Below the pieces are notes generated by a model, which was not told where the DNA came from, searched no databases, and saw only the letters and a program-made list of their open reading frames with translations. Positions 1 to 64,000 of a stretch of 64,000 bases of DNA are shown here, piece after piece. The position numbers and the translations under genes are program-made. How positions within the stretch are numbered: position 1 is the stretch's first letter; each line of letters begins with the position of its first letter. Source of the DNA: Methanolacinia paynteri (GTDB lineage: Archaea; Halobacteriota; Methanomicrobia; Methanomicrobiales; Methanomicrobiaceae); NCBI RefSeq assembly GCF_000784355.1, contig NZ_KN360931.1, positions 82,942 through 146,941 on the forward strand, given 5' to 3'.

Positions 1-1
1 G

Positions 2-643
2 TATATTGCGGCAAGAGATCTCCTGTTCGTGTATCCCACGTCTCCGGTGGATAGGATTATGAGCAGGCACCTGATCGTCGCGGACCCCGATATGAGTATA
101 AACGATGCAGCGAGGGTTATATTCAGGTCCGGCATCCAGAAGCTTCCTGTTGTGGACGAGGACGGCAACCTGATGGGAATTATCTCGAATGCGGATGTCA
201 TCAGATCGCAGATCGAGCACGTATCTCCTGAAAAAGTCTATAAATTTATTGAGACGCTGAAGATCCTGCACGATGTCAATCCTACACTTACAAAAGAGAT
301 CGTGTCCGTCGACAGCCTGCTTCCTACCCAGTCGAAGATCTACGAAGACGAGCTTGAAGGAAGAATATACGAAATAAAGAAGGGACTTGCCGAACCGATC
401 ATCGTTGTAAGGAAACCCGGAAAACTGATCCTTGTCGATGGCCATCACCGTGCCGTTGCCGCGAAGAGGATGGGAATAAAAGAACTTGATGCATATATCA
501 TAGAGATCGGGGCCGATATCGAACTGGGCCTGGAAAAGACCGCCCGCGAGATGAACCTGCATACGCTTGACGATGTAAAAGTCCTGGATTATGCACGCCA
601 TCCGTTAATGGCGGTTACCCACAGGCTGGTCAGGCACGGATAA
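2..643 (+). CDS. CBS-domain protein fused to ParB-like nuclease domain (5' partial)
   Basis: The reading frame is open to the left window edge, so the N-terminus lies outside; the GTG at 29 is probably internal. A CBS motif is visible first (start of the visible protein, through HLIVADPDMSINDAARV and GIQKLPVVDEDGNLMGIIS), ending in the usual phosphate-binding strand. A second half follows with the ParB/Srx signature around PIIVVRKPGKLILVDGHHRA, where DGHHR is the conserved nucleotide-binding turn. CBS-ParB fusions are known in archaea. CBS domains usually sense adenine nucleotides and ParB-like folds bind or cleave nucleotides, but the substrate is unknown. It is followed by a family-A repeat. 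Confidence 0.8.
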   Translation, partial: YIAARDLLFVYPTSPVDRIMSRHLIVADPDMSINDAARVIFRSGIQKLPVVDEDGNLMGIISNADVIRSQIEHVSPEKVYKFIETLKILHDVNPTLTKEIVSVDSLLPTQSKIYEDELEGRIYEIKKGLAEPIIVVRKPGKLILVDGHHRAVAAKRMGIKELDAYIIEIGADIELGLEKTAREMNLHTLDDVKVLDYARHPLMAVTHRLVRHG

Positions 644-676
644 GGATGATTAGCTCTTCGCAGTTTGACGCGTTTT

Positions 677-838
677 GGCAACCCCGGCACCGGCGGCCGA
701 GCCGCCGGACGGCCCCTGCCCAGGGGCCTTGCCTGAAGAGAACCTTCTCACGGCACGCCCAGGAGACCGGCAAGGGTCTCCTGAGCTGTTGAATTTAGTT
801 TTTACATGAAAATCACGTTGAGATTTGCATGAAATATT
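677..838. repeat. Dispersed structured repeat, family A, copy 1
   Basis: This copy fills most of the 305-bp gap between two convergent genes. It has a GC-rich half of consecutive stem-loops: arms CCGGCGGC/GCCGCCGG at 690-708, GGCCCCT/AGGGGCC at 711-728, and AGGAGACC/GGTCTCCT around 750-773. An AT-rich half carries a CATG-AAATCAC palindrome at 805-831. It aligns almost end to end with 2294-2450. The third stem changes from an A-T to a G-C pair between copies, which suggests selection on folding. No protein is encoded. The rest of the gap to 948 holds nothing recognised. Confidence 0.8.
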
Positions 839-948
839 TTTTCCCATAAATTTTTTTGGTATATTTCGTTCCGTGCACGACATGAATTTACCGCGTCTCG
901 CGGCGAGGGGTTGCCAAAAGTAGTGAATGGAAAGCCGGAAAAAAAGAT

Positions 949-2127
949 CTATGAGCCGTTATATGACGTCTCAAAATGATCATTCAATACATTCTCTTTT
1001 ACGACGCAGTTCTCTTCGATCACAACCTCGGGCCAGATCCTCGTGCCCGAATGAAGAACCGCTCCGTCTTTCAGCACCGCCCTGGGGCCTATCACCGTAT
1101 TATTCTCGATATTGCACCTGACTCCGATCTCTGCGTCGTTGTCGATTATACTGCCGCTTATCGTTGTATTTTCATCGATATCCACATTATTGTAGATGGA
1201 TGAAGAGAAGATCTTGGAATTATTTCCTATGCTGCAGCATTCTCCAAGACTTGTGTAGGGACCGATCAGTACATTGTCTCCGATTTTTGTACCCGACCCT
1301 ATGGAAACGGGACCGATGATCCGTGTATTCTTACCAATCTTCACAGAATCTCCGAACTGTACCGGGCCTACCACGCTGCCGCCGGTTATCGACACGCTCC
1401 CGCTTATATTCGTATAGCGCATCTGGTTGAGTTTCCATTTTTCAGCTTCACGGAGTGATCTCGGACTTCCTACATCGGTCCAGTTTCCTCTTGCAAGCCA
1501 CCCTCCGATGTTTATTCCCGAGCCCATAAGTTTAGGGAAGAGGTCCTTTGCGAAATCGTACTTCCTGTTTTCCGGGATGTGATCGAATATCGAGGGATCG
1601 CATACATATATACCGGTACTTGCGAGGTTTGAAAAGATCTCTCCCGGCGACGGCTTTTCATAAAACCTCATGATATGGTAATTCACATCGATCTCGGCGA
1701 TTCCGTATTCGCATGGATTGTCTATGCTTATCAGGCCTATGGAGACCATGCTGTCGCCCTTGAGATGATCGCGGTAAAATTCCAGCAGGTCTATGTCCGT
1801 TACATGGTCCCCGCCGACGACAAGAAAAGGGGAGTCGTTCAGGTATTTTTCCGCATTTTTGACGCTGCCCGCAGTTCCCAGCTTTGTCTCTTCGCGGACA
1901 TATGTAATATTCACTCCCATCAGTGAGCCGTCTCCAAGCGCCCTTTCGATGTCGTCGCCTTTATAGCCGATCGTAATCACAACGTCTGTAAATCCCAGAT
2001 TAGACAGGTGACTGACAAGGTGTTTTATCGACGGGGTATTGACAATCGGGATGCAGGGTTTAGGCCTTTCAAATGTGAGTGGACGGAGCCTTGTGCCTTC
2101 TCCGCCGCACATTATGCAGACTTTCAT
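949..2127 (-). CDS. Sugar-phosphate nucleotidyltransferase with left-handed beta-helix domain
   Basis: This 392-residue protein activates a sugar phosphate with an NTP to form an NDP-sugar. The N-terminal Rossmann-like domain opens with the CGGEGTRLRPLT signature at residues 8-19 and a KPCIPI loop, typical of pyrophosphorylases for glucose-1-P, mannose-1-P or GlcNAc-1-P. From about residue 240 to 375, hexapeptide repeats (GSVSITGGSVVGPV, IGKNTRIIGPVSIG and so on) form a left-handed beta-helix, as in GlmU-like and GDP-mannose pyrophosphorylase-like proteins. There is no clear evidence of a second catalytic activity. The gene stands alone between two direct copies of repeat A. The sugar cannot be assigned from sequence; a role in glycan or S-layer glycosylation is inference. 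Confidence 0.85.
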   Translation of the reverse strand: MKVCIMCGGEGTRLRPLTFERPKPCIPIVNTPSIKHLVSHLSNLGFTDVVITIGYKGDDIERALGDGSLMGVNITYVREETKLGTAGSVKNAEKYLNDSPFLVVGGDHVTDIDLLEFYRDHLKGDSMVSIGLISIDNPCEYGIAEIDVNYHIMRFYEKPSPGEIFSNLASTGIYVCDPSIFDHIPENRKYDFAKDLFPKLMGSGINIGGWLARGNWTDVGSPRSLREAEKWKLNQMRYTNISGSVSITGGSVVGPVQFGDSVKIGKNTRIIGPVSIGSGTKIGDNVLIGPYTSLGECCSIGNNSKIFSSSIYNNVDIDENTTISGSIIDNDAEIGVRCNIENNTVIGPRAVLKDGAVLHSGTRIWPEVVIEENCVVKENVLNDHFETSYNGS

Positions 2128-2293
2128 GTTATCTGAATGTTTTTATTTATTCTAATATATCAGAATATTGAATTTTTAGATTTTGTTTGAAAATCACGTT
2201 GTGATTGCTATAAAAGTAAAGTCTGGACCCTTTAGATTTCCTACCCGAATTCAAATAGACTTTTTGGCTATTTGTTGTCTCATGTCTTTCTCC

Positions 2294-2474
2294 GGCAACC
2301 TTGGCACCGGCGACAGGGCCACCGGACGGCCCCTGCCCAGGGGCATTGCCCGAAGATAATCTCCCCCTGGCACGCTCAGGGAACCGGCAAGGGTCCCCTG
2401 AGCTGTTGAATTTAGTTTTACATGCAAATCACTTTGTGATTTACATGAATCAGTGCATGAAACTTTGTTTCATG
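2294..2474. repeat. Dispersed structured repeat, family A, copy 2
   Basis: This second full copy is in the same orientation as copy 1 (677-838), so the two bracket the nucleotidyltransferase gene. The AT-rich half has two clean hairpins: 2421-2447 (CATG, AAATCAC, loop TTT, GTGATTT, CATG) and 2456-2474 (CATGAAA, loop CTTTG, TTTCATG). Fragments of the same hairpin recur at about 2187-2205 and 2530-2553. The 450-bp gap 2128-2578 contains nothing else recognised; promoters for both flanking genes must lie here. Confidence 0.8.
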
Positions 2475-2578
2475 AACGTTTTGTTTGGAAATCCCGGTTG
2501 AGACTTTTTAGATCCTTTGTTTTTGTCCCAAAAAACTTTGTTTCATGAACGTTTTTCGGCACTCATCAATGCTTTATA

Positions 2579-3091
2579 ATGGGTATAACCAAATATTCGT
2601 TAATGAATGAATTTGTCTGCACGCTTTGCGGCAGGTGCTGCATGGGCATGGGCAGGTACGTCAAAGTTACAGGGGTTATGGGTCCCGGCAGATATGCGGT
2701 CCGGCATGACCTGTCAAACGAATTATTCTATGCTACTGTTGACAAAAATTTCAGGGGCAGAATCGATCCTCTTAACAGGGATACACCCGCAGAATGGTGC
2801 CCCTTTTTAATGGATAAAGACGAAAACGGAAATTATTACTGTTCTATCCATGCTTCCACCCCCACTTTCTGTAAAAAATATAAGTGCTGTACATGCAGGA
2901 TTTTCGGAAGCGACGGAAGTCCGGTCGGGATGATAAAAGGGAGGTCCACCATCGCAACGGACGATAAGGAGCTTGAAAAGTTATGGGATTCTGCCGTAAA
3001 CTCCGTCCTGGATCTTGAACTTAATGAACAGAAAAAGAAGATCGTTGAGATAATGAAGGATTCAGGTTACGATGTCAGATATTTCGAATGA
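2579..3091 (+). CDS. YkgJ-type cysteine-cluster protein
   Basis: This 170-residue protein belongs by eye to the YkgJ/UPF0153 family of putative zinc- or iron-binding cysteine-cluster proteins. The N-terminus has FVCTLCGRCCMG (cysteines near residues 14-21) and the middle has a further set: EWCPFL, YYCSIHASTPTFCKKYKCCTC. These cysteines are the family metal ligands. ATG 2579 has no Shine-Dalgarno site; ATG 2603 (MNEFVCTLCG) is an alternative start. The 3' end overlaps the next cysteine-containing ORF by 20 bp, which suggests coexpression. Biochemical function is unknown. Confidence 0.8.
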   Translation: MGITKYSLMNEFVCTLCGRCCMGMGRYVKVTGVMGPGRYAVRHDLSNELFYATVDKNFRGRIDPLNRDTPAEWCPFLMDKDENGNYYCSIHASTPTFCKKYKCCTCRIFGSDGSPVGMIKGRSTIATDDKELEKLWDSAVNSVLDLELNEQKKKIVEIMKDSGYDVRYFE

Positions 3092-3350
3092 CGGCAGGAC
3101 GCGTGTCCTGGAAATTGAAAAGGGTGAGGTCCAGTGCCTCCCCAAAAAGAGAGAGTCAATCGATAAGTGCAGGTTCTGCGTGCATTCCAAAAGATTCCGG
3201 GAGGCAGGTGTCTGGAAAACTTCTCCTGCAAGAGCATACTGTACATTATGCAGGAGCAATGATTCGGTTGATTTTGAAAAGGCTGACGCAGTCGAATGTG
3301 ACGATATGAAAAGTGAGGGTTACAGGAGTATCCTGAATATTATCAGTTGA
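3072..3350 (+). CDS. Small cysteine-pair protein of unknown function
   Basis: This 92-residue ORF starts inside the end of the YkgJ-type gene, in another frame (20-bp overlap). It has CRFCVHSKRF near residue 33 and YCTLCRSND near residue 56. The two CxxC pairs could bind one metal ion. It is charged, with no signal peptide or membrane segment. I recognise no family. The overlap with a cysteine-cluster protein and the shared metal-ligand character make translational coupling likely. It ends 8 bp into the 3' end of the convergent ribbon-helix-helix gene. Confidence 0.6.
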   Translation: MSDISNDGRTRVLEIEKGEVQCLPKKRESIDKCRFCVHSKRFREAGVWKTSPARAYCTLCRSNDSVDFEKADAVECDDMKSEGYRSILNIIS

Positions 3351-3699
3351 TATTAAAAAATCCCTTCTTTTTGGGTTTTTCATCTTTTTCCTGCAGGATA
3401 TTGTCCATCTGTTTGTTGTTTGATACCGCGATCGTCCTTATGTCATGCATCTGGTTCTTGATCTCCTGAATCATCTTCTGCATATTGTCGAGATCTTTCC
3501 TTATTTTGTAGAATTCTTCGTATGATCTCTTGTTTTCACTTTTTATCTCCCCTCCGCCTTCCGTGAAGTTGATTCCTGCTTCGACAAGTTCCAAAATCGC
3601 CTCTTCCCTCTTAATTCCCCTCGATTTTGAATATTTGTCAATTCTCTCCATTATATCGGGATCAACCGAAAAAGACTGCCTCATTACCACGTTTCCCAC
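3343..3699 (-). CDS. Ribbon-helix-helix (CopG-like) protein with coiled-coil tail
   Basis: 118 residues. The N-terminal RQSFSVDPDIMERIDKYSK followed by REEAILELVEAGI (about residues 8-45) has the beta-helix-helix pattern of CopG/Arc-type DNA-binding dimers. Residues 55-105 are a charged, heptad-like helix (YKIRKDLDNMQKMIQEIKNQM), probably a coiled coil, and the C-terminus is lysine-rich. It probably acts as a small transcription regulator or structural DNA-binding protein. It lies downstream of the divergent-promoter region of cobQ; an operator or target is not visible. Confidence 0.7.
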   Translation of the reverse strand: MGNVVMRQSFSVDPDIMERIDKYSKSRGIKREEAILELVEAGINFTEGGGEIKSENKRSYEEFYKIRKDLDNMQKMIQEIKNQMHDIRTIAVSNNKQMDNILQEKDEKPKKKGFFNIN

Positions 3700-3741
3700 T
3701 TCCTCATATTCGGTATTATGATGTAAACAGGTTATGACGAT

Positions 3742-5217
3742 TCATTTATTAAAATGATCGAGAATTGCACAGGTGTCAATACTTTCTTCAAAAGAGTGAA
3801 CAAGTTTATCGAATGCAGATTCGATACCGGATTTTTCTGATTCGTTAATCCTGAAATCAAGGCCTTTTTGTTCGTACAGGTAACTCATTAATGCGCAGAC
3901 CACATTTTCATTATTGAACAGCCCGTGCATGTAGGTGCCTATAATCACACCGTCGGGCGATACCACTCCCTCGCCTTCAAATGCCTCCGTGACTCCTTCT
4001 CCAAGTTCCGTTTTGCCCATATGTATCTCGTAGCCGGATGCCTCATCGATCCGCGAGAGAATCGGCCCTTTCCCAAGAGATCTTCTCCTGACTTTTGCTG
4101 TGGTTTTTTCATATTCGAGAAATTCGGTTTTTATATCCAGAATTCCGAAACCTTCTACTATACAGGGTTCTCCGGATTCTATTCCTGAATCTTCGATCAC
4201 TCTTCCGAGCATCTGGAAGCCGCCGCATATTCCGAAGACCGGGATCTTCTTCTCGATCAGTGATCTCAGTTTCCGGTCGAATCCTGAAATTTTAAGGATA
4301 TTCAGATCGTCTATGGTGTTTTTTGTCCCGGGAAGGATCAGGCAGTCGATATCTTCAAATGAATCGGTCGGATTCAGGTATAGTATCTCCGCGTATCTTT
4401 CAAGGGGCTCGAAATCGCTGAAATTTGAGATCTTATCAAGCCTGACAACTCCGATCTTTACCGGTTTATCCCCGGAATTGTGCTTTAATTTGTCCTGTAT
4501 CGAGAGGGAGTCTTCACTCGGAAGTTCTATGTGGGAATAGGGCAGTACGCCGAGAACTTTTATCCCGGTCTTTTCTTCGATTATCGATATTCCTTTCCTG
4601 AATAAATCCGGATCGCCCATGAATTTGTTGATTATGAAGCCGACGACATTTTTTCTGACATTATCGGGCAGGAGCTGATATGTTCCGATCAACTGCGCAA
4701 AGATACCGCCTCTTTCGATATCGCCGACGAGAACGATGGGGATATTCAGTCTTTCTGCAAGCAGGATGTTCGCAATATCCCTGTCATAAAGGTTCATTTC
4801 GGCAGCCCCGCCCGCTCCCTCTACGACGATGTTTCCGAATTTTTCTTCGAGTGAATAATAGGATTTCAGGGCCGTTTCAAGTAAGTGCCCGGTCTCGTTA
4901 TAATATTCTCCAATTTTTATGTCCTTGTAGGGCCTGCCGAGAAGCACTATCTGGGAGGTCCGGTCGCCTTTCGGCTTAAGGAGGATCGGGTTCATCTCAG
5001 CCGCCGGCTCAACACCTGCCGCCATTGCCTGTATAGCCTGTGCGATGCCGATTTCCAGGCCATCATCAGTGACATATGAATTAAGGCTCATATTCTGTGA
5101 TTTGAAAGGTGCGCAGGTATAACCATGATTATAAAGCATTCGGCAAATCGCAGCGACAATGGTGCTTTTCCCCGCATGAGAGGAGCTCCCCAGGACCATC
5201 AGTGACATTATATTCAT
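3742..5217 (-). CDS. cobQ: Cobyric acid synthase CobQ/CbiP
   Basis: This 491-residue enzyme amidates adenosylcobyrinate a,c-diamide at positions b, d, e and g, using glutamine and ATP, in corrinoid synthesis. The N-terminal synthetase domain has the P-loop GSSSHAGKST (residues 10-19) and the SQNMSLNSYVT substrate loop near 42. The C-terminal amidotransferase domain has the nucleophile elbow VFGICGGFQMLG near residue 325 and the catalytic His in GTYMHGLF near 427. Length is normal for the family. It is separate from the cbi cluster at 57.7-64 kb. The start could be either of two nearby ATGs (residues 1 and 4). Confidence 0.95.
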   Translation of the reverse strand: MNIMSLMVLGSSSHAGKSTIVAAICRMLYNHGYTCAPFKSQNMSLNSYVTDDGLEIGIAQAIQAMAAGVEPAAEMNPILLKPKGDRTSQIVLLGRPYKDIKIGEYYNETGHLLETALKSYYSLEEKFGNIVVEGAGGAAEMNLYDRDIANILLAERLNIPIVLVGDIERGGIFAQLIGTYQLLPDNVRKNVVGFIINKFMGDPDLFRKGISIIEEKTGIKVLGVLPYSHIELPSEDSLSIQDKLKHNSGDKPVKIGVVRLDKISNFSDFEPLERYAEILYLNPTDSFEDIDCLILPGTKNTIDDLNILKISGFDRKLRSLIEKKIPVFGICGGFQMLGRVIEDSGIESGEPCIVEGFGILDIKTEFLEYEKTTAKVRRRSLGKGPILSRIDEASGYEIHMGKTELGEGVTEAFEGEGVVSPDGVIIGTYMHGLFNNENVVCALMSYLYEQKGLDFRINESEKSGIESAFDKLVHSFEESIDTCAILDHFNK

Positions 5218-5384
5218 TAAATCTGTGCTAAAGCTAAATAAATTGATATAATCGGATGCGTATGCCGCCTGGCATCAATAATTTGCGCGTATAGGCATTT
5301 CTCACCGGATTGTCGGTATTTTTCCATATTTTTTTCCGTTATGGATGCCCTGCCGCAGCCGGTTTGTTCTGAAATCATGCTAAC

Positions 5385-5396
5385 AAATATATAATC
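5385..5396 (+). promoter_or_regulatory. TATA box of the SUI1-like gene
   Basis: AAATATATAATC is centred about 28 bp before ATG 5418. This is the usual archaeal TATA-to-start distance, so the transcript would be leaderless or nearly so. No Shine-Dalgarno site precedes the ATG, which agrees. Confidence 0.5.
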
Positions 5397-5417
5397 AGAT
5401 TTGTAAGGTACAATGTA

Positions 5418-5723
5418 ATGACTGGTGGTATATGTCCAAAATGTGGACTGCCAAAAGAACTGTGTATTTGTGAAGAAGTCGCAAAGGAACAACAGCAGAT
5501 TAGCGTTAAGATCAATAAGAGGCGTTACGGCAAAGAAGTAACAATAATCGAGGGACTGGATCCCTACGATATCGATTTGGATGAATTGCAGAAACATCTG
5601 AAAGGAAAACTTGCCTGCGGCGGCACTGTTAAAGGCAATTCAATCGAACTTCAGGGCAATCACCGTGAACGCGTAAAGAAACTCCTGATGGACAGGGGTT
5701 ACAAACTTGAAAATATAAGTTAG
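5418..5723 (+). CDS. SUI1/eIF1-family translation factor
   Basis: This 101-residue protein is the archaeal aIF1 (SUI1/YciH) type, which helps select the start codon on the small ribosomal subunit. The core from about residue 28 has [13 protein letters not shown]-like basic strands ([17 protein letters not shown]). The diagnostic C-terminal [18 protein letters not shown], followed by [12 protein letters not shown], is also present. The N-terminus carries a [13 protein letters not shown] cluster that could bind zinc, as in many archaeal homologues. It is monocistronic and is followed by a partial family-A repeat. Confidence 0.92.
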
Positions 5724-5790
5724 TTTAACATGAAAATCACGTTGTGATTTACATGAAACAGTGCATGAAATCTTTGTTTCATAAACCTTT
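5724..5790. repeat. Family A repeat, partial copy 3 (AT-rich half only)
   Basis: This copy matches the right half of copy 2. It has hairpin CATG-A-AAATCAC / GTGATTT-A-CATG at 5729-5755, then ATGAAA/TTTCAT at 5765-5782. The GC-rich half is absent. It fills the gap between the convergent ends of the SUI1-like gene and the TadC-like gene, so it may serve both as a terminator. Confidence 0.7.
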
Positions 5791-5793
5791 TTT

Positions 5794-6804
5794 TCAGATG
5801 AAGAACCTGAACGAAATCCATGCGATTATCAGCATAATCAATGAATATTTCAGACCGGCTATTGCTCTTCCTTCACCCATCTGACCTGCTACAAGTCCGG
5901 AGAAAAATGCCTGGATCATTGCGGCATGGGAGAACAGCCTCCTGTAGAAGTCCATATCTATGGCTCCACCGAAGGAGAGTCCGGAGGTGTCTGTTCCAGA
6001 GGATGCAACTGCCGCTCCCGCTTCGGCCATGGTGTCGAGGAACGTACTCGTCATAATCGCAATTACCAGAAGGAAGACGAGAAACGATACAAGAACTATT
6101 ACGATATAGATCAGCATATTGTTCCGCCTTTCGGTTGCAAGACTGACGAATTCGTATGAATCGTTTGCAGCGGCTCTTAGCACCTCGCTTACATCTCCGC
6201 CGGCCTGGCTTGCCTTTGCGATAAGATCCACACTTCTTTTCGCGAGTGGAGTCCCCAGCCTTTCGCCGAACCTGTGTATGGCGTTTACAAACGGAATATT
6301 CCACGAGACTTCGTTGTCGAGCTTCTTTATATATGGTGTGAGGGTCCCATAATCTCCGTCCGAAACGGTGTGGATGGCATTCGGGAGTGTCATTCCGCTC
6401 TCGTTCATCCCTGCGACATCCCTGAAGAAATTCGGCAGCGCAACCTCGATATTTCGTGTTCTCCTCGATTCTTTTGTATCGAGAAATGCAAGAGGTATGA
6501 GCATTATGAGGATTGTGATCACGAAGATATCGTCAATTAATGTCGAATTGAGCAGGGAGTATATTCCATAGTTCGATATGACCGATATAAACCCGAAGAC
6601 GAAGAAAAGCAGCGCTATCGGTGCGGAGACGATTAGGATATTTTCAGGTTTTTCAGTCAGTACTTTTACCGGATCTTCAAGAATTCTGTTGAACCCTTCC
6701 CTTCGTTTCCTCTTTGAATCGATCTTTTCAAATATCTCGATCTGTTCCAGGTCTTTTTCCCCGGGGATGGCATCTTCAGTTTTTTTCTTCCCAAATAGTC
6801 CCAT
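5794..6804 (-). CDS. TadC-like type II/IV secretion F-domain membrane protein
   Basis: This 336-residue inner-membrane platform protein belongs to an archaeal type IV filament system. Two membrane helices occupy about residues 55-110. A cytoplasmic T2SSF domain follows, with the helical run DVAGMNESGMTLPNAIH and the conserved QAGGDVSEVLRAAA. Further helices lie at about 222-246, 292-308 and 317-336. The C-terminal GLVAGQMGEGRAIAGLKYS is typical of archaeal TadC/FlaJ-like proteins. It lies 1 bp from the upstream TadB-like partner, with which it probably forms a heterodimeric platform for the ATPase encoded first in the operon. Confidence 0.85.
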   Translation of the reverse strand: MGLFGKKKTEDAIPGEKDLEQIEIFEKIDSKRKRREGFNRILEDPVKVLTEKPENILIVSAPIALLFFVFGFISVISNYGIYSLLNSTLIDDIFVITILIMLIPLAFLDTKESRRTRNIEVALPNFFRDVAGMNESGMTLPNAIHTVSDGDYGTLTPYIKKLDNEVSWNIPFVNAIHRFGERLGTPLAKRSVDLIAKASQAGGDVSEVLRAAANDSYEFVSLATERRNNMLIYIVIVLVSFLVFLLVIAIMTSTFLDTMAEAGAAVASSGTDTSGLSFGGAIDMDFYRRLFSHAAMIQAFFSGLVAGQMGEGRAIAGLKYSLIMLIIAWISFRFFI

Positions 6805-6805
6805 T

Positions 6806-7738
6806 TTACATCTCCGGAGTCATTGCATCAATTAAAATCACGAACATTATACTCCCCAGAGGAATTATCCCGTATATTACGACGTACAAAAACATGGGGC
6901 TCGAAGTACTGCTGATTGTCGACATTATAGACTGCAGGATAATCAGGAAAAGTGTTCCTGCGACAAGGGCGGTTACATACGATTCGGAGATAAGTCCGAG
7001 AGTATCGAGGAAGGTCTTTTGCGTCTGCCGGTTCTCTTTCATGTACTGCTCCGATTTGTTCCTGAAATATTCCGTAAGATTGCTTCCGCTCGAGATGCTT
7101 GCAATTGCGCCCTGGAGGAAGTCCCGCATTCTGTCGCTGGGGGTGTACTGGCCCGCCAGTCTCAGGGCGTCCAGCAGGTCCTTTCCGAAGACGTCGATCT
7201 CTCTCGTTATGTACCTGGCCTCAACCGCACTTTCGCCGTAGATTTCGCTGTTGCCGAGGAGCCTGAATACTTCTGCAGGCGTAATGCCCGCTGTCGACAT
7301 GGCGGTAATGTAATTTATTGCGTACGGAAGTGTGCAGTCGATGTTTCTCCTTCGGTCGCCGGCAAGGATGGTGGGATATATAAGAAAGATCGAATATGTC
7401 AGTCCGCCGACTACAGCCAGCGATACGATCAGAACGAACACGGTGCCTAAAATCAGGCTGTATTTGCTCATTTCAATAAAAATATCCGGGACGTTTCCCT
7501 TATACACGAAAATCTCGGGAAGCCTCAACAGGTATGTAATCAGCGAGAAGAGGATTGCAGCCATCAATCCTGCAATGATCGATGAGAAGTAGGCGGTTGA
7601 AATATAGGCCTCATATGGAGTTTTCATCCTGGCCCTGATCATATCGTTTCTCAGGGTGAGATAGTCTTCTCTCTTCCTTTTCGCCCTTTTTCCGAATATC
7701 GAGAAGCAGAATCTCTCATAACTGTTCATAAAGCTCAC
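6806..7738 (-). CDS. TadB-like type II/IV secretion F-domain membrane protein
   Basis: This 310-residue T2SSF-family membrane protein is the paired partner of the next gene. Membrane helices are visible near residues 45-70, 92-120, 238-262 and 280-305. The cytoplasmic domain between them has YITAMSTAGITPAEVFRLLG and the QGAIASISSGSNLTEYFR segment, typical of the family. The start overlaps the 3' end of the ATPase gene by 23 bp, indicating translational coupling. As in other systems, two F-domain proteins likely replace one duplicated FlaJ/PilC protein. Substrate pilins are not visible here. Confidence 0.83.
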   Translation of the reverse strand: MSFMNSYERFCFSIFGKRAKRKREDYLTLRNDMIRARMKTPYEAYISTAYFSSIIAGLMAAILFSLITYLLRLPEIFVYKGNVPDIFIEMSKYSLILGTVFVLIVSLAVVGGLTYSIFLIYPTILAGDRRRNIDCTLPYAINYITAMSTAGITPAEVFRLLGNSEIYGESAVEARYITREIDVFGKDLLDALRLAGQYTPSDRMRDFLQGAIASISSGSNLTEYFRNKSEQYMKENRQTQKTFLDTLGLISESYVTALVAGTLFLIILQSIMSTISSTSSPMFLYVVIYGIIPLGSIMFVILIDAMTPEM

Positions 7739-10553
7739 TCCTCACGAACTTAATTATTGCATCGGGGTCCCTGAAATAGGACATGAGAACCCGGCCGACA
7801 TCCTTGTAGTTGCGAAGGTTTTTAATTCTCATCCATTCGAGAATCTCCTGCCTTCTCTTCAGCTCCTCCTTCATCCTGTCGTCATCCCAGCCTTTTTCCT
7901 CCATAATCTCTTCGAGAATGTACGATTTTCCTGAATACCTGATCTCGTCGGTCGAAGGATGCCATTTGAAGACTTCATTGGTAATCAGCTCCTTCGTCCT
8001 GGGATCGATATCGAGAACTTCGATCAGCTGTTTGTTCCGGCGAATACGTTTACCACTTATTCTGGCCTGCACCTGGACGCTTACAAGATCGAGGGCGTTT
8101 AACATATTCCTCGGGACATTCAGGGGCGGATTTTCAAGACGGTGGACGACGCTGGCGACAGAATCCGCATGCATTGTTGCATACGTTACGTGACCGGTAC
8201 TCATCGCCTGGAACAATGTCAGCGCCTCCTGGCCTCTGACTTCTCCTACAAGGATATATTCGGGCCTCTGCCTCAGTGCAGCTCTCAGGAGTTCGTACAT
8301 GTCGATTGTGCCTTTTCCGTCTGCATCGAAAGATTCACGTGTCACACTCGGAATCCAGTTCTTATGCGGCAGTTTCAATTCCCTCGTATCCTCGAGCGTG
8401 ACGATCTTTGCCAGCGGTGGAATGAACAGGGATATTGCATTTAACGACGTGGTCTTTCCCGAAGCCGTACCACCGGCAAATATGCACGATTTTCCCGCCT
8501 CAACGGCAATCCAGATGTAGGCGATAGAAAGTGGTGAGAATGTTCCCCACTCCGTAAGATCTGTCGGGGTAATCGGCTCTTCCTTGAATTTTCTGATGGT
8601 AAACGTGGAGCCGTGAGCCGTAACCTCTGTTCCGAGAGTCATCTGAATCCTCGATCCGTCTGCCATTGTCGCATCGAGCATGGGTTCCGCTATCGATATG
8701 TATTTGCCCGCCCTCTGTGCAAGCTTTGTTACAAAAGAGTCGAGATTTGAAGCTTTGTAATACATGAGGTTCGTCTGTAAAGATTCGTAATTTGAGTGGA
8801 ACACGAAGATTGGGGTGTTCAGGCCGTCGCATGATATATCTTCGATGTACTTGTCGTGCATAAGGGAGTCGATGAGGCCGTCTCCAATGAAATTCTTATT
8901 GATGCTGTAGATAATCTTCTCTCTTTTCTCCGGAGTTAGTTTTATACCGTAATCGCGGAGAATCTCAAGTACCGCTTTTTTGAGTATGTCTCTGGCTTCA
9001 TCCGGGCTGATCGATTTCGTATTGACATCCAGGGTTTCAAAGAGTCTCTGTTCTATCTCGGCATACAATTCCTTTTCGGCATCGTTTAACTCAGGTTCGA
9101 GAACATTGTAGAGATATTCGTTTGAATTTTTGTCATATGTAATCCTGACATATGCATACGGTTCGTTGATCGGATATAATTCAACGTCTTCAATCCCCTC
9201 CTCCGCCCTGAATTCAAGATCAACCAGGCTTCCGTGAATATTAGGATCGTACTCGTCAACTTTGGCCGATACATCCTTGACCTTGGAGAATAATTTTTTC
9301 TTTTCCTTTTTACGCTCTTTTTTATTTTCTTCTTCCAGAGTCTCATCGATTTTCTGGAGAGAGATCTTCTTCTCGAATATCTGGTCGATCCTTGAAAGGA
9401 CTTTTTCCCTGTCTTCAGCCTCGAAAGCCGGTTTTCGTGTTTTAATCTTGAATTCCTCTATCTCGAAGGTAGCGCCTTCGGGAAGGATGAGCCCGGAAAA
9501 GTCTTCGGCGTACTGGTCGATTAATACAACTCCAGGCTTCTCTGTTTCGCCGGAATCTTCAGACCATTGCGTCTTTTTAGCCTGGGGACGTTTTTTTGCC
9601 GGATTATTATCAGGTATATCTTTTTCGAAAATTATCTCCGTGGGCAGCTCCTCCGTATTTTCAGGGGGCTGCTCCGGCTTCTCTTTTTCGCCGGAATCTT
9701 CAGACCATTGCGTTTTTTTAGCCAAGGGGCGTTTTTTTGCCGGATTGTTATCAGGAATATCTTTTTCGGCAATTATCTCCGTGGCCAGCTCCTCTGTATT
9801 TTCAGGGGGCTGTTCCGGCTTTTGGACTACAGGCTGTTTTTCAGGCTTTTTTGTGACGGAGTCGATAATCTCCTGGAAGGATCTTGTTTTTTGGGCGAAG
9901 ATCCCGGGTTTTTGCAAGGGCTGAATAATATCTTTCCAGTTATCCGTTTCGTCTTCAGCAATCTCCTTTTTTTCTTCAGTGAAGATCACAGGTTCGTTTA
10001 TTGAATCCGTATCCTCTTCTTCAAATAAAGTTGGGCTGTCATATTGTCCGTGTTCGCCATCATTGCTCTGCTGTTCCGAGCTTTTCATCAGTTCAAATAT
10101 CTTTTTCAGCTCCGCAGAACCGTCGTTATTTGTTGTCCCGGGAGAACCTGTTCTCTCATCCTTTTTTTGTTCCTTAAAATTCAGAAGATCTGAGAAATCA
10201 TCTTTCTTCTCCGGAGCAGGAGGCACTATCTTTGAAGACTCCCTTTGGATCTCTTCTTTGGGACTTATGGGCTGAAAAAGATATGATTTCTGTTGAGATG
10301 CTTTGTTCTCCCTCTTTTCCGGTTGAAATTTTGATAAAAGAGTACTTAGATCGTCGTAATCCTGATCTGCTGTTCTGCCCGGAATATTTTTTTGTGTTTC
10401 AGGTTCATTTTCTTCAAATAACAGCTTCTCATATCCTGACTCTTCAGATCCCGTATTGCCTGGTGATTCGGTATCATCCGTTGATTTCTGCTTTTTGAAT
10501 AATGATCCGAATTTATGCTTATTGTTCTTTTTATCGTCCATAAACTGCTGCAC
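7716..10553 (-). CDS. Type IV filament secretion ATPase (TadA/VirB11-like) with long charged N-terminus
   Basis: 945 residues. The C-terminal half is a standard secretion ATPase: N-domain at about 500-650; Walker A AGGTASGKTTS at about 692-702; Asp box VTLEDTRELKLP; Walker B RPEYILVGEVRG; and His box STGHVTYATMHAD. It powers filament assembly or secretion at the cytoplasmic face. The first 440 or so residues are unusual: low-complexity, rich in Glu, Lys, Pro and Asp, probably disordered. They include two tandem 47-residue copies (about 245-291 and 292-338), each containing PEQPPENTEEL and AKKTQWSEDSG. Normal family length is roughly 500-650. It is coupled to the two F-domain genes. Confidence 0.9.
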   Translation of the reverse strand: MQQFMDDKKNNKHKFGSLFKKQKSTDDTESPGNTGSEESGYEKLLFEENEPETQKNIPGRTADQDYDDLSTLLSKFQPEKRENKASQQKSYLFQPISPKEEIQRESSKIVPPAPEKKDDFSDLLNFKEQKKDERTGSPGTTNNDGSAELKKIFELMKSSEQQSNDGEHGQYDSPTLFEEEDTDSINEPVIFTEEKKEIAEDETDNWKDIIQPLQKPGIFAQKTRSFQEIIDSVTKKPEKQPVVQKPEQPPENTEELATEIIAEKDIPDNNPAKKRPLAKKTQWSEDSGEKEKPEQPPENTEELPTEIIFEKDIPDNNPAKKRPQAKKTQWSEDSGETEKPGVVLIDQYAEDFSGLILPEGATFEIEEFKIKTRKPAFEAEDREKVLSRIDQIFEKKISLQKIDETLEEENKKERKKEKKKLFSKVKDVSAKVDEYDPNIHGSLVDLEFRAEEGIEDVELYPINEPYAYVRITYDKNSNEYLYNVLEPELNDAEKELYAEIEQRLFETLDVNTKSISPDEARDILKKAVLEILRDYGIKLTPEKREKIIYSINKNFIGDGLIDSLMHDKYIEDISCDGLNTPIFVFHSNYESLQTNLMYYKASNLDSFVTKLAQRAGKYISIAEPMLDATMADGSRIQMTLGTEVTAHGSTFTIRKFKEEPITPTDLTEWGTFSPLSIAYIWIAVEAGKSCIFAGGTASGKTTSLNAISLFIPPLAKIVTLEDTRELKLPHKNWIPSVTRESFDADGKGTIDMYELLRAALRQRPEYILVGEVRGQEALTLFQAMSTGHVTYATMHADSVASVVHRLENPPLNVPRNMLNALDLVSVQVQARISGKRIRRNKQLIEVLDIDPRTKELITNEVFKWHPSTDEIRYSGKSYILEEIMEEKGWDDDRMKEELKRRQEILEWMRIKNLRNYKDVGRVLMSYFRDPDAIIKFVRSELYEQL
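9540..9821 (-). repeat. Tandem 141-bp duplication inside the ATPase gene
   Basis: Two adjacent in-frame units encode nearly identical 47-residue stretches that differ at only a few positions (A/P, A/F, L/Q, K/T). The high DNA identity indicates a recent duplication. It lies in the disordered N-terminal extension, away from catalytic motifs. Confidence 0.85.
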
Positions 10554-10564
10554 CTCCTCCCAAT

Positions 10565-11179
10565 TTATATTTCCAGGTTGAAGACCGCGTCTCTTCCCGG
10601 CTGAATTATCTCGTATTTATGTTCCCTATTTTCATTGTCGGTAATTGTACAGTCATATTTCCCTTTATGCAGAACAAAGGAGACATGCCCTTCTCTGGAT
10701 GTTGTATCCAGAAGTCCGGTGTCTCCGATCCTGAATATTTTTACCTTAAGGCCCTCTGCAGGGAGTCCTTCGTGCGTTATAATGAGTGTGATTTTTGCAG
10801 GTTTCAGGCTGAATTTGGAAAATTCAGGCAGGTCACGTGTTTTTTCGGTCTCCATCAGATGGCTCTTTTCATAAATCCTGGATCTTGCAGAGATAGACTC
10901 AGCCAGGTTTTTATCAATCAGAAATAACCTGAAAGAACCGTTTTTATCAATATTATATACAACCTTATCCCCGAACATCATCCCGTGGCCGTCAACCTGT
11001 ATCGCTCCCTCTCCTTCGCCGTTTACAAAAACCAGTATGCAGGTGCTCTTCCCCCTGGTCTGAACTGCAAGGGCATGATATTTTTTTTCACCAATTATCC
11101 CGTTTAGATCACTAAAATTAAATTCACCGGCATAATTGGCATCATTTAAAACCTTTTCAAATAATTCAATTATTTCCAT
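10565..11179 (-). CDS. Unknown protein at head of the Tad-like operon
   Basis: 204 residues with no signal peptide or membrane helix. The N-terminal half (to about 105) alternates strands, with KYHALAVQTRGKSTCILVFVNGEG followed by GAIQVDGHGMMFGDKVVY, and resembles the small two-layer domain seen in methanogen proteins next to secretion ATPases. The C-terminal 80 residues (ITLIITHEGLPAEGLKVKI and on to HVSFVLHKGKYDCTITDNENREHKYEI) look like a beta-sandwich of the carboxypeptidase-regulatory type. I cannot name a family. It is 12 bp upstream of the ATPase gene, so it is probably an accessory factor of the filament system. Confidence 0.65.
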   Translation of the reverse strand: MEIIELFEKVLNDANYAGEFNFSDLNGIIGEKKYHALAVQTRGKSTCILVFVNGEGEGAIQVDGHGMMFGDKVVYNIDKNGSFRLFLIDKNLAESISARSRIYEKSHLMETEKTRDLPEFSKFSLKPAKITLIITHEGLPAEGLKVKIFRIGDTGLLDTTSREGHVSFVLHKGKYDCTITDNENREHKYEIIQPGRDAVFNLEI

Positions 11180-11343
11180 AAATCCCCGCCCTTATGTCCC
11201 CCCGGTTATGGACTGAATCAGAAATATTCTATTCCAGATAGAAAGGTTTCTGATACAATCACATTTGAAGATATCTATTACCAGAATAATTTCAAAAATA
11301 AACACTAAAAATAAGGTCTTGTTAAACAATTAATGTTTGATAT

Positions 11344-12336
11344 ATGACTGAACTTCTTATTATTTCTTCACTGGCAATTGCAATCACATTATTTTATGCC
11401 TCATATCTGGACATTAAACAGAGAAGGGTTCCGTTTGTGACGTGGATTCCTGCAATTGTCGTTGCAGGTGCTCTGGTGATTATTTTTTACTATCTCAACT
11501 ACGGTCAGTATGCCGGGATCGGCATTTTGCAGTTCTCGATCCTTCCTTTTATAATTGCACTTGTGCTGCTCTTTTTAGACTGGGCATATACTGTTTATAT
11601 CAAAAAGGTTGACAGTTCCGAGCTCGACAGAAAGATCCTGGCGGAGACATATATCTCGTGGTTTTTATTATCAATACCCTCCTCCGTTCTGGTATTCAGC
11701 TATTTTACCGGCTATATCAACTTTTTCTCAATATTTGCATTAATCTCGTTTATCTTCTGCATCTTCCTCGAGCTGATCTCGGTTATGCATCTCTGGGGTG
11801 GAGCCGATTCTACGGCGATGATAATAATTTCTTCCACGATCCCTTTCTTCCCGGTTGTACCCTTATGGGGTTATCCGGAGGTGACATTCTTCTTCCCGAT
11901 GAGCGTAATGCTCAATGCGGTATTGTTGAACCTTTCAGTACCCGTGGGATTGTTCATCTATAATGTCCTGAAAAAGAACAGGGCTCCGCTGAAGTATATG
12001 TTCATCGGCTACCCTGTTCCGGGGAAGGACATAACTGATCATTTCGGGTATATAATCGAAGAGTTTGAAGAAAACGGCGATCAGATCGAGAGGAAGTTCC
12101 TGAAGTTCAGTTCATCAATCGGCAGAATGGTCTCGGGAAAAAGGAGGATGTATACCCAGGATTTCCGGAACAATCCTTCCGAATACAAAAAAGAGCTGGA
12201 ACTTTACAAAAAGGCCGGTTCTGTGTGGATCAGTTTCGGGGTTCCGTTTATCATTCCCATACTGGCAGGTTTCCTGTTCACGTTTTTTATAGGTGATATA
12301 TTCAGTTTATTATTGCAGATTGCCGGAGTTGTATAA
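11344..12336 (+). CDS. Archaeal prepilin peptidase (A24 family)
   Basis: This 330-residue membrane aspartyl protease cleaves class III signal peptides of archaeal pilins and archaellins. The two catalytic aspartates are visible: Asp22 in [10 protein letters not shown] and the one in the GGADS (GxGD-type) motif near residue 155. At least six membrane helices are evident (for example [19 protein letters not shown] at the N-terminus), plus a charged cytoplasmic loop at about 215-295 ([17 protein letters not shown]) and a final helix. It is divergent from the Tad-like operon across 164 bp, supporting a shared filament system. The stop codon overlaps the hisI start. Confidence 0.9.
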
Positions 12337-12725
12337 TGCTGAAAATAAATTTTGACGATAACGGCCTTGTTCCTGTGATTGCACAGGATGCGGATTCAAT
12401 GGAAGTCCTGATGCTTGCATATGCAAATCAGGATGCAGTTAATAAGACAGTCGCCACGGGTTATGCACATTATTATTCCCGGAGCCGGGGAAAGATCTGG
12501 AAGAAAGGCGAAGAGAGTGGCAATGTCCAGGAGATTGTGAGGATACTTGTCGACTGCGATGAGGATACCCTCGTCTACCAGGTCAGGCAGAAGGGAAAGG
12601 GCGCATGCCATACAGGCTATGAAAAGTGTTTTTACAGGACAATAGACGGTGAAGTGGTGGCAAAAAAGATGTTTGATCCTGGTTTGATTTATAAAAAGAA
12701 TGACAAAAAATTAAAATCTCCGTAA
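12336..12725 (+). CDS. hisI: Phosphoribosyl-AMP cyclohydrolase
   Basis: This 129-residue cytosolic enzyme opens the purine ring of phosphoribosyl-AMP in histidine synthesis. Family motifs: [10 protein letters not shown] near residue 23; [23 protein letters not shown] split across 41-63, with the zinc-binding region; [12 protein letters not shown] with the Cys-Asp metal site; and [15 protein letters not shown] near 87-101. It starts within the stop of the prepilin peptidase gene (1-bp overlap), an operon pairing with no obvious functional link. Confidence 0.96.
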
Positions 12726-12847
12726 ATGGCGGATGAATCACTTCAGCGGAACCATATGTCCGGCAGATTTCCGGCTTTTTATTTTTCATGATTTTTAATA
12801 AAAGTATAATTAATGATTAGCAACATGAGTTTAATGGTGGTTTTTTA

Positions 12848-14779
12848 ATGAAACTTGTACCAGATACCAGCGTCGTTATAGACGGACGCATCACCTCGAT
12901 GATTCAGGATTCGGGTGAATATAAAGGGGCCACAATAATTGTTCCGGAGGCCGTAATAGCAGAATTGGAGGCGCAGGCAAACCAGGGTCGAGAAATCGGT
13001 TTCAGCGGTCTTACCGAGCTTCAGGAACTTTCAAAACTGGCAGAAGAAGGGATTATAGAGATTAAATATGTGGGCGAGAGACCCAGTCTTGATCAGGTAA
13101 AACTGGCAAGCGGGGGAGAGATCGATGCTTTAATCCGAAAGGTCGCTCTTGAGCACGAAGACGCCCTGTTTATAACATCGGATATAGTTCAGTCCGAGGT
13201 CGCAAAAGCCAAGGGGATTAATGTATTATACCTAAAACCCCAGATCGGGGAATTCTCACCTCTGACGATCGATAACTATTTCGATGAGAATACCCTGGCG
13301 GTCTTTTTAAAAGAGAGAACGAAGCCGGTGGCAAAGAAGGGAACACTCCGCGACAGCAAAATCATCTATCTCAGGGAAGAGCCTCTCTCCGAATATGAAC
13401 TGAAACACATGTCCCAGGAGATACTTGAGAGGGCAAAGAGAGATCCCGACGGATTCATCGAACTCGAGAAGAGAGGGATAACTATCGTTCAGATAGGCTC
13501 GATGCGTATATCCATCTCCAGGAGGCCGTTCTCAGACGGCATGGAGATTACAGCGGTAAGGCCTATCGTCGAAAGGTCGCTTAACGACTACAAGATGGCC
13601 GAAGTTATCGGGAAGAAGCTTTCCGGAGGAAAGAGAGGAATTATTATCACCGGAGCTCCGGGTACGGGAAAGACTACTCTTGCCCAGAGTGCAGCGGTAT
13701 TCCTGTCTGAAAAGGGTTCTGTTGTCAAGACGATGGAGGCACCCAGAGATATCCAGGTCCCTGACAAAATTACGCAGTACACGGCACTCGAGGGAAGCAT
13801 GGAGAATACCGCAGAGGTCATGCTCCTGATAAGGCCGGATTTCGTCATATTCGATGAACTCAGGAAAAATGTTGATTTCAGGGTATTTGCAGATATGCGG
13901 CTTGCAGGTGTAGGCATGGTGGGCGTCGTGCACGCAACAAATGCCGGGGATGCCCTGCAGAGATTCCTTGGAAGGGTTGAATTCGGTGTAATCAACCAGG
14001 TGATCGATACAATCGTTCTTGTAAAAGACGGTGAGATCGCAGCAGTTTATGACCTCGTCTTTGATTTCAAAGTGCCCGAATTCATACCTGACGAGGATGA
14101 CGAACTGTCGATAAGGCCTGTAATATCGGTTGTCAATTACTCCACGGGAAAGGTCGAGTCCGAGATCTTCAGGTATGACGGTGAGACCATATTGATCTCC
14201 GAAAAAGCAACCGAGTTGTCCGAACCGGCAAAACAGCCGGAACCGGAGAAGGAAGCGGCAGGCGGAGATATCTCCATGAGGCTTGTGGAGAGAGAGATCC
14301 AGAGAGAGATCGGCCGTTTTACTGCAGGAAAGATCATCGTCTCCATGCAGAATGAGAATAAGGCGGTCGTTTATATCGACGACAAGGATGTTCCTGCTGC
14401 AATCGGAAAGGGCGGGAAAAATGTCGCCTCTATCGTCAATAAACTTAGTATCGGTATCGATATCCGGCCGATGAGCGAATATTCGTCGGAAGTTCAGCCG
14501 AAGAAGGAGGCCGATTATGACAAACCCGTTCTTATGCCTGCAGCAGGGGATGCCGGTAAAAAGGACGGTCTTGATATCCGCATCGACAGGAAGAATCTTA
14601 TCGTAAGTTCTCCTGAGAACAGGGGAAAGATCGTGGATGTTTTCGGAGGTAAGGAGTACCTCTTCACCGCCACAGTGAATGATGACGGCGAGATCCATAT
14701 GTCCAAAAACAACAGTATCGCACAGGAAATGATACGCAGGTATAATGACGGAGAAGAGATCAGGCTGAGGCCTGTATAA
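12848..14779 (+). CDS. PIN domain-ATPase-KH protein (PINA family)
   Basis: 643 residues in three parts. Residues 1-145 are a PIN nuclease-like domain (VPDTSVVIDGRITS with the first Asp, later GEIDALIRKV and FITSDIVQSEVA acidic positions). Residues 200-440 are a VirB11/PilT-like AAA ATPase with Walker A TGAPGTGKTT at about 267 and Walker B PDFVIFDELRK. Residues 485-540 hold a KH domain with the GKGGKN turn. Sulfolobus PINA homologues are hexameric ATPases that interact with Holliday-junction resolvase. The exact role in methanogens is not established. A GGTGG-type site precedes ATG 2848-frame start; promoter region 12726-12847. Confidence 0.9.
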   Translation: MKLVPDTSVVIDGRITSMIQDSGEYKGATIIVPEAVIAELEAQANQGREIGFSGLTELQELSKLAEEGIIEIKYVGERPSLDQVKLASGGEIDALIRKVALEHEDALFITSDIVQSEVAKAKGINVLYLKPQIGEFSPLTIDNYFDENTLAVFLKERTKPVAKKGTLRDSKIIYLREEPLSEYELKHMSQEILERAKRDPDGFIELEKRGITIVQIGSMRISISRRPFSDGMEITAVRPIVERSLNDYKMAEVIGKKLSGGKRGIIITGAPGTGKTTLAQSAAVFLSEKGSVVKTMEAPRDIQVPDKITQYTALEGSMENTAEVMLLIRPDFVIFDELRKNVDFRVFADMRLAGVGMVGVVHATNAGDALQRFLGRVEFGVINQVIDTIVLVKDGEIAAVYDLVFDFKVPEFIPDEDDELSIRPVISVVNYSTGKVESEIFRYDGETILISEKATELSEPAKQPEPEKEAAGGDISMRLVEREIQREIGRFTAGKIIVSMQNENKAVVYIDDKDVPAAIGKGGKNVASIVNKLSIGIDIRPMSEYSSEVQPKKEADYDKPVLMPAAGDAGKKDGLDIRIDRKNLIVSSPENRGKIVDVFGGKEYLFTATVNDDGEIHMSKNNSIAQEMIRRYNDGEEIRLRPV

Positions 14780-14814
14780 AATAACTTTTATCAATTATTC
14801 GGAGCTGGTTTTAA

Positions 14815-17598
14815 TTGGCGAAATTTGACATGCGTGAATATGAAAAAGAATACAGGGACGCCTGGTCGCATATTTTTGAAGCTGACCCGGGCGAAGCAGA
14901 TAAATTCTATGTAAATGTTGCTTATCCGTATCCAAGCGGTGCGATGCATGTAGGGCACGGCAGGACATATATTGTTCCTGACGTGATCGCACGCTATTAC
15001 AGGATGCGTGGTAAGCATGTCCTCTTCCCGATGGCATTCCATGTAACCGGAACGCCTGTAATCGGTATTTCGAAGAGGATTGCAAACGGGGATGAGAAGA
15101 CAATCAAACTGTACCGCGATCTGTACAGGGTTCCCGAAAATGTCCTGGAAAAATTCGTCGATCCCGATGAGATTGTCCGCTACTTCAGCAGCGAGTACGA
15201 GCGGATTATGCGCAACTGCGGTCTTTCAATCGACTGGAGAAGGCGTTTTACCACAGTATACCCCCAGTACAGCAAATTCATCGAATGGCAGTATCTTCAC
15301 CTGATGGAGGGCAACCATGTCGTCCGCGGTGCACACCCTGTGAAGTATTGTCCGCAGTGCGACAACCCTGTCGGAGACCACGATCTGCTTGAGGGGGAGA
15401 AGGCGGAGATAGTCAAGTTCGTCCTGATAATGTTCAAGTGGAACGATTTCCTGATCCCGTGCGCCACTCTCAGGCCCGAGACTACATACGGTGTTACAAA
15501 TCTCTGGATAAACCCGGACGTCATCTACAGGAAGGTCATGGTGGACGGCCAGAAGTGGATTCTCTCTCCCGAGGCAGCGAAAAAGATCGGTCTCCAGGAT
15601 CATGTCGTAGAAGATCTTGGCGAAATTAAGGGTTCAGAACTGGTCGACCAGACTGTGTCTAATCCGTTCTGCGGAGAAGTACCTGTACTGCCTGCGACCT
15701 TTGTCGATCCTAATATGGCGACCGGAATCGTAATGAGTGTCCCGGCACACGCCCCATTCGACTATATCGCCCTGAGGGATCTTCAGTCCGCAGGGAAATA
15801 TACTTCAATAAAACCTGTTCCGCTTATCGTTGTCGATGGCTACGGGGAGTGTCCCGCAAGGGATGCTGTCGAGAGATCGGGTATAAAAGACCAGAACGAT
15901 CCCGGTATGGAGACTCTTACGCAGGAGGTCTACAGTGCGGAGTTCTCCGGCGGGCGTATGCTGCCCCAGTACGGCGGCAAACCGGTGAAGGTTGCACGTG
16001 AAGAGTTCTCGCAGATTATGCTTGAGCAGCACGGTTCCCATGTAATGTATGAGTTTGACGTGCGCAACGTCATGTGCCGCTGCGGCGGAACGGTCTATGT
16101 AAGGATTTTGAAGGACCAGTGGTTCCTGCAGTACAGCGATCCCGTATGGAAAGAGGCTGTTCACGAACAGCTTAAGGAGATTAATATTGTGCCCGCCGAA
16201 GTCCGTGCCGAGTTCGACAGGACGATAGACTGGCTGAACGACTGGGCTTGCACCCGCCGCGTAGGTCTCGGGACCAAACTGCCGTGGGACAAGAACTGGC
16301 TCGTCGAACCGCTTTCGGATTCGACAATCTATATGGCTTTCTATACGATTGCTCACAAGCTGATAAAACTCGAAGCAGCAAAGCTGACCCCCGAGGTATT
16401 CGATTATATATTCCTCGGGAAAGGCTCGTCAGAAGGTCTGCCTCTCGACAAGGAGACGGTCGAGGATCTCAGGTCCGAATTCCTGTACTGGTACCCGTAT
16501 GATTTCAGGTTCTCGGCAAAGGACCTGATCTCTAACCACCTTACGTTCCAGCTGTTCCATCACAAGGCGCTGTTCCCGAAGGAACTGCAGCCCCGGGGAA
16601 TGGTTGTCTTCGGAATGGGACTCCTTGAAGGAGCGAAGATGTCATCTTCAAAAGGAAATGTGATCCTGCTTGAGGATGCCGTGGAGGAAGTCGGTGCTGA
16701 TACGGTGCGTATGTTCCTTGTCGGAAGTGCGGAGCCCTGGCAGGACTTCGACTGGAGACGGGAGCTTGTTTCATCGACAAGAAAACAGATTGAACGCTTC
16801 ATCAATACGGTGGAAGACAGCCTTGAGGCTGACGGGGAATACCCGATAGATACATGGCTCATATCCAGGATGCAGGAGCATATAAAGAATGCAACTGCGG
16901 CAATGAACTCTTTCCAGACCCGCCAGGCACTTCAGGAGGCGTATTTTGCCATAGAGTCGGATCTCAAGTGGTACAGGAAGAGGCTTCCGGGCGATGTCCG
17001 GCAGTCTGCCGCCGTGAACAAGATCAGCGATTCATGGATAAGGCTGCTCGCACCCTTCATACCTTTCTCGGCACAGAAACTCTGGGAAGAGATTGGCGGA
17101 GAGGGGCAGGTCGCGTTTTCATCCTGGCCCGAGCCTGATGAGTCACTGATCGATCCGTCCCTCGAGCTTGCGGAGGAACTGCTGTCGAGAACGGTCGAGG
17201 ATATCGATTCGATCATGAAGCTGATCCAGATAGAGCCTTCGGGCCTCACGCTTTTCATCTCCCCCGACTGGAAGTTCAGTATATTTGAAAAGATTTCCAG
17301 GGCCGACAACAAAGGCAAGGTAATCTCTGAGATCATGAAGGACGAGGATATGAGGAAGCGTGGAAAGAGTGCGACTGATGCCGCAAAACAGATTACAAAC
17401 CTTATCCACCGCCTGCCTCCCGAGGTTGTCGAGAGAATATCCTCGGTTTCAATAAATGAAGAAGAGGTCTTCGAGAATGCGAGGGAGTTTATCGAGAAGG
17501 AGTTCGGTCTTCCTTTGAAGATTGTTCCTGCAGAAGAGAGCACTCACCAGAAGGCACAGCAGGCGCTTCCGTTCAAGCCGGCGATCGTAATCGAATGA
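14815..17598 (+). CDS. leuS: Leucyl-tRNA synthetase (archaeal type)
   Basis: This 927-residue class I synthetase charges tRNA-Leu. The HIGH element is GAMHVGHGRTY at about 42-52, and the KMSKS element is AKMSSSKGN at about 607-615. The CP1 editing domain contains TLRPETTYGVTNLW (about 220) and the MATGIVMSVPAHAPFD region (about 300). A zinc-type pair lies in YCPQCDNP (about 178). The start is TTG 14815, placed 10 bp after GGAG at 14801; ATG 14830 is a weaker alternative. The C-terminal anticodon-binding and extra domains are complete. Confidence 0.96.
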   Translation: MAKFDMREYEKEYRDAWSHIFEADPGEADKFYVNVAYPYPSGAMHVGHGRTYIVPDVIARYYRMRGKHVLFPMAFHVTGTPVIGISKRIANGDEKTIKLYRDLYRVPENVLEKFVDPDEIVRYFSSEYERIMRNCGLSIDWRRRFTTVYPQYSKFIEWQYLHLMEGNHVVRGAHPVKYCPQCDNPVGDHDLLEGEKAEIVKFVLIMFKWNDFLIPCATLRPETTYGVTNLWINPDVIYRKVMVDGQKWILSPEAAKKIGLQDHVVEDLGEIKGSELVDQTVSNPFCGEVPVLPATFVDPNMATGIVMSVPAHAPFDYIALRDLQSAGKYTSIKPVPLIVVDGYGECPARDAVERSGIKDQNDPGMETLTQEVYSAEFSGGRMLPQYGGKPVKVAREEFSQIMLEQHGSHVMYEFDVRNVMCRCGGTVYVRILKDQWFLQYSDPVWKEAVHEQLKEINIVPAEVRAEFDRTIDWLNDWACTRRVGLGTKLPWDKNWLVEPLSDSTIYMAFYTIAHKLIKLEAAKLTPEVFDYIFLGKGSSEGLPLDKETVEDLRSEFLYWYPYDFRFSAKDLISNHLTFQLFHHKALFPKELQPRGMVVFGMGLLEGAKMSSSKGNVILLEDAVEEVGADTVRMFLVGSAEPWQDFDWRRELVSSTRKQIERFINTVEDSLEADGEYPIDTWLISRMQEHIKNATAAMNSFQTRQALQEAYFAIESDLKWYRKRLPGDVRQSAAVNKISDSWIRLLAPFIPFSAQKLWEEIGGEGQVAFSSWPEPDESLIDPSLELAEELLSRTVEDIDSIMKLIQIEPSGLTLFISPDWKFSIFEKISRADNKGKVISEIMKDEDMRKRGKSATDAAKQITNLIHRLPPEVVERISSVSINEEEVFENAREFIEKEFGLPLKIVPAEESTHQKAQQALPFKPAIVIE

Positions 17599-17603
17599 AT
17601 TTA

Positions 17604-17620
17604 ATTTTTTTATTTTTTTA
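17604..17620 (+). terminator. T-tract terminator after leuS
   Basis: Two T runs (T6 and T7 split by one A) begin just after the leuS stop. Archaeal transcription terminates at such oligo-T tracts. The convergent small gene ends 20 bp further on. Confidence 0.5.
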
Positions 17621-17640
17621 ATTTGAACAAAAATTATTGA

Positions 17641-17985
17641 TTATTTGTTTTTAACAGCTTCAGTTGCTTTCTTTTTTCTTTCTTTCGTGTTGTAGCCGGT
17701 GACGTACTCCAGGTAGTCCCTGAATCTCCTGTTTGTATCGAGAACTATCTTGTCGGCTTCGTCTTCGGAGAATGAATCATATAGGTCCGATCTTGAATGT
17801 GTGTCGACGCATAAGAGGCTTCCTTTTTCGTTGATCCATGCTTCAAGGCAGCTGAACGAGCCGAATTCTATTTCGTAATGTCCGTCTTTTTTAGTACCGA
17901 CGGCGTCGAAATATTTCTCAAGACCGTCTTTCATCCTGTCTTCGAGGCCGTCTTTGAAACCTCTTTTAATCGAATATTCCTGCAT
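17641..17985 (-). CDS. Conserved methanogen protein of unknown function (DUF5611-like)
   Basis: 114 residues, soluble. The pattern MQEYSIKRGFKDGLEDRMKD then YEIEFGSFSCLEAWI and VDTHSRSDLYDSFSEDEADKIVLDTNRRFRDYLEYVTGY (taken in parts) matches a short family that I associate with methanogens (DUF5611), from memory. There are no catalytic motifs. The C-terminus is basic (KERKKKATEAVKNK). It stands alone between leuS and a PAC2 gene, sharing a 127-bp divergent promoter region with the latter. Confidence 0.65.
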   Translation of the reverse strand: MQEYSIKRGFKDGLEDRMKDGLEKYFDAVGTKKDGHYEIEFGSFSCLEAWINEKGSLLCVDTHSRSDLYDSFSEDEADKIVLDTNRRFRDYLEYVTGYNTKERKKKATEAVKNK

Positions 17986-18112
17986 GCAGTATTATTGTCC
18001 TTCATCGGATTAATTTATTCAGATCGCTATATTTGGTAATTCTGCCCGTTTGAATTGTGCATTATGGGAATGTATATAAACTGTTTCGCCAATGAGATAA
18101 TTAGGGGATTTT

Positions 18113-18838
18113 ATGGAAGATATAAGAATTAAAGCTGAGCCTTCAAAAGGCAAGCACGATATAGCACTTATCGGTTTCCCCGGAAGCGGTCTTGTTGGCA
18201 GCATCTCCATGCAGTACCTTGTTGATAATGCAGGTTTTGAATATGTCGGGAGCATCACCAGCAAGTACTTCCCGCCGATAGTAATGATGATGGACGGGCT
18301 TGTAAACGCCCCGTTGAGAATATATGAAAAGGATTCGATGTTTGCATTTGTTTCGGATATACCGATTCATCCGACAATCAGCTATGAACTGTCGAATACG
18401 ATTATCCAGTGGCTGAAGGACTACGATGTCGGGGAGATCAATGTCATTGCCGGAATTGTGACCAATACCCTGGAAAAGAGGGTGTTCGGTGTCGCAACCG
18501 AGCAGGGTCTGCTCGAAAAAATAAAGGACCACACTGAGATCCTTTCGATGGGAAGTATCTCCGGCGTTCCCGGAAGCATACTCTCGGATTGCAAGGCCCT
18601 TGAGATCCCCTGTATTGGATTCCTCGGGGAAACTGTAAACACCCCGGACCCACGTTCGGCCGTTTCGGTCCTTGAGGTGCTTAACAAGGTATACGAGGAG
18701 TTGAATGTCGATGTCAAACCGCTGATGGAGCAGGCCGAAGAGATAGAGGCGACAATGCAGAAGATGGCGGAACAGGTGCAGAAAACGGAAGAGCAGCAGC
18801 AGGTACCTAAGAAAGAGCACCTGCCAATGTACGGTTGA
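18113..18838 (+). CDS. PAC2-family proteasome-assembly-chaperone-like protein
   Basis: 241 residues. The N-terminal DIALIGFPGSGLVGSISMQYL (first 20 residues quoted loosely around 20-40) is the PAC2 signature. GSITSKYFPPIVMMMDG, IYEKDSMFAFVSDIP and GIVTNTLEKRVFGVATEQ follow in family order. The C-terminal 40 residues are a helical tail rich in Glu and Gln (EEIEATMQKMAEQVQKTEEQ). Eukaryotic PAC2 assists 20S proteasome assembly; the role of archaeal members is inferred only. A paralogue lies at 51248. It overlaps the DUF473 gene region, so the two are probably cotranscribed. Confidence 0.88.
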   Translation: MEDIRIKAEPSKGKHDIALIGFPGSGLVGSISMQYLVDNAGFEYVGSITSKYFPPIVMMMDGLVNAPLRIYEKDSMFAFVSDIPIHPTISYELSNTIIQWLKDYDVGEINVIAGIVTNTLEKRVFGVATEQGLLEKIKDHTEILSMGSISGVPGSILSDCKALEIPCIGFLGETVNTPDPRSAVSVLEVLNKVYEELNVDVKPLMEQAEEIEATMQKMAEQVQKTEEQQQVPKKEHLPMYG

Positions 18839-18849
18839 GGGTGGCAGGA

Positions 18850-19242
18850 ATGAAGATTGCAGCAATTACCGGTATTTCCCCGAATGTAATAGCAGAATTA
18901 AAGAAGGGAAAACCGAGGACTCTTGAACTCCAGAGTGCCCATAACATCATCACTCTCACGGATGTCCTCCCCGGCGATCATGTGTTCATGACGCATATCG
19001 ATCTCGATGATGTGTGCTCGGGCGATCCCGGGATTATAGTTGAAGTCCTCTCTATTACGATAAATATGAAGAGAATGGTCGAATATATCAATCCCTATTA
19101 TTACGAGGAAAAAGAGAGAATGTCGGCCAGGATCCAGGTAAAATATGTTGACAACACTATTGCGAAGGGTATTGACGGAAGGTACTGGGCCAAACCGACT
19201 ATCGTTGACATTCTCCCGTCGGCAGTCTTCCATGCCGGCTAA
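18850..19242 (+). CDS. DUF473 protein
   Basis: About 130 residues from ATG 18850 (MKIAAITGISPNVIAEL). TTG 18835 and GTG 18841 are possible alternatives, but GAGGGTGG lies 5-12 bp before 18850 and favours it. The pattern LQSAHNIITLTDVLPGDHVF, DDVCSGDPGIIVEV and RYWAKPTIVDILPS matches DUF473, a methanogen-restricted family of unknown function. The strand-rich character suggests a small beta-barrel. Coupling to the PAC2 gene upstream is the only contextual hint. Confidence 0.8.
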   Translation: MKIAAITGISPNVIAELKKGKPRTLELQSAHNIITLTDVLPGDHVFMTHIDLDDVCSGDPGIIVEVLSITINMKRMVEYINPYYYEEKERMSARIQVKYVDNTIAKGIDGRYWAKPTIVDILPSAVFHAG

Positions 19243-19307
19243 ATTTTTTTGAAAAAAAAAGATTAATTAACCTGAACAGGCGTATAATATAAGGTAATCT
19301 TTTGTTT

Positions 19308-19382
19308 GGGCCTGTGGCTTAGCCTGGACATAGCGCCGGGCTTCTAACCCGGATGTCGGGGGTTCGAATCCCTCCAGGCCCG
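19308..19382 (+). tRNA. tRNA-Arg (anticodon TCT)
   Basis: The acceptor GGGCCTG (19308-19314) pairs with CAGGCCC (19375-19381), with discriminator G. The anticodon arm is CCGGG-CTTCTAA-CCCGG, giving TCT, which reads AGA. The T-arm contains GGTTCGAATCC. CCA is not encoded. A TATA-like element (TATAATATA) lies about 25 bp upstream. Confidence 0.95.
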
Positions 19383-19385
19383 TTA

Positions 19386-19395
19386 TTTTTTTTTT
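19386..19395 (+). terminator. T10 tract after tRNA-Arg
   Basis: Ten T residues start 4 bp after the discriminator base, a typical archaeal terminator. Confidence 0.6.
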
Positions 19396-19410
19396 ATGAT
19401 TTTTTTGAAA

Positions 19411-19652
19411 GAGCATAAGCCCCTCCGGGGCAGCCCTATGCTCAGTTCGCTTCGTGAACTTTCGCAAAGATGATAGCCCGGTCTGGACGCTACCCATCCG
19501 GGTAGCCTCGACCGGGGAGAGAATTTCAATATTGTCACCGGATAAAAACTGAAGGATTGAAAATCAGGAGCCGGAGGGATGCTTGTCCATCCCGATGGTG
19601 ACCTATCGCCACGAGGGGTAGGGTCATAGGGAGGGGGAATCTTCCCCCTCCC
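19411..19652. repeat. Dispersed structured repeat, family B, copy 1
   Basis: It lies between tRNA-Arg and the convergent end of metG, filling most of a 329-bp gap. The opening palindromic block (CATAAGCCCC, GGGGC, then TATGCTC) is followed by hairpin GCTACCC/GGGTAGC near 19489-19506. Next is a GGGATG/CATCCC hairpin at about 19576-19593, and last a long stem GGGAGGGGGAA/TTCCCCCTCCC at 19629-19652. Large parts match 62261-62512. No coding potential is seen; antisense and six-frame ORFs here are spurious. Confidence 0.8.
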
Positions 19653-19711
19653 TTGAATAATAAAATGCCTTTGAAAAAATAAGAACAAAATATTAAGTAT
19701 TGATAAAAGTC

Positions 19712-21721
19712 TTAGAGGACTTTAGTGCCGGGCAACACATCGCGCTTCGGTGTCAAAAGGGATGCCTCGTCACCTGCCGCAAGGATCATTCCCTGCGACT
19801 CGACACCGAACAATTTTGCGGGCTTCAGGTTCGTAACGACTATGACATCGGTACCGACGAGCTCCTTCGGATCGTAGAACTTTGCAATACCGGATACAAT
19901 CTGTCTCTTTTCGTCGCCGAGGTCTACCTGGATCTTCAGGAGTTTATCCGATCCTTCGATCTTTTCGGCTTCGAGAATCTTTGCTGTCTTCATCTCTACA
20001 TTTGCAAATTCGTCAATAGATATCATCTTCTTCTCTTCCTTTGTTGTCGTTGTTCTGTTTTCTTTCTGTTTTGCCTGTTCGACTCTCATGTTCATGGTCG
20101 ACTCGTATTCAGCAATCTTTTCGTCTTCGATCTTCTCAAAAAGTATCTCAGGTTTGTTCAGCTTCGTACCGCTGAATCCGTCCGTTACTTCGGATAGATT
20201 GTGATCGGAAATCTTGTCCACGTAACCAAGCTGCTCCCAGATGTTCTGTGCCTTTTCAGGAATTACCGAATCGAAGAGGAGGGCAAGTGCCTTTACTATC
20301 TGGAGGCAGTTGCGGATTACTTTTTCCGTCCCTTCCCTGTCCTCTTTGATCATCTTCCACGGTGCATTGGTCTGGATGTATGTATTTCCGAACGATGCAA
20401 GAGCCATCATCTCCTCGATAGCGGATTTGAATTCATACTCCCTTGCGGCAGACTCTGCAAGTGCGGTTCTCTTCTTTATCTCTTCAAGGATCTCCTCATC
20501 GGCACCGATATCCGGAATTCCGCCAAGCTTCTTTGATGCGAAGTGGACCGTTCTGTATATGAAATTTCCGAGAGTGTCCACAAGTTCGTTGTTGACTCTC
20601 GCCTGGAACTCTCTCCATGAAAAATTCAGCTCTTTCGTATGGCTCGTGTAGGACAGCAGGTAATACCTGAGATAGTCAGGCGACAGCCCGAGATCGAGAT
20701 AATCGTCATTGGTCCAGACGACATAGCCCCTGCTCTTCGAAAATGTTCTGTCATCTATCTTCACCATTCCGCTGGCAACTATTGAATAGGGGGTCGAGTA
20801 TCCCGCACCTTTCAGGAGTGCCGGCCAGAATATGCAGTGATGATAGATGATGTCCTGTCCGATGAAATGGGTAATGGGTGCATCTCCCTTCCAGAACTGC
20901 TCCCAGTTCCCGCCGGTCTTTTCCGCCCATTCTTCCGTGAACGCCATATAGCCGATCGGTGCATCTACCCAGACGTATACGACGAGATCGTCTCTTCCCG
21001 GGAATTTGACTCCCCAGTCGAGTGTCCGTGTAATGCACCAGTCATGAAGCCCTTCGTTTATCCAGCCCATCGCGTAATTTCTCGCGTTGAGCGTCCCTTT
21101 CAGTTCCGGGAGGAAACCCTTCAGGAAATCATTGAAATCGCCAAGTTTGAAGAAGAAGTGATCCTGTTCCCTCATCTCGGCTTTTTCCCCGCAGATCTTG
21201 CAGACCGGGTCCAGAACTTCGCCGGGTTCAAGGTGCTTGCCGCAGCCCTGATCGCATTCGTCTCCTCTTGCCTTCTCCCCGCAGTGCGGGCATGTGCCTT
21301 CGACGTACCTGTCCGGCAGGAACATCTCGCAATGTGGGCAATAGCACTGGCTGACGGTCTTTTCGTATATGTATCCGTTATTTATCAGGTCTGTGACAAT
21401 CGATCTGGTTCTCTTGTGGTTGGCGGGGTCGTCCGTCATCCCGAACCTGTCGAAGATCACTTCCATCTTCCTGAAAGTCTCGTAAAAATGAGTATGATAT
21501 CTCTCACATATTTCACGGGGTGAGATCCCTTCCGCCTCGGAGCTGATTACGACGGGAGTTCCGTGGTTGTCAGATCCGCAGATAAAGACCACTTCCTCTC
21601 CGCAGTGCCGGAGGAAACGGACGTAGAAATCGGCAGGAACGTATGTTCTGAGGTGACCTATATGGCACGGGCCGTTGGTATATGGAAGCCCGCAGGTCAC
21701 AAGAACGGGGGATTTATTCAT
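19712..21721 (-). CDS. metG: Methionyl-tRNA synthetase
   Basis: 669 residues. The class I HIGH element is GPCHIGHLRTY at about 17-27, and the KMSKS variant is TFSKSRGY at about 327-334. The connective-peptide zinc knuckles are CPHCEMFLPDRYVEGTCPHC at about 125-145, with a second set CDQGCGK and CKICGEK near 155-180. The C-terminal 110 residues (from ISIDEFANVEMKTAKI) are the dimerising tRNA-binding EMAP-like domain, fused here as in many methanogens. It is divergent from the 21764 gene across 42 bp. Confidence 0.96.
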   Translation of the reverse strand: MNKSPVLVTCGLPYTNGPCHIGHLRTYVPADFYVRFLRHCGEEVVFICGSDNHGTPVVISSEAEGISPREICERYHTHFYETFRKMEVIFDRFGMTDDPANHKRTRSIVTDLINNGYIYEKTVSQCYCPHCEMFLPDRYVEGTCPHCGEKARGDECDQGCGKHLEPGEVLDPVCKICGEKAEMREQDHFFFKLGDFNDFLKGFLPELKGTLNARNYAMGWINEGLHDWCITRTLDWGVKFPGRDDLVVYVWVDAPIGYMAFTEEWAEKTGGNWEQFWKGDAPITHFIGQDIIYHHCIFWPALLKGAGYSTPYSIVASGMVKIDDRTFSKSRGYVVWTNDDYLDLGLSPDYLRYYLLSYTSHTKELNFSWREFQARVNNELVDTLGNFIYRTVHFASKKLGGIPDIGADEEILEEIKKRTALAESAAREYEFKSAIEEMMALASFGNTYIQTNAPWKMIKEDREGTEKVIRNCLQIVKALALLFDSVIPEKAQNIWEQLGYVDKISDHNLSEVTDGFSGTKLNKPEILFEKIEDEKIAEYESTMNMRVEQAKQKENRTTTTKEEKKMISIDEFANVEMKTAKILEAEKIEGSDKLLKIQVDLGDEKRQIVSGIAKFYDPKELVGTDVIVVTNLKPAKLFGVESQGMILAAGDEASLLTPKRDVLPGTKVL

Positions 21722-21763
21722 GCCTAATTTTTTAGCTATTAATTGTATAAATATCTGATATTC

Positions 21764-22552
21764 ATGAAAAGAAGATATGATCTTGTCCTCCGGTCTCTTG
21801 GTTCGGAATACATGAGCGAACCCGATTCCAAAGACCTTGCGAAATGGATTTCAGGACAGAGGGGATCACGGTGCGATCTGATTTCCTATAATATCGAAAA
21901 ATCTCTCCTTGCCCAGAAAAAGGCGGATATCCCGTGTACGGGTGGTGTTTATTATTCGGCGAGGGTCTCTGAATCGATCGGAGGAATTAAATCCGGCTGT
22001 CTTTGCTCAGAACCGTATCCTGTTCTGGATGATATATCACTGGATGCCCAAAGGGTCCGGAAATTACGAAAAGGATGTTATATGGCACTGCCCGCACCTT
22101 CTTCTCTCGGGATACAGGATTATTACTTCAACGATCACGCGGATTTAATTTCGGCGCTGTGCGAGGTGTACAGGAAGATGATGCGTGAGCAGAGAGATCG
22201 CGGCATAAAAGGGCATATAGTTGTTTCAGATCGGTTTTCGGAGGTTGAGCTTGAAGAACTGTCCGATCCAAAGTCATTCTTCTTTTCACCTTCAGGAGGA
22301 TCGAAAGCGATCTCTTCCATTCTTGAATACCAGCAGGATATTGCGGTCTTCCCGGAAAAACTGGATATATTATTTGAAATAATGCCGGAATACGAGATAA
22401 ATTCCGTGACCGTAGTTGATCCCGGGGAGAGTGATTATGAAAGAGTCCTTTCCGAATTCGATCCCGATTCTGTTCTTTCGGGGGGTTATTGCAGGGGATG
22501 CGGAATGGATTACTGGGAGAATCTTAAAGAAAAATCATATGTTGTTGCCTGA
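21764..22552 (+). CDS. Conserved protein of unknown function
   Basis: About 262 residues from ATG 21764; an upstream TTG at 21743 is unlikely because it overlaps the TATA-like TTGTATAAATA. It is soluble, with no signal or membrane segment. Visible landmarks are LAKWISGQRGSRCDLISY near 27, YYSARVSESIGGIKSGCLC near 66, a central helical part, SFFFSPSGGSKAISSILEY near 185, and a C-terminal GGYCRGCGMDYWENL with a CxxC pair. I recognise no family. The last 18 bp overlap the convergent DHH gene. Confidence 0.65.
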   Translation: MKRRYDLVLRSLGSEYMSEPDSKDLAKWISGQRGSRCDLISYNIEKSLLAQKKADIPCTGGVYYSARVSESIGGIKSGCLCSEPYPVLDDISLDAQRVRKLRKGCYMALPAPSSLGIQDYYFNDHADLISALCEVYRKMMREQRDRGIKGHIVVSDRFSEVELEELSDPKSFFFSPSGGSKAISSILEYQQDIAVFPEKLDILFEIMPEYEINSVTVVDPGESDYERVLSEFDPDSVLSGGYCRGCGMDYWENLKEKSYVVA

Positions 22553-23530
22553 GGTGTCTTCATAATATTTTTCCGCCACCTCAAAAAGGCGTTTGAAATG
22601 CCTGTTTTTCCCGAATAAAAAGGTAGATATCCTGTCGGATATTGAATAATCGAACTGACCTCCGGCGGCAGGGGGGTGTCCTCCTCCTCCGAATTCCCGT
22701 GCGATAAGGTGGCTTACAGGCGGCTTAGATCTTATCGAGAACTTTCCGGTGTCTGAAAAAATCACCTCAATATCGGTGTCCATCTTGTCCCTTATTGCAT
22801 GTGCGGTTTCGCTCGGGTACCCGTACATCGGTGCGAATGCGACTTTGTACCGCCCTTCATAGATCCTGGATTTTTTAATGCTCTTTTCGATTGCTTCTGC
22901 TTTTTCTTTTGAAATTTCCTCGTATATTTTTTCGATTTCTTTATTGACGATCTTTCCCGAGATAAAGCAGTCCCTGATCATATCGAGGTTCTTCCACTTG
23001 CTTCCTACTTCTCCGAGAATACGTGATCTGGGGTCCTCGTGCTTCCACAGGTCATAGTCGCAGACTACCCTGGCGATCTCTTTTGCATGTTCATCGCCCG
23101 GCATGAGATCCCTGGCAACTATCCCTGTTGCGCATGTTTCGGTATCAATTTTAAAATAGTCCGTAAGATTTGAGATCTCTTCTTTTTCCGCATCGTTCCA
23201 GCGGTGGTGATCTCTCCATTCTATATTCCACCCGTTTTCTCTTGCGGATTTCAGGTATTCGGATGATTTTTTATGATATCCTATATCCGATATGCTTATG
23301 GTGTCCCCTTTGCCCGGCAACTTTGAAACTATTTTGAGGTTTTCCTCGAACTTGCTTATCGAGGACCAGATTGTAAATAATTCCCCGTATTTTAGCCTGT
23401 GGATTGCATCGCAGCCTGCTGCATCAAGGTCGTTATGTGTGAGATGAATGATCTTTGATTTTCTGTCGTTAATCGCTCTTAAAAACTTATCCTGATTTTC
23501 TTCTTTCTTTCTTTTCTTTGATTTAAGCAT
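22535..23530 (-). CDS. DHH-family phosphoesterase
   Basis: 331 residues. The family order is visible: LTHNDLDAAGCDA near 31 (metal-binding DLDA), SDIGYHKKSSEYL near 81, the RDHHRWND motif near 106 giving the family name, a helical linker, and the DHHA1 C-terminal GGGGHPPAAGGQ near 285. Such proteins hydrolyse phosphodiesters, for example oligoribonucleotides or cyclic dinucleotides; the substrate here is not assignable. No membrane or PAS/CBS domain is attached. The N-terminal 20 residues are highly basic. Confidence 0.85.
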   Translation of the reverse strand: MLKSKKRKKEENQDKFLRAINDRKSKIIHLTHNDLDAAGCDAIHRLKYGELFTIWSSISKFEENLKIVSKLPGKGDTISISDIGYHKKSSEYLKSARENGWNIEWRDHHRWNDAEKEEISNLTDYFKIDTETCATGIVARDLMPGDEHAKEIARVVCDYDLWKHEDPRSRILGEVGSKWKNLDMIRDCFISGKIVNKEIEKIYEEISKEKAEAIEKSIKKSRIYEGRYKVAFAPMYGYPSETAHAIRDKMDTDIEVIFSDTGKFSIRSKPPVSHLIAREFGGGGHPPAAGGQFDYSISDRISTFLFGKNRHFKRLFEVAEKYYEDTSGNNI

Positions 23531-23993
23531 CTTTTAATCCCGTTATTAAAAATTAGGTTTAATATTAATATATAACATTCTTAAAGGCTTTGGAGATCCA
23601 GGATTGAAATGACAATTCAACTGTAATATTTATTTAATCAATTAAATATTGTTAAATTGCTTATTCTAATCGAAATACTTATCTAATTGTTGCCGGATTG
23701 CTATATAGAATAAGTACTCATATGTAGTAATGATTTTATTGGGTGGAATGAGATTTCTACCTGTAGTGTCATGAATTATTTGTTGACTTTCGTAATTTGT
23801 TGAATTTAAAATATGGACTGACATTCAAGAAAATTTGGAAATTTAAATCGAGAGGACGTGATCATTCCCATGATTTACATATTATCCATATAATCCGGTT
23901 TTCAGTAGCGACTATTAAATAAAAATAAAATCCGGGATATTCCGGAATTTACCGACATTCTATGCATTAAGCATCAACGGCAAGGTGTTTGAA
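23531..23993. promoter_or_regulatory. Long AT-rich upstream region of the chemoreceptor gene
   Basis: There is no gene in 463 bp. The clearest element is the palindrome 23631-23648 (TATTTAAT, CA, ATTAAATA), a candidate operator. Further downstream are CCGGGATATTCCGG at about 23932-23945 and AAGGTG at 23982-23987, the Shine-Dalgarno site for ATG 23994. The rest is plain AT-rich sequence. Confidence 0.4.
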
Positions 23994-25805
23994 ATGAAAT
24001 TTGAAGGATTAAAAGAGTTAATGTCTTCCCCGGAACCTGCAGAAGAAAGACTTGAATTACTTGCATATCAGTATAATGAGCGTTTAAAGGAGCAGGCGCT
24101 TGTAAACGGGGTCTCGAATTTTTTATTCGATACGTCTCTTGAGAGAGAATATATTCTGAAAAAAGTTGTCGAATTGATCCCTCCCGGCTGGCAATATCCC
24201 GAGATCACCGTTGCGAGGTTTAAGTACAGGAATTATGATATAAAAAGCCCGAATTTCAGGGAAACCCAGTGGAAGCAGAGAGTAACGTTTACCGATGCAA
24301 ACGGCATTGAGGGCTTTCTGGATGTCCTTTACCTGGAAAAAATGCCCGAAGATTACGAAGGTCCGTTTTTAAAAGAGGAGAGAAACCTGATAAATGTCAT
24401 CGGGAGTCTTCTGCCTGCCTCGATGAACATTTTCAACCGCAACGAGGAGATGAAGGAAGCAATTGACGACATCCTTGACATCTCAAAAGAGGTGGAAAGG
24501 GGGAATATCAAGAAAAGGGTCGAGCCTTCAAACCATTCCGGAGACCTGAGAAATGTTGCCGAAGGTATAAACAGCATTCTGGATGCATATTCAGTTCCCT
24601 TTGAATATCTGGTAGAAACTCTTGAGGAATATTCATCATGCAGATTTGGTAAGCGTATAGATGATTCGGCTAATTTCCAGGGCGAATTCCTTGTTCTGAA
24701 GAACAGCATAAATAACCTTGGTACGATTGTCAGCGATGTCGTATCCGAGATCGGACGTATTGCCGATGAGTTTGAAAATGGAAACTTCCGTGCCAGAGTC
24801 GATGAAAGTCTCGTATTCGAAGGTGACATGGCAGCAATAAAGAGAAGTCTTAACAATGTTGCAGAGACGTTTTCTGGTTTGGTATCCGAGGTGAAGAGTT
24901 CTGTCGAAAAAATAAATGACAACTCTGCGGAAGTCAACAAGGGAGCCGGTGATATGGCCGGAGCAACGGAAAAAGTTGCGCAGTCTGCCTCCAACTCTGC
25001 TGTGCTTACCAGAAAACTGAATGAGAGGATCGACAGTATCAACCAGCAGATAACAGGATTGTCGTCATCCAACCAGGAGATAGCGGCTGCCTCAAACGAG
25101 GTTATGGAAAAAACAGGCTATGTTGTCGAAATTGGGAAAGTCGCCCAGTCCTCGGGGGATGATTCGCGCGAACTGATGCATTCTGTTGAAGAGATTGCGA
25201 AGAGCAGTGTAGACGAGATCAATTCCCTGTCTGAGCAGATAAAAACGGTTGGCCGTGTTGTCAAACTCATCAATGATATTACAGGGCAGATCAATCTTCT
25301 CGCGCTCAATGCAGCTATTGAGGCTGCAAGGGCAGGGGAGCACGGAAGGGGCTTTGCGGTAGTTGCAGGTGAGGTTAAGAATCTGGCCGGCGAGGCAAGA
25401 GCTGCAACGGACAATATCGAAAAGGTCGTAACAGACGTTCAGGCCTCCAGCGAAAAGACCGCCTCTGCAATAAACAAGGCCAATGAAGAGATTATCAACA
25501 GTGTCGAGAGCGTGAACAAAACTATCGATGGCCTCAACACTATCATAAACAATGCAGAGACCATAAATTCGGATATAAAGACAATTGTCCATGCAATTGA
25601 TGAACAGGCTGCGATAGCTAATAATGTCTCCAACAACACGAGGGAGCTTACCGGACTCACGGGAGATGTCTTCCGGGAAATTGAGGAGCTGGCAGCCCTT
25701 GCCGAAGAGACCAGCGCTTCGGTCGAAGAGATCGGAGTTGCGATCAACGAAGTATCGTCGCTTGCGGATGCTGTCGTCGTCGATATGAAAAAATATAAAA
25801 TTTGA
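23994..25805 (+). CDS. Soluble methyl-accepting chemotaxis protein
   Basis: 603 residues from ATG 23994 (AAGGTG at 23982-23987); GTG 23985 is the alternative. There is no membrane segment, so it is a cytoplasmic receptor. Residues 1-140 form a sensory domain ending in [23 protein letters not shown]-like in pattern. Residues 150-300 hold repeated HAMP-like linkers ([37 protein letters not shown]). The coiled-coil signalling domain peaks at [20 protein letters not shown] near 435, the invariant hairpin tip that contacts CheA/CheW. No che genes are in the window. Confidence 0.92.
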
Positions 25806-25814
25806 GTGACCAGT

Positions 25815-25833
25815 TCTCAGAACCGGTTTTTGA
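25815..25833 (+). terminator. Hairpin after the chemoreceptor gene
   Basis: CTCA-GAACC-GGTTT-TTGAG folds 10 bp after the stop. It is a weak candidate, since archaeal termination usually relies on T tracts, and only a T5 run is included. Confidence 0.3.
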
Positions 25834-26036
25834 GATTTGTAATTTAAATCCCTCTTTTTTTGCGTTAAGTTTCAGGGCATCCGTATGAGATGCTCCCGGA
25901 ATATTCTTCAATCTGATTCGGGAAAAAAAAGCGTGATGATTGCCTGGTATAATAATCATATTTAAGATATTTGGGGGTATTTCTTCTCAAATCAAATCAT
26001 TTATTAGTCAGAATAACCAATATTGTATGCTCACCT

Positions 26037-26110
26037 GCCTCAATAGCTCAGCCCGGGAGAGCGCCAGACTGAAGATCTGGTTGTCCCCGGTTCAAATCCG
26101 GGTTGAGGCA
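26037..26110 (+). tRNA. tRNA-Phe (anticodon GAA)
   Basis: Acceptor GCCTCAA pairs with TTGAGGC, with discriminator A. The anticodon arm is CCAGA-CTGAAGA-TCTGG, giving GAA. The T-arm is CCCCGGTTCAAATCCGGG. CCA is not encoded. A T8 tract follows at 26114-26121. Its 3' end is partly duplicated at 28009-28031. Confidence 0.95.
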
Positions 26111-26533
26111 CTCATTTTTTTAACTAGCTGTTCCTGCTGTCTTTAATTTTCTCTGGAGAAGAACACTATTAGTAAATGATGCTCCTGACTTGGCAAGATT
26201 CAACCCTCGATGGAAGAAGATAAAAACTCACCAGTCTTATATCGTAATACTTGAAGGAGATCATTTAGGTCCTTTCTACTGTCTCTTTTACAAGATTCCT
26301 GATAATCCGGGAGTAGCTATCTACAATGGCATCTATAATCTGAAAAAAAGCCTCAGCGGGGATGCTGGTCCATCCCGACAAGCTCTACCTTAAACGATCT
26401 GTATTGAATTTTTGATGTAATATTGATAAATAATGGATTTTCATATATTTCAATAAGCTTATGGTATTTTATAGAAATACACATTCTTATGCTTTTTAAT
26501 GCCAAAATCCGCAAGAATAGGAAGTGATTTTTT
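26111..26533. other. Left part of the tRNA-Phe islet, no confident gene
   Basis: This 423-bp AT-rich stretch lies between tRNA-Phe and the pentapeptide-repeat gene. The only long frame (TTG 26190 to 26393) has no recognisable family and runs into the short repeat at 26355, so I do not call it; it could be a remnant. AGGAAGTGAT at 26519-26528 is a strong Shine-Dalgarno site for the next gene. Confidence 0.5.
26355..26401 (+). repeat. Short flanking repeat, left copy
   Basis: A 47-bp element with hairpin GGGATG/CATCCC followed by CAAGCTCT and TAAA-CGATCTG. A similar copy in the same orientation lies at 27915-27962, so the two enclose the pentapeptide-repeat gene. The hairpin core also matches the centre of family B repeats. 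Confidence 0.7.
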
Positions 26534-27916
26534 TTGTGTGACTATATTTTTAGAAATGGTGAGAATTGTCAGAAACCTGTGTTAGAAGGGCATAATTTTT
26601 GTCCTCTACATACTCCATTTACAAATGATGCAGATTTTCAAGATGATGGGTGGCTCTGGTTATTAAAAGAAACAGAGGTGAGTCATAAGATTAAATTGGG
26701 TGATTTTAATTTTGAGGGTGCAAAACTAAATTGGTTCCAAACCCCCATTCAAATTACAGGAGATATCAATTTTAATGATGCAGAGATTAATGGATATGCA
26801 TCATTTGAAAATGTAAAAATCGACGGAGATGCCTGTTTTCAAGATGCAAAGTTTAAAGGACCTGTAATTTTTAGCGGTATGGAAATAACGAAATTTGCCA
26901 ATTTTAATGGCGCAGAATTTCTCGAAAACGTGAGTTTTGATAACGTTCATTTCCATAAGGATGCTGATTTTAATGAAGCAAAATTTAATGGTGAAATTAC
27001 ATCTTTTTTTAAGGCAATATTTATTAATTCTGCTTGGTTTAATGATGTCAAATTCGGTGAAGAAGCTGAATCAATTAATTTTAATCAAGCAATATTCAAA
27101 GGTTGTGTTTGGTTTAATTATACGCAATTTGGAAAAAATGTCAATTTTAAAGATTCAAAATTTGAAAGCGATGCTCTATTTGTAAGAACAAAATTCGGTG
27201 GATCTACTACATTTAGTAATGCGGAATTCGGGAGACGTGCTGGTTTTACTGGTGCAGAATTTGGTAAAGATGTCTGGTTTGAAGATGTAAAATTCAATGG
27301 GGACGCCATTTTTTATGATGTAAAATTTGGTAACAGAAACTGTGGCGGAAATGTTGTGTTTCAAGGTTCATATTTCAGAAGAGATGCAAAATTTAATGGT
27401 GCTTTATTTTTTAGTAACCTATCTATTATTCCTATCCATAGTTTAGGGTCTGTTAATTTATCCGGAACTATGTTTTCGTCACCGAAAATGAAGGAAGATG
27501 CCTGCAGGGTAGCAAAGAATCAATGTATTAACCTCGGTGATAATCACGAAGCTGACATCTATTATTATAATGAAATGGAAGGGAAACGGAAGCAAAAACC
27601 GAAATGTCGCAGATGGCTGGAATATATTTTTATTCAATCAATATTTGGATATGGGGTTAAACCTTTGCGAACTTTTTGTTTTTGGGTTGTAACCATCCTC
27701 ATATTTGCGTTGATATATTATAATTTTCAAACACTTGAATCAGGATCAGAATTTTTTGAATACCTCTATTTCAGTGCGACTACGGCAATGACACCAGGTT
27801 TTGGCGGGTACAAAGTTATTACTCCATGGCAATTGTTGGCACTTATTGAAGCATTTTTTGGAACATTCATGTGGGCTGCTTTCATAACTATATTTGCAAG
27901 GAAGTATATGCGTTAG
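26534..27916 (+). CDS. Pentapeptide-repeat protein with C-terminal ion-channel module
   Basis: 460 residues from TTG 26534, chosen because AGGAAGTGAT ends 6 bp upstream. The N-terminus CDYIFRNGENC then FCPLH (C2 and later C, C, H) looks like a small zinc knuckle. Residues 50-300 are pentapeptide repeats, A(D/N)FxxxxF type (FNGAEFLENVSFDNVHF), forming a right-handed beta-helix. Residues 375-460 have two membrane helices flanking a pore-loop-like YFSATTAMTPGFGGY, as in two-TM potassium channels (Ion_trans_2). It is much more AT-rich than its neighbours, sits in the tRNA-Phe islet and was probably acquired. Ligand and ion are unknown. Confidence 0.85.
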   Translation: MCDYIFRNGENCQKPVLEGHNFCPLHTPFTNDADFQDDGWLWLLKETEVSHKIKLGDFNFEGAKLNWFQTPIQITGDINFNDAEINGYASFENVKIDGDACFQDAKFKGPVIFSGMEITKFANFNGAEFLENVSFDNVHFHKDADFNEAKFNGEITSFFKAIFINSAWFNDVKFGEEAESINFNQAIFKGCVWFNYTQFGKNVNFKDSKFESDALFVRTKFGGSTTFSNAEFGRRAGFTGAEFGKDVWFEDVKFNGDAIFYDVKFGNRNCGGNVVFQGSYFRRDAKFNGALFFSNLSIIPIHSLGSVNLSGTMFSSPKMKEDACRVAKNQCINLGDNHEADIYYYNEMEGKRKQKPKCRRWLEYIFIQSIFGYGVKPLRTFCFWVVTILIFALIYYNFQTLESGSEFFEYLYFSATTAMTPGFGGYKVITPWQLLALIEAFFGTFMWAAFITIFARKYMR

Positions 27917-27962
27917 TGGGGATGCTGTTTCATCCCTGCAAGCTCTCTCCTAAAACAATCTG
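27915..27962 (+). repeat. Short flanking repeat, right copy
   Basis: It starts inside the stop codon of the pentapeptide-repeat gene. It matches 26355-26401 at most positions, with GGGATG..CATCCC and CAAGCTCT conserved. Confidence 0.7.
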
Positions 27963-28008
27963 CGAAGTTGATATTTTTTTGATATAGAAATGTCCCCATA
28001 TTGTTTAG

Positions 28009-28031
28009 AATCTGGGTTGAGGTACTAATTT
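28009..28031 (+). repeat. Degenerate copy of the tRNA-Phe 3' end (attachment-site remnant)
   Basis: AATCTGGGTTGAGGTACTA here matches AATCCGGGTTGAGGCACTC at the tRNA-Phe 3' end (26095-26113) with three differences, and ATTT follows in both. TGTCCCC of the T-stem also recurs upstream at 27990-27996, with altered spacing. It lies 1.9 kb from the tRNA in direct orientation, as expected of an attR site left by integration. Confidence 0.65.
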
Positions 28032-28132
28032 CTTCAATTTTTGAGTGTTTATTAAAAACTGTATCCATTTATTCTAGTATCGACCTAAAACTATATATCC
28101 CCTGATTCTCATTGTCCCTATGAGGGAGTTTT

Positions 28133-29203
28133 ATGGGAAAAAAAGAGGCAGGGCCTGAAGAGGGAAAAAGAGACTGTTCCATAAATAATATTAATTCTGT
28201 TTTCGGGGAGGATTTTTTTAAAATGCTCCTTATGAGCGCAAATGTATGGGTATCCTTTCTGGATCCCGACACACGTGTGAAGATATGGAATTCAGCGGCC
28301 GAGAGAATGAGTGGTTATTCTGCCGAAGAAGTTATGGATAGCAGCGAGATCTGGATGAAGCTGTATCCCGATCCGGGTTATAGAAAAGCCATTACTGAAA
28401 AAATTCATAAACTGCTCTCCGAAACGGAGAGCCTCGATAAATTTGAATCGAAGATCCTGAGAAAAGATGGAGAAACGCGAATAATTTCATGGAATACAAA
28501 GGAGATCAGGAACGATGCAGAAAAATGCGAGGGTTATTTCATCATCGGCCTGGATATTACCGACATAGTTCGTGCAGAAACCGGTCTCAACGTCCTCCTG
28601 ATGAATGCGAACGTGTTGATAACGTTTCTTGACAGGCAGGGCAGGATCAGAATCTGGAACCGTTTTGCTGAAGAAATATCCGGTTATGAAGCTGCGGAAG
28701 TCCTCGGCGCCAATGAAATCTGGAAAAAACTTTATCCCGATCCTTTATACAGGAAACAGATTACTAAAAATATCCTTGATATTGTATCCGACTCTCAGAG
28801 ACGGGAAATGTTCGAGACCGAGATTCAAACAAAATCCGGAGAAAAAAAGAACATTCTCTGGAATACCAGGATGATGTATGATTATGACAGAAACCTTGAC
28901 GGATATGTTGCAATAGGACTGGATATTACAAGGGAAAAGGAGATGCAGGCGGAGATCTTCAGGTATATCGGCCATTCTGTGATGCGGCTGAAATATCCTG
29001 TAGAGATTATACGGGACAACCTGTACGAACTCCATGAGAAAATAAAAGGCGGAGATATCGGGACGGAAGAAATACTGTTGGAATTAATGATTGAAATAAA
29101 GAATTCCGAGCAGATACTCATAAATCTCCAGGACCTTAACAAAGCGGTTCAGAGTTCATTCAAAGAAATGCCTGCTGAAATGAAGGATTTTTTACTGCAA
29201 TGA
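28133..29203 (+). CDS. Tandem PAS-domain protein without kinase domain
   Basis: 356 residues, soluble. PAS 1 spans about 25-145 (ANVWVSFLDPDTRVKIWNSA to YFIIGLDITDIV) and PAS 2 about 150-270 (ANVLITFLDRQGRIRIWNRF to YVAIGLDITREK). The two are close copies, both with LYPDP(G/L)YRK, so they arose by duplication. The last 85 residues are helical and contain FRYIGHSVMRLKYPVEIIRD, resembling a histidine-kinase dimerisation helix with a possible His, but no ATPase domain follows. It overlaps the next gene by 4 bp. It is probably a ligand- or redox-sensing partner of that protein. Confidence 0.8.
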   Translation: MGKKEAGPEEGKRDCSINNINSVFGEDFFKMLLMSANVWVSFLDPDTRVKIWNSAAERMSGYSAEEVMDSSEIWMKLYPDPGYRKAITEKIHKLLSETESLDKFESKILRKDGETRIISWNTKEIRNDAEKCEGYFIIGLDITDIVRAETGLNVLLMNANVLITFLDRQGRIRIWNRFAEEISGYEAAEVLGANEIWKKLYPDPLYRKQITKNILDIVSDSQRREMFETEIQTKSGEKKNILWNTRMMYDYDRNLDGYVAIGLDITREKEMQAEIFRYIGHSVMRLKYPVEIIRDNLYELHEKIKGGDIGTEEILLELMIEIKNSEQILINLQDLNKAVQSSFKEMPAEMKDFLLQ

Positions 29204-29760
29204 GGCAGATCATGAAAAGTTTACTTGAAGAAATTTCGGAAAAACACCTGATCCTTATCCTGTCCGAGCCCCTGGAGCTAAAAAAGAGGAACATTGAGAT
29301 AATAAAAGATGTCACAAACGAAGGCTTCAGTGTCATCGTATTAACTACAAACAATCCCTACTCAATTCTGGTGAAAGATTACCAGAAAGAAGGTATCGAT
29401 ACTGAAAAGGTGTTCTATATCGATGCAATCACCAGGTACGCGGTAGGCAAAGAGACTGAAGATGCCAAAAACTGCTTATTTGTAAGTTCTCCTTCGGACC
29501 TGACCTCCATGGGAATAGCCATATCGAAAGCCCTGAAAGAAACGACGAACAACAAAGTATGCGTTCTCCTGAATACGGTAAACAGTATGCTTATCTATAT
29601 TACACCTGAAAATCTGATTAAATTCATTCATTTCATCGCCAACAAATTGAGAATCTTTGACATGTCGGGGATCTTTCTAGCGGTTGAAAAAGGGATAGAT
29701 CCACCGACTCTGGTACAGCTGCAGAGTTTTATCGATGATGTGATAGACAAAGAGGATTAA
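29200..29760 (+). CDS. RecA/KaiC-fold-like protein lacking a P-loop
   Basis: 186 residues. The strand-helix alternation (HLILILSEPLELKKRNIEII, GFSVIVLTTNNPY, KVFYIDAITRY, CLFVSSPSDLTSMGIAISKAL, KVCVLLNTVNSMLIYITPEN, GIFLAVEKGIDP) resembles methanogen KaiC/RAD55-like signalling proteins. The place of Walker A is taken by SEPLELKKRN, so ATP binding is unlikely. The start overlaps the PAS-PAS stop by 4 bp, a coupled pair. ATG 29212 (MKSLLEE) is an alternative start. Function is unknown; a sensory output module is inference. Confidence 0.65.
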   Translation: MRQIMKSLLEEISEKHLILILSEPLELKKRNIEIIKDVTNEGFSVIVLTTNNPYSILVKDYQKEGIDTEKVFYIDAITRYAVGKETEDAKNCLFVSSPSDLTSMGIAISKALKETTNNKVCVLLNTVNSMLIYITPENLIKFIHFIANKLRIFDMSGIFLAVEKGIDPPTLVQLQSFIDDVIDKED

Positions 29761-29765
29761 AAATT

Positions 29766-30341
29766 TTATTTGGCTTTTCTTGAAAACCTGCCGACTCCTC
29801 TTACAGGCTTGGGCGCCACCTGGGCAAACGAACCGCCGGCACTCCTGACATCCTCGATGGTGTAGAATGCATTGGGGTTGTATTCTTTAAGTATGCCAAG
29901 CACCTCTGGAATCTGTTTTCTTTTAATAACCGTGTAGATAATTGAAACGTTTCCAAACTGGCCCTGTGCTTCGGTACTTGTGGTCCTGAACCCCGAACTC
30001 TTGAGATACTCTATAAGATCAAAGGCCGAGTACTGGGTAATTATCCTTATAACCGAGACCCCCATCGCAACTTTTTCCTCGATAAGTATGCCTACAAAGT
30101 TGCCTACCGCAAAACCAAGTGCATAAGCTAAAAATGCAGAATAGTGGCCCATATTTGTAAGAACCTGGCTTATTGCCATAAGCCAGATGCTGATCTCGAA
30201 AAAACCGACAATGGGAGCCAGGTACTTTAGTCCCCTCGATATGAATATGATCCTCAGCGTACCAAAAGAAACGTCAGCAATTCGTGCAAAAAATATGAAT
30301 ATTGGCAGAATTACGTATGTCTGGACTTCCACCGGTATCAT
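29766..30341 (-). CDS. DUF2179 membrane protein (UPF0316-like)
   Basis: 191 residues. Three membrane helices fall in the first 100 residues (YVILPIFIFFARIADVSFG, YLAPIVGFFEISIWLMAIS, FLAYALGFAVGNFVGILIE). The C-terminal DUF2179 domain has GFRTTSTEAQGQFGNVSIIY, VIKRKQIPEVLGILKEYNP and FYTIEDVRS. Bacterial homologues with this domain order (UPF0316) are of unknown function. The C-terminal 20 residues are basic and family-variable. It converges with the RecA-like gene 5 bp away and stands alone. Confidence 0.85.
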   Translation of the reverse strand: MIPVEVQTYVILPIFIFFARIADVSFGTLRIIFISRGLKYLAPIVGFFEISIWLMAISQVLTNMGHYSAFLAYALGFAVGNFVGILIEEKVAMGVSVIRIITQYSAFDLIEYLKSSGFRTTSTEAQGQFGNVSIIYTVIKRKQIPEVLGILKEYNPNAFYTIEDVRSAGGSFAQVAPKPVRGVGRFSRKAK

Positions 30342-30402
30342 GATTAACCTCCAAGGTTATCTTATCGGAATTAAAGAAAATAATTATACCGGAAAGAGCA
30401 GA

Positions 30403-32196
30403 TCATATTTTTTTCGGCAGGATTACAATAAATGTACTTCCTTCGCCCGGAACACTCCGGACTTTGATATCGCCGTTGTGAAGGGAGATATATCTCTTCG
30501 CAATTGAAAGCCCGAGGCCGATTCTTCCAGTTCCCCTGACGAGGTCCGAAGAATTTCTTATAAAAAACGGTTCGAAGATGTCGTTGACGGAATCCGGCGG
30601 GATTCCGATTCCGTTGTCCGTAATGCTGATAATATGATTCGAATCGTCTTCCCTGTAACTGATTGACACTTTTTTGGGATCCGAATTATACTTCACAGCG
30701 TTTAAAATAATACCTTCAAAGACCTGATAGATCCGGTCTCTGTCTGCATTGAATCTCACGGAATCGCCGAGATCGACAATTACTTCGGCATTGCAGCGAA
30801 TTTTGTTGATATTCAGTATCTCTTCAACAAGCTGTTTTAATTCGATCTCTTCGATATTCAGATTTATTTTAAATGATTCGGAGAGTCCGGCTTCCAGTAT
30901 TTTTTCTACAATTTCGCATTCTCTTTCAGTACTTAAAAGACACTTTTCAATTATGGATGCAACCTCGGGGCTCATCTCCGCCTGGTAATCCTTATCCGTA
31001 AGCAGGTGCAGGTAGCCTAAAATGGGCTGGAGCGGCGTTCTCAGTTCATGTGCAGCAGTGTTTATGAAATTTGCCCATCTTCTCTTTTCGAATTCAAGAA
31101 TAAGTTCTTCCTTGTCGGGGAGGTTGTTTCCGATTTCATGCAATGCAACAAGGACTTCCTCAGTCTTTCCGGCGGATGTAATTGCACCGATTATTATCAG
31201 TAATGTCTTATTTTCACCTTTTATGCTGATCTTTGTTTCAAAAGTGGTTGTGCAGCCTGTGTCAATGACTTCCTCAAAATACCTGGAGAATTTTATCTTT
31301 GAATCTTCCGGGATAAATTGTTCCACGGGCTTTCCGATATAGTCCGATGTTTTTATATCATAATCCCCGGCCATCTGCAAGTCGAAGGATTTTATAGTTC
31401 CGTTGAGATCCAGGACAAATATGAGATCATTGGAAGATCTTAAAAATTCAAGCATCTTCTTTTTAATTTCTTCCGCATTTTTTCTTTCTTTTTCCTGCTC
31501 GGTTATGTCCAGGATAGTACACTCTATATGGCCCAGTGAATCATTGAAATGCGATGAAAGGGAGATTATTTTTTTTCCGTTCCCTGAATAAAGTTCGAAT
31601 TTCTTATTGTCAATGTCGTAGAACGTTTCAGGTTCCAGTTCATCCATATCGATCAGGGATTCGATCTTCTTTCCGATTATCTCGTCATCATGAACTCCAA
31701 GGATCTCTTTGGCTTTTTCATTGGCATCGAGAACCCTGAAATTGTTTATATCGAATATAAGCATCCCTGCTCCTGCATTCCTGAAAAAAGCCCGGTATTT
31801 GATATTTACAAGACCTGAGGATTCTGCCAGGTATGTGGTAGTGATCACCACCCATATGAACATGGCGACATTAAGGCCTGCAATGAACGGATCTACAGGA
31901 AGCCCCGTATAATAATAATATGATGAAACGCCTAAAAATCCGGCAATTAATAATACTGACGCCTGCATCCCTTTTTTCGGGTACCACAGGGATATCAGGA
32001 GTATAGGAATATAATAGATCTGTGGAACAATGAATATCCCGGGGTAATTCCATTGGGTTTCCGGTATATTGAATGCAAGGATACTCACCAATACCGATAA
32101 AAGAATGAAGCAGGCTATAACGAAGATCCTGATAATTTCCGTATCTGAATAATTATTGGATATACTGAAACAGGCTTCGTTTTGATCAACTTTCAT
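30403..32196 (-). CDS. Membrane-bound PAS histidine kinase
   Basis: 597 residues. The N-terminal 25-135 has about four membrane helices (IFVIACFILLSVLVSILAF, FIVPQIYYIPILLISLWY and others). Two PAS-like domains follow at about 140-245 (MLIFDINNFRVLDANEKAKE) and 255-365 (FVLDLNGTIKSFDLQM). The kinase core has H-box INTAAHELRTPLQPILGYL near 390, N-box LNAVKYN near 510, G1 ITDNGIGIPP and G2 GLGLSIAKRYI. It autophosphorylates at the H-box His. No response regulator lies next to it, so the partner is unknown. Confidence 0.92.
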   Translation of the reverse strand: MKVDQNEACFSISNNYSDTEIIRIFVIACFILLSVLVSILAFNIPETQWNYPGIFIVPQIYYIPILLISLWYPKKGMQASVLLIAGFLGVSSYYYYTGLPVDPFIAGLNVAMFIWVVITTTYLAESSGLVNIKYRAFFRNAGAGMLIFDINNFRVLDANEKAKEILGVHDDEIIGKKIESLIDMDELEPETFYDIDNKKFELYSGNGKKIISLSSHFNDSLGHIECTILDITEQEKERKNAEEIKKKMLEFLRSSNDLIFVLDLNGTIKSFDLQMAGDYDIKTSDYIGKPVEQFIPEDSKIKFSRYFEEVIDTGCTTTFETKISIKGENKTLLIIIGAITSAGKTEEVLVALHEIGNNLPDKEELILEFEKRRWANFINTAAHELRTPLQPILGYLHLLTDKDYQAEMSPEVASIIEKCLLSTERECEIVEKILEAGLSESFKINLNIEEIELKQLVEEILNINKIRCNAEVIVDLGDSVRFNADRDRIYQVFEGIILNAVKYNSDPKKVSISYREDDSNHIISITDNGIGIPPDSVNDIFEPFFIRNSSDLVRGTGRIGLGLSIAKRYISLHNGDIKVRSVPGEGSTFIVILPKKI

Positions 32197-32318
32197 AAAA
32201 TATAAAAGATGTTCATCTTACCAGAATAAAGGATTTTTGTATTTGATTTAATGTTTTTTTCAACTTATTACTGCTTGAGAAGTGTTTTTTATAATAGCAT
32301 AAAAAGATCTTGTAGATC

Positions 32319-32999
32319 ATGTTTCCTTATGTCACTGTAAATCTTGCAATGAGCGCAGACGGCAAGCTCTCAACTACCGGGCGAAGACAGGTGAAGATCT
32401 CCGGGCAGAATGATTTCAGGAGGGTGGATATTCTGAAGGCGGAAAACGATGCGATTATGGTCGGGATTGGAACCGTGCTTGCAGACGATCCGTCGCTTAC
32501 CGTCAAATCGCCGGAGTTAAAGGAAAAACGCCTTTCTTCCGGAAGGGATGAGAATCCCGTCAGGATAATCGTCGACAGCAAAGCAAGAACGCCGTGCGAT
32601 GCCGAAATACTGCATAAGGGTCCGGGAAAGAGAATAATTGCTGTATCGAAATCCGCGGACCAGAATAAGATTGAAGAGCTGGGAAAATATGCGGAGATCA
32701 TTCAGGCCGGTGATGAAAGGGTGGATCTCAGAATTCTCCTTGAGAAACTTGCTGAAAAGGGTATTGAAAAACTGATGGTCGAAGGCGGGGGAAGCCTGAT
32801 CTGGTCGCTTTTCGAAGAGAACCTGGTAGATGAATATTATACGTGCATAGGGAACATCATTATCGGAGGTGCATCGGCGCCGACACCCGCAGACGGAACC
32901 GGTTTCGTTTTCGAGAATGAATTCACAAAACTTGAGATAGCCGCTATGGAAAAGATTGATGCCGGCGTTCTTTTAAGGTGGAAGGTAATTAAAAATTGA
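32319..32999 (+). CDS. arfC: 2,5-diamino-6-ribosylamino-pyrimidinone 5'-phosphate reductase
   Basis: 226 residues, RibD C-terminal-domain family. It reduces the ribose of the early riboflavin/F420 intermediate with NAD(P)H. Motifs: PYVTVNLAMSADGKLSTTGR at 3-22 (split), NDAIMVGIGTVLADDPSLTV near 46, PVRIIVDSKARTP near 80, the KLMVEGGGSLIWSLFEENLVDE region near 150 with the G-G-G nucleotide turn, and the terminal helix. Archaeal single-domain forms of this length match MJ0671. The gene is monocistronic. Confidence 0.92.
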   Translation: MFPYVTVNLAMSADGKLSTTGRRQVKISGQNDFRRVDILKAENDAIMVGIGTVLADDPSLTVKSPELKEKRLSSGRDENPVRIIVDSKARTPCDAEILHKGPGKRIIAVSKSADQNKIEELGKYAEIIQAGDERVDLRILLEKLAEKGIEKLMVEGGGSLIWSLFEENLVDEYYTCIGNIIIGGASAPTPADGTGFVFENEFTKLEIAAMEKIDAGVLLRWKVIKN

Positions 33000-33012
33000 T
33001 TTTTGTTGATCT

Positions 33013-33471
33013 TTAATCCCTGTATCCGATAATCTCGTCGAAGATCTTATAGGACTGGCCGTTCTGCATCGTTGCAGTCACTGTCACCCTGTCTTCCCCT
33101 TTTGTTCCCTGGATCTCGACATCGGACCCCATCTTCGGTTCGATGTTCTCGGTAACCATACTGCCGTCCGAGAGATATACCGTCGTGGATACGGATTCTG
33201 TCATGTATAATCCTTTTCCGCCGGTGAACTCGACATTTATCATCGCGCTGATCGGGTCCTTGTATGCCTTTGCGCCGACTTCATATCCTGAAGGAACCTG
33301 GTCCGTAGGGGTCGGATTAAGAGAGAACCCCGACTGCTGTGAAGATTCTGTAGCCGTTGTAGTCACTGTTGTTCCTGCCGGTGACGAAGAGCCTCCCGAA
33401 TCGGTACAGCCTGATGCAAAAATTAAGGCAAGAATCACTAAAACCAGAAATGATACCACAATTCTTTTCAT
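33013..33471 (-). CDS. Secreted lipoprotein of unknown function
   Basis: 152 residues. The signal peptide MKRIVVSFLVLVILALIFAS ends in a lipobox ASGC (Cys22), followed by a Ser/Thr/Gly-rich linker (about 23-50) common in methanogen surface proteins. The folded part (residues 55-152) is strand-rich (YKDPISAMINVEFTGGKGLY, VTVTATMQNGQSYKIFDE) and probably immunoglobulin-like. It is divergent from the next gene across 91 bp. No ligand or enzyme motif is seen. Confidence 0.8.
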   Translation of the reverse strand: MKRIVVSFLVLVILALIFASGCTDSGGSSSPAGTTVTTTATESSQQSGFSLNPTPTDQVPSGYEVGAKAYKDPISAMINVEFTGGKGLYMTESVSTTVYLSDGSMVTENIEPKMGSDVEIQGTKGEDRVTVTATMQNGQSYKIFDEIIGYRD

Positions 33472-33562
33472 AGTTGTTTGTTATGGATGCCTGGTATTTT
33501 ATTTTTTTGTGTACCCGAAAAAAGGGCAGTTTTTTATTTCATTAACGGATATTTGTCTAATT

Positions 33563-34303
33563 ATGAAGATAAACTGGGAAGTTAAACTCGGAATTGTTCT
33601 TGTACTGGTGACCCTGGTAATATATTCCCTGAAATTTTTGATCTTTCAGAATCCGGGAGATACGGTGAATTATGTATTCAATTCTCTTGGTTTTCTCCCG
33701 ATAAACGTCCTTTTGGTAACCCTTGTGATAAACAGGCTTCTTACCATGAGATCGCAGAGAGAAAGACTGAGGAAGATGAACATGGTAATCGGCACGTTTT
33801 TCTCGGAAACAGGAAACGACCTGATATCTCTTTTCACCAGGGCGGACAAAGACTGTAATACCCTGTCCTCGATGCTTGATGTAAAGGGCGAATGGGGTAA
33901 GAAGAGTTTTTCCGACGCAATACACAGATGTCAGAATTTTAATTACTCCGCCGATCTGTCCCTTGACGATCTCGCCGCTCTTAAGGAATATCTAATGGAA
34001 AAGCGTGATTTCCTTCTGCGGCTCCTTGAAAACCCGATCCTTCTCGAGAACGAATCCTTTACAGAACTACTGAGGGCCGTATTTCATCTCCAGGAGGAGC
34101 TCGGCTACAGGGAGGAGTTCAGTGAACTGCCCAAAAGTGATATTCTCCATCTCAAAGGGGACATCAATCGTGTCTATGGAAGAATTGTGATAAGCTGGAT
34201 TGAATATATGGAGTACCTCGACGAGCATTTCCCTTACCTGTTCTCGCTGCAGATGAGGATCAATCCATTCGACAGAAACGCCTGTCCGATTGTTAAAAGC
34301 TGA
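33563..34303 (+). CDS. Two-TM protein with cytoplasmic helical domain, unknown
   Basis: 246 residues from ATG 33563 (MKINWEVKLGIVL). The same frame is open upstream to 33143, but that part is antisense to the lipoprotein gene and is rejected. Two membrane helices lie at about 9-27 and 42-60 (LGFLPINVLLVTLVINRLL). The remaining 180 residues are a helical cytoplasmic domain with KMNMVIGTFFSETGNDLISL and LLRLLENPILLENESFTELL. I have seen similar proteins in other Methanomicrobiales but know no function. It is monocistronic. Confidence 0.7.
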   Translation: MKINWEVKLGIVLVLVTLVIYSLKFLIFQNPGDTVNYVFNSLGFLPINVLLVTLVINRLLTMRSQRERLRKMNMVIGTFFSETGNDLISLFTRADKDCNTLSSMLDVKGEWGKKSFSDAIHRCQNFNYSADLSLDDLAALKEYLMEKRDFLLRLLENPILLENESFTELLRAVFHLQEELGYREEFSELPKSDILHLKGDINRVYGRIVISWIEYMEYLDEHFPYLFSLQMRINPFDRNACPIVKS

Positions 34304-34355
34304 CTGAATTTCATAATAAAAAAGAATATATCACATACCTCCCTTTTCAGTCTTT

Positions 34356-36029
34356 ATGAAAGAAACAGAAGATGAGATCGAGATACTGATCGGAGGAAAG
34401 GCAGGTGAAGGTATAAACCGGGCTGGACAGGTAATCGCCGAGATAATGTCCGAAAGCGGGTACAATGTCTTCATGATATTCGATCACCCGTCTCTGATAA
34501 AGGGCGGCCATAATTTTACCGTAATCCGGGCGTCGAAAGGTCATGCCGGTGGAATAAAGAAAAGATACGATATTGCAATAGCCCTCGATAAAAATACGAT
34601 AAACCTCCATAAAGATAATTTTTCCCGGGATACGGTGGTAATATTCAATTCGGACAGGGTGAAAAAAGTGGAGGGCACCGGTATCCCTGCAAGCTCCATC
34701 GTAGAGGATGCGGGTGGAATTCCGATCATGATCAATTCATGCCTGATAGGTGCCTTCTGCAGATCCGCCGGCTTTGAATGGTCAGACGTGGAGCCGATCT
34801 TAAGAAGCAAATTCCCGATAAAGAGCGATCTTAACCTGAAAGTCGCAAAAAGCGGTTTCGAGCATTCGGAAAAGAAGGTGACTTTGGATCCGGCAGACGC
34901 CGGGAAGGAGAAGGACAAAGTCATCTCCGGGAGCGAAGCAGTCGGGCTTGGGCTGGCCTACGGCGGAATCGAAGGATATATCGCATATCCCATGTCTCCA
35001 GCTTCGGGGATTCTTCATTTTCTCTCGTCCAAAAAGGATGAATTCAATATCAAAGTTTTTCAGCCCGAAGGTGAGATCGCAGCCATTCTCATGGCCGAGG
35101 GCATGGCCTGCTGCGGATCTAAAGCCGCGGTCGGTACATCGGGAGGCGGGTTCTGCCTGATGAATGAAGGGTTGTCGTTTTCCGGCATAGCAGAAGTGCC
35201 GATCGTGATCGTAAACGCCCAGAGGCAGTCCCCGTCGACGGGGGCTCCGACATATACTGCACAGAGCGATCTTCCGTATGTAATATCCGCGGGCCACGGG
35301 GAGTTTCCGCGAATCGTCGTCTCTCCCGGTAATGCAGAGCAGGCATTTGTGTGGTCTGCAAAGGCGGTCGGCCTTGCGTGGCAGTTCCAGGTCCCGGTCA
35401 TAGTCCTGACTGATGTAACGCTCGGCGATTCCCTCTACAGTTTCGACCCAGCCAATGTTCTGAAAGAAAGATATGACTATACTGCGTCCGTTGCCGCCGA
35501 GGAGGGGGATTACCTAAGGTATAGATATACTGAGGACGGAGTGTCTCCACTTGGATTTTTCAACGGGGATTTCGGGACTGTCAAGATCAACGGAAAGACT
35601 CATGATGAATTGGGAATTTCAACGGATAATCCCCTGGTCCTGGAAAAACTTGCCGAAAAACGGAAACTTAAAGATCATGCCATAAGGGAGGCGATGGAGA
35701 ATGAAGACTGCATCGTCAAGTCCGGGAACGAGGGATCGAAGACCATCGTCGTTTCCTGGGGCTCCAATGGTCCACTCTGCAGCGAGGTATGCGGGAAGAC
35801 GGGGCTGAGATCGGTCCAGCCTATTGTGCTCCATCCCTTCCCGGAGAAGCAGTTCGAAGATTCAGTCTCGGGGTATGAACGCATGATTGTCGTCGAGGAT
35901 AATTCAACCGGACAGCTTGCGGACATTATAAGAAAACAGGGATATTCTGTCGATGCTACGATCCTGAATTACACCGGGAGGCAGATGACGATCGAAACGC
36001 TTGAAGAGCGGCTGAAGGAGGTGCTGTGA
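34356..36029 (+). CDS. korA: 2-oxoacid:ferredoxin oxidoreductase, fused gamma-alpha subunit
   Basis: 557 residues. The gamma domain is at about 5-175 (EILIGGKAGEGINRAGQVIA, SLIKGGHNFTVIRAS). The pyrimidine-binding alpha domain begins near 190 (SGSEAVGLGLAYGGIEGYIAYPMSPAS) and includes GTSGGGFCLMNEGLSFSGIAE and the domain II C-terminus. With the next gene it forms a TPP- and ferredoxin-linked 2-oxoacid oxidoreductase. This two-gene fused form is the 2-oxoglutarate or generic 2-oxoacid type rather than four-subunit PorABCD. The real 2-oxoacid cannot be fixed from sequence. Start codon ATG 34356. Confidence 0.9.
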   Translation: MKETEDEIEILIGGKAGEGINRAGQVIAEIMSESGYNVFMIFDHPSLIKGGHNFTVIRASKGHAGGIKKRYDIAIALDKNTINLHKDNFSRDTVVIFNSDRVKKVEGTGIPASSIVEDAGGIPIMINSCLIGAFCRSAGFEWSDVEPILRSKFPIKSDLNLKVAKSGFEHSEKKVTLDPADAGKEKDKVISGSEAVGLGLAYGGIEGYIAYPMSPASGILHFLSSKKDEFNIKVFQPEGEIAAILMAEGMACCGSKAAVGTSGGGFCLMNEGLSFSGIAEVPIVIVNAQRQSPSTGAPTYTAQSDLPYVISAGHGEFPRIVVSPGNAEQAFVWSAKAVGLAWQFQVPVIVLTDVTLGDSLYSFDPANVLKERYDYTASVAAEEGDYLRYRYTEDGVSPLGFFNGDFGTVKINGKTHDELGISTDNPLVLEKLAEKRKLKDHAIREAMENEDCIVKSGNEGSKTIVVSWGSNGPLCSEVCGKTGLRSVQPIVLHPFPEKQFEDSVSGYERMIVVEDNSTGQLADIIRKQGYSVDATILNYTGRQMTIETLEERLKEVL

Positions 36030-36871
36030 TGTCTGCCCGGAACCTGATCACGGATGCCCCGAATACCTGGTGCGAGGGCTGCGGCAATTTTGCTATCCTT
36101 CATTCGATAAAGAATATTGTCGGTGAATTCGAGGAGGAGGGCATAAAACCCGAACAGATCGTTCTTGTTACCGGCATCGGTTGTCACGCGAAGATAGCAG
36201 ATTATCTTAACATCAATACCCTGTATTCCCTGCACGGAAGGGCGATTCCTTATGCAACAGGGATCAAGATTGCGAACCCTGACCTGAAGGTCATATGCTG
36301 CGTCGGCGACGGGGATTCATATGCCGAGGGGATCGAACATCTTCTCTTCGCTGCAAAGAGGAACCTGGATATCACCGTTGTCGTTCATGACAACCGTGTC
36401 TACGGTCTTACCACGGGGCAGTACACGCCTACTTCGCCCGGAACTTATCACGGCAAATCGAATCCCCCCGACGGCAGCGACTTCCCGTTCAATCCCCTGA
36501 AGCTGATGCTCTGTTCGGGTGCGACATTTATCGGAAGGGGCTATACCGGGAGAATGGATCATCTCCAGGACCTGATTAAGAAAGGAATATCCCACAGGGG
36601 TTTTTCCTTCATCGAGGTGCTCCAGATCTGCGCAAGCTTCTATAATAAGTCGCAATGCTACGACGAGCATGTTTACGATTACGAAGGAGATACAGGAGAC
36701 ATCGGCAGGGCATTCTCAGCAGCCTCGGAATGGGACTACAACAGCGATTCCCAAATTCCGCTCGGGCTGATATACAGGGCCGAAAGAGAGATCTTTGAGG
36801 AGAGATTCAGTAACACCACCTCCGATCCCGAAGCTCGCAGAAAGGCGGTTCTTGAATTCCTGGGCAGGTAA
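36029..36871 (+). CDS. korB: 2-oxoacid:ferredoxin oxidoreductase, TPP-binding beta subunit
   Basis: 280 residues from ATG 36029, whose A is the last base of the korA TGA stop. WCEGCGNFAIL near 14 is the conserved cysteine element. TGIGCHAKIADYLNINTLYSLHGRAIPYATGIK leads to the TPP motif CVGDGDSYAEG near 92 with NRVYGLTTGQYTPTSP near 128. A C-terminal cysteine occurs in VLQICASFYN. The pair lacks a dedicated ferredoxin subunit, so an external ferredoxin is likely. Confidence 0.93.
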   Translation: MSARNLITDAPNTWCEGCGNFAILHSIKNIVGEFEEEGIKPEQIVLVTGIGCHAKIADYLNINTLYSLHGRAIPYATGIKIANPDLKVICCVGDGDSYAEGIEHLLFAAKRNLDITVVVHDNRVYGLTTGQYTPTSPGTYHGKSNPPDGSDFPFNPLKLMLCSGATFIGRGYTGRMDHLQDLIKKGISHRGFSFIEVLQICASFYNKSQCYDEHVYDYEGDTGDIGRAFSAASEWDYNSDSQIPLGLIYRAEREIFEERFSNTTSDPEARRKAVLEFLGR

Positions 36872-36936
36872 TTTTGCAGTCTCAGCAAGGATTAAATAAT
36901 TTCAAATCAATCTTCGAATGACAGGAGAATAAAAAA

Positions 36937-37473
36937 ATGGCGATAAATCAAAGAATGGAACAGGCATTGAACGACCAGATCAAGTGGGAGCTGTACTCAT
37001 CGTATCTCTACCTGTCGATGTCATCATGGTATGAATCGGAAGGTCTGAAAGGATTTGCACAGTGGGAATATGTCCAGGCACAGGAGGAGAGGGATCATGC
37101 AATCAAGATCTACAGGTATGTCATATCGAGGGGCGGAAGGGTTGTCCTCCAGCCGATCGATGCACCTCCGTTCGAATGGGCCTCTCCCCTGGCAGCCTTC
37201 GCTCATTCGCTCGAACACGAGCAGAATGTTACGAAGATGATATACAACCTCGTTGATATTGCAACCGAGGAGAAGGATCATGCCACGAGCAACATGCTCC
37301 AGTGGTTCGTCGACGAACAGGTAGAAGAAGAGGACGATGCGGGTCAGATCGTCGATCAGCTTGAAAAGATTGAGAAGACCGACAATCTCTCGCTGCTCTA
37401 CACTCTCGACAAGGAGCTCGGGACAAGGGTCTATGTACCCCTCCAGCCCACAACAGCCCCCGGCCAGCAGTAA
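36937..37473 (+). CDS. Ferritin
   Basis: 178 residues. This is a four-helix iron-storage ferritin with the usual ferroxidase ligands: E in IKWELYSSYLYLSM near 17, E and H in EERDHAIKIY near 50-53, E in HSLEHEQNVT near 94, and Q/E in FVDEQVEEEDDA near 127-131. There is no haem-type Met signature and no N-terminal extension. The last 15 residues (QPTTAPGQQ) are flexible. It follows korB by 65 bp with its own GGAGAA site; iron and ferredoxin links are only contextual. Confidence 0.93.
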   Translation: MAINQRMEQALNDQIKWELYSSYLYLSMSSWYESEGLKGFAQWEYVQAQEERDHAIKIYRYVISRGGRVVLQPIDAPPFEWASPLAAFAHSLEHEQNVTKMIYNLVDIATEEKDHATSNMLQWFVDEQVEEEDDAGQIVDQLEKIEKTDNLSLLYTLDKELGTRVYVPLQPTTAPGQQ

Positions 37474-37524
37474 TCCCCGCAGGGGATCAAATAATTTATA
37501 ATTCTTTTTTCACAACAAGGTAGT

Positions 37525-38946
37525 ATGGAGGGGCGTGATAACCGGGACTATCCCGTGAAATGGCTGATCTTCACCGTAGGCCTCGGGGTATTTATCGGTT
37601 CGTTCAATATCAGTCTCCTGAATGTTTCCCTGCCTTCGATTGCACTGTATTTCGATTCGAATCTAAGCACGGTCTCGTGGGCGCTGGTGATCTATCTCGT
37701 CGTCCTGTCCGGGACGATTCTTGCATTCGGAAGACTTGCCGATATCAAGGGCGTAAAAAAGATATTCATCTCGGGATTTGCTGTATTTACTGCCGGAACA
37801 TTTCTGTGTGGTTTTTCTCCGGGGATACATTTTCTCATCTTCTTCAGGATGGTCCAGGCGGTTGGAGGAGCGATGCTTTCCGCGACGGCTCCGGTGATAA
37901 TCGTGAATTTCCTCCCGAAAGAGGAGAAGGGTTTTGGCCTGGGTATAATCGCCACGCTTGCAACTACCGGGATTGCACTCGGGGCTGTTGCAGGCGGGAT
38001 TATAACGTCCTTTGCAGGCTGGCAGTACATCTTCTTCTTTTGCGTCCCGATAGGTGTTGCCGGAATGCTGCTCGCCTACAGGTTTATTCCGAAGATAACA
38101 CCGGGGACGAAGGTATGGTCTTTCGATATTCCCGGGACGGTCTTCATGGTTCTCGGGATCTCGACTCTTCTCCTCGGCCTGAACAAGGGGCGGGAGTTTG
38201 GCTGGACCTCGACACCGATCGTGGCAGTATTCGTTCTTTCGGCTATATTCTGGATTGCGTTTATTGTATGGGAGAATCGAGCCAATGAGCCGGTTCTCGA
38301 TTTCAGGCTTTTCGGTAATAACTCGTTCGTCCTTGCAAACATATCCGGCTTTATGATAAAGACCGTATTCACCGGGATAATACTGATCTTTACGCTGTAT
38401 TTCGAGATCGTCAAGGGCTTTGATCTTGCCCTTGTCGGGCTTCTGCTTTTGATCCCTGCAACGGTTTCGATGATTGTCGCACCGTTCGCAGGGAAGGTGT
38501 CTGATAAAGTCGGCTCGAAGATGTTATGCACCTCCGGCTGCCTGACCGTGACGATGGTCTTCCTGATCTTTTCGTTGTTCGCTGGTATTATGGGGTATAT
38601 TTTTTCCGCCCTGGCACTTGCGGTGTTCGGGTTTTCGATGGGGATCTTTCTCACTCCTAACCGGAAACTGATACTAGGGCATAGTCCGCCCGACAAGAAA
38701 GGGGTGTCGTCGGGGATCATGAAGACCTTCGGGAACTTCGGTTCGGCTCTAGGGATCATCATCTTCGGAACGGCGCTTGAAGAGATCATCGGTATCTCCG
38801 GCGGCGAGATGTACATGGCCCCGGTTCAGCCGGTCCCGGAGTTTATGGTTACCGGGTTTACCTACACCTTCGCCATTGCGCTCATGATCTGCCTTGCTAC
38901 GACGGTTCTGACATTCTTCGTAAAAGAGCCCGAGCAGGAGCTATAA
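37525..38946 (+). CDS. MFS multidrug-type exporter (14-TM, DHA2-like)
   Basis: 473 residues with about 14 hydrophobic segments. Family features: N-terminal NISLLNVSLPSIALYF (motif D region); GRLADIKGVKKIFISGFAVF (motif A) near 70; RMVQAVGGAMLSATAPVIIV near 105; and motif C GIALGAVAGGIITSFAGWQYIFFF near 150. It probably extrudes hydrophobic or cationic compounds using the proton or sodium gradient; the substrate is unknown. No regulator gene lies adjacent. Confidence 0.9.
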   Translation: MEGRDNRDYPVKWLIFTVGLGVFIGSFNISLLNVSLPSIALYFDSNLSTVSWALVIYLVVLSGTILAFGRLADIKGVKKIFISGFAVFTAGTFLCGFSPGIHFLIFFRMVQAVGGAMLSATAPVIIVNFLPKEEKGFGLGIIATLATTGIALGAVAGGIITSFAGWQYIFFFCVPIGVAGMLLAYRFIPKITPGTKVWSFDIPGTVFMVLGISTLLLGLNKGREFGWTSTPIVAVFVLSAIFWIAFIVWENRANEPVLDFRLFGNNSFVLANISGFMIKTVFTGIILIFTLYFEIVKGFDLALVGLLLLIPATVSMIVAPFAGKVSDKVGSKMLCTSGCLTVTMVFLIFSLFAGIMGYIFSALALAVFGFSMGIFLTPNRKLILGHSPPDKKGVSSGIMKTFGNFGSALGIIIFGTALEEIIGISGGEMYMAPVQPVPEFMVTGFTYTFAIALMICLATTVLTFFVKEPEQEL

Positions 38947-39067
38947 TCGCCGGGATTTGGGGCATCGACAAACCACCGGAGCTTTCTCCGTGAATCCGGT
39001 ATTTTTCGTGTTATATAGTTTTAATACGTCTAAAATCAAAATTACTTAAAAACCGGGTGATAAACAA

Positions 39068-39571
39068 ATGACCGGACAATTTGTACCAAAGAAGGTGTTT
39101 TTCACCTCCGGATGCGGGAGTCACGAAGATAAGCTGACTTCCTTCGAGATGTCCCTCCGCCGGGCCTCGATAGAATGCTATAATCTTGTCGAAGTCAGTT
39201 CGATTTTACCGCCGAAATGCCGTATCATATCCCGGAGTGCGGGTATCAAAGAGCTTTTTCCCGGCAGCGTGGTCTTTACCGTCCTGTCCCGTCTCTCGTC
39301 CAAAGAGCCGTCGCGGAGGATCACAGCGTCCGTGGGATGTGCCGTCCCTGAGAAGCCCGAGACGAACTGGGGATATTTTACCGAATACCACACCTATGAC
39401 GAGACGAAAGAGGAGGCAGGGGATTATGCCGAGAAGATCGCGGAAAACATGTTCAAAAGCGTCTGGCAAAAGGTCCCAGCCAAGACCATGAACATAACCG
39501 AATCGGCAATTGTCGATGCCGACGGCCTCTGGACGACAGTTGTCGCTGCTGCGGTTTTTCTGATGGAATAA
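39068..39571 (+). CDS. pdaD: Pyruvoyl-dependent arginine decarboxylase
   Basis: 167 residues. Archaeal PdaD converts arginine to agmatine for polyamine synthesis. The self-cleaving site VSSILPPKC is near 43-51, where the second Ser becomes the pyruvoyl group. FTSGCGSHEDKLTSFEMSLR near 14 and GYFTEYHTYDETKE near 102 are also typical. GGGTGA-type Shine-Dalgarno sequence GGGTGAT at 39056-39062 supports ATG 39068. Confidence 0.95.
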   Translation: MTGQFVPKKVFFTSGCGSHEDKLTSFEMSLRRASIECYNLVEVSSILPPKCRIISRSAGIKELFPGSVVFTVLSRLSSKEPSRRITASVGCAVPEKPETNWGYFTEYHTYDETKEEAGDYAEKIAENMFKSVWQKVPAKTMNITESAIVDADGLWTTVVAAAVFLME

Positions 39572-39586
39572 AAAAATAAAAAAAGA

Positions 39587-41020
39587 TTAATAACTTCTTC
39601 CTACGACAGCCTGTTTCGAAGGCTTGCCGCAGATTACACATTTTCCTTCGGACTTATCGATAAATTCCGACCTGATCTCGTCGCCGAGGACACTGACATC
39701 GTACCTCTTCTCGATCTCCTGTGCACATTCCTCGCAGCCGCACCACTGGACGATCGCAATTCCAGACTCCACTGCCTCTTTGATCTCGTCGGGCTCTTCG
39801 ACTATTTTGATCTGGCTCCGGATTCTTTCGACAGCCCTTGACTTCAGCTGTTCTTTGAACTGATCCATAAACGCCATGACCCCTTCCTTCAGGTTTTCAC
39901 GCGGGATGCTCGTCTTCTCCCCGAACCTGTCGGCGGCCATCACGACACCGTTCTCAAGATCTCTCGGCCCGATCTCAAGCCTGAGAGGAGTTCCACGCAT
40001 CTCCCAGTGGTAGTATTTGGCGCCCGGTCTGAGGGGTCTGTCGTCGATTTTGACTCTCAGCCCTGCGGCCTTCATCTCCGCTTCGATATCCTTCGCAGCC
40101 TGCGTTACCTCTTCGGCCATCTTTTTCATTATAATCGGGACGATAACAACCTGAACCGGTGCGATCTCCGGGGGAAGAACAAGACCCTTGTCGTCGCCGT
40201 GAATAGAGATCAGTGCGGCGATGCACCTCTCCGAGATCCCGTAGCAGGTCTGGTAGGCATACTGCTGCTCCCCATTCTCATCCTCGTAACAGATCTCGAA
40301 GGTCTTCGCGAAGTTGTCGCCGAGATGGTGTGCGGTTCCGACCTGAAGCGTTCGTCCGTCCGGCATCACCGCGTCCGCAGCGATAGTATAATCCGCACCT
40401 GGGAATTTGTCCCAGTCCGGCCTCTTCGACATGATCACAGGGACGCAAAGCCTGTCATAGAACTCTTTGTACAGGGAGACGGCGTCTTCCACCTGCTCCT
40501 TCGCCTCCTCCCATGTTGCATGAACAGTATGGGCCTCCTTGAAGGACGTGATCTCACGCAGGCGGATGAGAGGTCTCGTATGTTTCGTCTCGTAGCGGAA
40601 CGTATTCACGATCTGGTAGAGCTTAATCGGAAGATCCGCATGGGACCGGACCCATAACGCATACATCGGGTAGATTGCAGTCTCGCTCGTCGGGCGAAGC
40701 GCCAGCGGAACGTCGAGCTTGCTGAGTCCCCCGTTCGTCACCCAGTAAACCTCCTCTTCAAACCCTTTGATATGCTCCGCCTCCTTCATGAATTCATATT
40801 CCGGAATTAAGAGTGGAAAGAGAGTCTCTTCGTGATCCCTGTCGAGAAGTTCCCTCAGTATGCCGTAGGTCGCCTTCCTTATCGCAAAACCGTGCGGAAA
40901 CCAGACATAAAGTCCTTTTACGGGATACCTGACATCCATAATCTCGGCCCGCCAGAGTATCTCGTTATACCATTCGCTAAAATTATTCTTTGAGGGCAAT
41001 GAACCGCTGTCTTCAGACAT
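39587..41020 (-). CDS. proS: Prolyl-tRNA synthetase (archaeal/eukaryotic type)
   Basis: 477 residues, class II. Motif 2 lies in [20 protein letters not shown] near 142-161. The motif 1 region is [18 protein letters not shown], and motif 3 includes [13 protein letters not shown]. The anticodon domain is at about 280-390. The C-terminal zinc-binding domain typical of archaeal ProS has WCGCEECAQ and CVICGKPSK and ends in a conserved Tyr (GRSY). It lies 3 bp downstream of the SpoIIM-like gene, in an operon with it and the DUF63 gene. Confidence 0.96.
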
Positions 41021-41023
41021 TTA

Positions 41024-41599
41024 TCAGACTCCCTGAACTACTAGATCTATGATTTGGGGCGTAATAAAAGCCTCTATAATCGCTGCGGCGGCGAGAAGGG
41101 GAATTACAATCATGAGAAAAACTTTAGCGAGCTTTCCCGCATATTCCGCCGCATCGTCCATGCCCTTATACTCCATCCACAATGATTCGGCAAGGAGAAA
41201 CCCGAGACCCGAAGAGATAATGAACGCAGGGATCTCGAAGATGCCGTGCGGAATTATACCCGCTGCGACTGCTGCTACTCCCTGGGCCTTTGCAGCATAT
41301 TCAAGGACAAAGCCTATTATCACTCCGTTTGTCAGCAGCACGATCAGTGTCACTACCCCGAACGTCGCACCCCCTATGAAAAGAAGGATCGATGCCTCGA
41401 GATTGTTGATGAAAAGAGTGACTGCCATCGTAGCGGAGTCCTGTTCGTTTATGTAACTGAAGAGATCGTCGTTTAATGCCTGGATAAGTGTCTCGGCACT
41501 CCCGGAGTTCTGGCCGATCGTCAGTGCACCGATTGCCAGGAAGACTACGAAGATTACGAGTGAAAAAGAGATGCTGTAAGAGAGTTTCTTATCAAACAT
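41024..41599 (-). CDS. SpoIIM-like (DUF95) membrane protein
   Basis: 191 residues with about five membrane helices (YSISFSLVIFVVFLAIGAL, GGATFGVVTLIVLLTNGVI and others). The family core FINNLEASILLFIGGATFGV and GIIPHGIFEIPAFIISSGLGF match the stage II sporulation protein M family. In spores SpoIIM works with SpoIID/P in wall remodelling. Archaeal members have no such role and function is unknown. The start overlaps the end of the DUF63 gene by 8 bp. Confidence 0.85.
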   Translation of the reverse strand: MFDKKLSYSISFSLVIFVVFLAIGALTIGQNSGSAETLIQALNDDLFSYINEQDSATMAVTLFINNLEASILLFIGGATFGVVTLIVLLTNGVIIGFVLEYAAKAQGVAAVAAGIIPHGIFEIPAFIISSGLGFLLAESLWMEYKGMDDAAEYAGKLAKVFLMIVIPLLAAAAIIEAFITPQIIDLVVQGV

Positions 41600-42437
41600 A
41601 GAGGATCATCCTCACCATGTCGCGTATTCCCGGTGCAAGCCCTACCATGATCATCGCGAGAATAATCAGGTGGAACAGCGCTTTGTTCCCTTCCTGCCTG
41701 TAGATCTGGAGTATATAGATAGCAGGGATTATCACGACGAGCTTTAATGCGAACATAGAAAATGCGGTGCCGGTCGCTTCGATCAGTGCCGAGCCCACGA
41801 CATGCTGCTCGACATACGTCACCTCGTGGAGGTCTATGCCGAAACTCGTCGCACTCGCGTCGAGCATATGCCCGAATATTAACAGCTTGTAGAGGATGTC
41901 GTCGACATAATCCCATTTAAGGGCGTATTTGACGAACGCCCAGACTGCAAGGGACGATATGCATGCAATCCCGAGGATTGAAAACATCACGAAGAAGTTT
42001 ATCTGGGTGACCGTGAGCCCGTACCATACCAGCGGAACCAGGGAGATCGCGCATGCAATAATCCCTCCTGTTGCAAAACCCTTGTGATAATCCGCTATGA
42101 TCTTTCTCCCTTCAAGTGCTCTTGAGAGCACCAGGACCACTATCGCATAGAAGAAAATCACGAAGTAGATCAGCGGAGTTATCAGAAGAACGTAATAGGG
42201 ATAGGGTATAATTCCCGTATCTTCGACGACACGGAGAAATCCGCCCAGGACGATATACGGGATAAGCGACAGGACGAAGTCCTTGTCAATCTCGATTCCG
42301 GCGCGAAGAAGCCATTTATAGACCAGGTACACCGATACAATCAGGATAATTGCGTAGGTGAGCGTATCAACGATTGTATACGCTCCGCCGTTGACGATTG
42401 GACCAACGTAATATTTGTATATAAAATCCCCAATCAT
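41592..42437 (-). CDS. DUF63 membrane protein
   Basis: 281 residues with about eight membrane helices (TIVDTLTYAIILIVSVYLVY, YYVLLITPLIYFVIFFYAIV and so on). The DUF63 core GHMLDASATSFGIDLHEVTYVEQHVV lies near 200 (given in parts); it is an archaea-only family with conserved Asp, His and Glu at this site, suggestive of an enzyme, but unknown. Its start lies 14 bp from egsA on the other strand. Confidence 0.85.
   Translation of the reverse strand: MIGDFIYKYYVGPIVNGGAYTIVDTLTYAIILIVSVYLVYKWLLRAGIEIDKDFVLSLIPYIVLGGFLRVVEDTGIIPYPYYVLLITPLIYFVIFFYAIVVLVLSRALEGRKIIADYHKGFATGGIIACAISLVPLVWYGLTVTQINFFVMFSILGIACISSLAVWAFVKYALKWDYVDDILYKLLIFGHMLDASATSFGIDLHEVTYVEQHVVGSALIEATGTAFSMFALKLVVIIPAIYILQIYRQEGNKALFHLIILAMIMVGLAPGIRDMVRMILYV
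42414..42426 (+). promoter_or_regulatory. egsA: TATA box of egsA inside the DUF63 gene
   Basis: TTTGTATATAAAAT is centred about 31 bp before ATG 42452, so transcription would start only a few bases before the ATG. It lies within the first codons of the divergent DUF63 gene. Confidence 0.5.
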
Positions 42438-42451
42438 TTATTGATAAAATA

Positions 42452-43534
42452 ATGAGCGCAGATAGTATAAAAGTACTCAAAAACCCTCAATTCGACAAAT
42501 CGAAATGGCTCCAGATGCCAAGAGATATTATCATCGGGCATGATGCGGTCGAGCAGCTCCCCGATGTCTGCAGGGATTTGCATATCGGCAGGTCTGCGCT
42601 GATAATATCCGGCGAACATACGATGAAGGCGGCAGGCGCCAGGGTTCTCGATCTCGTAGGTGAGAACGGCTGCACTACCGAAGTTTTCATGTCGGAATCA
42701 ATATCTATCGATTCGATAAATGAAGCCCAGGAGGCCGCAAAGAGCCATGATTATATTATAGGCGTCGGCGGCGGAAGGGTTATCGATCTTGCGAAAGTTG
42801 TTTCATACAATCTCGATCAGCACTTCATCAGTGTGCCCACCGCCGCATCGCATGACGGCATAGCATCGTCGAGAGCTTCGGTCTCGACGGAGAAGGGAGC
42901 GGTCTCGGTCGATGCGCAGCCCCCTTCCGCAATTATCGCCGACACCGGGATTATTGCAAAGGCTCCTTTCAGGCTTATGGCATCCGGCTGTGCAGATATA
43001 ATCTCCAACAGGACCGCGATACTCGACTGGGAAATATCCCACAGGCTTCGCGGGGAGGCGATCAGCGAATATGCGGCTGCTCTCTCGGCGATGACCGCAG
43101 ACATACTCGTAAAGAATGCAGGCCTAATCAAGCCCGGATCGGAAGAGGCGGCTTGGATCGTAACAAAAGCCCTGGTCTCATCCGGAGTGGCGATGAGCAT
43201 CGCGGGATCTTCACGCCCTGCAAGCGGAGGAGAGCACAAATTCAGTCATGCACTGGACATTCTCGCTCCAGGCAAAGGTCTTCACGGCGAGCAGTGCGGA
43301 ATCGGTTCGATAATGACGATGTACCTGCACGGGGGGGACTGGCGTGGCCTCAGGAGTTCGCTTAAGGCGATAGGAGCACCGGTGACCCCGGCAAAGATCG
43401 GCATCGACGACGAGACTGCGGTTGAAGCCCTTCTGATGGCAAAAAAGATCAGGCCGGAGAGATTTACGATTCTCGATGCTGGAATGGGGCGTGAATGTGC
43501 GGAAAAACTTGTAGCAATGCTTTACAAGGAGTAA
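42452..43534 (+). CDS. egsA: sn-Glycerol-1-phosphate dehydrogenase
   Basis: 360 residues. It reduces dihydroxyacetone phosphate to sn-glycerol-1-phosphate, the backbone of archaeal lipids, with NAD(P)H. The nucleotide loop IIGVGGGRVIDLAK is near 107. The metal ligands lie in SVPTAASHDGIAS (Asp near 148) and GGEHKFSHALD (His near 260) and LHGEQCGIG (His near 275). Length and motifs match the archaeal family rather than glycerol dehydrogenase. It is leaderless or almost so. Confidence 0.96.
   Translation: MSADSIKVLKNPQFDKSKWLQMPRDIIIGHDAVEQLPDVCRDLHIGRSALIISGEHTMKAAGARVLDLVGENGCTTEVFMSESISIDSINEAQEAAKSHDYIIGVGGGRVIDLAKVVSYNLDQHFISVPTAASHDGIASSRASVSTEKGAVSVDAQPPSAIIADTGIIAKAPFRLMASGCADIISNRTAILDWEISHRLRGEAISEYAAALSAMTADILVKNAGLIKPGSEEAAWIVTKALVSSGVAMSIAGSSRPASGGEHKFSHALDILAPGKGLHGEQCGIGSIMTMYLHGGDWRGLRSSLKAIGAPVTPAKIGIDDETAVEALLMAKKIRPERFTILDAGMGRECAEKLVAMLYKE
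42463..42472 (-). promoter_or_regulatory. TATA box of the DUF63 operon inside egsA
   Basis: Read on the minus strand, CTTTTATACT is centred about 31 bp before the DUF63 ATG at 42437. It falls within codons 4-7 of egsA. Confidence 0.4.
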
Positions 43535-43557
43535 AAGGGATCTAAAAGGTGTATAAA

Positions 43558-44007
43558 GTGAGCGTAGATGAAGTAAAAATAACCCTTGTCGGGAGCGACC
43601 TTGCGGAAGAGGGCCTTGAATTCGTTTACCGCGGGGAGCTTGAGGACTGTGAAGGGTGCAGGATGCATAAGGTATGCAACAATCTTACCCCGAGAAAGAG
43701 CTACAGGATTACCGGAATCAGGAACTCCAATATCCTGCCATGCAATGTTCATCATAACGGGGTCTGTGCCGTGGAGGTAGTCGACTCGCCTGTCATGGTC
43801 CTGATCGATGCTAAGAAGGCAATCCTGAACTCCGAGATTACGATGGATTTCATCTGCCCCGAGATCGGTTGTGACAATTATGAAAAGTGCTTTCCCGAAG
43901 GTATTGTCGAGAGCGGGAAATATCTTGTAACGAGGATCGTCGATTCGAAAAAAGTTTCCTGTGAAAGAGGAAAAAGCCTGAAGTGTGTAGAGCTTATCCC
44001 GAAATGA
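43558..44007 (+). CDS. UPF0179 cysteine-rich protein
   Basis: 149 residues from GTG 43558, preceded by AAAAGGTG at 43544-43551; GTG 43549 is the alternative. UPF0179 is a methanogen/archaeal family of unknown function. Conserved cysteines: CEGCRMHKVC near 31-40, LPCNVHHNGVC near 63, ICPEIGCDNYEKC near 103, and VSCERGKSLKC at the C-terminus. These are probably iron-sulfur or zinc ligands. It follows egsA closely and is likely cotranscribed. Confidence 0.85.
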   Translation: MSVDEVKITLVGSDLAEEGLEFVYRGELEDCEGCRMHKVCNNLTPRKSYRITGIRNSNILPCNVHHNGVCAVEVVDSPVMVLIDAKKAILNSEITMDFICPEIGCDNYEKCFPEGIVESGKYLVTRIVDSKKVSCERGKSLKCVELIPK

Positions 44008-44110
44008 ATTGAATTTGCTACATGTAATTATACCCTGTTTCGGGTATTTCCAGCTGTTGAAAATAATCGGCAGAAACTCTAAATAACATAATTGGAAACC
44101 AATAATTATC

Positions 44111-44575
44111 ATGAATCACAGGGGGCCGGCAAAGGATCTGGACAAGGTTTTCTTTTTGATTCTGCTTGTAACTCTTCTTTCGAATTCTTTGATTTACCTC
44201 TTTGCGTTTGCCCTGAACTGGGAGGCCTGGTTCTTTGGCATGAAAGTGGACGGTTTGGATGCAGGCATTATATTGTTCACTTACTTCCTGATCTCGACCA
44301 TACTCGCGTTTCTCCTCTTCAGATACCCGCGGCGGATTCCGGAAATTGCACTGATGTCGATCTTCTTTTTCGGGTTCAAATTCATCGATTCCGCAGAAAC
44401 TGTTCAGGAGATAAGCGGGGGACTGCGTTCATACAACGAATTTATGGTAGTTTTTTTGATAACTCCTTTGGTAGTACTGGTCGGTCATATTATCGTCGGC
44501 CGCTTCTATGACAGGGAGATGGACCAGATGGGGAAGGAGTATAATGATCAGAACGGACAAACAGGTAAACTATAA
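44111..44575 (+). CDS. Four-TM protein of unknown function
   Basis: 154 residues with hydrophobic segments near 13-32 (KVFFLILLVTLLSNSLIYLF), 50-70, 78-95 and 113-132. The rest is short loops with a charged, Gln/Asn-rich tail (DQMGKEYNDQNGQTGKL). I recognise no family. It stands alone. Between its stop and the next gene (44576-44820) another frame begins at ATG 44544, but it has no supporting feature. Confidence 0.6.
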   Translation: MNHRGPAKDLDKVFFLILLVTLLSNSLIYLFAFALNWEAWFFGMKVDGLDAGIILFTYFLISTILAFLLFRYPRRIPEIALMSIFFFGFKFIDSAETVQEISGGLRSYNEFMVVFLITPLVVLVGHIIVGRFYDREMDQMGKEYNDQNGQTGKL

Positions 44576-44820
44576 TTTATCCGCTTTTAAGGAAGCCTTT
44601 GCTTTTTTCATCATATTTTTTCTTGCTACAGGGAAAGTTCCCCGGGCACAATCAACGTCGGAATCTACACCGTTCTTTCCCGGTGCAGATGAAAAACCAT
44701 TTGAACCGCAAAAATCGCGCCGGGCTTTGATTTTTTATGTGCAATTACCGCAACAGCTTTTGCCGTTCCCTTCTGCCTGTAGCAACACAGGATACAAAAA
44801 CCTGATTTTTGGTGATATAC

Positions 44821-45801
44821 ATGGAAAAACTTCCTGAAAACAGAAATCTGCGTGATGTCGTGCCGGCAATAATCCTTTTGGGCTGCTTCGGCGGTATCTG
44901 CCTGGCAGTAATGGTAATTTTTCTGCAGGGGATCTGGGCTCCGGTTCTTGATTATAACGTCTCTGTTTCCCGTGTAAAAGATTTTCAGTTGATCGGATTG
45001 TCTCTCATTATTTTCTGGACACTTGGAATGATGGCATCCGATCTCTTCTGCACCGGAGGAGAAAAGGCAAGGAGCCCGGTAATTACCGGGCTTGCCTCCG
45101 GCATAGCTACGGCATTTGTTTTTTCATCGATTAACGTTTTAGTATCCCCACCGTTTTTATTTTCCTGGGAGAATGGTATCTTCAGTATACAGACGGGTAC
45201 GCTTTTCTTCAGGCTGATAGAATGGCTAATCCTATTTTCGGCATTCGCAATCACATCAGGCATCCTTCAGTCGATTGGTGCATGGCACCGTCATTCCCGG
45301 CAGGAATTAAAACAAGAGACAGTTGACGTCCGGGAGAAATCGTCCTTTTATGGGATGCTTTATGCTTACCGGTTTTTGATCCTTGTCCTCCTTGCGTTAC
45401 TCATAATACCGCCGGTTATTGTATACGCCGGGATAACCACGGGAGTCATTGAAAGAGATAATCCCGCGTATCGTCCATTTGACAGTGTGAATGTATCCCG
45501 TACGGAAGACGAGTCTATTCTTATTCTCCTGAATCCCGATCCGGAGTGTCCGCAGAAAGAACAGGGCCTCCGTTTTGTAAATATAACGGTCGACGGGAAG
45601 GATGTCAGCACTAAGTCAGTAATAATGAATTCAGGATTAAATCTTTCAATCGATCCACCGGAAGGACTGCTGTACAGAAATAATTCATCCGCAATTCTCC
45701 GGGGTGATTATCTGTCGGGCAACAATACGGTTCTCATCAGGGTTGATGTCATCTATACTGATCTCGGGTTCAGTGATGTCATCTATAATAAGACAATCTA
45801 G
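44821..45801 (+). CDS. Multi-TM protein with extracellular C-terminal domain, unknown
   Basis: 326 residues from ATG 44821 (MEKLPENRNL); a TTG at 44809 is less likely. Membrane helices lie near 17-40, 58-76, 90-108, 125-150 and 182-205 (FLILVLLALLIIPPVIVYAG). The last 110 residues are strand-rich and extracellular (LRFVNITVDGKDVSTKS, NSSAILRGDYLSGNNTVLI) with several N-x-S/T sites. The family is not recognised. Composition is like the core genes, so transfer is not suggested. Confidence 0.6.
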   Translation: MEKLPENRNLRDVVPAIILLGCFGGICLAVMVIFLQGIWAPVLDYNVSVSRVKDFQLIGLSLIIFWTLGMMASDLFCTGGEKARSPVITGLASGIATAFVFSSINVLVSPPFLFSWENGIFSIQTGTLFFRLIEWLILFSAFAITSGILQSIGAWHRHSRQELKQETVDVREKSSFYGMLYAYRFLILVLLALLIIPPVIVYAGITTGVIERDNPAYRPFDSVNVSRTEDESILILLNPDPECPQKEQGLRFVNITVDGKDVSTKSVIMNSGLNLSIDPPEGLLYRNNSSAILRGDYLSGNNTVLIRVDVIYTDLGFSDVIYNKTI

Positions 45802-46022
45802 AACGGCCTGAATCTAAAAAAACAAGATAATCAGATAAATGGTCACCTCGTTTTTCTCTATATACGTATTAATGCGAATCAGGGCGCATAAACAAATTAA
45901 ATAACCTGATCGTGGGCTATTGAATTAAATTCAAATTTTATGGTGTTTTCAGCTTCGGATCAATCATCCGGGATTGCTGATCTCTTTGTTGTTTCAGACG
46001 ACTGCACAAGGTCAGATATAAA

Positions 46023-46081
46023 GATCACCAATAAATTATATCTGCTTTTGACTGAAGTTAATTTGTAAGGATTGGTGATCT
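46023..46081 (+). promoter_or_regulatory. Long-range hairpin covering the UPF0058 ribosome-binding site
   Basis: AGATCACCAAT (46022-46032) and ATTGGTGATCT (46071-46081) are perfect 11-bp complements around a 38-nt loop. The right arm contains GGTGATC, the Shine-Dalgarno site directly before GTG 46083. The left arm copies GATCACC, found at the 3' end of archaeal 16S rRNA. Confidence 0.6.
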
Positions 46082-46082
46082 A

Positions 46083-46349
46083 GTGCAGAAAGAGGAATTA
46101 TTACATCTACACATGCTTTTGGTGCATGTAAAAAAGTACTATGAATCGGTTAGAAACGAAGACGTACTTACAACTCATTATGACGAATTAAACATTTCTC
46201 CGGTTCACATTCACAAGAATAAAGTCTGCCACAAAGAGGCAATTCTGACTCTTGGAAAAGAACTCGTGGGATATCTTCAGAACGAGCAGATCCAGAACGT
46301 GGGATATGCTCCGGGGACTGGTACTGAAGAGGTTGCTGTTGAACACTAA
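46083..46349 (+). CDS. UPF0058 protein
   Basis: 88 residues from GTG 46083. The pattern KEELLHLHMLLVHVKKYYES, YDELNISPVHIHKNKVCHKEAILTLGKEL matches UPF0058, a small helical euryarchaeal family of unknown function, conserved upstream of Elp3 in several methanogens as I recall. The Shine-Dalgarno site is embedded in an 11-bp hairpin stem. The stop overlaps the proposed TTG start of Elp3 by 11 bp. Confidence 0.85.
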   Translation: MQKEELLHLHMLLVHVKKYYESVRNEDVLTTHYDELNISPVHIHKNKVCHKEAILTLGKELVGYLQNEQIQNVGYAPGTGTEEVAVEH

Positions 46350-47931
46350 ACAATCCAAAGATTCAATTTTTTTTTTAAGGGAGATAATCTCCCTGATTAA
46401 ATCCGAAGCAAAAGATCAGTCTGATATCCAGAAGATCAAGGCATCGGTCTGCAGAAAATATTCTCTTGAGCGGATGCCGAAGAATTCGGAGATATTCGCG
46501 GCAGCGGTGGATGATGAGGAAAGGGAAATTCTCCGTGCGTATCTCCAGGTGAAGCCGGCAAGGACGATCTCCGGGGTGGCCCCGGTGGCTGTCATGACTT
46601 CTCCACACAAGTGCCCGCATGGCAAATGCCTTCCCTGCCCCGGAGGACCGGAGCACCCGTTCGGCTCTCCCCAGAGTTATACCGGAGAAGAGCCGGCGGC
46701 CCTTCGTGCGAGGCAGCACGAATACGATCCTTACACCCAGGTGCAGGCGAGACTGAGGCAGTTCGAGGAGCTCGGACATCACGTTGACAAGGCGGAGCTC
46801 ATAGTCATGGGCGGAACCATAACCGCCAGGGACTCCGAGTACAGGAACTGGTTCATGAGATCGTGTATCCGTGCGATGAACGAATACGGCGGGGAGGATC
46901 GCGGCGATATCTTCGGCTTCGAAGAACTTTGCGAAGAGAACGAGACCGCCAGGGTCAGGTGCATTGCGGCGACCTTCGAGACAAGGCCCGACTGGTGCAT
47001 GAAGGAGCATATCGACGATATGCTCGCCCTCGGGGTTACGAAGGTCGAGCTCGGCGTCCAGCAGATCGAAAACAGGATCCTCGAATACAACCGCAGGGGT
47101 CACGGTGTCGAGGCGACTGAGGAGGCGAACCGTCTACTGAGGGATGCGGGCCTCAAGGTCGGATTTCACGTGATGCCCAACCTTCCTTCGGCAACTATAG
47201 AAGACGACAAGAAGATGTTCGATCTCCTGTTTACAGACGAGAGGTTCTGCCCGGATTTTTTGAAGATCTATCCCACTCTTGTAACGCCTGGCTCGGAGAT
47301 CGAGGAGCTGTGGCGATCCGGACAATACGATGTCTACGACGAGGACGATCTCATCGATCTCGTGGCATACGGTAAATCGAAGCTCCCGCAATACGTCCGT
47401 CTCCAGAGAGTCCAGAGGGATATTCCTGCAAAACTGATACTGCGGGGATCGCATTTCAGCAACTTCCGCCAGCTTGCAAAAGAGAGGCTTGAAAGCACGG
47501 GTGGACGGTGCAAGTGCATAAGATGCAGCGAGGCGGGACGAAATGAGATCAGCGAACCGCCGGAGATCGATACGATCAGGTACAGGTGCTGCGGCGGCGA
47601 CGAGTTCTTCATCCGCTATGTTTCGGGAGAATCTCTCATCGGTTTTATCCGCCTGAGATTCCCCGCCGATCCGTGGAGAGAGGAGATTCTCGATTCGGCC
47701 CTCGTCCGTGAGCTCCATGTATACGGAGCCGTCGTACCTATTGCGGAAAAGGCGGGCCCGAACGAATGGCAGCACAGGAATTTCGGGGACCGTCTCTTAA
47801 AGGAGGCCGAGAGAGTCGCAGGAGAAGCCGGATACGGAAGTGTCGGTATAATGAGCGGTATCGGTGTACGGCCTTATTACAGGAAAAAAGGATACAATAG
47901 AAGCGGCCCATATATGGTTAAGGAATTATAA
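46339..47931 (+). CDS. elp3: Elp3: tRNA U34 carboxymethyl radical SAM/acetyltransferase
   Basis: 530 residues from TTG 46339, with GAGG 6-9 bp upstream; the frame stays open upstream to 46252 but that part lies inside UPF0058. The radical SAM domain holds the iron-sulfur ligands C92, C97 and C100 (CPHGKCLPC), with the long CPGGPEHPFGSPQSYTG follow-on. The C-terminal 130 residues form the GNAT acetyltransferase (ELHVYGAVVPIAEK, GIMSGIGVRPYYRKKGY). Elp3 makes cm5U34 in tRNA from acetyl-CoA. A T10 tract lies in codons 10-13. The stop overlaps the PriS start by one base. Confidence 0.92.
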   Translation: MNTKQSKDSIFFLREIISLIKSEAKDQSDIQKIKASVCRKYSLERMPKNSEIFAAAVDDEEREILRAYLQVKPARTISGVAPVAVMTSPHKCPHGKCLPCPGGPEHPFGSPQSYTGEEPAALRARQHEYDPYTQVQARLRQFEELGHHVDKAELIVMGGTITARDSEYRNWFMRSCIRAMNEYGGEDRGDIFGFEELCEENETARVRCIAATFETRPDWCMKEHIDDMLALGVTKVELGVQQIENRILEYNRRGHGVEATEEANRLLRDAGLKVGFHVMPNLPSATIEDDKKMFDLLFTDERFCPDFLKIYPTLVTPGSEIEELWRSGQYDVYDEDDLIDLVAYGKSKLPQYVRLQRVQRDIPAKLILRGSHFSNFRQLAKERLESTGGRCKCIRCSEAGRNEISEPPEIDTIRYRCCGGDEFFIRYVSGESLIGFIRLRFPADPWREEILDSALVRELHVYGAVVPIAEKAGPNEWQHRNFGDRLLKEAERVAGEAGYGSVGIMSGIGVRPYYRKKGYNRSGPYMVKEL

Positions 47932-49061
47932 TGGATGCCGCAACCTTCGAATACCTGAAAAGGCGTTTTGAGGAATATTACAAAACCGCCACTTTTATGT
48001 TTCCTCCTGCAACCGAGCAACGCGAATGGGGTTTCATATTCTTCGAGCCCGACGGCGAGGTAAGGATGAGGAGGCATATCGGTTTCGGCTCGAAGAGCGA
48101 GGTTGAGGCATATATGCGTTCGATGGTGCCCAGGCACGCCTATCATTCCACGGCATATTACCATCTTCCTTCCGCATCCACCATGCAGGAGAAGGTCTGG
48201 TCCGGTGCCGACCTAGTATTCGATCTCGACGCCGATCATATCATGAGGGGGGCCTACGACGTGATGCTCGACCGCGTAAAGGAAGAAGTCTTCAAACTGC
48301 TGGATATGCTGACCGGCGAACTCGGCTTCCTGAACAGGGACATAAGCATCGTATTCTCGGGCGGAAGGGGGTATCACATCCATATCAGGAATCTTGAGAC
48401 AAGGCAGTGGGGCAGTCCGGAGAGACGCGAGCTTGTCGATTATGTCTGCGGAATAGGAATCGATCCCGGTTTTATGCTGTCCGGACACCGCGACACAGGA
48501 TGGTCTGCGAGATACCGGTCCGCAGTTCTCGAATACTTCGACGATCTCCAGAATGCAGATCGCAAAGACGCCGTCAAAACCATAGGCGCCATAAAAGGAG
48601 TAGGCGATCCGTCGGCTGAGTCTTTTGTCGATTCCTTAAAGGATACTTCGAAGAGGATCAGGAGCGGGAAGAAGGATGTTCCCGTTTTCGGCACTCTCGG
48701 GAAGGTCCTGGAGCAGGAGGAAGGCCCTCTTGTCGAAAAGATCCGCGAGAGAGCCGCCCTGACGGACGAACCGGTGACCACCGACATAAAAAGGCTGATC
48801 CGTATGCCCGGTTCTCTCCACGGTGGCAGCGGCTTTCGGGTGGTGCCGCTCACGGTTAAGGAGCTCGAAGGGTTCGATCCGCTTGTAGACGCCGTTGTGT
48901 TCGGCGAATCCCCGGTAAAGGTCGATATGGGTTTCAGCCTTGCGATGCCTGTTCTCGGAAACACATATTCACTAGAAAAAGGGATAAATACTGTACCTGA
49001 AGCTCTTGCAGTCTTCCTGTGCGCAAGAGGTGCGGGAAGATATGCGGGCAGCGGGAGATAG
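47931..49061 (+). CDS. priS: DNA primase small subunit PriS
   Basis: 376 residues, the catalytic subunit of archaeal primase. The catalytic acidic motif VFDLDADHIM is near 98-107. SGGRGYHIHIRN near 143-154 follows, then the GHRDTGWSARYR region near 185. The third Asp and basic residues follow in SLHGGSGFRVVPL near 300. The 5' end overlaps the elp3 stop (TAATG). The GINS gene follows 3 bp downstream, the usual archaeal pairing linking primase and replicative helicase. Confidence 0.95.
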   Translation: MDAATFEYLKRRFEEYYKTATFMFPPATEQREWGFIFFEPDGEVRMRRHIGFGSKSEVEAYMRSMVPRHAYHSTAYYHLPSASTMQEKVWSGADLVFDLDADHIMRGAYDVMLDRVKEEVFKLLDMLTGELGFLNRDISIVFSGGRGYHIHIRNLETRQWGSPERRELVDYVCGIGIDPGFMLSGHRDTGWSARYRSAVLEYFDDLQNADRKDAVKTIGAIKGVGDPSAESFVDSLKDTSKRIRSGKKDVPVFGTLGKVLEQEEGPLVEKIRERAALTDEPVTTDIKRLIRMPGSLHGGSGFRVVPLTVKELEGFDPLVDAVVFGESPVKVDMGFSLAMPVLGNTYSLEKGINTVPEALAVFLCARGAGRYAGSGR

Positions 49062-49063
49062 GG

Positions 49064-49732
49064 ATGGATCTTGATTACCTAAGGCTGATTATTTTAGAGG
49101 AAAGGGACAGCGGCAGGCTTGCCGAGATCAGCCACGAGACATTCAGGGATTCTGCGGAATATCTCCAGGAGCTGTACTCCGAGGCGAAAGAGAAATCCAT
49201 CGATAATTTCAGCACCCGACGTGTGAGCGAGCTGATCGATGAGATCGAGAGCGTTACGTCTACGCTCCAGGACATCTCGTCCCTCCGCCTCAACAAAATT
49301 ATAAAACTCGCACTTGTAACCGTCCAGGGCGGAAGAACGGATAAAGAGGAGCTGAAAAGGATGCTTCCTCCCGAGAGGGAGATGTACGAGGAGATCCTTA
49401 AATCCGTAAAGGCATGCAGGAGCAGGATGATCGAGCCCGATATGGAGTCGCTGTCCACGCCTGCGGCAGTCGATGAAATTTCCATCCCTGTAATGGAATC
49501 CGGTGAATCCTTCCTTCCGGATGCCGGTATTATCCCCGAAGATGAGGCTGTTCCGGCAGACGAAACGCAGGGTTACGAGCCGGTTTATGTTTCGGAGGAT
49601 ATCGACTCTTTTATGGGGCTTGACGGCAGGATATATACACTCTCGAAAGAGGACATTGTTATGCTGCCGGAGAAAAATGCGTCCGTGTTGTACACCCGCA
49701 ACATAGCCTTAAATATTAGGGTTGGCAAATAA
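49064..49732 (+). CDS. GINS complex subunit (Gins51-like)
   Basis: 222 residues from ATG 49064, just after GGGAGATAGGG and 3 bp from the priS stop. An N-terminal helical A domain (residues 1-110: LRLIILEERDSGRLAEISHE, LQELYSEAKEKSIDNFSTRR) is followed by an acidic linker of about 60 residues. A small beta domain (VYVSEDIDSFMGLDGRIYTL to VMLPEKNASVLY) is at the end. This A-B order is that of Gins51/Sld5-type subunits, part of the CMG-like helicase. The linker is longer than in most homologues. Confidence 0.88.
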   Translation: MDLDYLRLIILEERDSGRLAEISHETFRDSAEYLQELYSEAKEKSIDNFSTRRVSELIDEIESVTSTLQDISSLRLNKIIKLALVTVQGGRTDKEELKRMLPPEREMYEEILKSVKACRSRMIEPDMESLSTPAAVDEISIPVMESGESFLPDAGIIPEDEAVPADETQGYEPVYVSEDIDSFMGLDGRIYTLSKEDIVMLPEKNASVLYTRNIALNIRVGK

Positions 49733-49827
49733 TAATGAGATTTATCAGGATAATCAATACCTGATTTCTAAGATTCCAGGTCTTATGGATCCTGGTGAAT
49801 ATATCAGCTTAAGGGGCTTGAGATTTT

Positions 49828-50106
49828 ATGAAGATGCCAACAAAATTCAAGACATATTGTCCGTATTGCAGAACACACGAGATCCACGAGGTCGAAAGGG
49901 TAAAGAAGGGCCGTGACCTTCACCTTCACTGGATCGACCGCCAGAAAGGTCGCAGAAGCAAGGTCGGCAACATGGGTAAGTTCTCGAAAGTGCCCGGTGG
50001 AGACAAACCCACAAAGAGGATCAACGTGAGATACAGGTGCACAAAGTGCGGCAAGGCTCACCTCAGATCGGGAGTCAAGGCCGGTAAATTCGAACTTACG
50101 GAGTGA
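49828..50106 (+). CDS. rpl44e: Ribosomal protein eL42 (L44e)
   Basis: 92 residues. Zinc ligands: YCPYCRTH near 10-15 and [21 protein letters not shown] near 70-90. It is a large-subunit protein at the E site. An ATG two codons on ([12 protein letters not shown]) is the more usual start. eS27 follows 5 bp downstream. The 95 bp before it hold the promoter of the translation operon. Confidence 0.96.
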
Positions 50107-50111
50107 TTATA

Positions 50112-50300
50112 ATGGTCAGAGTAAACAGAGATAACAGGACAAAATTCTACACTGTCAAGTGTCCGGACTGCGAAAACGAACAGGTAATCTTCCAGAGGGC
50201 AAGCACAGTCGTAAACTGTGTTGTCTGCGGTAAGGTTCTGGCAGAGCCCAGCGGCGGCAATGCAAAGATAAAGGCAGAGATTATTGCCGCCAACGAGTAA
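50112..50300 (+). CDS. rps27e: Ribosomal protein eS27
   Basis: 62 residues from ATG 50112, with a GTG three codons upstream as the alternative. The C4 zinc ribbon is CPDCENEQVIFQRASTVVNC then VCGKVL. It lies between eL42 and aIF2-alpha, the usual archaeal order. Length is normal. Confidence 0.96.
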   Translation: MVRVNRDNRTKFYTVKCPDCENEQVIFQRASTVVNCVVCGKVLAEPSGGNAKIKAEIIAANE

Positions 50301-50309
50301 CCGTTATAC

Positions 50310-51098
50310 ATGTACGAGAGAGAGTGGCCTGAAGAAGGAGAACTTGTAGTCTGCACGGTGACGAGTGTCAAGGATTTTGTTGCATTCGTCACCCTGGATG
50401 AATACAATAACAACGAAGGCTTAATCCCGATTGCAGAAGTTGCGCGTGGCTGGATCAAACACATCCGCGACTTCGTACGGGAAGGGCAGAAGGTAGTTTG
50501 CAAAGTTCTCCATGTAAACAAAAGCCGCGGACATATCGATCTCTCACTGAAGGATGTCAACGATCACCAGCGGAAAGAAAAGATCAACGAGTGGAAAAAC
50601 GAGCAGAAAGCAAGGAAATGGATAGAGTTCATATCCGAAGCAAGCGGTTTTCCCGGAGACGAGATCGAGAAGATATTCTATAGAGAATACGGTGCCTTAT
50701 TCCCCGTTTTCGAGGATATCCTGATCGACGAAGAGACGACACTCAAAAAGCTCGATCTGGAAAAGAAGGTCGCCGATTCGCTGGTGTCTATTGCAAACGA
50801 CAATGTTAAACTTCCCAAAGTTACAATTTCAGGTACGCTGATTCTGACATCGAACAAACCCGACGGGGTAAATGTAATTCGCAGGGCGCTCCGGAGTGCA
50901 AACCCCAAAGTGGAAGAAGATGTCGAGATCGAACTTTTCTATGTCGGTGCGCCAAAATACCGGGTAAAAGTTACTGCTCCCGATTACAAATCTGCTGAAA
51001 AAGCTATAAACAAAGTCGCCAAAGCAGCTATCGGAGTTGTCGAGAGAGCCGACGGTTACGGCGAGTTCGTCCGTAAGCAGAAGTCCGGTAAGAACTGA
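50310..51098 (+). CDS. eif2a: Translation initiation factor aIF2 subunit alpha
   Basis: 262 residues. The S1/OB domain is at about 10-85 (GELVVCTVTSVKDFVAFVTL, VVCKVLHVNKSRGHIDLSLK), then a helical domain, then a C-terminal alpha-beta domain (KYRVKVTAPDYKSAEKAINK). With beta and gamma subunits it brings Met-tRNA to the ribosome. It has no phosphorylatable Ser corresponding to eukaryotic Ser51 in an obvious context. It lies between eS27 and nop10 in the same run. Confidence 0.95.
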   Translation: MYEREWPEEGELVVCTVTSVKDFVAFVTLDEYNNNEGLIPIAEVARGWIKHIRDFVREGQKVVCKVLHVNKSRGHIDLSLKDVNDHQRKEKINEWKNEQKARKWIEFISEASGFPGDEIEKIFYREYGALFPVFEDILIDEETTLKKLDLEKKVADSLVSIANDNVKLPKVTISGTLILTSNKPDGVNVIRRALRSANPKVEEDVEIELFYVGAPKYRVKVTAPDYKSAEKAINKVAKAAIGVVERADGYGEFVRKQKSGKN

Positions 51099-51099
51099 T

Positions 51100-51255
51100 A
51101 TGAGCAAGAGGATCAGAAAATGCCCCGATGACGGGCATTATACCCTTTCCTCAATATGTCCTGTATGCGGGAAGGAAACTTTTAATGCGCATCCTCCCCG
51201 GTATTCTCCTCAGGATGCCTACGGGAAATACAGGAGGGAGATAAAAGATGATTGA
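51100..51255 (+). CDS. nop10: Nop10, H/ACA ribonucleoprotein subunit
   Basis: 51 residues from ATG 51100, 1 bp after the aIF2-alpha stop. The zinc motif is RKCPDDGHYTLSSICPVCGK, followed by AHPPRYSPQDAYGKYRRE; the family signature PPRYSPxDxYxxYR is intact. It supports Cbf5 in pseudouridine synthesis. The last 8 bp overlap the PAC2 gene start. Confidence 0.95.
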   Translation: MSKRIRKCPDDGHYTLSSICPVCGKETFNAHPPRYSPQDAYGKYRREIKDD

Positions 51256-52003
51256 AGATATATCTGTAGATTTTTTTGGCAGCGATTCCGACGATTTTTC
51301 ATGCGACGTTATGATCGAGGGGCTTCCGGGTGTGGGGCAGGTAGGGAAACTTGCGGCCGAACACATGATGGAAGAGCTTGGTGCAGAGAAGATCGCAGAG
51401 ATCAGATCCATTTTTTTCCCACCCCAGGTTCTCGTCGACGAGGCAGGAGTCGCACATCTCCCGAAAAACGAGATCTACAGGTATGCCGACGAAGAAATAA
51501 GAATAATGTTTCTGGTCGGTGATTTCCAGAGCGGCTCTGCCGAAGGTCACTACATTCTTACGGATACCTATCTCGATATTGCGGAAAAACTGGGTATAAA
51601 GCGGATCTACACTCTCGGGGGATACGGCGTGGGCCGTCTCATTCAGGACATCCGTGTCATCGCGGCCGTCAATGACGAAAAACTTAAGGAAGAGGTCACA
51701 AATGCCGGGGCTGTTTTTGCACAGGACGAGCCCGGCGGAGGTATCATCGGAGCTTCGGGCCTCCTTCTCGGCCTCGGGGCAAAACGCGGAATGGAGGGTA
51801 TCTGCCTGATGGGCGAGACGTCCGGCTATATCGTCGATCCGAAGAGCTCGAACTGTCTACTTGCTGTTCTTTCAAAGATGCTCGGAATAAGTATAGACTC
51901 CGCAAAACTCCAGGAGAGGGCGTCCGAGATGGAAGTCTTCCTTGAAAGGCTCAAGACGATGGAACAGATGAAGACAGAGGACGAACTGAGCTATATCGGG
52001 TGA
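51248..52003 (+). CDS. PAC2-family proteasome-assembly-chaperone-like protein (paralogue 2)
   Basis: 251 residues. MIEGLPGVGQVGKLAAEHMM near 21, then RSIFFPPQVLVDEAGVAHLP and RIYTLGGYGVGRLI near 115 carry the PAC2 fold signature. LGAKRGMEGICLMGETSGYI near 175 aligns with the equivalent in the 18113 protein, so the two are distant paralogues. Here it is embedded in the nop10-aIF2-alpha run, a conserved archaeal context. The role is inferred only. Confidence 0.88.
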   Translation: MIEDISVDFFGSDSDDFSCDVMIEGLPGVGQVGKLAAEHMMEELGAEKIAEIRSIFFPPQVLVDEAGVAHLPKNEIYRYADEEIRIMFLVGDFQSGSAEGHYILTDTYLDIAEKLGIKRIYTLGGYGVGRLIQDIRVIAAVNDEKLKEEVTNAGAVFAQDEPGGGIIGASGLLLGLGAKRGMEGICLMGETSGYIVDPKSSNCLLAVLSKMLGISIDSAKLQERASEMEVFLERLKTMEQMKTEDELSYIG

Positions 52004-52006
52004 TGT

Positions 52007-53134
52007 ATGATCTGCAATGCGGATTTCCATATACATTCTCTTTTTTCGATGGCTTCGTCCAAAAACACAACTCCTGAAAATCTTATTAATTCGTGCCTGA
52101 TCAAAGGGCTTGACATTCTCGGTTCAGGCGATGCACTGCATCCTGTCTGGAGAAAGATGTGGGCTGATTACGGCCCCGGCGGCGGAAAGGATGTAACGGT
52201 TATCCCTACTACAGAGGTTCAGGCGGAAGGAAGGGTTCATCACCTGATCCTGATGGAGGATTTCGATCAGGCTCAGACTATCGCCGAAGATTTCAGGCCG
52301 TATTCTAAAAATATCGACTCCGACGGCAGGCCGCACGTGAATCTTGACGGCGGGAGGATCGCAAAGATCGTGCACGAAGCCGGAGCATACATAGGTCCTG
52401 CTCATGCCTTCACCCCCTGGACTGGCATGTATGGGAGATTCGATTCCCTTTGCGAATGTTACAGGGGCGAGCCGGTTGATTTTCTCGAACTCGGCCTCAG
52501 TGCGGATACGTCTTACGGGGAACAAATACCCGAACTCTCCGGAGTTCCCTTCCTCTCCAACTCCGACGCACACAGCCCGCAGCTTCATAAACTCGGGCGG
52601 GAGTTCAACAGGCTCGACATTTCCGATCGAAGCATAAGGTCGATCCTCGATGCCGTGTTCGGGGGAAAGATCGTGCTTAATGCCGGTTTCTTCCCCGAAG
52701 AGGGAAAATACAACCGGACCGCATGCACCCGCTGCTACAGGCAGTTTTCCGTTTCCGAGGCCGAGGGACTTTCATGGAGATGCCCGGATGACGGCGGGAG
52801 CATCAAGATGGGAGTCCGCGACAGGGCTTTCTCCCACAGCGATGAGAAGGCCCGGCCCGGGAACCGGCCCCCTTACATGCATATTATTCCTCTCGGGGAG
52901 ATAATACAGAAGACCGTGGGTGCTTCATCTCCCGGTACAAAGAAATGTGCAGGTCTTTACAAATCTTTTATCGAAAGCCTTGGAGATGAAATTTCGATCC
53001 TGCTCGATATCCCTTATGAAAGGCTCTCTTCCGTTGATGAGAAGACGGCGGAAGCAATAATAAAATTCAGAAACGAAGATGTCGTGCTTCATCCCGGTGG
53101 TGGCGGGAAGTACGGCGGTTTTGATCTGGAGTGA
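52007..53134 (+). CDS. Endonuclease Q-like PHP-domain nuclease
   Basis: 375 residues. The PHP motif NADFHIHSLFSMASSKNTTP is near 3-22. HLILMEDFDQAQTIAEDF, AHAFTPWTGMYGRFDS and FLSNSDAHSPQLHKLGREF carry the later metal ligands. A C-terminal zinc knuckle is CTRCYRQFS ... WRCPDDGG near 237-265. Archaeal endonuclease Q cleaves DNA 5' to deaminated bases (uracil, hypoxanthine, xanthine). Start ATG 52007 is 3 bp after the PAC2 stop. Homologous DNA-repair activity is inferred, not shown. Confidence 0.85.
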   Translation: MICNADFHIHSLFSMASSKNTTPENLINSCLIKGLDILGSGDALHPVWRKMWADYGPGGGKDVTVIPTTEVQAEGRVHHLILMEDFDQAQTIAEDFRPYSKNIDSDGRPHVNLDGGRIAKIVHEAGAYIGPAHAFTPWTGMYGRFDSLCECYRGEPVDFLELGLSADTSYGEQIPELSGVPFLSNSDAHSPQLHKLGREFNRLDISDRSIRSILDAVFGGKIVLNAGFFPEEGKYNRTACTRCYRQFSVSEAEGLSWRCPDDGGSIKMGVRDRAFSHSDEKARPGNRPPYMHIIPLGEIIQKTVGASSPGTKKCAGLYKSFIESLGDEISILLDIPYERLSSVDEKTAEAIIKFRNEDVVLHPGGGGKYGGFDLE

Positions 53135-53534
53135 TTATATAACACGGACAGGGTTCTGATTCGTCATAACTTCGTTTTCTTTTTTTTTGATTTTGGGTGG
53201 CCGGGTTTCACGTCGTACTTTTAGGTGATCATCGGGGCGGTTCGTGAGCCCGGTCAGCAGGTTAAGGGTTTGTCAAGAGGGAGGACGGGGACAACTAAAA
53301 TGCGGTCGCCTGCTTGGTGATGTATGTCCTGCACAGGGTGCCGGCGGAGGCGATCACTTCGAGAAGAGATGTTTCCGTTTTGGGAGTTGGCGAGGGATCT
53401 TTGGATACGGGGAATTGAAGAGATACTTCAGTTCTGCATCTTCTAGGGAGCTTTATGCATGAATGTTTTAATAATCCGAGTTTCTATAAAACCAAAATAT
53501 TAATATTAATTTTGCAATAATTACTAATTATTAA
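53135..53534. other. Intergenic region, no gene recognised
   Basis: 400 bp between the EndoQ-like gene and the AT-rich TPR gene. The first 50 bp is T-rich and could terminate transcription. From about 53200 to 53460 the sequence is GC-rich, in sharp contrast with what follows. One frame is open from GTG 53244 but its residues match nothing. The last 70 bp are very AT-rich and hold the start region of the next gene. Confidence 0.5.
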
Positions 53535-56500
53535 ATGAGAAATAAATATTTTTCAATCATTAAGGAATATTTTGGTTTTACTTCTTTTATACTATTTGTG
53601 TTATTTTTTTTCATCATAATATTAGCATATTTATATGAGTGCGATATTATTTTTTCAAATTTCAATAATGATTATTATAAAGGTTGCTGGCATCTAAATT
53701 ATGTTCATTCTGATTTTCAATATTTACACTCTCTCTTGGTTACAGTAATTGAAATTCAGGTAGCTTTTATCTCTTTAATATTATCGACATTAATTGTAAT
53801 TTCTCAGCTAATGGGAAGATATCAAACTCCTAGTGCGACAGATGCGGTGATAACTGACAAAAAAGTTAAGTATACTTTAATTTTCTATGCCTGTTTTATT
53901 GTAATTGAAATCTTAGCTCTTATTTTTATAGATATATTAAATAATGAAGATCACGACTTTCCATTACTTTTAGGCTCATTATATCTTTTGATAATATTCA
54001 TAATTTCATATCTCTTCTGTAGTTTTTCGAGATTAATAGTATACATTGTTCAATACACAAATGTTAAAAAGACTCTAGATAGACTCACTTTAGATCTTAA
54101 AAAAACTATAATTCCAGAAAAAACCTCTGAAAAAGATAGTGATTTTTATATTCAACAAATATTAGATATTTTATCAAAATCAATATTAAATCATGAAAGT
54201 TCTACTTTTTTTCACGGATTATATCAACTTCAAAAAGAATTATTTGATTCTTTCTGCCAGAATAAAGAAACGGATGCTAATGAATGTAACAATTCTATAG
54301 AAATACCGAATGAGTGTGATAATTCTGAATTTGTATGTTTGAAAAAAAAGGATCACTGCTTTTTTTTCACTCCTTTTTTTCAAGATAGTTCAAAAGAATT
54401 GTTTAGAATTTCTTTAAATTCGAAGGTTATAATTACATATTTGAAGAGTAAATTCACATATTTGAAGAGTAAATTCACATATTTGAAGAGTAAATTCACA
54501 TATTTGAAGAGTAAATTTACATATTTGAAAAGTAAATTCACATATTTGAAGAGTAAAATTCCATTTTTGAAGGGTAAAATTCAAGCATCAGATGTTGCTC
54601 CAATACAAAAAGAAGAAATTAACTCCTTGTTTATCTTTACTTTAAAAGATTGCTGCTCAATGTCTGTCGAGAGTAAGTATGAACGCGGTTTTATTATTAT
54701 AATTGAAATCTTAACAATTTATGCTCAGGGAATTATCAATTTAGAAAGAAAATTGAAACATTACAATCAAAAACATGACGATCCGTCTCAAAAACTAAGT
54801 GAAATATTATACAGTGATTCTATAATCTTTTTAGATCTAGCTTATAAAAATGCTTACTCTAAAAAATTGGAAACAGCATTGGTTGCTATAGGATGGGGTT
54901 TTTTTTATTTCTTTTATCAGTACATTGATAATGGTAAAAAGGATTTTGATGATATCCTTCAAAAACTTAATTATTACTTGAGTGATTTGGATCAAGAAGA
55001 ATTGTATTCAGTTTACCCTCAGTATTCATTTATCCTTACGTATTTCTGCATTATATTATATGAAAGATCTACAGGAATATTTGGAGATAAACAAGAAATT
55101 AATAATTTTCCACAGAAGCTAGATGAAGTAAAGACTATGCTTGAACGTTTAAAATATAAAGCAAATGGGCATACAGGTAATATTGAATATGACTTGGATA
55201 TAATTAATTTCTGTATTGAAATAATTCAATCAATAAAATTGGAAGATCTTAATTCAAAGGGTGACTACCGTTTTAATAATAAATTTATTTCGGTATTGAG
55301 CGAAATATTACGATTTATTCGTATAAATTTAGGCACTGAATATCTTTTATATGCAAATTTACTTACACTCCAAGCAAATTATTATTTTATAAATGGGGAC
55401 TATTTTAATGCTGAAGGCAAATTAATCCATGCAAAGGAGATAATATGTAAAAAATACGGTAAGAAAATCAATTATGCAACATCAGTCGGTCATTTGGCTC
55501 GTTTATACAACGATTGGGGGAGGTTAGAGTTAGCTAAACAAAACTGTAGCATTGCCACTTATATTCGCTATAAAGAGTATGTTTTAGGCCAAAAAGATAA
55601 TGAGCATCGTTTAAACCATAAAGATCTCGCAGCTAGTTTTTCGATTTATGGGGTCATATTTCGACTAGATTTTAATAATGATTTAGCATTAAAAATTATG
55701 GATAAAGCCTTGGAAATTCGTAAAATTGTCTTTGGAGGTGAAAAAAATCATTTATATGCAGCAGGTCTTTTGTATGTTTCATTTTTAAATATGGAATTAG
55801 GAAATTACAAATTAGCATTCTGTTGTGTAGATAAAGGAAGTCAAATTAGAAAAGAAATTGGTTCTTTAGAAAAGTTTCCTTCGTTGGGAATAATATGTTT
55901 GATGCTAAAGGCTATGCATATTAATGAATATGGGGAATATCTGAAAACATATTCAATCCTAGAAATGCCTTCTGATATTCTTTCCGAAATAAATAAAATT
56001 GATAATAAATTTAGTGTTTATTCAGATCCTCAGTCTTGTTTTCGAACTGCCTTAAAATTGTGTGATGAAGAATTAAAAAACCCAGAATATAATATATGTT
56101 TAGAATATAATGTATATTTAGAATATAATCTACATTTGGAAGATAATGTGTATTTAGAAGATATTATCTGTTTTGAAGGCAGGGTCTGTTTTGAATATAA
56201 TATAAGTTCGGATTATAATATAAATTCAGATTATAATATACATTTAGAAGAAAATATAAATTCAGATTATAATATACATTTAGAAGAAAATATAAATTCA
56301 GAATATAACGTAAATTTAGATTACCTCTCTATGTTATTGATAAAAATAAAAGTATTATATAATTTAAAAAGGTACAATGAAGCTAAAAAATTATGTTTAG
56401 AGGCAGAAAAAATAAAACCAAAGGGATTAAGTGATTCTCATCCTAGTTTTATTCTTCCCAAACAGAATTTAACAAGAATTCATTATGCCTGTGGAGAATT

Positions 56501-57224
56501 TGAAACTGGATTGAAAAAAATTGAAGAAGCCTTTGAACTTGCTGAAAATTTTTACAAAGATAAGAATGATAAGGATAATATTTATTATATCGCTAGTTTA
56601 TTGAATTTGTCCAATGCCCGTTATATTTATGGACTATTTAAAAACGATAAAGAATGTCTTAATAAGGCAGAAGAGGGATATATCAAAATTCTTAAACTTT
56701 CAATGAAATATGGGCCGGTTAATGGATTGCATTGCCTTTATATGGGGGCTGTTCTAAATTTAAGCAGATTATATTTAGATTCAAAGTATTTAGATCCAAA
56801 GAATCCTAAAAAAGGGTTGGATTTGTATAATAAAAAACTGGAGGTCAATATTGAAGAAATATGTTGCCCATATGATAAAGGTCCTCTTATTGACAAGTTA
56901 AAGAATTCTGGTAGATTCTTGAGATCCAATAAGAAATCCGTTAAAATTAAGTTTATTGATTTAATAGAACTCGCAAAAGAGAATACGGAACAAGATTATT
57001 TGAATCTTTGCTGTTTTTACGATGAAATTATTATTCAATACAAAGAAATAAAAAAATATTGTAATGGGATGAAAAATTGTGATGAGATAAAAAAGAATGA
57101 TCAAATCATTGATTATTCCAAAAAATATGAACAGTTATATTATTACAAAATTAAGGTTGAAATTTTAACAACAGACCATCTCCCCACCCTAAATACCTTT
57201 TTTAATTTGGCAACGTATTTTTAA
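53535..57224 (+). CDS. Large four-TM/TPR protein in an AT-rich islet
   Basis: 1229 residues, much more AT-rich than the flanking genes, suggesting acquisition. Helices lie at about 12-35, 68-92, 113-135 and 141-165. The part VAFISLILSTLIVISQLMGR ending in RYQTP resembles the DUF2254 membrane domain. Residues about 300-350 hold seven TYLKSKF-type heptads. A helical middle (350-600) is followed by TPR-like repeats from about 600 (ANLLTLQANYYFINGDYFNA) to 1170. A second low-complexity insert sits near 860-930, with EYN-x-x-L type units. I see no nuclease or kinase motif. It could be a membrane-anchored sensing scaffold; function is unknown. Confidence 0.8.
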   Translation: MRNKYFSIIKEYFGFTSFILFVLFFFIIILAYLYECDIIFSNFNNDYYKGCWHLNYVHSDFQYLHSLLVTVIEIQVAFISLILSTLIVISQLMGRYQTPSATDAVITDKKVKYTLIFYACFIVIEILALIFIDILNNEDHDFPLLLGSLYLLIIFIISYLFCSFSRLIVYIVQYTNVKKTLDRLTLDLKKTIIPEKTSEKDSDFYIQQILDILSKSILNHESSTFFHGLYQLQKELFDSFCQNKETDANECNNSIEIPNECDNSEFVCLKKKDHCFFFTPFFQDSSKELFRISLNSKVIITYLKSKFTYLKSKFTYLKSKFTYLKSKFTYLKSKFTYLKSKIPFLKGKIQASDVAPIQKEEINSLFIFTLKDCCSMSVESKYERGFIIIIEILTIYAQGIINLERKLKHYNQKHDDPSQKLSEILYSDSIIFLDLAYKNAYSKKLETALVAIGWGFFYFFYQYIDNGKKDFDDILQKLNYYLSDLDQEELYSVYPQYSFILTYFCIILYERSTGIFGDKQEINNFPQKLDEVKTMLERLKYKANGHTGNIEYDLDIINFCIEIIQSIKLEDLNSKGDYRFNNKFISVLSEILRFIRINLGTEYLLYANLLTLQANYYFINGDYFNAEGKLIHAKEIICKKYGKKINYATSVGHLARLYNDWGRLELAKQNCSIATYIRYKEYVLGQKDNEHRLNHKDLAASFSIYGVIFRLDFNNDLALKIMDKALEIRKIVFGGEKNHLYAAGLLYVSFLNMELGNYKLAFCCVDKGSQIRKEIGSLEKFPSLGIICLMLKAMHINEYGEYLKTYSILEMPSDILSEINKIDNKFSVYSDPQSCFRTALKLCDEELKNPEYNICLEYNVYLEYNLHLEDNVYLEDIICFEGRVCFEYNISSDYNINSDYNIHLEENINSDYNIHLEENINSEYNVNLDYLSMLLIKIKVLYNLKRYNEAKKLCLEAEKIKPKGLSDSHPSFILPKQNLTRIHYACGEFETGLKKIEEAFELAENFYKDKNDKDNIYYIASLLNLSNARYIYGLFKNDKECLNKAEEGYIKILKLSMKYGPVNGLHCLYMGAVLNLSRLYLDSKYLDPKNPKKGLDLYNKKLEVNIEEICCPYDKGPLIDKLKNSGRFLRSNKKSVKIKFIDLIELAKENTEQDYLNLCCFYDEIIIQYKEIKKYCNGMKNCDEIKKNDQIIDYSKKYEQLYYYKIKVEILTTDHLPTLNTFFNLATYF
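54434..54577 (+). repeat. 21-bp tandem repeat in the TPR gene
   Basis: About seven in-frame units of ACATATTTGAAGAGTAAATT plus C encode TYLKSKF heptads. The first five are nearly identical at DNA level and the last two degenerate (TYLKSKI, PFLKGKI). Such a minisatellite is prone to copy-number change without frameshift. Confidence 0.85.
56080..56322 (+). repeat. Degenerate short tandem repeat in the TPR gene
   Basis: Units of about 18 bp encode (D/E)YNIxLE or SDYNI residues. One composite unit (SDYNIHLEENIN) occurs twice exactly. All units are in frame, separating two TPR blocks. Confidence 0.75.
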
Positions 57225-57316
57225 TATTTAAAAAAATTAAATTTATTTCCCTCTAATTTTTATATACTGATTTTTTCAATCATTTAATTTATCAAAAAAT
57301 CCTTTCATCTAAACAA

Positions 57317-57337
57317 AATTCCGGATTCTCCGGAATT
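57317..57337. terminator. Perfect 9-bp hairpin after the TPR gene
   Basis: AATTCCGGA-TTC-TCCGGAATT lies about 93 bp after the TPR stop. It could be a terminator or an operator. The rest of 57225-57504 holds nothing coding. A short tRNA T-arm-like patch at 57455-57475 on the minus strand is too incomplete to call. Confidence 0.4.
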
Positions 57338-57504
57338 GTTGATATTGCTTTTATTTGAAGAATAGGAGGGCCGTATAGGTCTTGATATTTGTAAGTCCTG
57401 ATTAAAAAATTTAAAAGAATCTGGTTCAATCCACTCACCCTTTTAGTGGGGGTATTGGATTTGAACTCCAAATGCTGATCTGAGGATTTTAAAGTTTTAA
57501 ATTA

Positions 57505-57684
57505 TCAATCAGAACTGCTCTCTTTAATCTGTCCGAGAATCTGTTTTCTTATCTCTTTGATCTCTTCAAGCGCCTTGTCCCTGGTATCCAGATCTCCTCT
57601 TTCATGTGCAGCCGTCGCTATATCGGTCAGCTGGATAATGAGTGAAAACGTTTCACCGTCTTCAAGGATCTTTTTTGAGATCAT
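57505..57684 (-). CDS. Small acidic helical protein, unknown
   Basis: 59 residues (MISKKILEDGETFSLIIQLT at the start; KALEEIKEIRKQILGQIKES near the end). It is all-helical in pattern, without cysteines or a membrane segment. The stop is TGA at 57505-57507. The frame has normal core codon character, unlike the AT-rich neighbour. ATTATATAAA at 57714-57723 (minus strand) lies about 34 bp before the ATG, so it probably has its own nearly leaderless promoter. It lies just downstream of the a,c-diamide synthase gene. Confidence 0.55.
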   Translation of the reverse strand: MISKKILEDGETFSLIIQLTDIATAAHERGDLDTRDKALEEIKEIRKQILGQIKESSSD

Positions 57685-57741
57685 ATATGCTTGAATTATT
57701 TGCCCTTTTAAAGTTTATATAATAAATGGTAATGGCTTATT

Positions 57742-59055
57742 TTATTGGAATTTGGTCTCAATCAGGGTTTTTGCGAATTTATCCGTAAAATAAGCATGAG
57801 TATATCCGGCGAGAATATTATTGGTATAGATCCCGTCTTTTCCGTCTTCTATTCCCCTGCCTCTCTTCAGTTTTAGCGCATATTTAACATCCTCAAGTCC
57901 GGTCAGTCTTGTATAATGGAATTCATGCCCCCTGTAGCATGTGCCTTTGGGTATTATGCAGTCTGAAACAGTACATTCGGCATCGACATATCCGAGTGCC
58001 TGGAACCTGTCCATCTTTATGGTCTCTGCGGGAATAAGCCCGCACATCTTTGATTTTTTGCCGTCGATCTCTATTCTTTCTGTGAGATATGTCAGGCCGC
58101 CGCATTCTGCATATACAGGCATTCCGGAGTCTGCAGCCTTTTTAACATCTTCCCTGCATTTCGATCCCTCAAGCTCTTCTCCGAAAAGTTCCGGATAGCC
58201 CCCGCCGAAATAAAGTGCGTCGACATCAGGCAGCCTGCCGGATATAGGGCTGAAGAAGATCAGTTCTGCCCCGTTACGCCTTAGAAGATCGAAATTATCC
58301 GCATAATAAAAGTTGAACGCCCTGTCATAGGCAACCCCGATCCTTATTTTACAGTCCCCGGATGCTTTTTCCCCGTCGGTTTCTTTATAATCGAAATTGC
58401 TTTTTGCATCTTCAATTATTTCATCTATGTTACAGTTATCCTCCAGCACATCTCCGAACTCCGAGATCGAACTGGTCTCATAGGCCATCTGTATTCCGAG
58501 GTGACGGCTTTCCACACTTTTCCCTTTCTCGAACGGAATCCACCCGTATGCTTTTTTGACAACCGAACATTCGATCATCTCCCTGTGGCGGGGGCTTCCG
58601 ATCCGGTTGTAGATGACTCCGGTGATATCTATGTTCCTGTCAAAGATATCAAAGCCCTTCACAACCGCGTTTATGCTCCTTGAGCTTCCTTTCGTATCGG
58701 CAACAAGGACAACGGGGCAACCGAGTATCTTCGAGACATGTGCAGTGCTTCCGTAATCTTCGCCTTCAAGCCCGTCATAAAGGCCCATTACACCCTCTAT
58801 TACAGCTATGTCGGCTCCTTCACATGCCCTGACAAATGTATCGATTACCCCGTCTTCCTCCATCATGAACGGATCGAGGTTTCTTGAGTGCCGTCCGCAT
58901 ATCGCAGTGTGATGTGTGGGATCGATGAAGTCAGGACCCACCTTGAATGGCTGTACCCTAAGTCCTCTCTTTACAAGTGCAGACATAAGAGCACCTGCAA
59001 TTGTGGTTTTTCCGCATCCGCTGTGGGTGCCTGCAATAATTATGGCGGGGATCAT
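57742..59055 (-). CDS. cbiA: Cobyrinate or Ni-sirohydrochlorin a,c-diamide synthase (CbiA/CfbB)
   Basis: 437 residues. The N-terminal synthetase domain has P-loop AGTHSGCGKTTIAGALM (residues 8-24) and VGPDFIDPTHHTAICGRHSRNLDPFM near 43-68. The C-terminal class I amidotransferase domain has YAECGGLTYL with the nucleophilic Cys near 332, and a GYTHAYF end with catalytic His. It amidates the a and c carboxylates of cobyrinate (cobalamin) or of Ni-sirohydrochlorin (coenzyme F430); sequence alone does not separate the two. Neighbours are metal transport and cobalamin genes. Confidence 0.92.
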   Translation of the reverse strand: MIPAIIIAGTHSGCGKTTIAGALMSALVKRGLRVQPFKVGPDFIDPTHHTAICGRHSRNLDPFMMEEDGVIDTFVRACEGADIAVIEGVMGLYDGLEGEDYGSTAHVSKILGCPVVLVADTKGSSRSINAVVKGFDIFDRNIDITGVIYNRIGSPRHREMIECSVVKKAYGWIPFEKGKSVESRHLGIQMAYETSSISEFGDVLEDNCNIDEIIEDAKSNFDYKETDGEKASGDCKIRIGVAYDRAFNFYYADNFDLLRRNGAELIFFSPISGRLPDVDALYFGGGYPELFGEELEGSKCREDVKKAADSGMPVYAECGGLTYLTERIEIDGKKSKMCGLIPAETIKMDRFQALGYVDAECTVSDCIIPKGTCYRGHEFHYTRLTGLEDVKYALKLKRGRGIEDGKDGIYTNNILAGYTHAYFTDKFAKTLIETKFQ

Positions 59056-59151
59056 TAGGATCAGTTATCGCCGGTATGGTATTATTCTTTTGTGTTTTTT
59101 GCATAATTAACTGATTTTGGGTTTTTTGAGGATTCCTAAAAAAGTAAAAAT

Positions 59152-59175
59152 AAATAGTTTTAGACCTAACTATTT
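59152..59175. promoter_or_regulatory. Candidate operator upstream of cbiM
   Basis: AAATAGTT (59152-59159) and AACTATTT (59168-59175) form perfect 8-bp arms around an 8-nt spacer. The right arm overlaps a second palindrome CTAAC/GTTAG (59166-59170, 59179-59183), also with an 8-nt spacer. TAGACCTAA and TAGATCCAA repeat 20 bp apart. Position, 60-80 bp before the cbiM ATG and between divergent genes, fits a metal-responsive repressor such as NikR, though the classical NikR half-site is not present. Confidence 0.45.
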
Positions 59176-59232
59176 TTTGTTAGATCCAATTTAATTGGGT
59201 TTGGTAATTTATTATTGAGGAGGTAATGAAAA

Positions 59233-59931
59233 ATGCATATTATGGAGGGTTTTCTTCCAAGTCCCTGGTGGGAGATTTGGTGGATTATTGCACTTCCGTG
59301 TTTAATATACGGTTGCTATAAACTGAAGAAACTGATGGAGGAGAATCGCGAGGTTCTTCCGCTTCTAGGAGTCGCAGGAGGTTTCATATTCGTTCTTTCG
59401 GCTCTTAAGTTACCGTCCGTTACAGGTAGTTGTTCGCATCCTACCGGAACCGCACTCTCGGCGATATCGTTCGGCCCGTGGATTACAACCGTGCTCGGTT
59501 TTATCGTTCTGCTCTTCCAGGCGCTCTTCCTTGCACATGGTGGTATCACAACACTCGGCGCCAACATGTTCTCGATGGCAATTGTAGGTCCGTTTGTCGG
59601 TTACTGGGTATTCAAAGGTCTTGACAAGATTAACTTCAACTTCTTTGCTAACGTGTTCGTTGCCGCATTCCTGTGCGATCTCGTCACTTACTGTGTAACA
59701 TCGCTTGAGCTTGCACTTGCATTCCCGGCGACCGCCGGAGGACTCCTGGCATCCTTCGCAGCTTTCCTTGGTGTCTTTGCAATTACCCAGGTTCCGCTTG
59801 CGATTGTCGAAGGTTTCGTGTTCGTGGTTATCTTCAAGTACATCATCATACTCAAGCCCGAGCTTCTGGTTAAGATGAAAGTCATGACCCAGGAGAAGAT
59901 GGACAAAGTTAAGGGAGGAATTGAAGAATGA
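59233..59931 (+). CDS. cbiM: Cobalt/nickel ECF transporter substrate-capture protein CbiM
   Basis: 232 residues. The N-terminal MHIMEGFLPSPWWEIWW is the diagnostic start, with His2 as metal ligand after processing. PSVTGSCSHPTGTALSAISFG near 62 holds the further His and conserved loop. About six membrane helices are present (WIIALPCLIYGCYKL etc.). GAGGAGGT at 59217-59224 supports ATG 59233. It overlaps cbiN by 4 bp in an operon cbiMNQO. Confidence 0.95.
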   Translation: MHIMEGFLPSPWWEIWWIIALPCLIYGCYKLKKLMEENREVLPLLGVAGGFIFVLSALKLPSVTGSCSHPTGTALSAISFGPWITTVLGFIVLLFQALFLAHGGITTLGANMFSMAIVGPFVGYWVFKGLDKINFNFFANVFVAAFLCDLVTYCVTSLELALAFPATAGGLLASFAAFLGVFAITQVPLAIVEGFVFVVIFKYIIILKPELLVKMKVMTQEKMDKVKGGIEE

Positions 59932-60239
59932 AATATCTTTACGAGACAATTGCAGTGATCGCGATTATCGTTTTCATTGGCATATTCCTGTATACGGATA
60001 CCATGGTTCAGGCTTCGGGCGAGGAAGGCTGGGCAGGAACCGACGGCGTAGGGTCGGAAATGATCGAGGCTCAGGGATATGTGCCCTGGATAGATAACTC
60101 CGACTACACGTTCACTCCTCCGTCAGGAGAGATCGAATCCTGTCTCTTCGCACTTCAGGCTACATTCGGCGGTCTTTTGATCGGCTGGATATTCGGCTCG
60201 TGGTACACAGAGAGAAAAATTAAAAAGACTACAAATTAA
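59928..60239 (+). CDS. cbiN: Cobalt transport accessory protein CbiN
   Basis: 103 residues. Two membrane helices (TIAVIAIIVFIGIFLYTDTM, LFALQATFGGLLIGWIFGSW) flank an extracytoplasmic loop with GTDGVGSEMIEAQGYVPWID and PPSGEIESCLF, matching CbiN. Together with CbiM it captures Co2+ or Ni2+. It starts by ATGA overlap with cbiM. Confidence 0.95.
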   Translation: MKYLYETIAVIAIIVFIGIFLYTDTMVQASGEEGWAGTDGVGSEMIEAQGYVPWIDNSDYTFTPPSGEIESCLFALQATFGGLLIGWIFGSWYTERKIKKTTN

Positions 60240-60261
60240 CTATTTTTAGAATTGTGAACTG

Positions 60262-61065
60262 ATGTATTACGAATTGTTGGAAGATATAGCGCAGGAAAGT
60301 CGTATAAGGGATGTAAATCCTGCAGTTAAACTGGTGCTGGGTCTCGGTTGCATACTTATCTGCATATCTTCCAACAGCTTTCTGACTCCGCTTTTAATAG
60401 CAGTGGCGATAAGCCTTGTTACGATATTCATCGGCGGTATAAGTCCGCGTTTTTACCTGAAGCTGCTCCTGATCCCTCTGGGATTCGCAATTTTCAGTGT
60501 CATCGTGATAATTTTTCTTAGAAACAGCGGCGATGTAGTTTTTTCATACAACCTGTTCGGGGTGCTCAACCTGACTGCGACGAAAGGGAGCCTGAACGAG
60601 GGCATTCTTGTATTCTCCCGCGTCTTCGGTGGAATGTGTTCGCTGTTTTTCATCTCGCTGACTACCCCGACGACAGAGACTTTTACTCTCGCGAAGAAAT
60701 GCAGGGTTCCGGATTTTCTCCTCGAACTTTCGATGCTCATCTACAGGTTCATTTTCATCCTGATCGAGCAGGCGGAGATGATACACAGTGCACAGGTCAT
60801 GCGGCTGGCTTATGGGAGGAGAAAGGGTTCGGTCAACTCTTTCGGGATGATGGCGGGAGCTCTTTTCATCAACTCATGGGACGCGGGGGAGAGGCTTATC
60901 GGTGCAATGGATGCAAGGTGTTATAACGGCAAATTTTCGATCATGGGAGAACAGAGTAGTTTCTTCTGTCCTGCTTTACTGCTGTCGGTGATCTTCCTGT
61001 CCGTTTTCGTCGTGGTGATGATAATGACGAACAATATTAATTTTTACGGAGGCATTATCCAGTGA
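60262..61065 (+). CDS. cbiQ: ECF transporter transmembrane protein CbiQ
   Basis: 267 residues, about five or six membrane helices. A conserved Ala-Arg-Gly pattern typical of the T component lies in QVMRLAYGRRKG and AMDARCYNGKF near 180-220, coupling to the ATPase. The start ATG 60262 is 22 bp after the cbiN stop. The stop overlaps cbiO by 4 bp. Confidence 0.93.
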   Translation: MYYELLEDIAQESRIRDVNPAVKLVLGLGCILICISSNSFLTPLLIAVAISLVTIFIGGISPRFYLKLLLIPLGFAIFSVIVIIFLRNSGDVVFSYNLFGVLNLTATKGSLNEGILVFSRVFGGMCSLFFISLTTPTTETFTLAKKCRVPDFLLELSMLIYRFIFILIEQAEMIHSAQVMRLAYGRRKGSVNSFGMMAGALFINSWDAGERLIGAMDARCYNGKFSIMGEQSSFFCPALLLSVIFLSVFVVVMIMTNNINFYGGIIQ

Positions 61066-62246
61066 AAAGTATCATCCGGTTAAAAGATGTTGAATTCAGC
61101 TATCCCAACGGCCAGAAGGCGCTTAAGGGAATCAATTTGGAGATCTTTGAAGGAGAAAAGATCGCCCTCGTAGGATCGAACGGTGCAGGAAAATCGACAC
61201 TCCTCCTTATGCTGAACGGAATGCTGAAGCCTGGTTCCGGGACTGTCTTTTTTAAGGGCGAACCTGTTTCATATACCCGCAATAAATTAAGGGACCTGAG
61301 AAAAAACGTCGGTTTTGTATTCCAGAATCCTGATCACCAGATAATTGCCCCGACTGTATTCCAGGATGTTGCATTCGGCCCGGTGAATCTTGACTATGAG
61401 GAGGACGAGATAAAACAGGCTGTTTCCGAGGCGCTGATGTACGTGGATCTTTCAGGCTTCGAGCGCCGTCCTCCACATCAGCTTTCCGGGGGAGAGAAGA
61501 AGAAGGTGGCGATAGCCGGTATTCTGGCTATGAACCCCGACGTGCTTGTATTCGATGAGCCGACAAGCGCCCTCGATCCCGCAAGCTCCGAAGGCATCAT
61601 GGAGCTGCTCGACGAACTGAACCATGAAGGAAAGACCACCATAATTTCGACCCATGACGTCGAACTGGCATATCCGTGGGCCGACAGGATCATCCTGATG
61701 AACGACGGCATGATACTAAGTTGTAGTAATCCTTCCGGCGCCTTCTCCGATGAAAAGATACTGCGGGATGCAAAATTATCGAGACCTGTCCTGCTCGAAC
61801 TTTATCATTCCCTGTTCGAGATGGATATGCTTCCCGAAGCGGAGAGCCCCCCGAAATCTGTTCTTGATTTTGTTCATCTGGTGGAGAGAGAGAACGGTGC
61901 AAATGATAAAGGCAAAAGCGAAAGGTGCGGTTCCATATATCTGGTCGATGCAGACAGGCTTGGCGACAGATCCCTGAAGGAGTGTCTCGAATCACTCACG
62001 GTCGATTTTGTCGGTGCGATGGGTTCTTACGCCAAGAAGAAGGCTGAAACCGACGGGATCGATCTGAATTTCACATACGGTGTCATCGATAAATGCCTGC
62101 TAAAGGCAATATCCGGGCAGAACAGTATGATTATTACAACCGGTGGGATGATCAAAAGAGTAATTGATCGTGTCAATGGGTTCTGTGAGGAGAGCGGGAA
62201 ACAGGTCGATGTCGTTTCTATGGACGAATTTGTGGGACTGTCTTGA
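61062..62246 (+). CDS. cbiO: Cobalt/nickel ABC transporter ATPase CbiO with C-terminal extension
   Basis: 394 residues from GTG 61062 (GTGA overlap). ATPase motifs: Walker A VGSNGAGKSTLLLML near 36, Q-loop FVFQNPDHQ near 86, signature HQLSGGEKKKVAIAG near 139, Walker B DVLVFDEPTSALD near 160, and H-loop ISTHDVE. The ATPase ends near 280. The last 110 residues (CGSIYLVDADRLGDRSLKEC, VDFVGAMGSYAKKKA, SMIITTGGMIKRVIDRVNGF) are an extra alpha-beta domain found in some archaeal CbiO proteins. It shows no known catalytic motif. Confidence 0.93.
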   Translation: MKSIIRLKDVEFSYPNGQKALKGINLEIFEGEKIALVGSNGAGKSTLLLMLNGMLKPGSGTVFFKGEPVSYTRNKLRDLRKNVGFVFQNPDHQIIAPTVFQDVAFGPVNLDYEEDEIKQAVSEALMYVDLSGFERRPPHQLSGGEKKKVAIAGILAMNPDVLVFDEPTSALDPASSEGIMELLDELNHEGKTTIISTHDVELAYPWADRIILMNDGMILSCSNPSGAFSDEKILRDAKLSRPVLLELYHSLFEMDMLPEAESPPKSVLDFVHLVERENGANDKGKSERCGSIYLVDADRLGDRSLKECLESLTVDFVGAMGSYAKKKAETDGIDLNFTYGVIDKCLLKAISGQNSMIITTGGMIKRVIDRVNGFCEESGKQVDVVSMDEFVGLS

Positions 62247-62260
62247 TTTTACCGGTTGGG

Positions 62261-62512
62261 TATAAGCCCCTGACGGGGCAACCCGGACGCAGTTTGCTCC
62301 GCAAAACTGCGTAAAGATGATAACCCGGCCTGGACGCTACCCCTCCGGGTAGCCTCGGCCGGGAATTAAATAAGTCAGAATATTTATCATTTTTTTTGAA
62401 GAAGATCTCTGGAGCCGGAGGGATGCTTGTCCATCCCGAAGGTGACTTATCACAATTTGCGAAAGTTTGCGCAGCAAACTGAGCACCGGGCTGCCCCGAA
62501 GGGGCTTATGCC
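62261..62512. repeat. Dispersed structured repeat, family B, copy 2, with terminal inverted repeats
   Basis: The ends of this 252-bp element, between the convergent cbiO and cbiE, are imperfect inverted repeats of roughly 50 bp: TAAGCCCC...CGGGGC...CAGTTTGC at the left and its reverse complement at the right. Inside are GCTACCC/GGGTAGC, GCCGGAGGGATGC with CATCCC, and other stems, aligned with 19411-19652. No transposase is encoded. The remaining gap to 62631 has the 16-bp palindrome AGGGGCTTAAGCCCCT at 62597-62612. Confidence 0.8.
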
Positions 62513-62631
62513 CTTATTATTCACAGAACATTAAAGGAAAAAACCGGGCTTATGCCCAAAAAAATTCTCAAAAATTTCGTGAAAAATGATCTGATGAGGG
62601 GCTTAAGCCCCTAAAGTCACAAAATGATATC

Positions 62632-63213
62632 TTAAAAATCCCCGACAAAAAGAACGAACAACCCCGTCCGCGGAGAAGGAGGATTCCTGACATCCCCTTT
62701 CTGAATGTTCTCGTCCGGGTACCCGAGCCGTTCGCAGACAGCGATTTTGCAATCCGGAGATCCAACCAACAGCCTCTCTGCAAGTTTTTCAGTACTGAAC
62801 TCCGGGTCTGCAATTATGAATACGATCTTTCCTCTTGAAATGTCAAAGCAGATCTCATCGAACGCCTTTTCGTGATCCTTCGCATGAGCGTTTACGATAG
62901 TCGTCTTTGTCATCGGGATCTTCAGTTTTGCACAGGCGTACTGGTACGATGAAATCCCCGACACTATCTCACCGTCAAGATACCCGAGACCCGCGAGCAT
63001 CGGATCTCCTGTCGAAAGGATCACCGCATTGTCGGGTAGCGTCCTGAGGCTCTTGTAATCCGAGATTATCCGGGCATCGCACTCTTTTCCTATATGGGCA
63101 GATGCCAGTTCCAATGCTCTTTCCGAGCCGTAGATAAGATCAGCACTCTCAATGGCACTGATGGCTTCTTCCGTGAGCATCCCCGGTCCGCATCCAACCC
63201 CTACAATCTTCAT
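62632..63213 (-). CDS. cbiE: Cobalt-precorrin-7 C5-methyltransferase CbiE
   Basis: 193 residues, SAM-dependent tetrapyrrole methylase fold. VGVGCGPGMLTEEAISAIES near 4-23 and the GDPMLAGLG loop near 71 are the SAM-binding signatures; NAVILSTGDPML is typical. It methylates C5 of cobalt-precorrin-7 in the anaerobic cobalamin path. It is a single-domain CbiE, with CbiT separate and outside the window. The start overlaps the cbiD stop by 4 bp. Confidence 0.93.
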   Translation of the reverse strand: MKIVGVGCGPGMLTEEAISAIESADLIYGSERALELASAHIGKECDARIISDYKSLRTLPDNAVILSTGDPMLAGLGYLDGEIVSGISSYQYACAKLKIPMTKTTIVNAHAKDHEKAFDEICFDISRGKIVFIIADPEFSTEKLAERLLVGSPDCKIAVCERLGYPDENIQKGDVRNPPSPRTGLFVLFVGDF

Positions 63214-64000
63214 CCTGAATCTCCGATAATTTCACCGTTGCGCCCGATGATCATGACTCTCATACCAGGCATCTTCTTCTTATAATCATTAAGATTTTCT
63301 TTGAGAATCGATTCCCATCTCTCCGACATTGTCAGCTCCTCAACAGTCTTGTATCCCGTTCCGTCAAGAATCTCCGGATTGATGAACTTGAGGATGAGCG
63401 CCGGGAGCCCGCAGAGTATTGCCCTGCCCATCGCTGCCTCGATCGCTCTTCCCATGAATTTCCCGACAAGAACCACTTCGTTGTCAGGGAAGAGCATCCT
63501 CGAGTACCTGAGGCCCGTTCTTCCGGTCGTCAGGACCGGGGTGTCAGTATTTTTGATTCTGTCGAATACGTCTTCCGAGAGGTGATCGGCCCAGGGTTCA
63601 ACAAGTCCGGTAGACCCGAGAACCGAAACACCACCCATCACCCCTACCTTCGGGTTGAGAGTCTGTTCGCCGATCTCTTTTCCTTTCGGAATGCTGAGTT
63701 CGACGGAGACACCGTTAAGGTTCAGGACCTCTGCCGCCTCTCCTATCGATCGGAGGATCGCATTCATTGCCGGATGGCTTATCGCAGGATCGCCTTTTTT
63801 GTATCTCGGGGTCTCCCTCTCGAAACGTCCGATCCCTTCTCCGGCGGTAAAATCAATTCCTGATCCGGTCTCAACGGCTTTGGCAGAAAACTGAAGGCCG
63901 GATGTTATATCGTTTTTGTAATCCCCGGAATATTTGTATGCAGTCCCTGTCCCGTCTTTTCCTTCGGCCTTTACTCCAAAACGGAGATTGCACGACAGCA
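63210..64000 (-). CDS. cbiD: Cobalt-precorrin-5B C1-methyltransferase CbiD (5' partial)
   Basis: The frame runs off the right window edge; about 263 residues are visible and the N-terminus lies outside. GIDFTAGEGIGRF and the PAISHPAMNAI region, GVMGGVSVLGSTGLVEPWAD and the FPDNEVVLVGKFMG segment match CbiD. It methylates C1 with SAM during ring contraction. The ATG at 63765-63767 is internal. Overlap with cbiE is an ATGA junction. Confidence 0.93.
   Translation of the reverse strand, partial: LSCNLRFGVKAEGKDGTGTAYKYSGDYKNDITSGLQFSAKAVETGSGIDFTAGEGIGRFERETPRYKKGDPAISHPAMNAILRSIGEAAEVLNLNGVSVELSIPKGKEIGEQTLNPKVGVMGGVSVLGSTGLVEPWADHLSEDVFDRIKNTDTPVLTTGRTGLRYSRMLFPDNEVVLVGKFMGRAIEAAMGRAILCGLPALILKFINPEILDGTGYKTVEELTMSERWESILKENLNDYKKKMPGMRVMIIGRNGEIIGDSG

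What the first reader, a model, noticed from the sequence alone, without database searches (positions are those of the whole stretch)
26037..28031. Small integrated islet at tRNA-Phe with a degenerate attachment-site copy
Seen: the last bases of tRNA-Phe (GGGTTGAGG-C-ACT plus flank) recur at 28009-28031 with three differences, in direct orientation, 1.9 kb apart. Between them is AT-rich DNA with one confident gene and two 47-bp direct repeats at 26355 and 27915 that bracket it. Known: integrases commonly use tRNA 3' ends as attB. Inferred: the islet is the remnant of an integrative element, or was moved by one, and now holds only its pentapeptide-channel cargo. No integrase is visible.
Basis: partly seen in the sequence, partly recalled or inferred. 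Interest (0 to 1): 0.7.

Follow-up and report, generated by a model that had tools for sequence, protein, structure and literature searches.

The report
Decayed mobile-element islet at tRNA-Phe
This 1.9-kb stretch is the worn-down remnant of a mobile DNA element that once inserted into a methanogen's phenylalanine-tRNA gene; it lost its integrase and nearly all other genes but still carries one intact channel-like cargo gene, and apart from revealing a little-described element family it is an ordinary genomic fossil.

Summary
The end of tRNA-Phe recurs at 28009-28037 (24 of 29 bases). Two congeners have an empty site: in one (chromosome length identical to that published for Methanolacinia petrolearia) window positions 26123 and 28009 are contiguous and share a single 29-bp copy. 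The islet is therefore an insertion at tRNA-Phe, specific to this lineage among those compared. Those run tRNA, integrase, membrane-protein genes, ATPase, att copy, with the ATPase on the tRNA's strand, as here. Best reading: a deletion derivative of such an element, with integrase and probably 8-16 kb lost, both ends kept, and an intact pentapeptide-repeat/channel gene between ATPase and attR. The 47-bp repeats bracketing the gene are not att sites; they belong to a hairpin repeat present about 17 times in the genome, which also follows the gene's homologues in a tail-gene cluster. This is a decayed integrative element of the CIME type: ordinary in kind, though its parent family appears undescribed in the papers I could search.

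The parts
26037..26111 (+). tRNA-Phe (GAA), intact; target gene
   Evidence: ARAGORN
26095..26123 (+). attL: 3' end of tRNA-Phe plus 12 bp of flank
   Evidence: direct repeat; single copy in the congener's empty site
26155..26350 (+). C-terminal remnant (about 65 codons, no stop) of the element's P-loop ATPase gene; profile match spans 26139-26384
26350..26394 (+). copy 1 of the dispersed hairpin repeat (GGGGATG..CATCCC), abutting the ATPase remnant
26534..27916 (+). intact 460-aa gene, TTG start: N-terminal Cys/His motif, Pentapeptide_3 repeats, C-terminal Ion_trans_2 (two-helix channel) domain
   Evidence: Pfam E 5.4e-35 and 6.5e-10; beta-solenoid model, pLDDT above 90 in much of the repeats but low in the channel part; dN/dS about 0.12-0.13 against its homologues
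27910..27954 (+). copy 2 of the hairpin repeat, starting at the gene's stop codon
28009..28037 (+). attR: displaced, degenerate copy of the tRNA-Phe 3' end, joined to the native right flank

Best explanation
The islet (about 26112-28031) is what is left of a tRNA-targeting integrative element. Shown: it is an insertion with one target-site copy at each end, and it contains the C-terminus of the ATPase that ends intact relatives of such elements, in the same orientation relative to the tRNA. Inferred: a tyrosine integrase, now lost, recombined the element's attP with the 3' end of tRNA-Phe and restored the tRNA; the displaced 3' end became attR and drifted. A deletion from just inside attL into ATPase codon ~247 then removed the integrase and probably 8-16 kb. 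The pentapeptide-channel gene entered between the ATPase and attR, plausibly by recombination at the hairpin repeat, and is kept under purifying selection, so the islet is now a static, CIME-like genomic scar with one working cargo gene.
For: Empty site in G001: window 21148-26123 and 28009-33055 align as neighbours sharing 29 bp; G002 has tRNA-Phe followed directly by the right-flank gene. Intact relatives: G003 has tRNA-Ser, int, ATPase, with an 18-bp tRNA-end repeat 38 bp after the ATPase match (17.9 kb); G012 has a 20-bp repeat pair around int and ATPase (17.2 kb); two more elements at tRNA-Thr and tRNA-Glu have the same order. The ATPase remnant is the only trace of this ATPase in the window's genome. 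tRNA-Phe carries a decayed integrase-like stretch in another genus, G009. The cargo is under purifying selection. With one repeat-to-repeat unit (1560 bp) removed, the ATPase-to-attR distance would be 99 bp, within the 35-300 bp of intact elements.
Against: No integrase fragment survives in the islet, so the link to a specific integrase rests on relatives. None of the integrases of this family that I checked for a neighbouring tRNA sits at tRNA-Phe, and the one at tRNA-Phe (G009) is only a weak, frameshifted match. No intact element with this cargo gene was found, so whether the cargo arrived before or after the deletion is undecided. att copies were not found for the tRNA-Thr and tRNA-Glu elements.
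Confidence: 0.87

Rival explanations
1. The islet is not mere debris but a minimal non-autonomous element: both att copies remain usable and an integrase encoded elsewhere can excise or mobilise it in trans.
For: Both att copies are retained; the genome encodes related integrases elsewhere, e.g. G000:C33:4674-5753, 40% identical to the G012 integrase.
Against: attR differs in 5 of 29 positions and no second copy of the islet or of its ATPase remnant exists in the genome or its congeners.
Confidence: 0.06
2. Two separate events: an old element decayed at tRNA-Phe to attL, ATPase end and attR, and the channel gene was later carried in as a repeat-bounded 1560-bp unit by homologous recombination between hairpin repeats. 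This is a finer version of the best explanation, not an alternative to integration.
For: The gene is bracketed by direct copies of a dispersed repeat; homologues in a tail-gene cluster are followed by the same repeat; removal of one unit gives a normal ATPase-to-attR distance.
Against: The homologues have only a downstream copy, so the unit is not seen as a free cassette; copy 1 extends as a ~96-bp match to the post-gene segment in G001, which also fits a plain duplication.
Confidence: 0.4
3. The islet is an ancestral segment deleted from the two congeners through recombination of the 29-bp repeats.
For: Recombination between direct repeats would also leave one copy.
Against: Both congeners lack it, it is 11 points lower in GC than the window, and it holds a mobile-element gene remnant. 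Loss would still imply an earlier integration.
Confidence: 0.05

Closest known systems
CIME (cis-mobilizable element), decayed integrative element keeping attL and attR (definition in PMC5704250)
   Same: No integrase or transfer gene, both attachment sites retained at a tRNA gene, cargo left between them
   Different: Archaeal; the parent is not shown to be conjugative; mobilisation in cis was not observed
Intact tRNA-integrated elements of Methanomicrobiales found here (G003 tRNA-Ser, G012 tRNA-Thr, G007 tRNA-Glu, G012 non-tRNA site)
   Same: ATPase is the last gene before attR, on the tRNA's strand
   Different: They have an integrase and a membrane-protein module; the islet has only the ATPase end and an extra channel gene
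pT26-2 plasmid family (PMC6972569), e.g. pMEFER01
   Same: Membrane-protein genes including a PEGA-type protein, ATPase at the end of the block, tRNA integration; the ATPases are distantly similar (hhalign 93% over 98 columns)
   Different: The t26-6p-like core protein was not matched and no other core protein gave a convincing match; the paper restricts the family to Thermococcales and Methanococcales

Membership tests
CIME / decayed integrative element | Integration and transfer genes lost | tested here: met
   No integrase match within the islet; only an ATPase C-terminus remains
CIME / decayed integrative element | attL and attR retained, single attB in the empty site | tested here: met
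CIME / decayed integrative element | Mobilisation in cis after capture by another element | not testable with these tools
   needs excision assays or reads
Methanomicrobiales tRNA / integrase / membrane-protein / ATPase element family | ATPase homologue as last gene, same strand as target tRNA | tested here: met
   C-terminal 65 codons only, 64-71% identical; orientation as
Methanomicrobiales tRNA / integrase / membrane-protein / ATPase element family | Integrase next to the tRNA and membrane-protein module | tested here: not met
   absent from the islet; hence filed as a remnant, not a functional member
pT26-2 plasmid family | Seven shared core genes | tested here: not met
   Parent elements compared with pMEFER01: only the ATPase is distantly similar

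The most novel reading that the evidence does not exclude
The islet is a fossil of an undescribed, phylum-wide family of 8-18 kb tRNA-integrating elements with a membrane-protein module and a HerA/FtsK-like ATPase, functionally parallel to pT26-2 plasmids, which ferry pentapeptide-channel genes between archaea.
Probability: 0.3. Interest if true: 0.5.

Novelty: new member of a known kind. Interest (0 to 1): 0.3.

Why it matters
It documents, with an empty site and intact relatives, how an archaeal integrative element decays into a tRNA-anchored islet that leaves a selected cargo gene behind. It also points to a scarcely described family of integrated elements: the ATPase profile matches 15 of 197 sampled genomes of the phylum, with no match by tblastn in the phage or plasmid collections.

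Tried and rejected
Integrase fragments in the islet: none. The 47-bp repeats as attachment sites: rejected, they are a genome-wide hairpin repeat. Similarity between the tRNA end and the ATPase gene (an attP inside the ATPase): looked suggestive by eye, but homology to the ATPase stops at about 26155, so it was dropped. Viral-contig scans for the ATPase and the species-wide genome scan for the channel gene returned nothing. att copies for the tRNA-Thr, tRNA-Glu and tRNA-Leu elements: not found by exact-seed or ungapped search. The ATPase fold model was too poor to compare (mean pLDDT 45.5). pT26-2 membership: failed.

Full report
Observation. tRNA-Phe(GAA) lies at 26037-26111. Its 3' end plus 12 bp of flank (26095-26123) recurs in direct orientation at 28009-28037 with 24 of 29 bases identical. 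No other place in the downstream 7.9 kb scores as high, and shuffles reach at most 12.5 against 16.5. The DNA between is 34.1% GC against 45.3% for the window.

Empty sites. In G001, a congener whose chromosome length (2,843,290 bp) equals that published for Methanoplanus (now Methanolacinia) petrolearius (PMC3035365), window positions 21148-26123 and 28009-33055 align to neighbouring DNA that overlaps by exactly one 29-bp copy (sequence). In a second congener, G002, the tRNA is also followed directly by the right-flank gene. The islet is thus an insertion at tRNA-Phe absent from both congeners, and its edge falls at the tRNA end.

A second gene trace. Positions 26155-26350 are DNA-similar (74-75%) to two other genomes, where they are the 3' end of a 321-323-aa ATPase gene. 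A genome search finds this as the only match for the ATPase in the window's genome, 71% identical over residues 247-315. The family has a Walker A (GSTGTGKT) and a Walker B (IFYDE) and only weak matches to TrwB/FtsK/HerA-type ATPases in Pfam, PHROGs and the PDB. 'HerA/FtsK-like' is therefore a tentative label.

Intact relatives. In G003 a tRNA-Ser (838137-838220) is followed by an integrase (838334-839380), some 15 kb of further genes including membrane proteins, the ATPase (855136-856104) and then, at 856142, an 18-bp copy of the tRNA-Ser 3' end, which ends a 17.9-kb element. In G012 a 20-bp repeat pair (1294177, 1311347) encloses the integrase (1294294-1295340) and the ATPase (1310086-1311045). 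Two further elements, at tRNA-Thr in G012 and tRNA-Glu in G007, have the same order: tRNA, integrase, membrane-protein genes, ATPase last, all on the tRNA's strand. A fifth, in G003 near tRNA-Leu, has the ATPase facing the tRNA, so the layout is common but not universal. In the window the ATPase end is on the tRNA's strand and points to attR, as in the four elements.

Mechanism. The simplest history is integration into tRNA-Phe by a lost tyrosine integrase, then a deletion from just inside attL into ATPase codon ~247. Loss of 8-16 kb is inferred from the sizes of intact relatives, not observed. The source of 26124-26154 is unknown. That tRNA-Phe is a usable target in this family is supported by G009, where a frameshifted integrase-like stretch lies just downstream of tRNA-Phe (E about 2e-4, weak).

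Cargo. The 460-aa gene (26534-27916) has a Cys/His motif at the N-terminus, Pentapeptide_3 repeats and an Ion_trans_2 pore domain. The model gives a confident beta-solenoid and an unreliable channel part. Homologues occur only in this genus among 60 relatives: one in the same genome (G000:C5) and one in G001, each on the opposite strand within a cluster with baseplate and tail genes. Over 144 codons of the C-terminal domain dN/dS is about 0.12-0.13 against both, although dS exceeds 1 and so is only rough. The gene looks functional; ion specificity and role are unknown.

The 47-bp repeats. A GGGGATG..CATCCC hairpin pattern occurs 17 times in the window's genome, 8 and 2 times in its congeners, with none for the reversed control pattern. 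Most copies belong to a longer intergenic repeat. The two islet copies and the copies downstream of the homologues form a divergent subset. They therefore do not mark the element's ends. Because one copy abuts the ATPase remnant and one the gene's stop codon, recombination at them is a plausible entry route for the gene; removing one unit would leave 99 bp between the ATPase and attR, against 35-300 bp in intact elements. This is inference.

Comparison. A decayed element that lost integration and transfer genes but retained attL and attR is called a CIME in bacteria (PMC5704250). Archaeal integrases prefer tRNA 3' ends (PMC8371274). The parent elements resemble pT26-2 plasmids in layout (PMC6972569), but only the ATPase shows distant similarity (93% over 98 columns, E about 1e-4); the t26-6p-like protein does not. 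I found no paper describing the parent family in the literature held here, which covers only open-licence papers.

Verdict. It is a new example of a known kind, of modest interest.

Noticed in passing
L023 (G000:C5) 4699-5811 and L022 (G001) 4997-6187: A homologue of the channel gene sits on the opposite strand inside a tail-gene cluster (baseplate J, baseplate/tail proteins, a peptidoglycan-binding-domain protein) at the same place in two species, which looks like a moron in a provirus or contractile tail system.
   Followed up: partly
G000 genome, 17 places, e.g. L054 2340, L058 21, L059 12, L063 70; window 26358 and 27918: A dispersed intergenic hairpin repeat (GGAGCAAAAGGGGATGCTCGTCCATCCCCTTTGCGACTTATCGCGATCAGGGGGAGGG...) occurs in the genus; several copies lie within 75 bp of contig ends, as if they broke the assembly.
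   Followed up: partly
L080, L079, L081, L076/L084, L077/L085: Intact 8-18 kb integrated elements with an integrase, a membrane-protein module and a HerA/FtsK-like ATPase; the ATPase profile hits 15 of 197 genomes across the phylum.
   Followed up: partly
L118 (G009) 17224-19390: Another genus has its own small islet at tRNA-Phe with a frameshifted integrase-like stretch and two to three small genes.
   Followed up: partly
L080 12881-14655: The spike-like large protein gene of the G012 tRNA-Thr element appears split, and part is near-identical to the copy in the other G012 element, suggesting recombination or gene conversion between elements; the stretch also contains masked bases.
   Followed up: no
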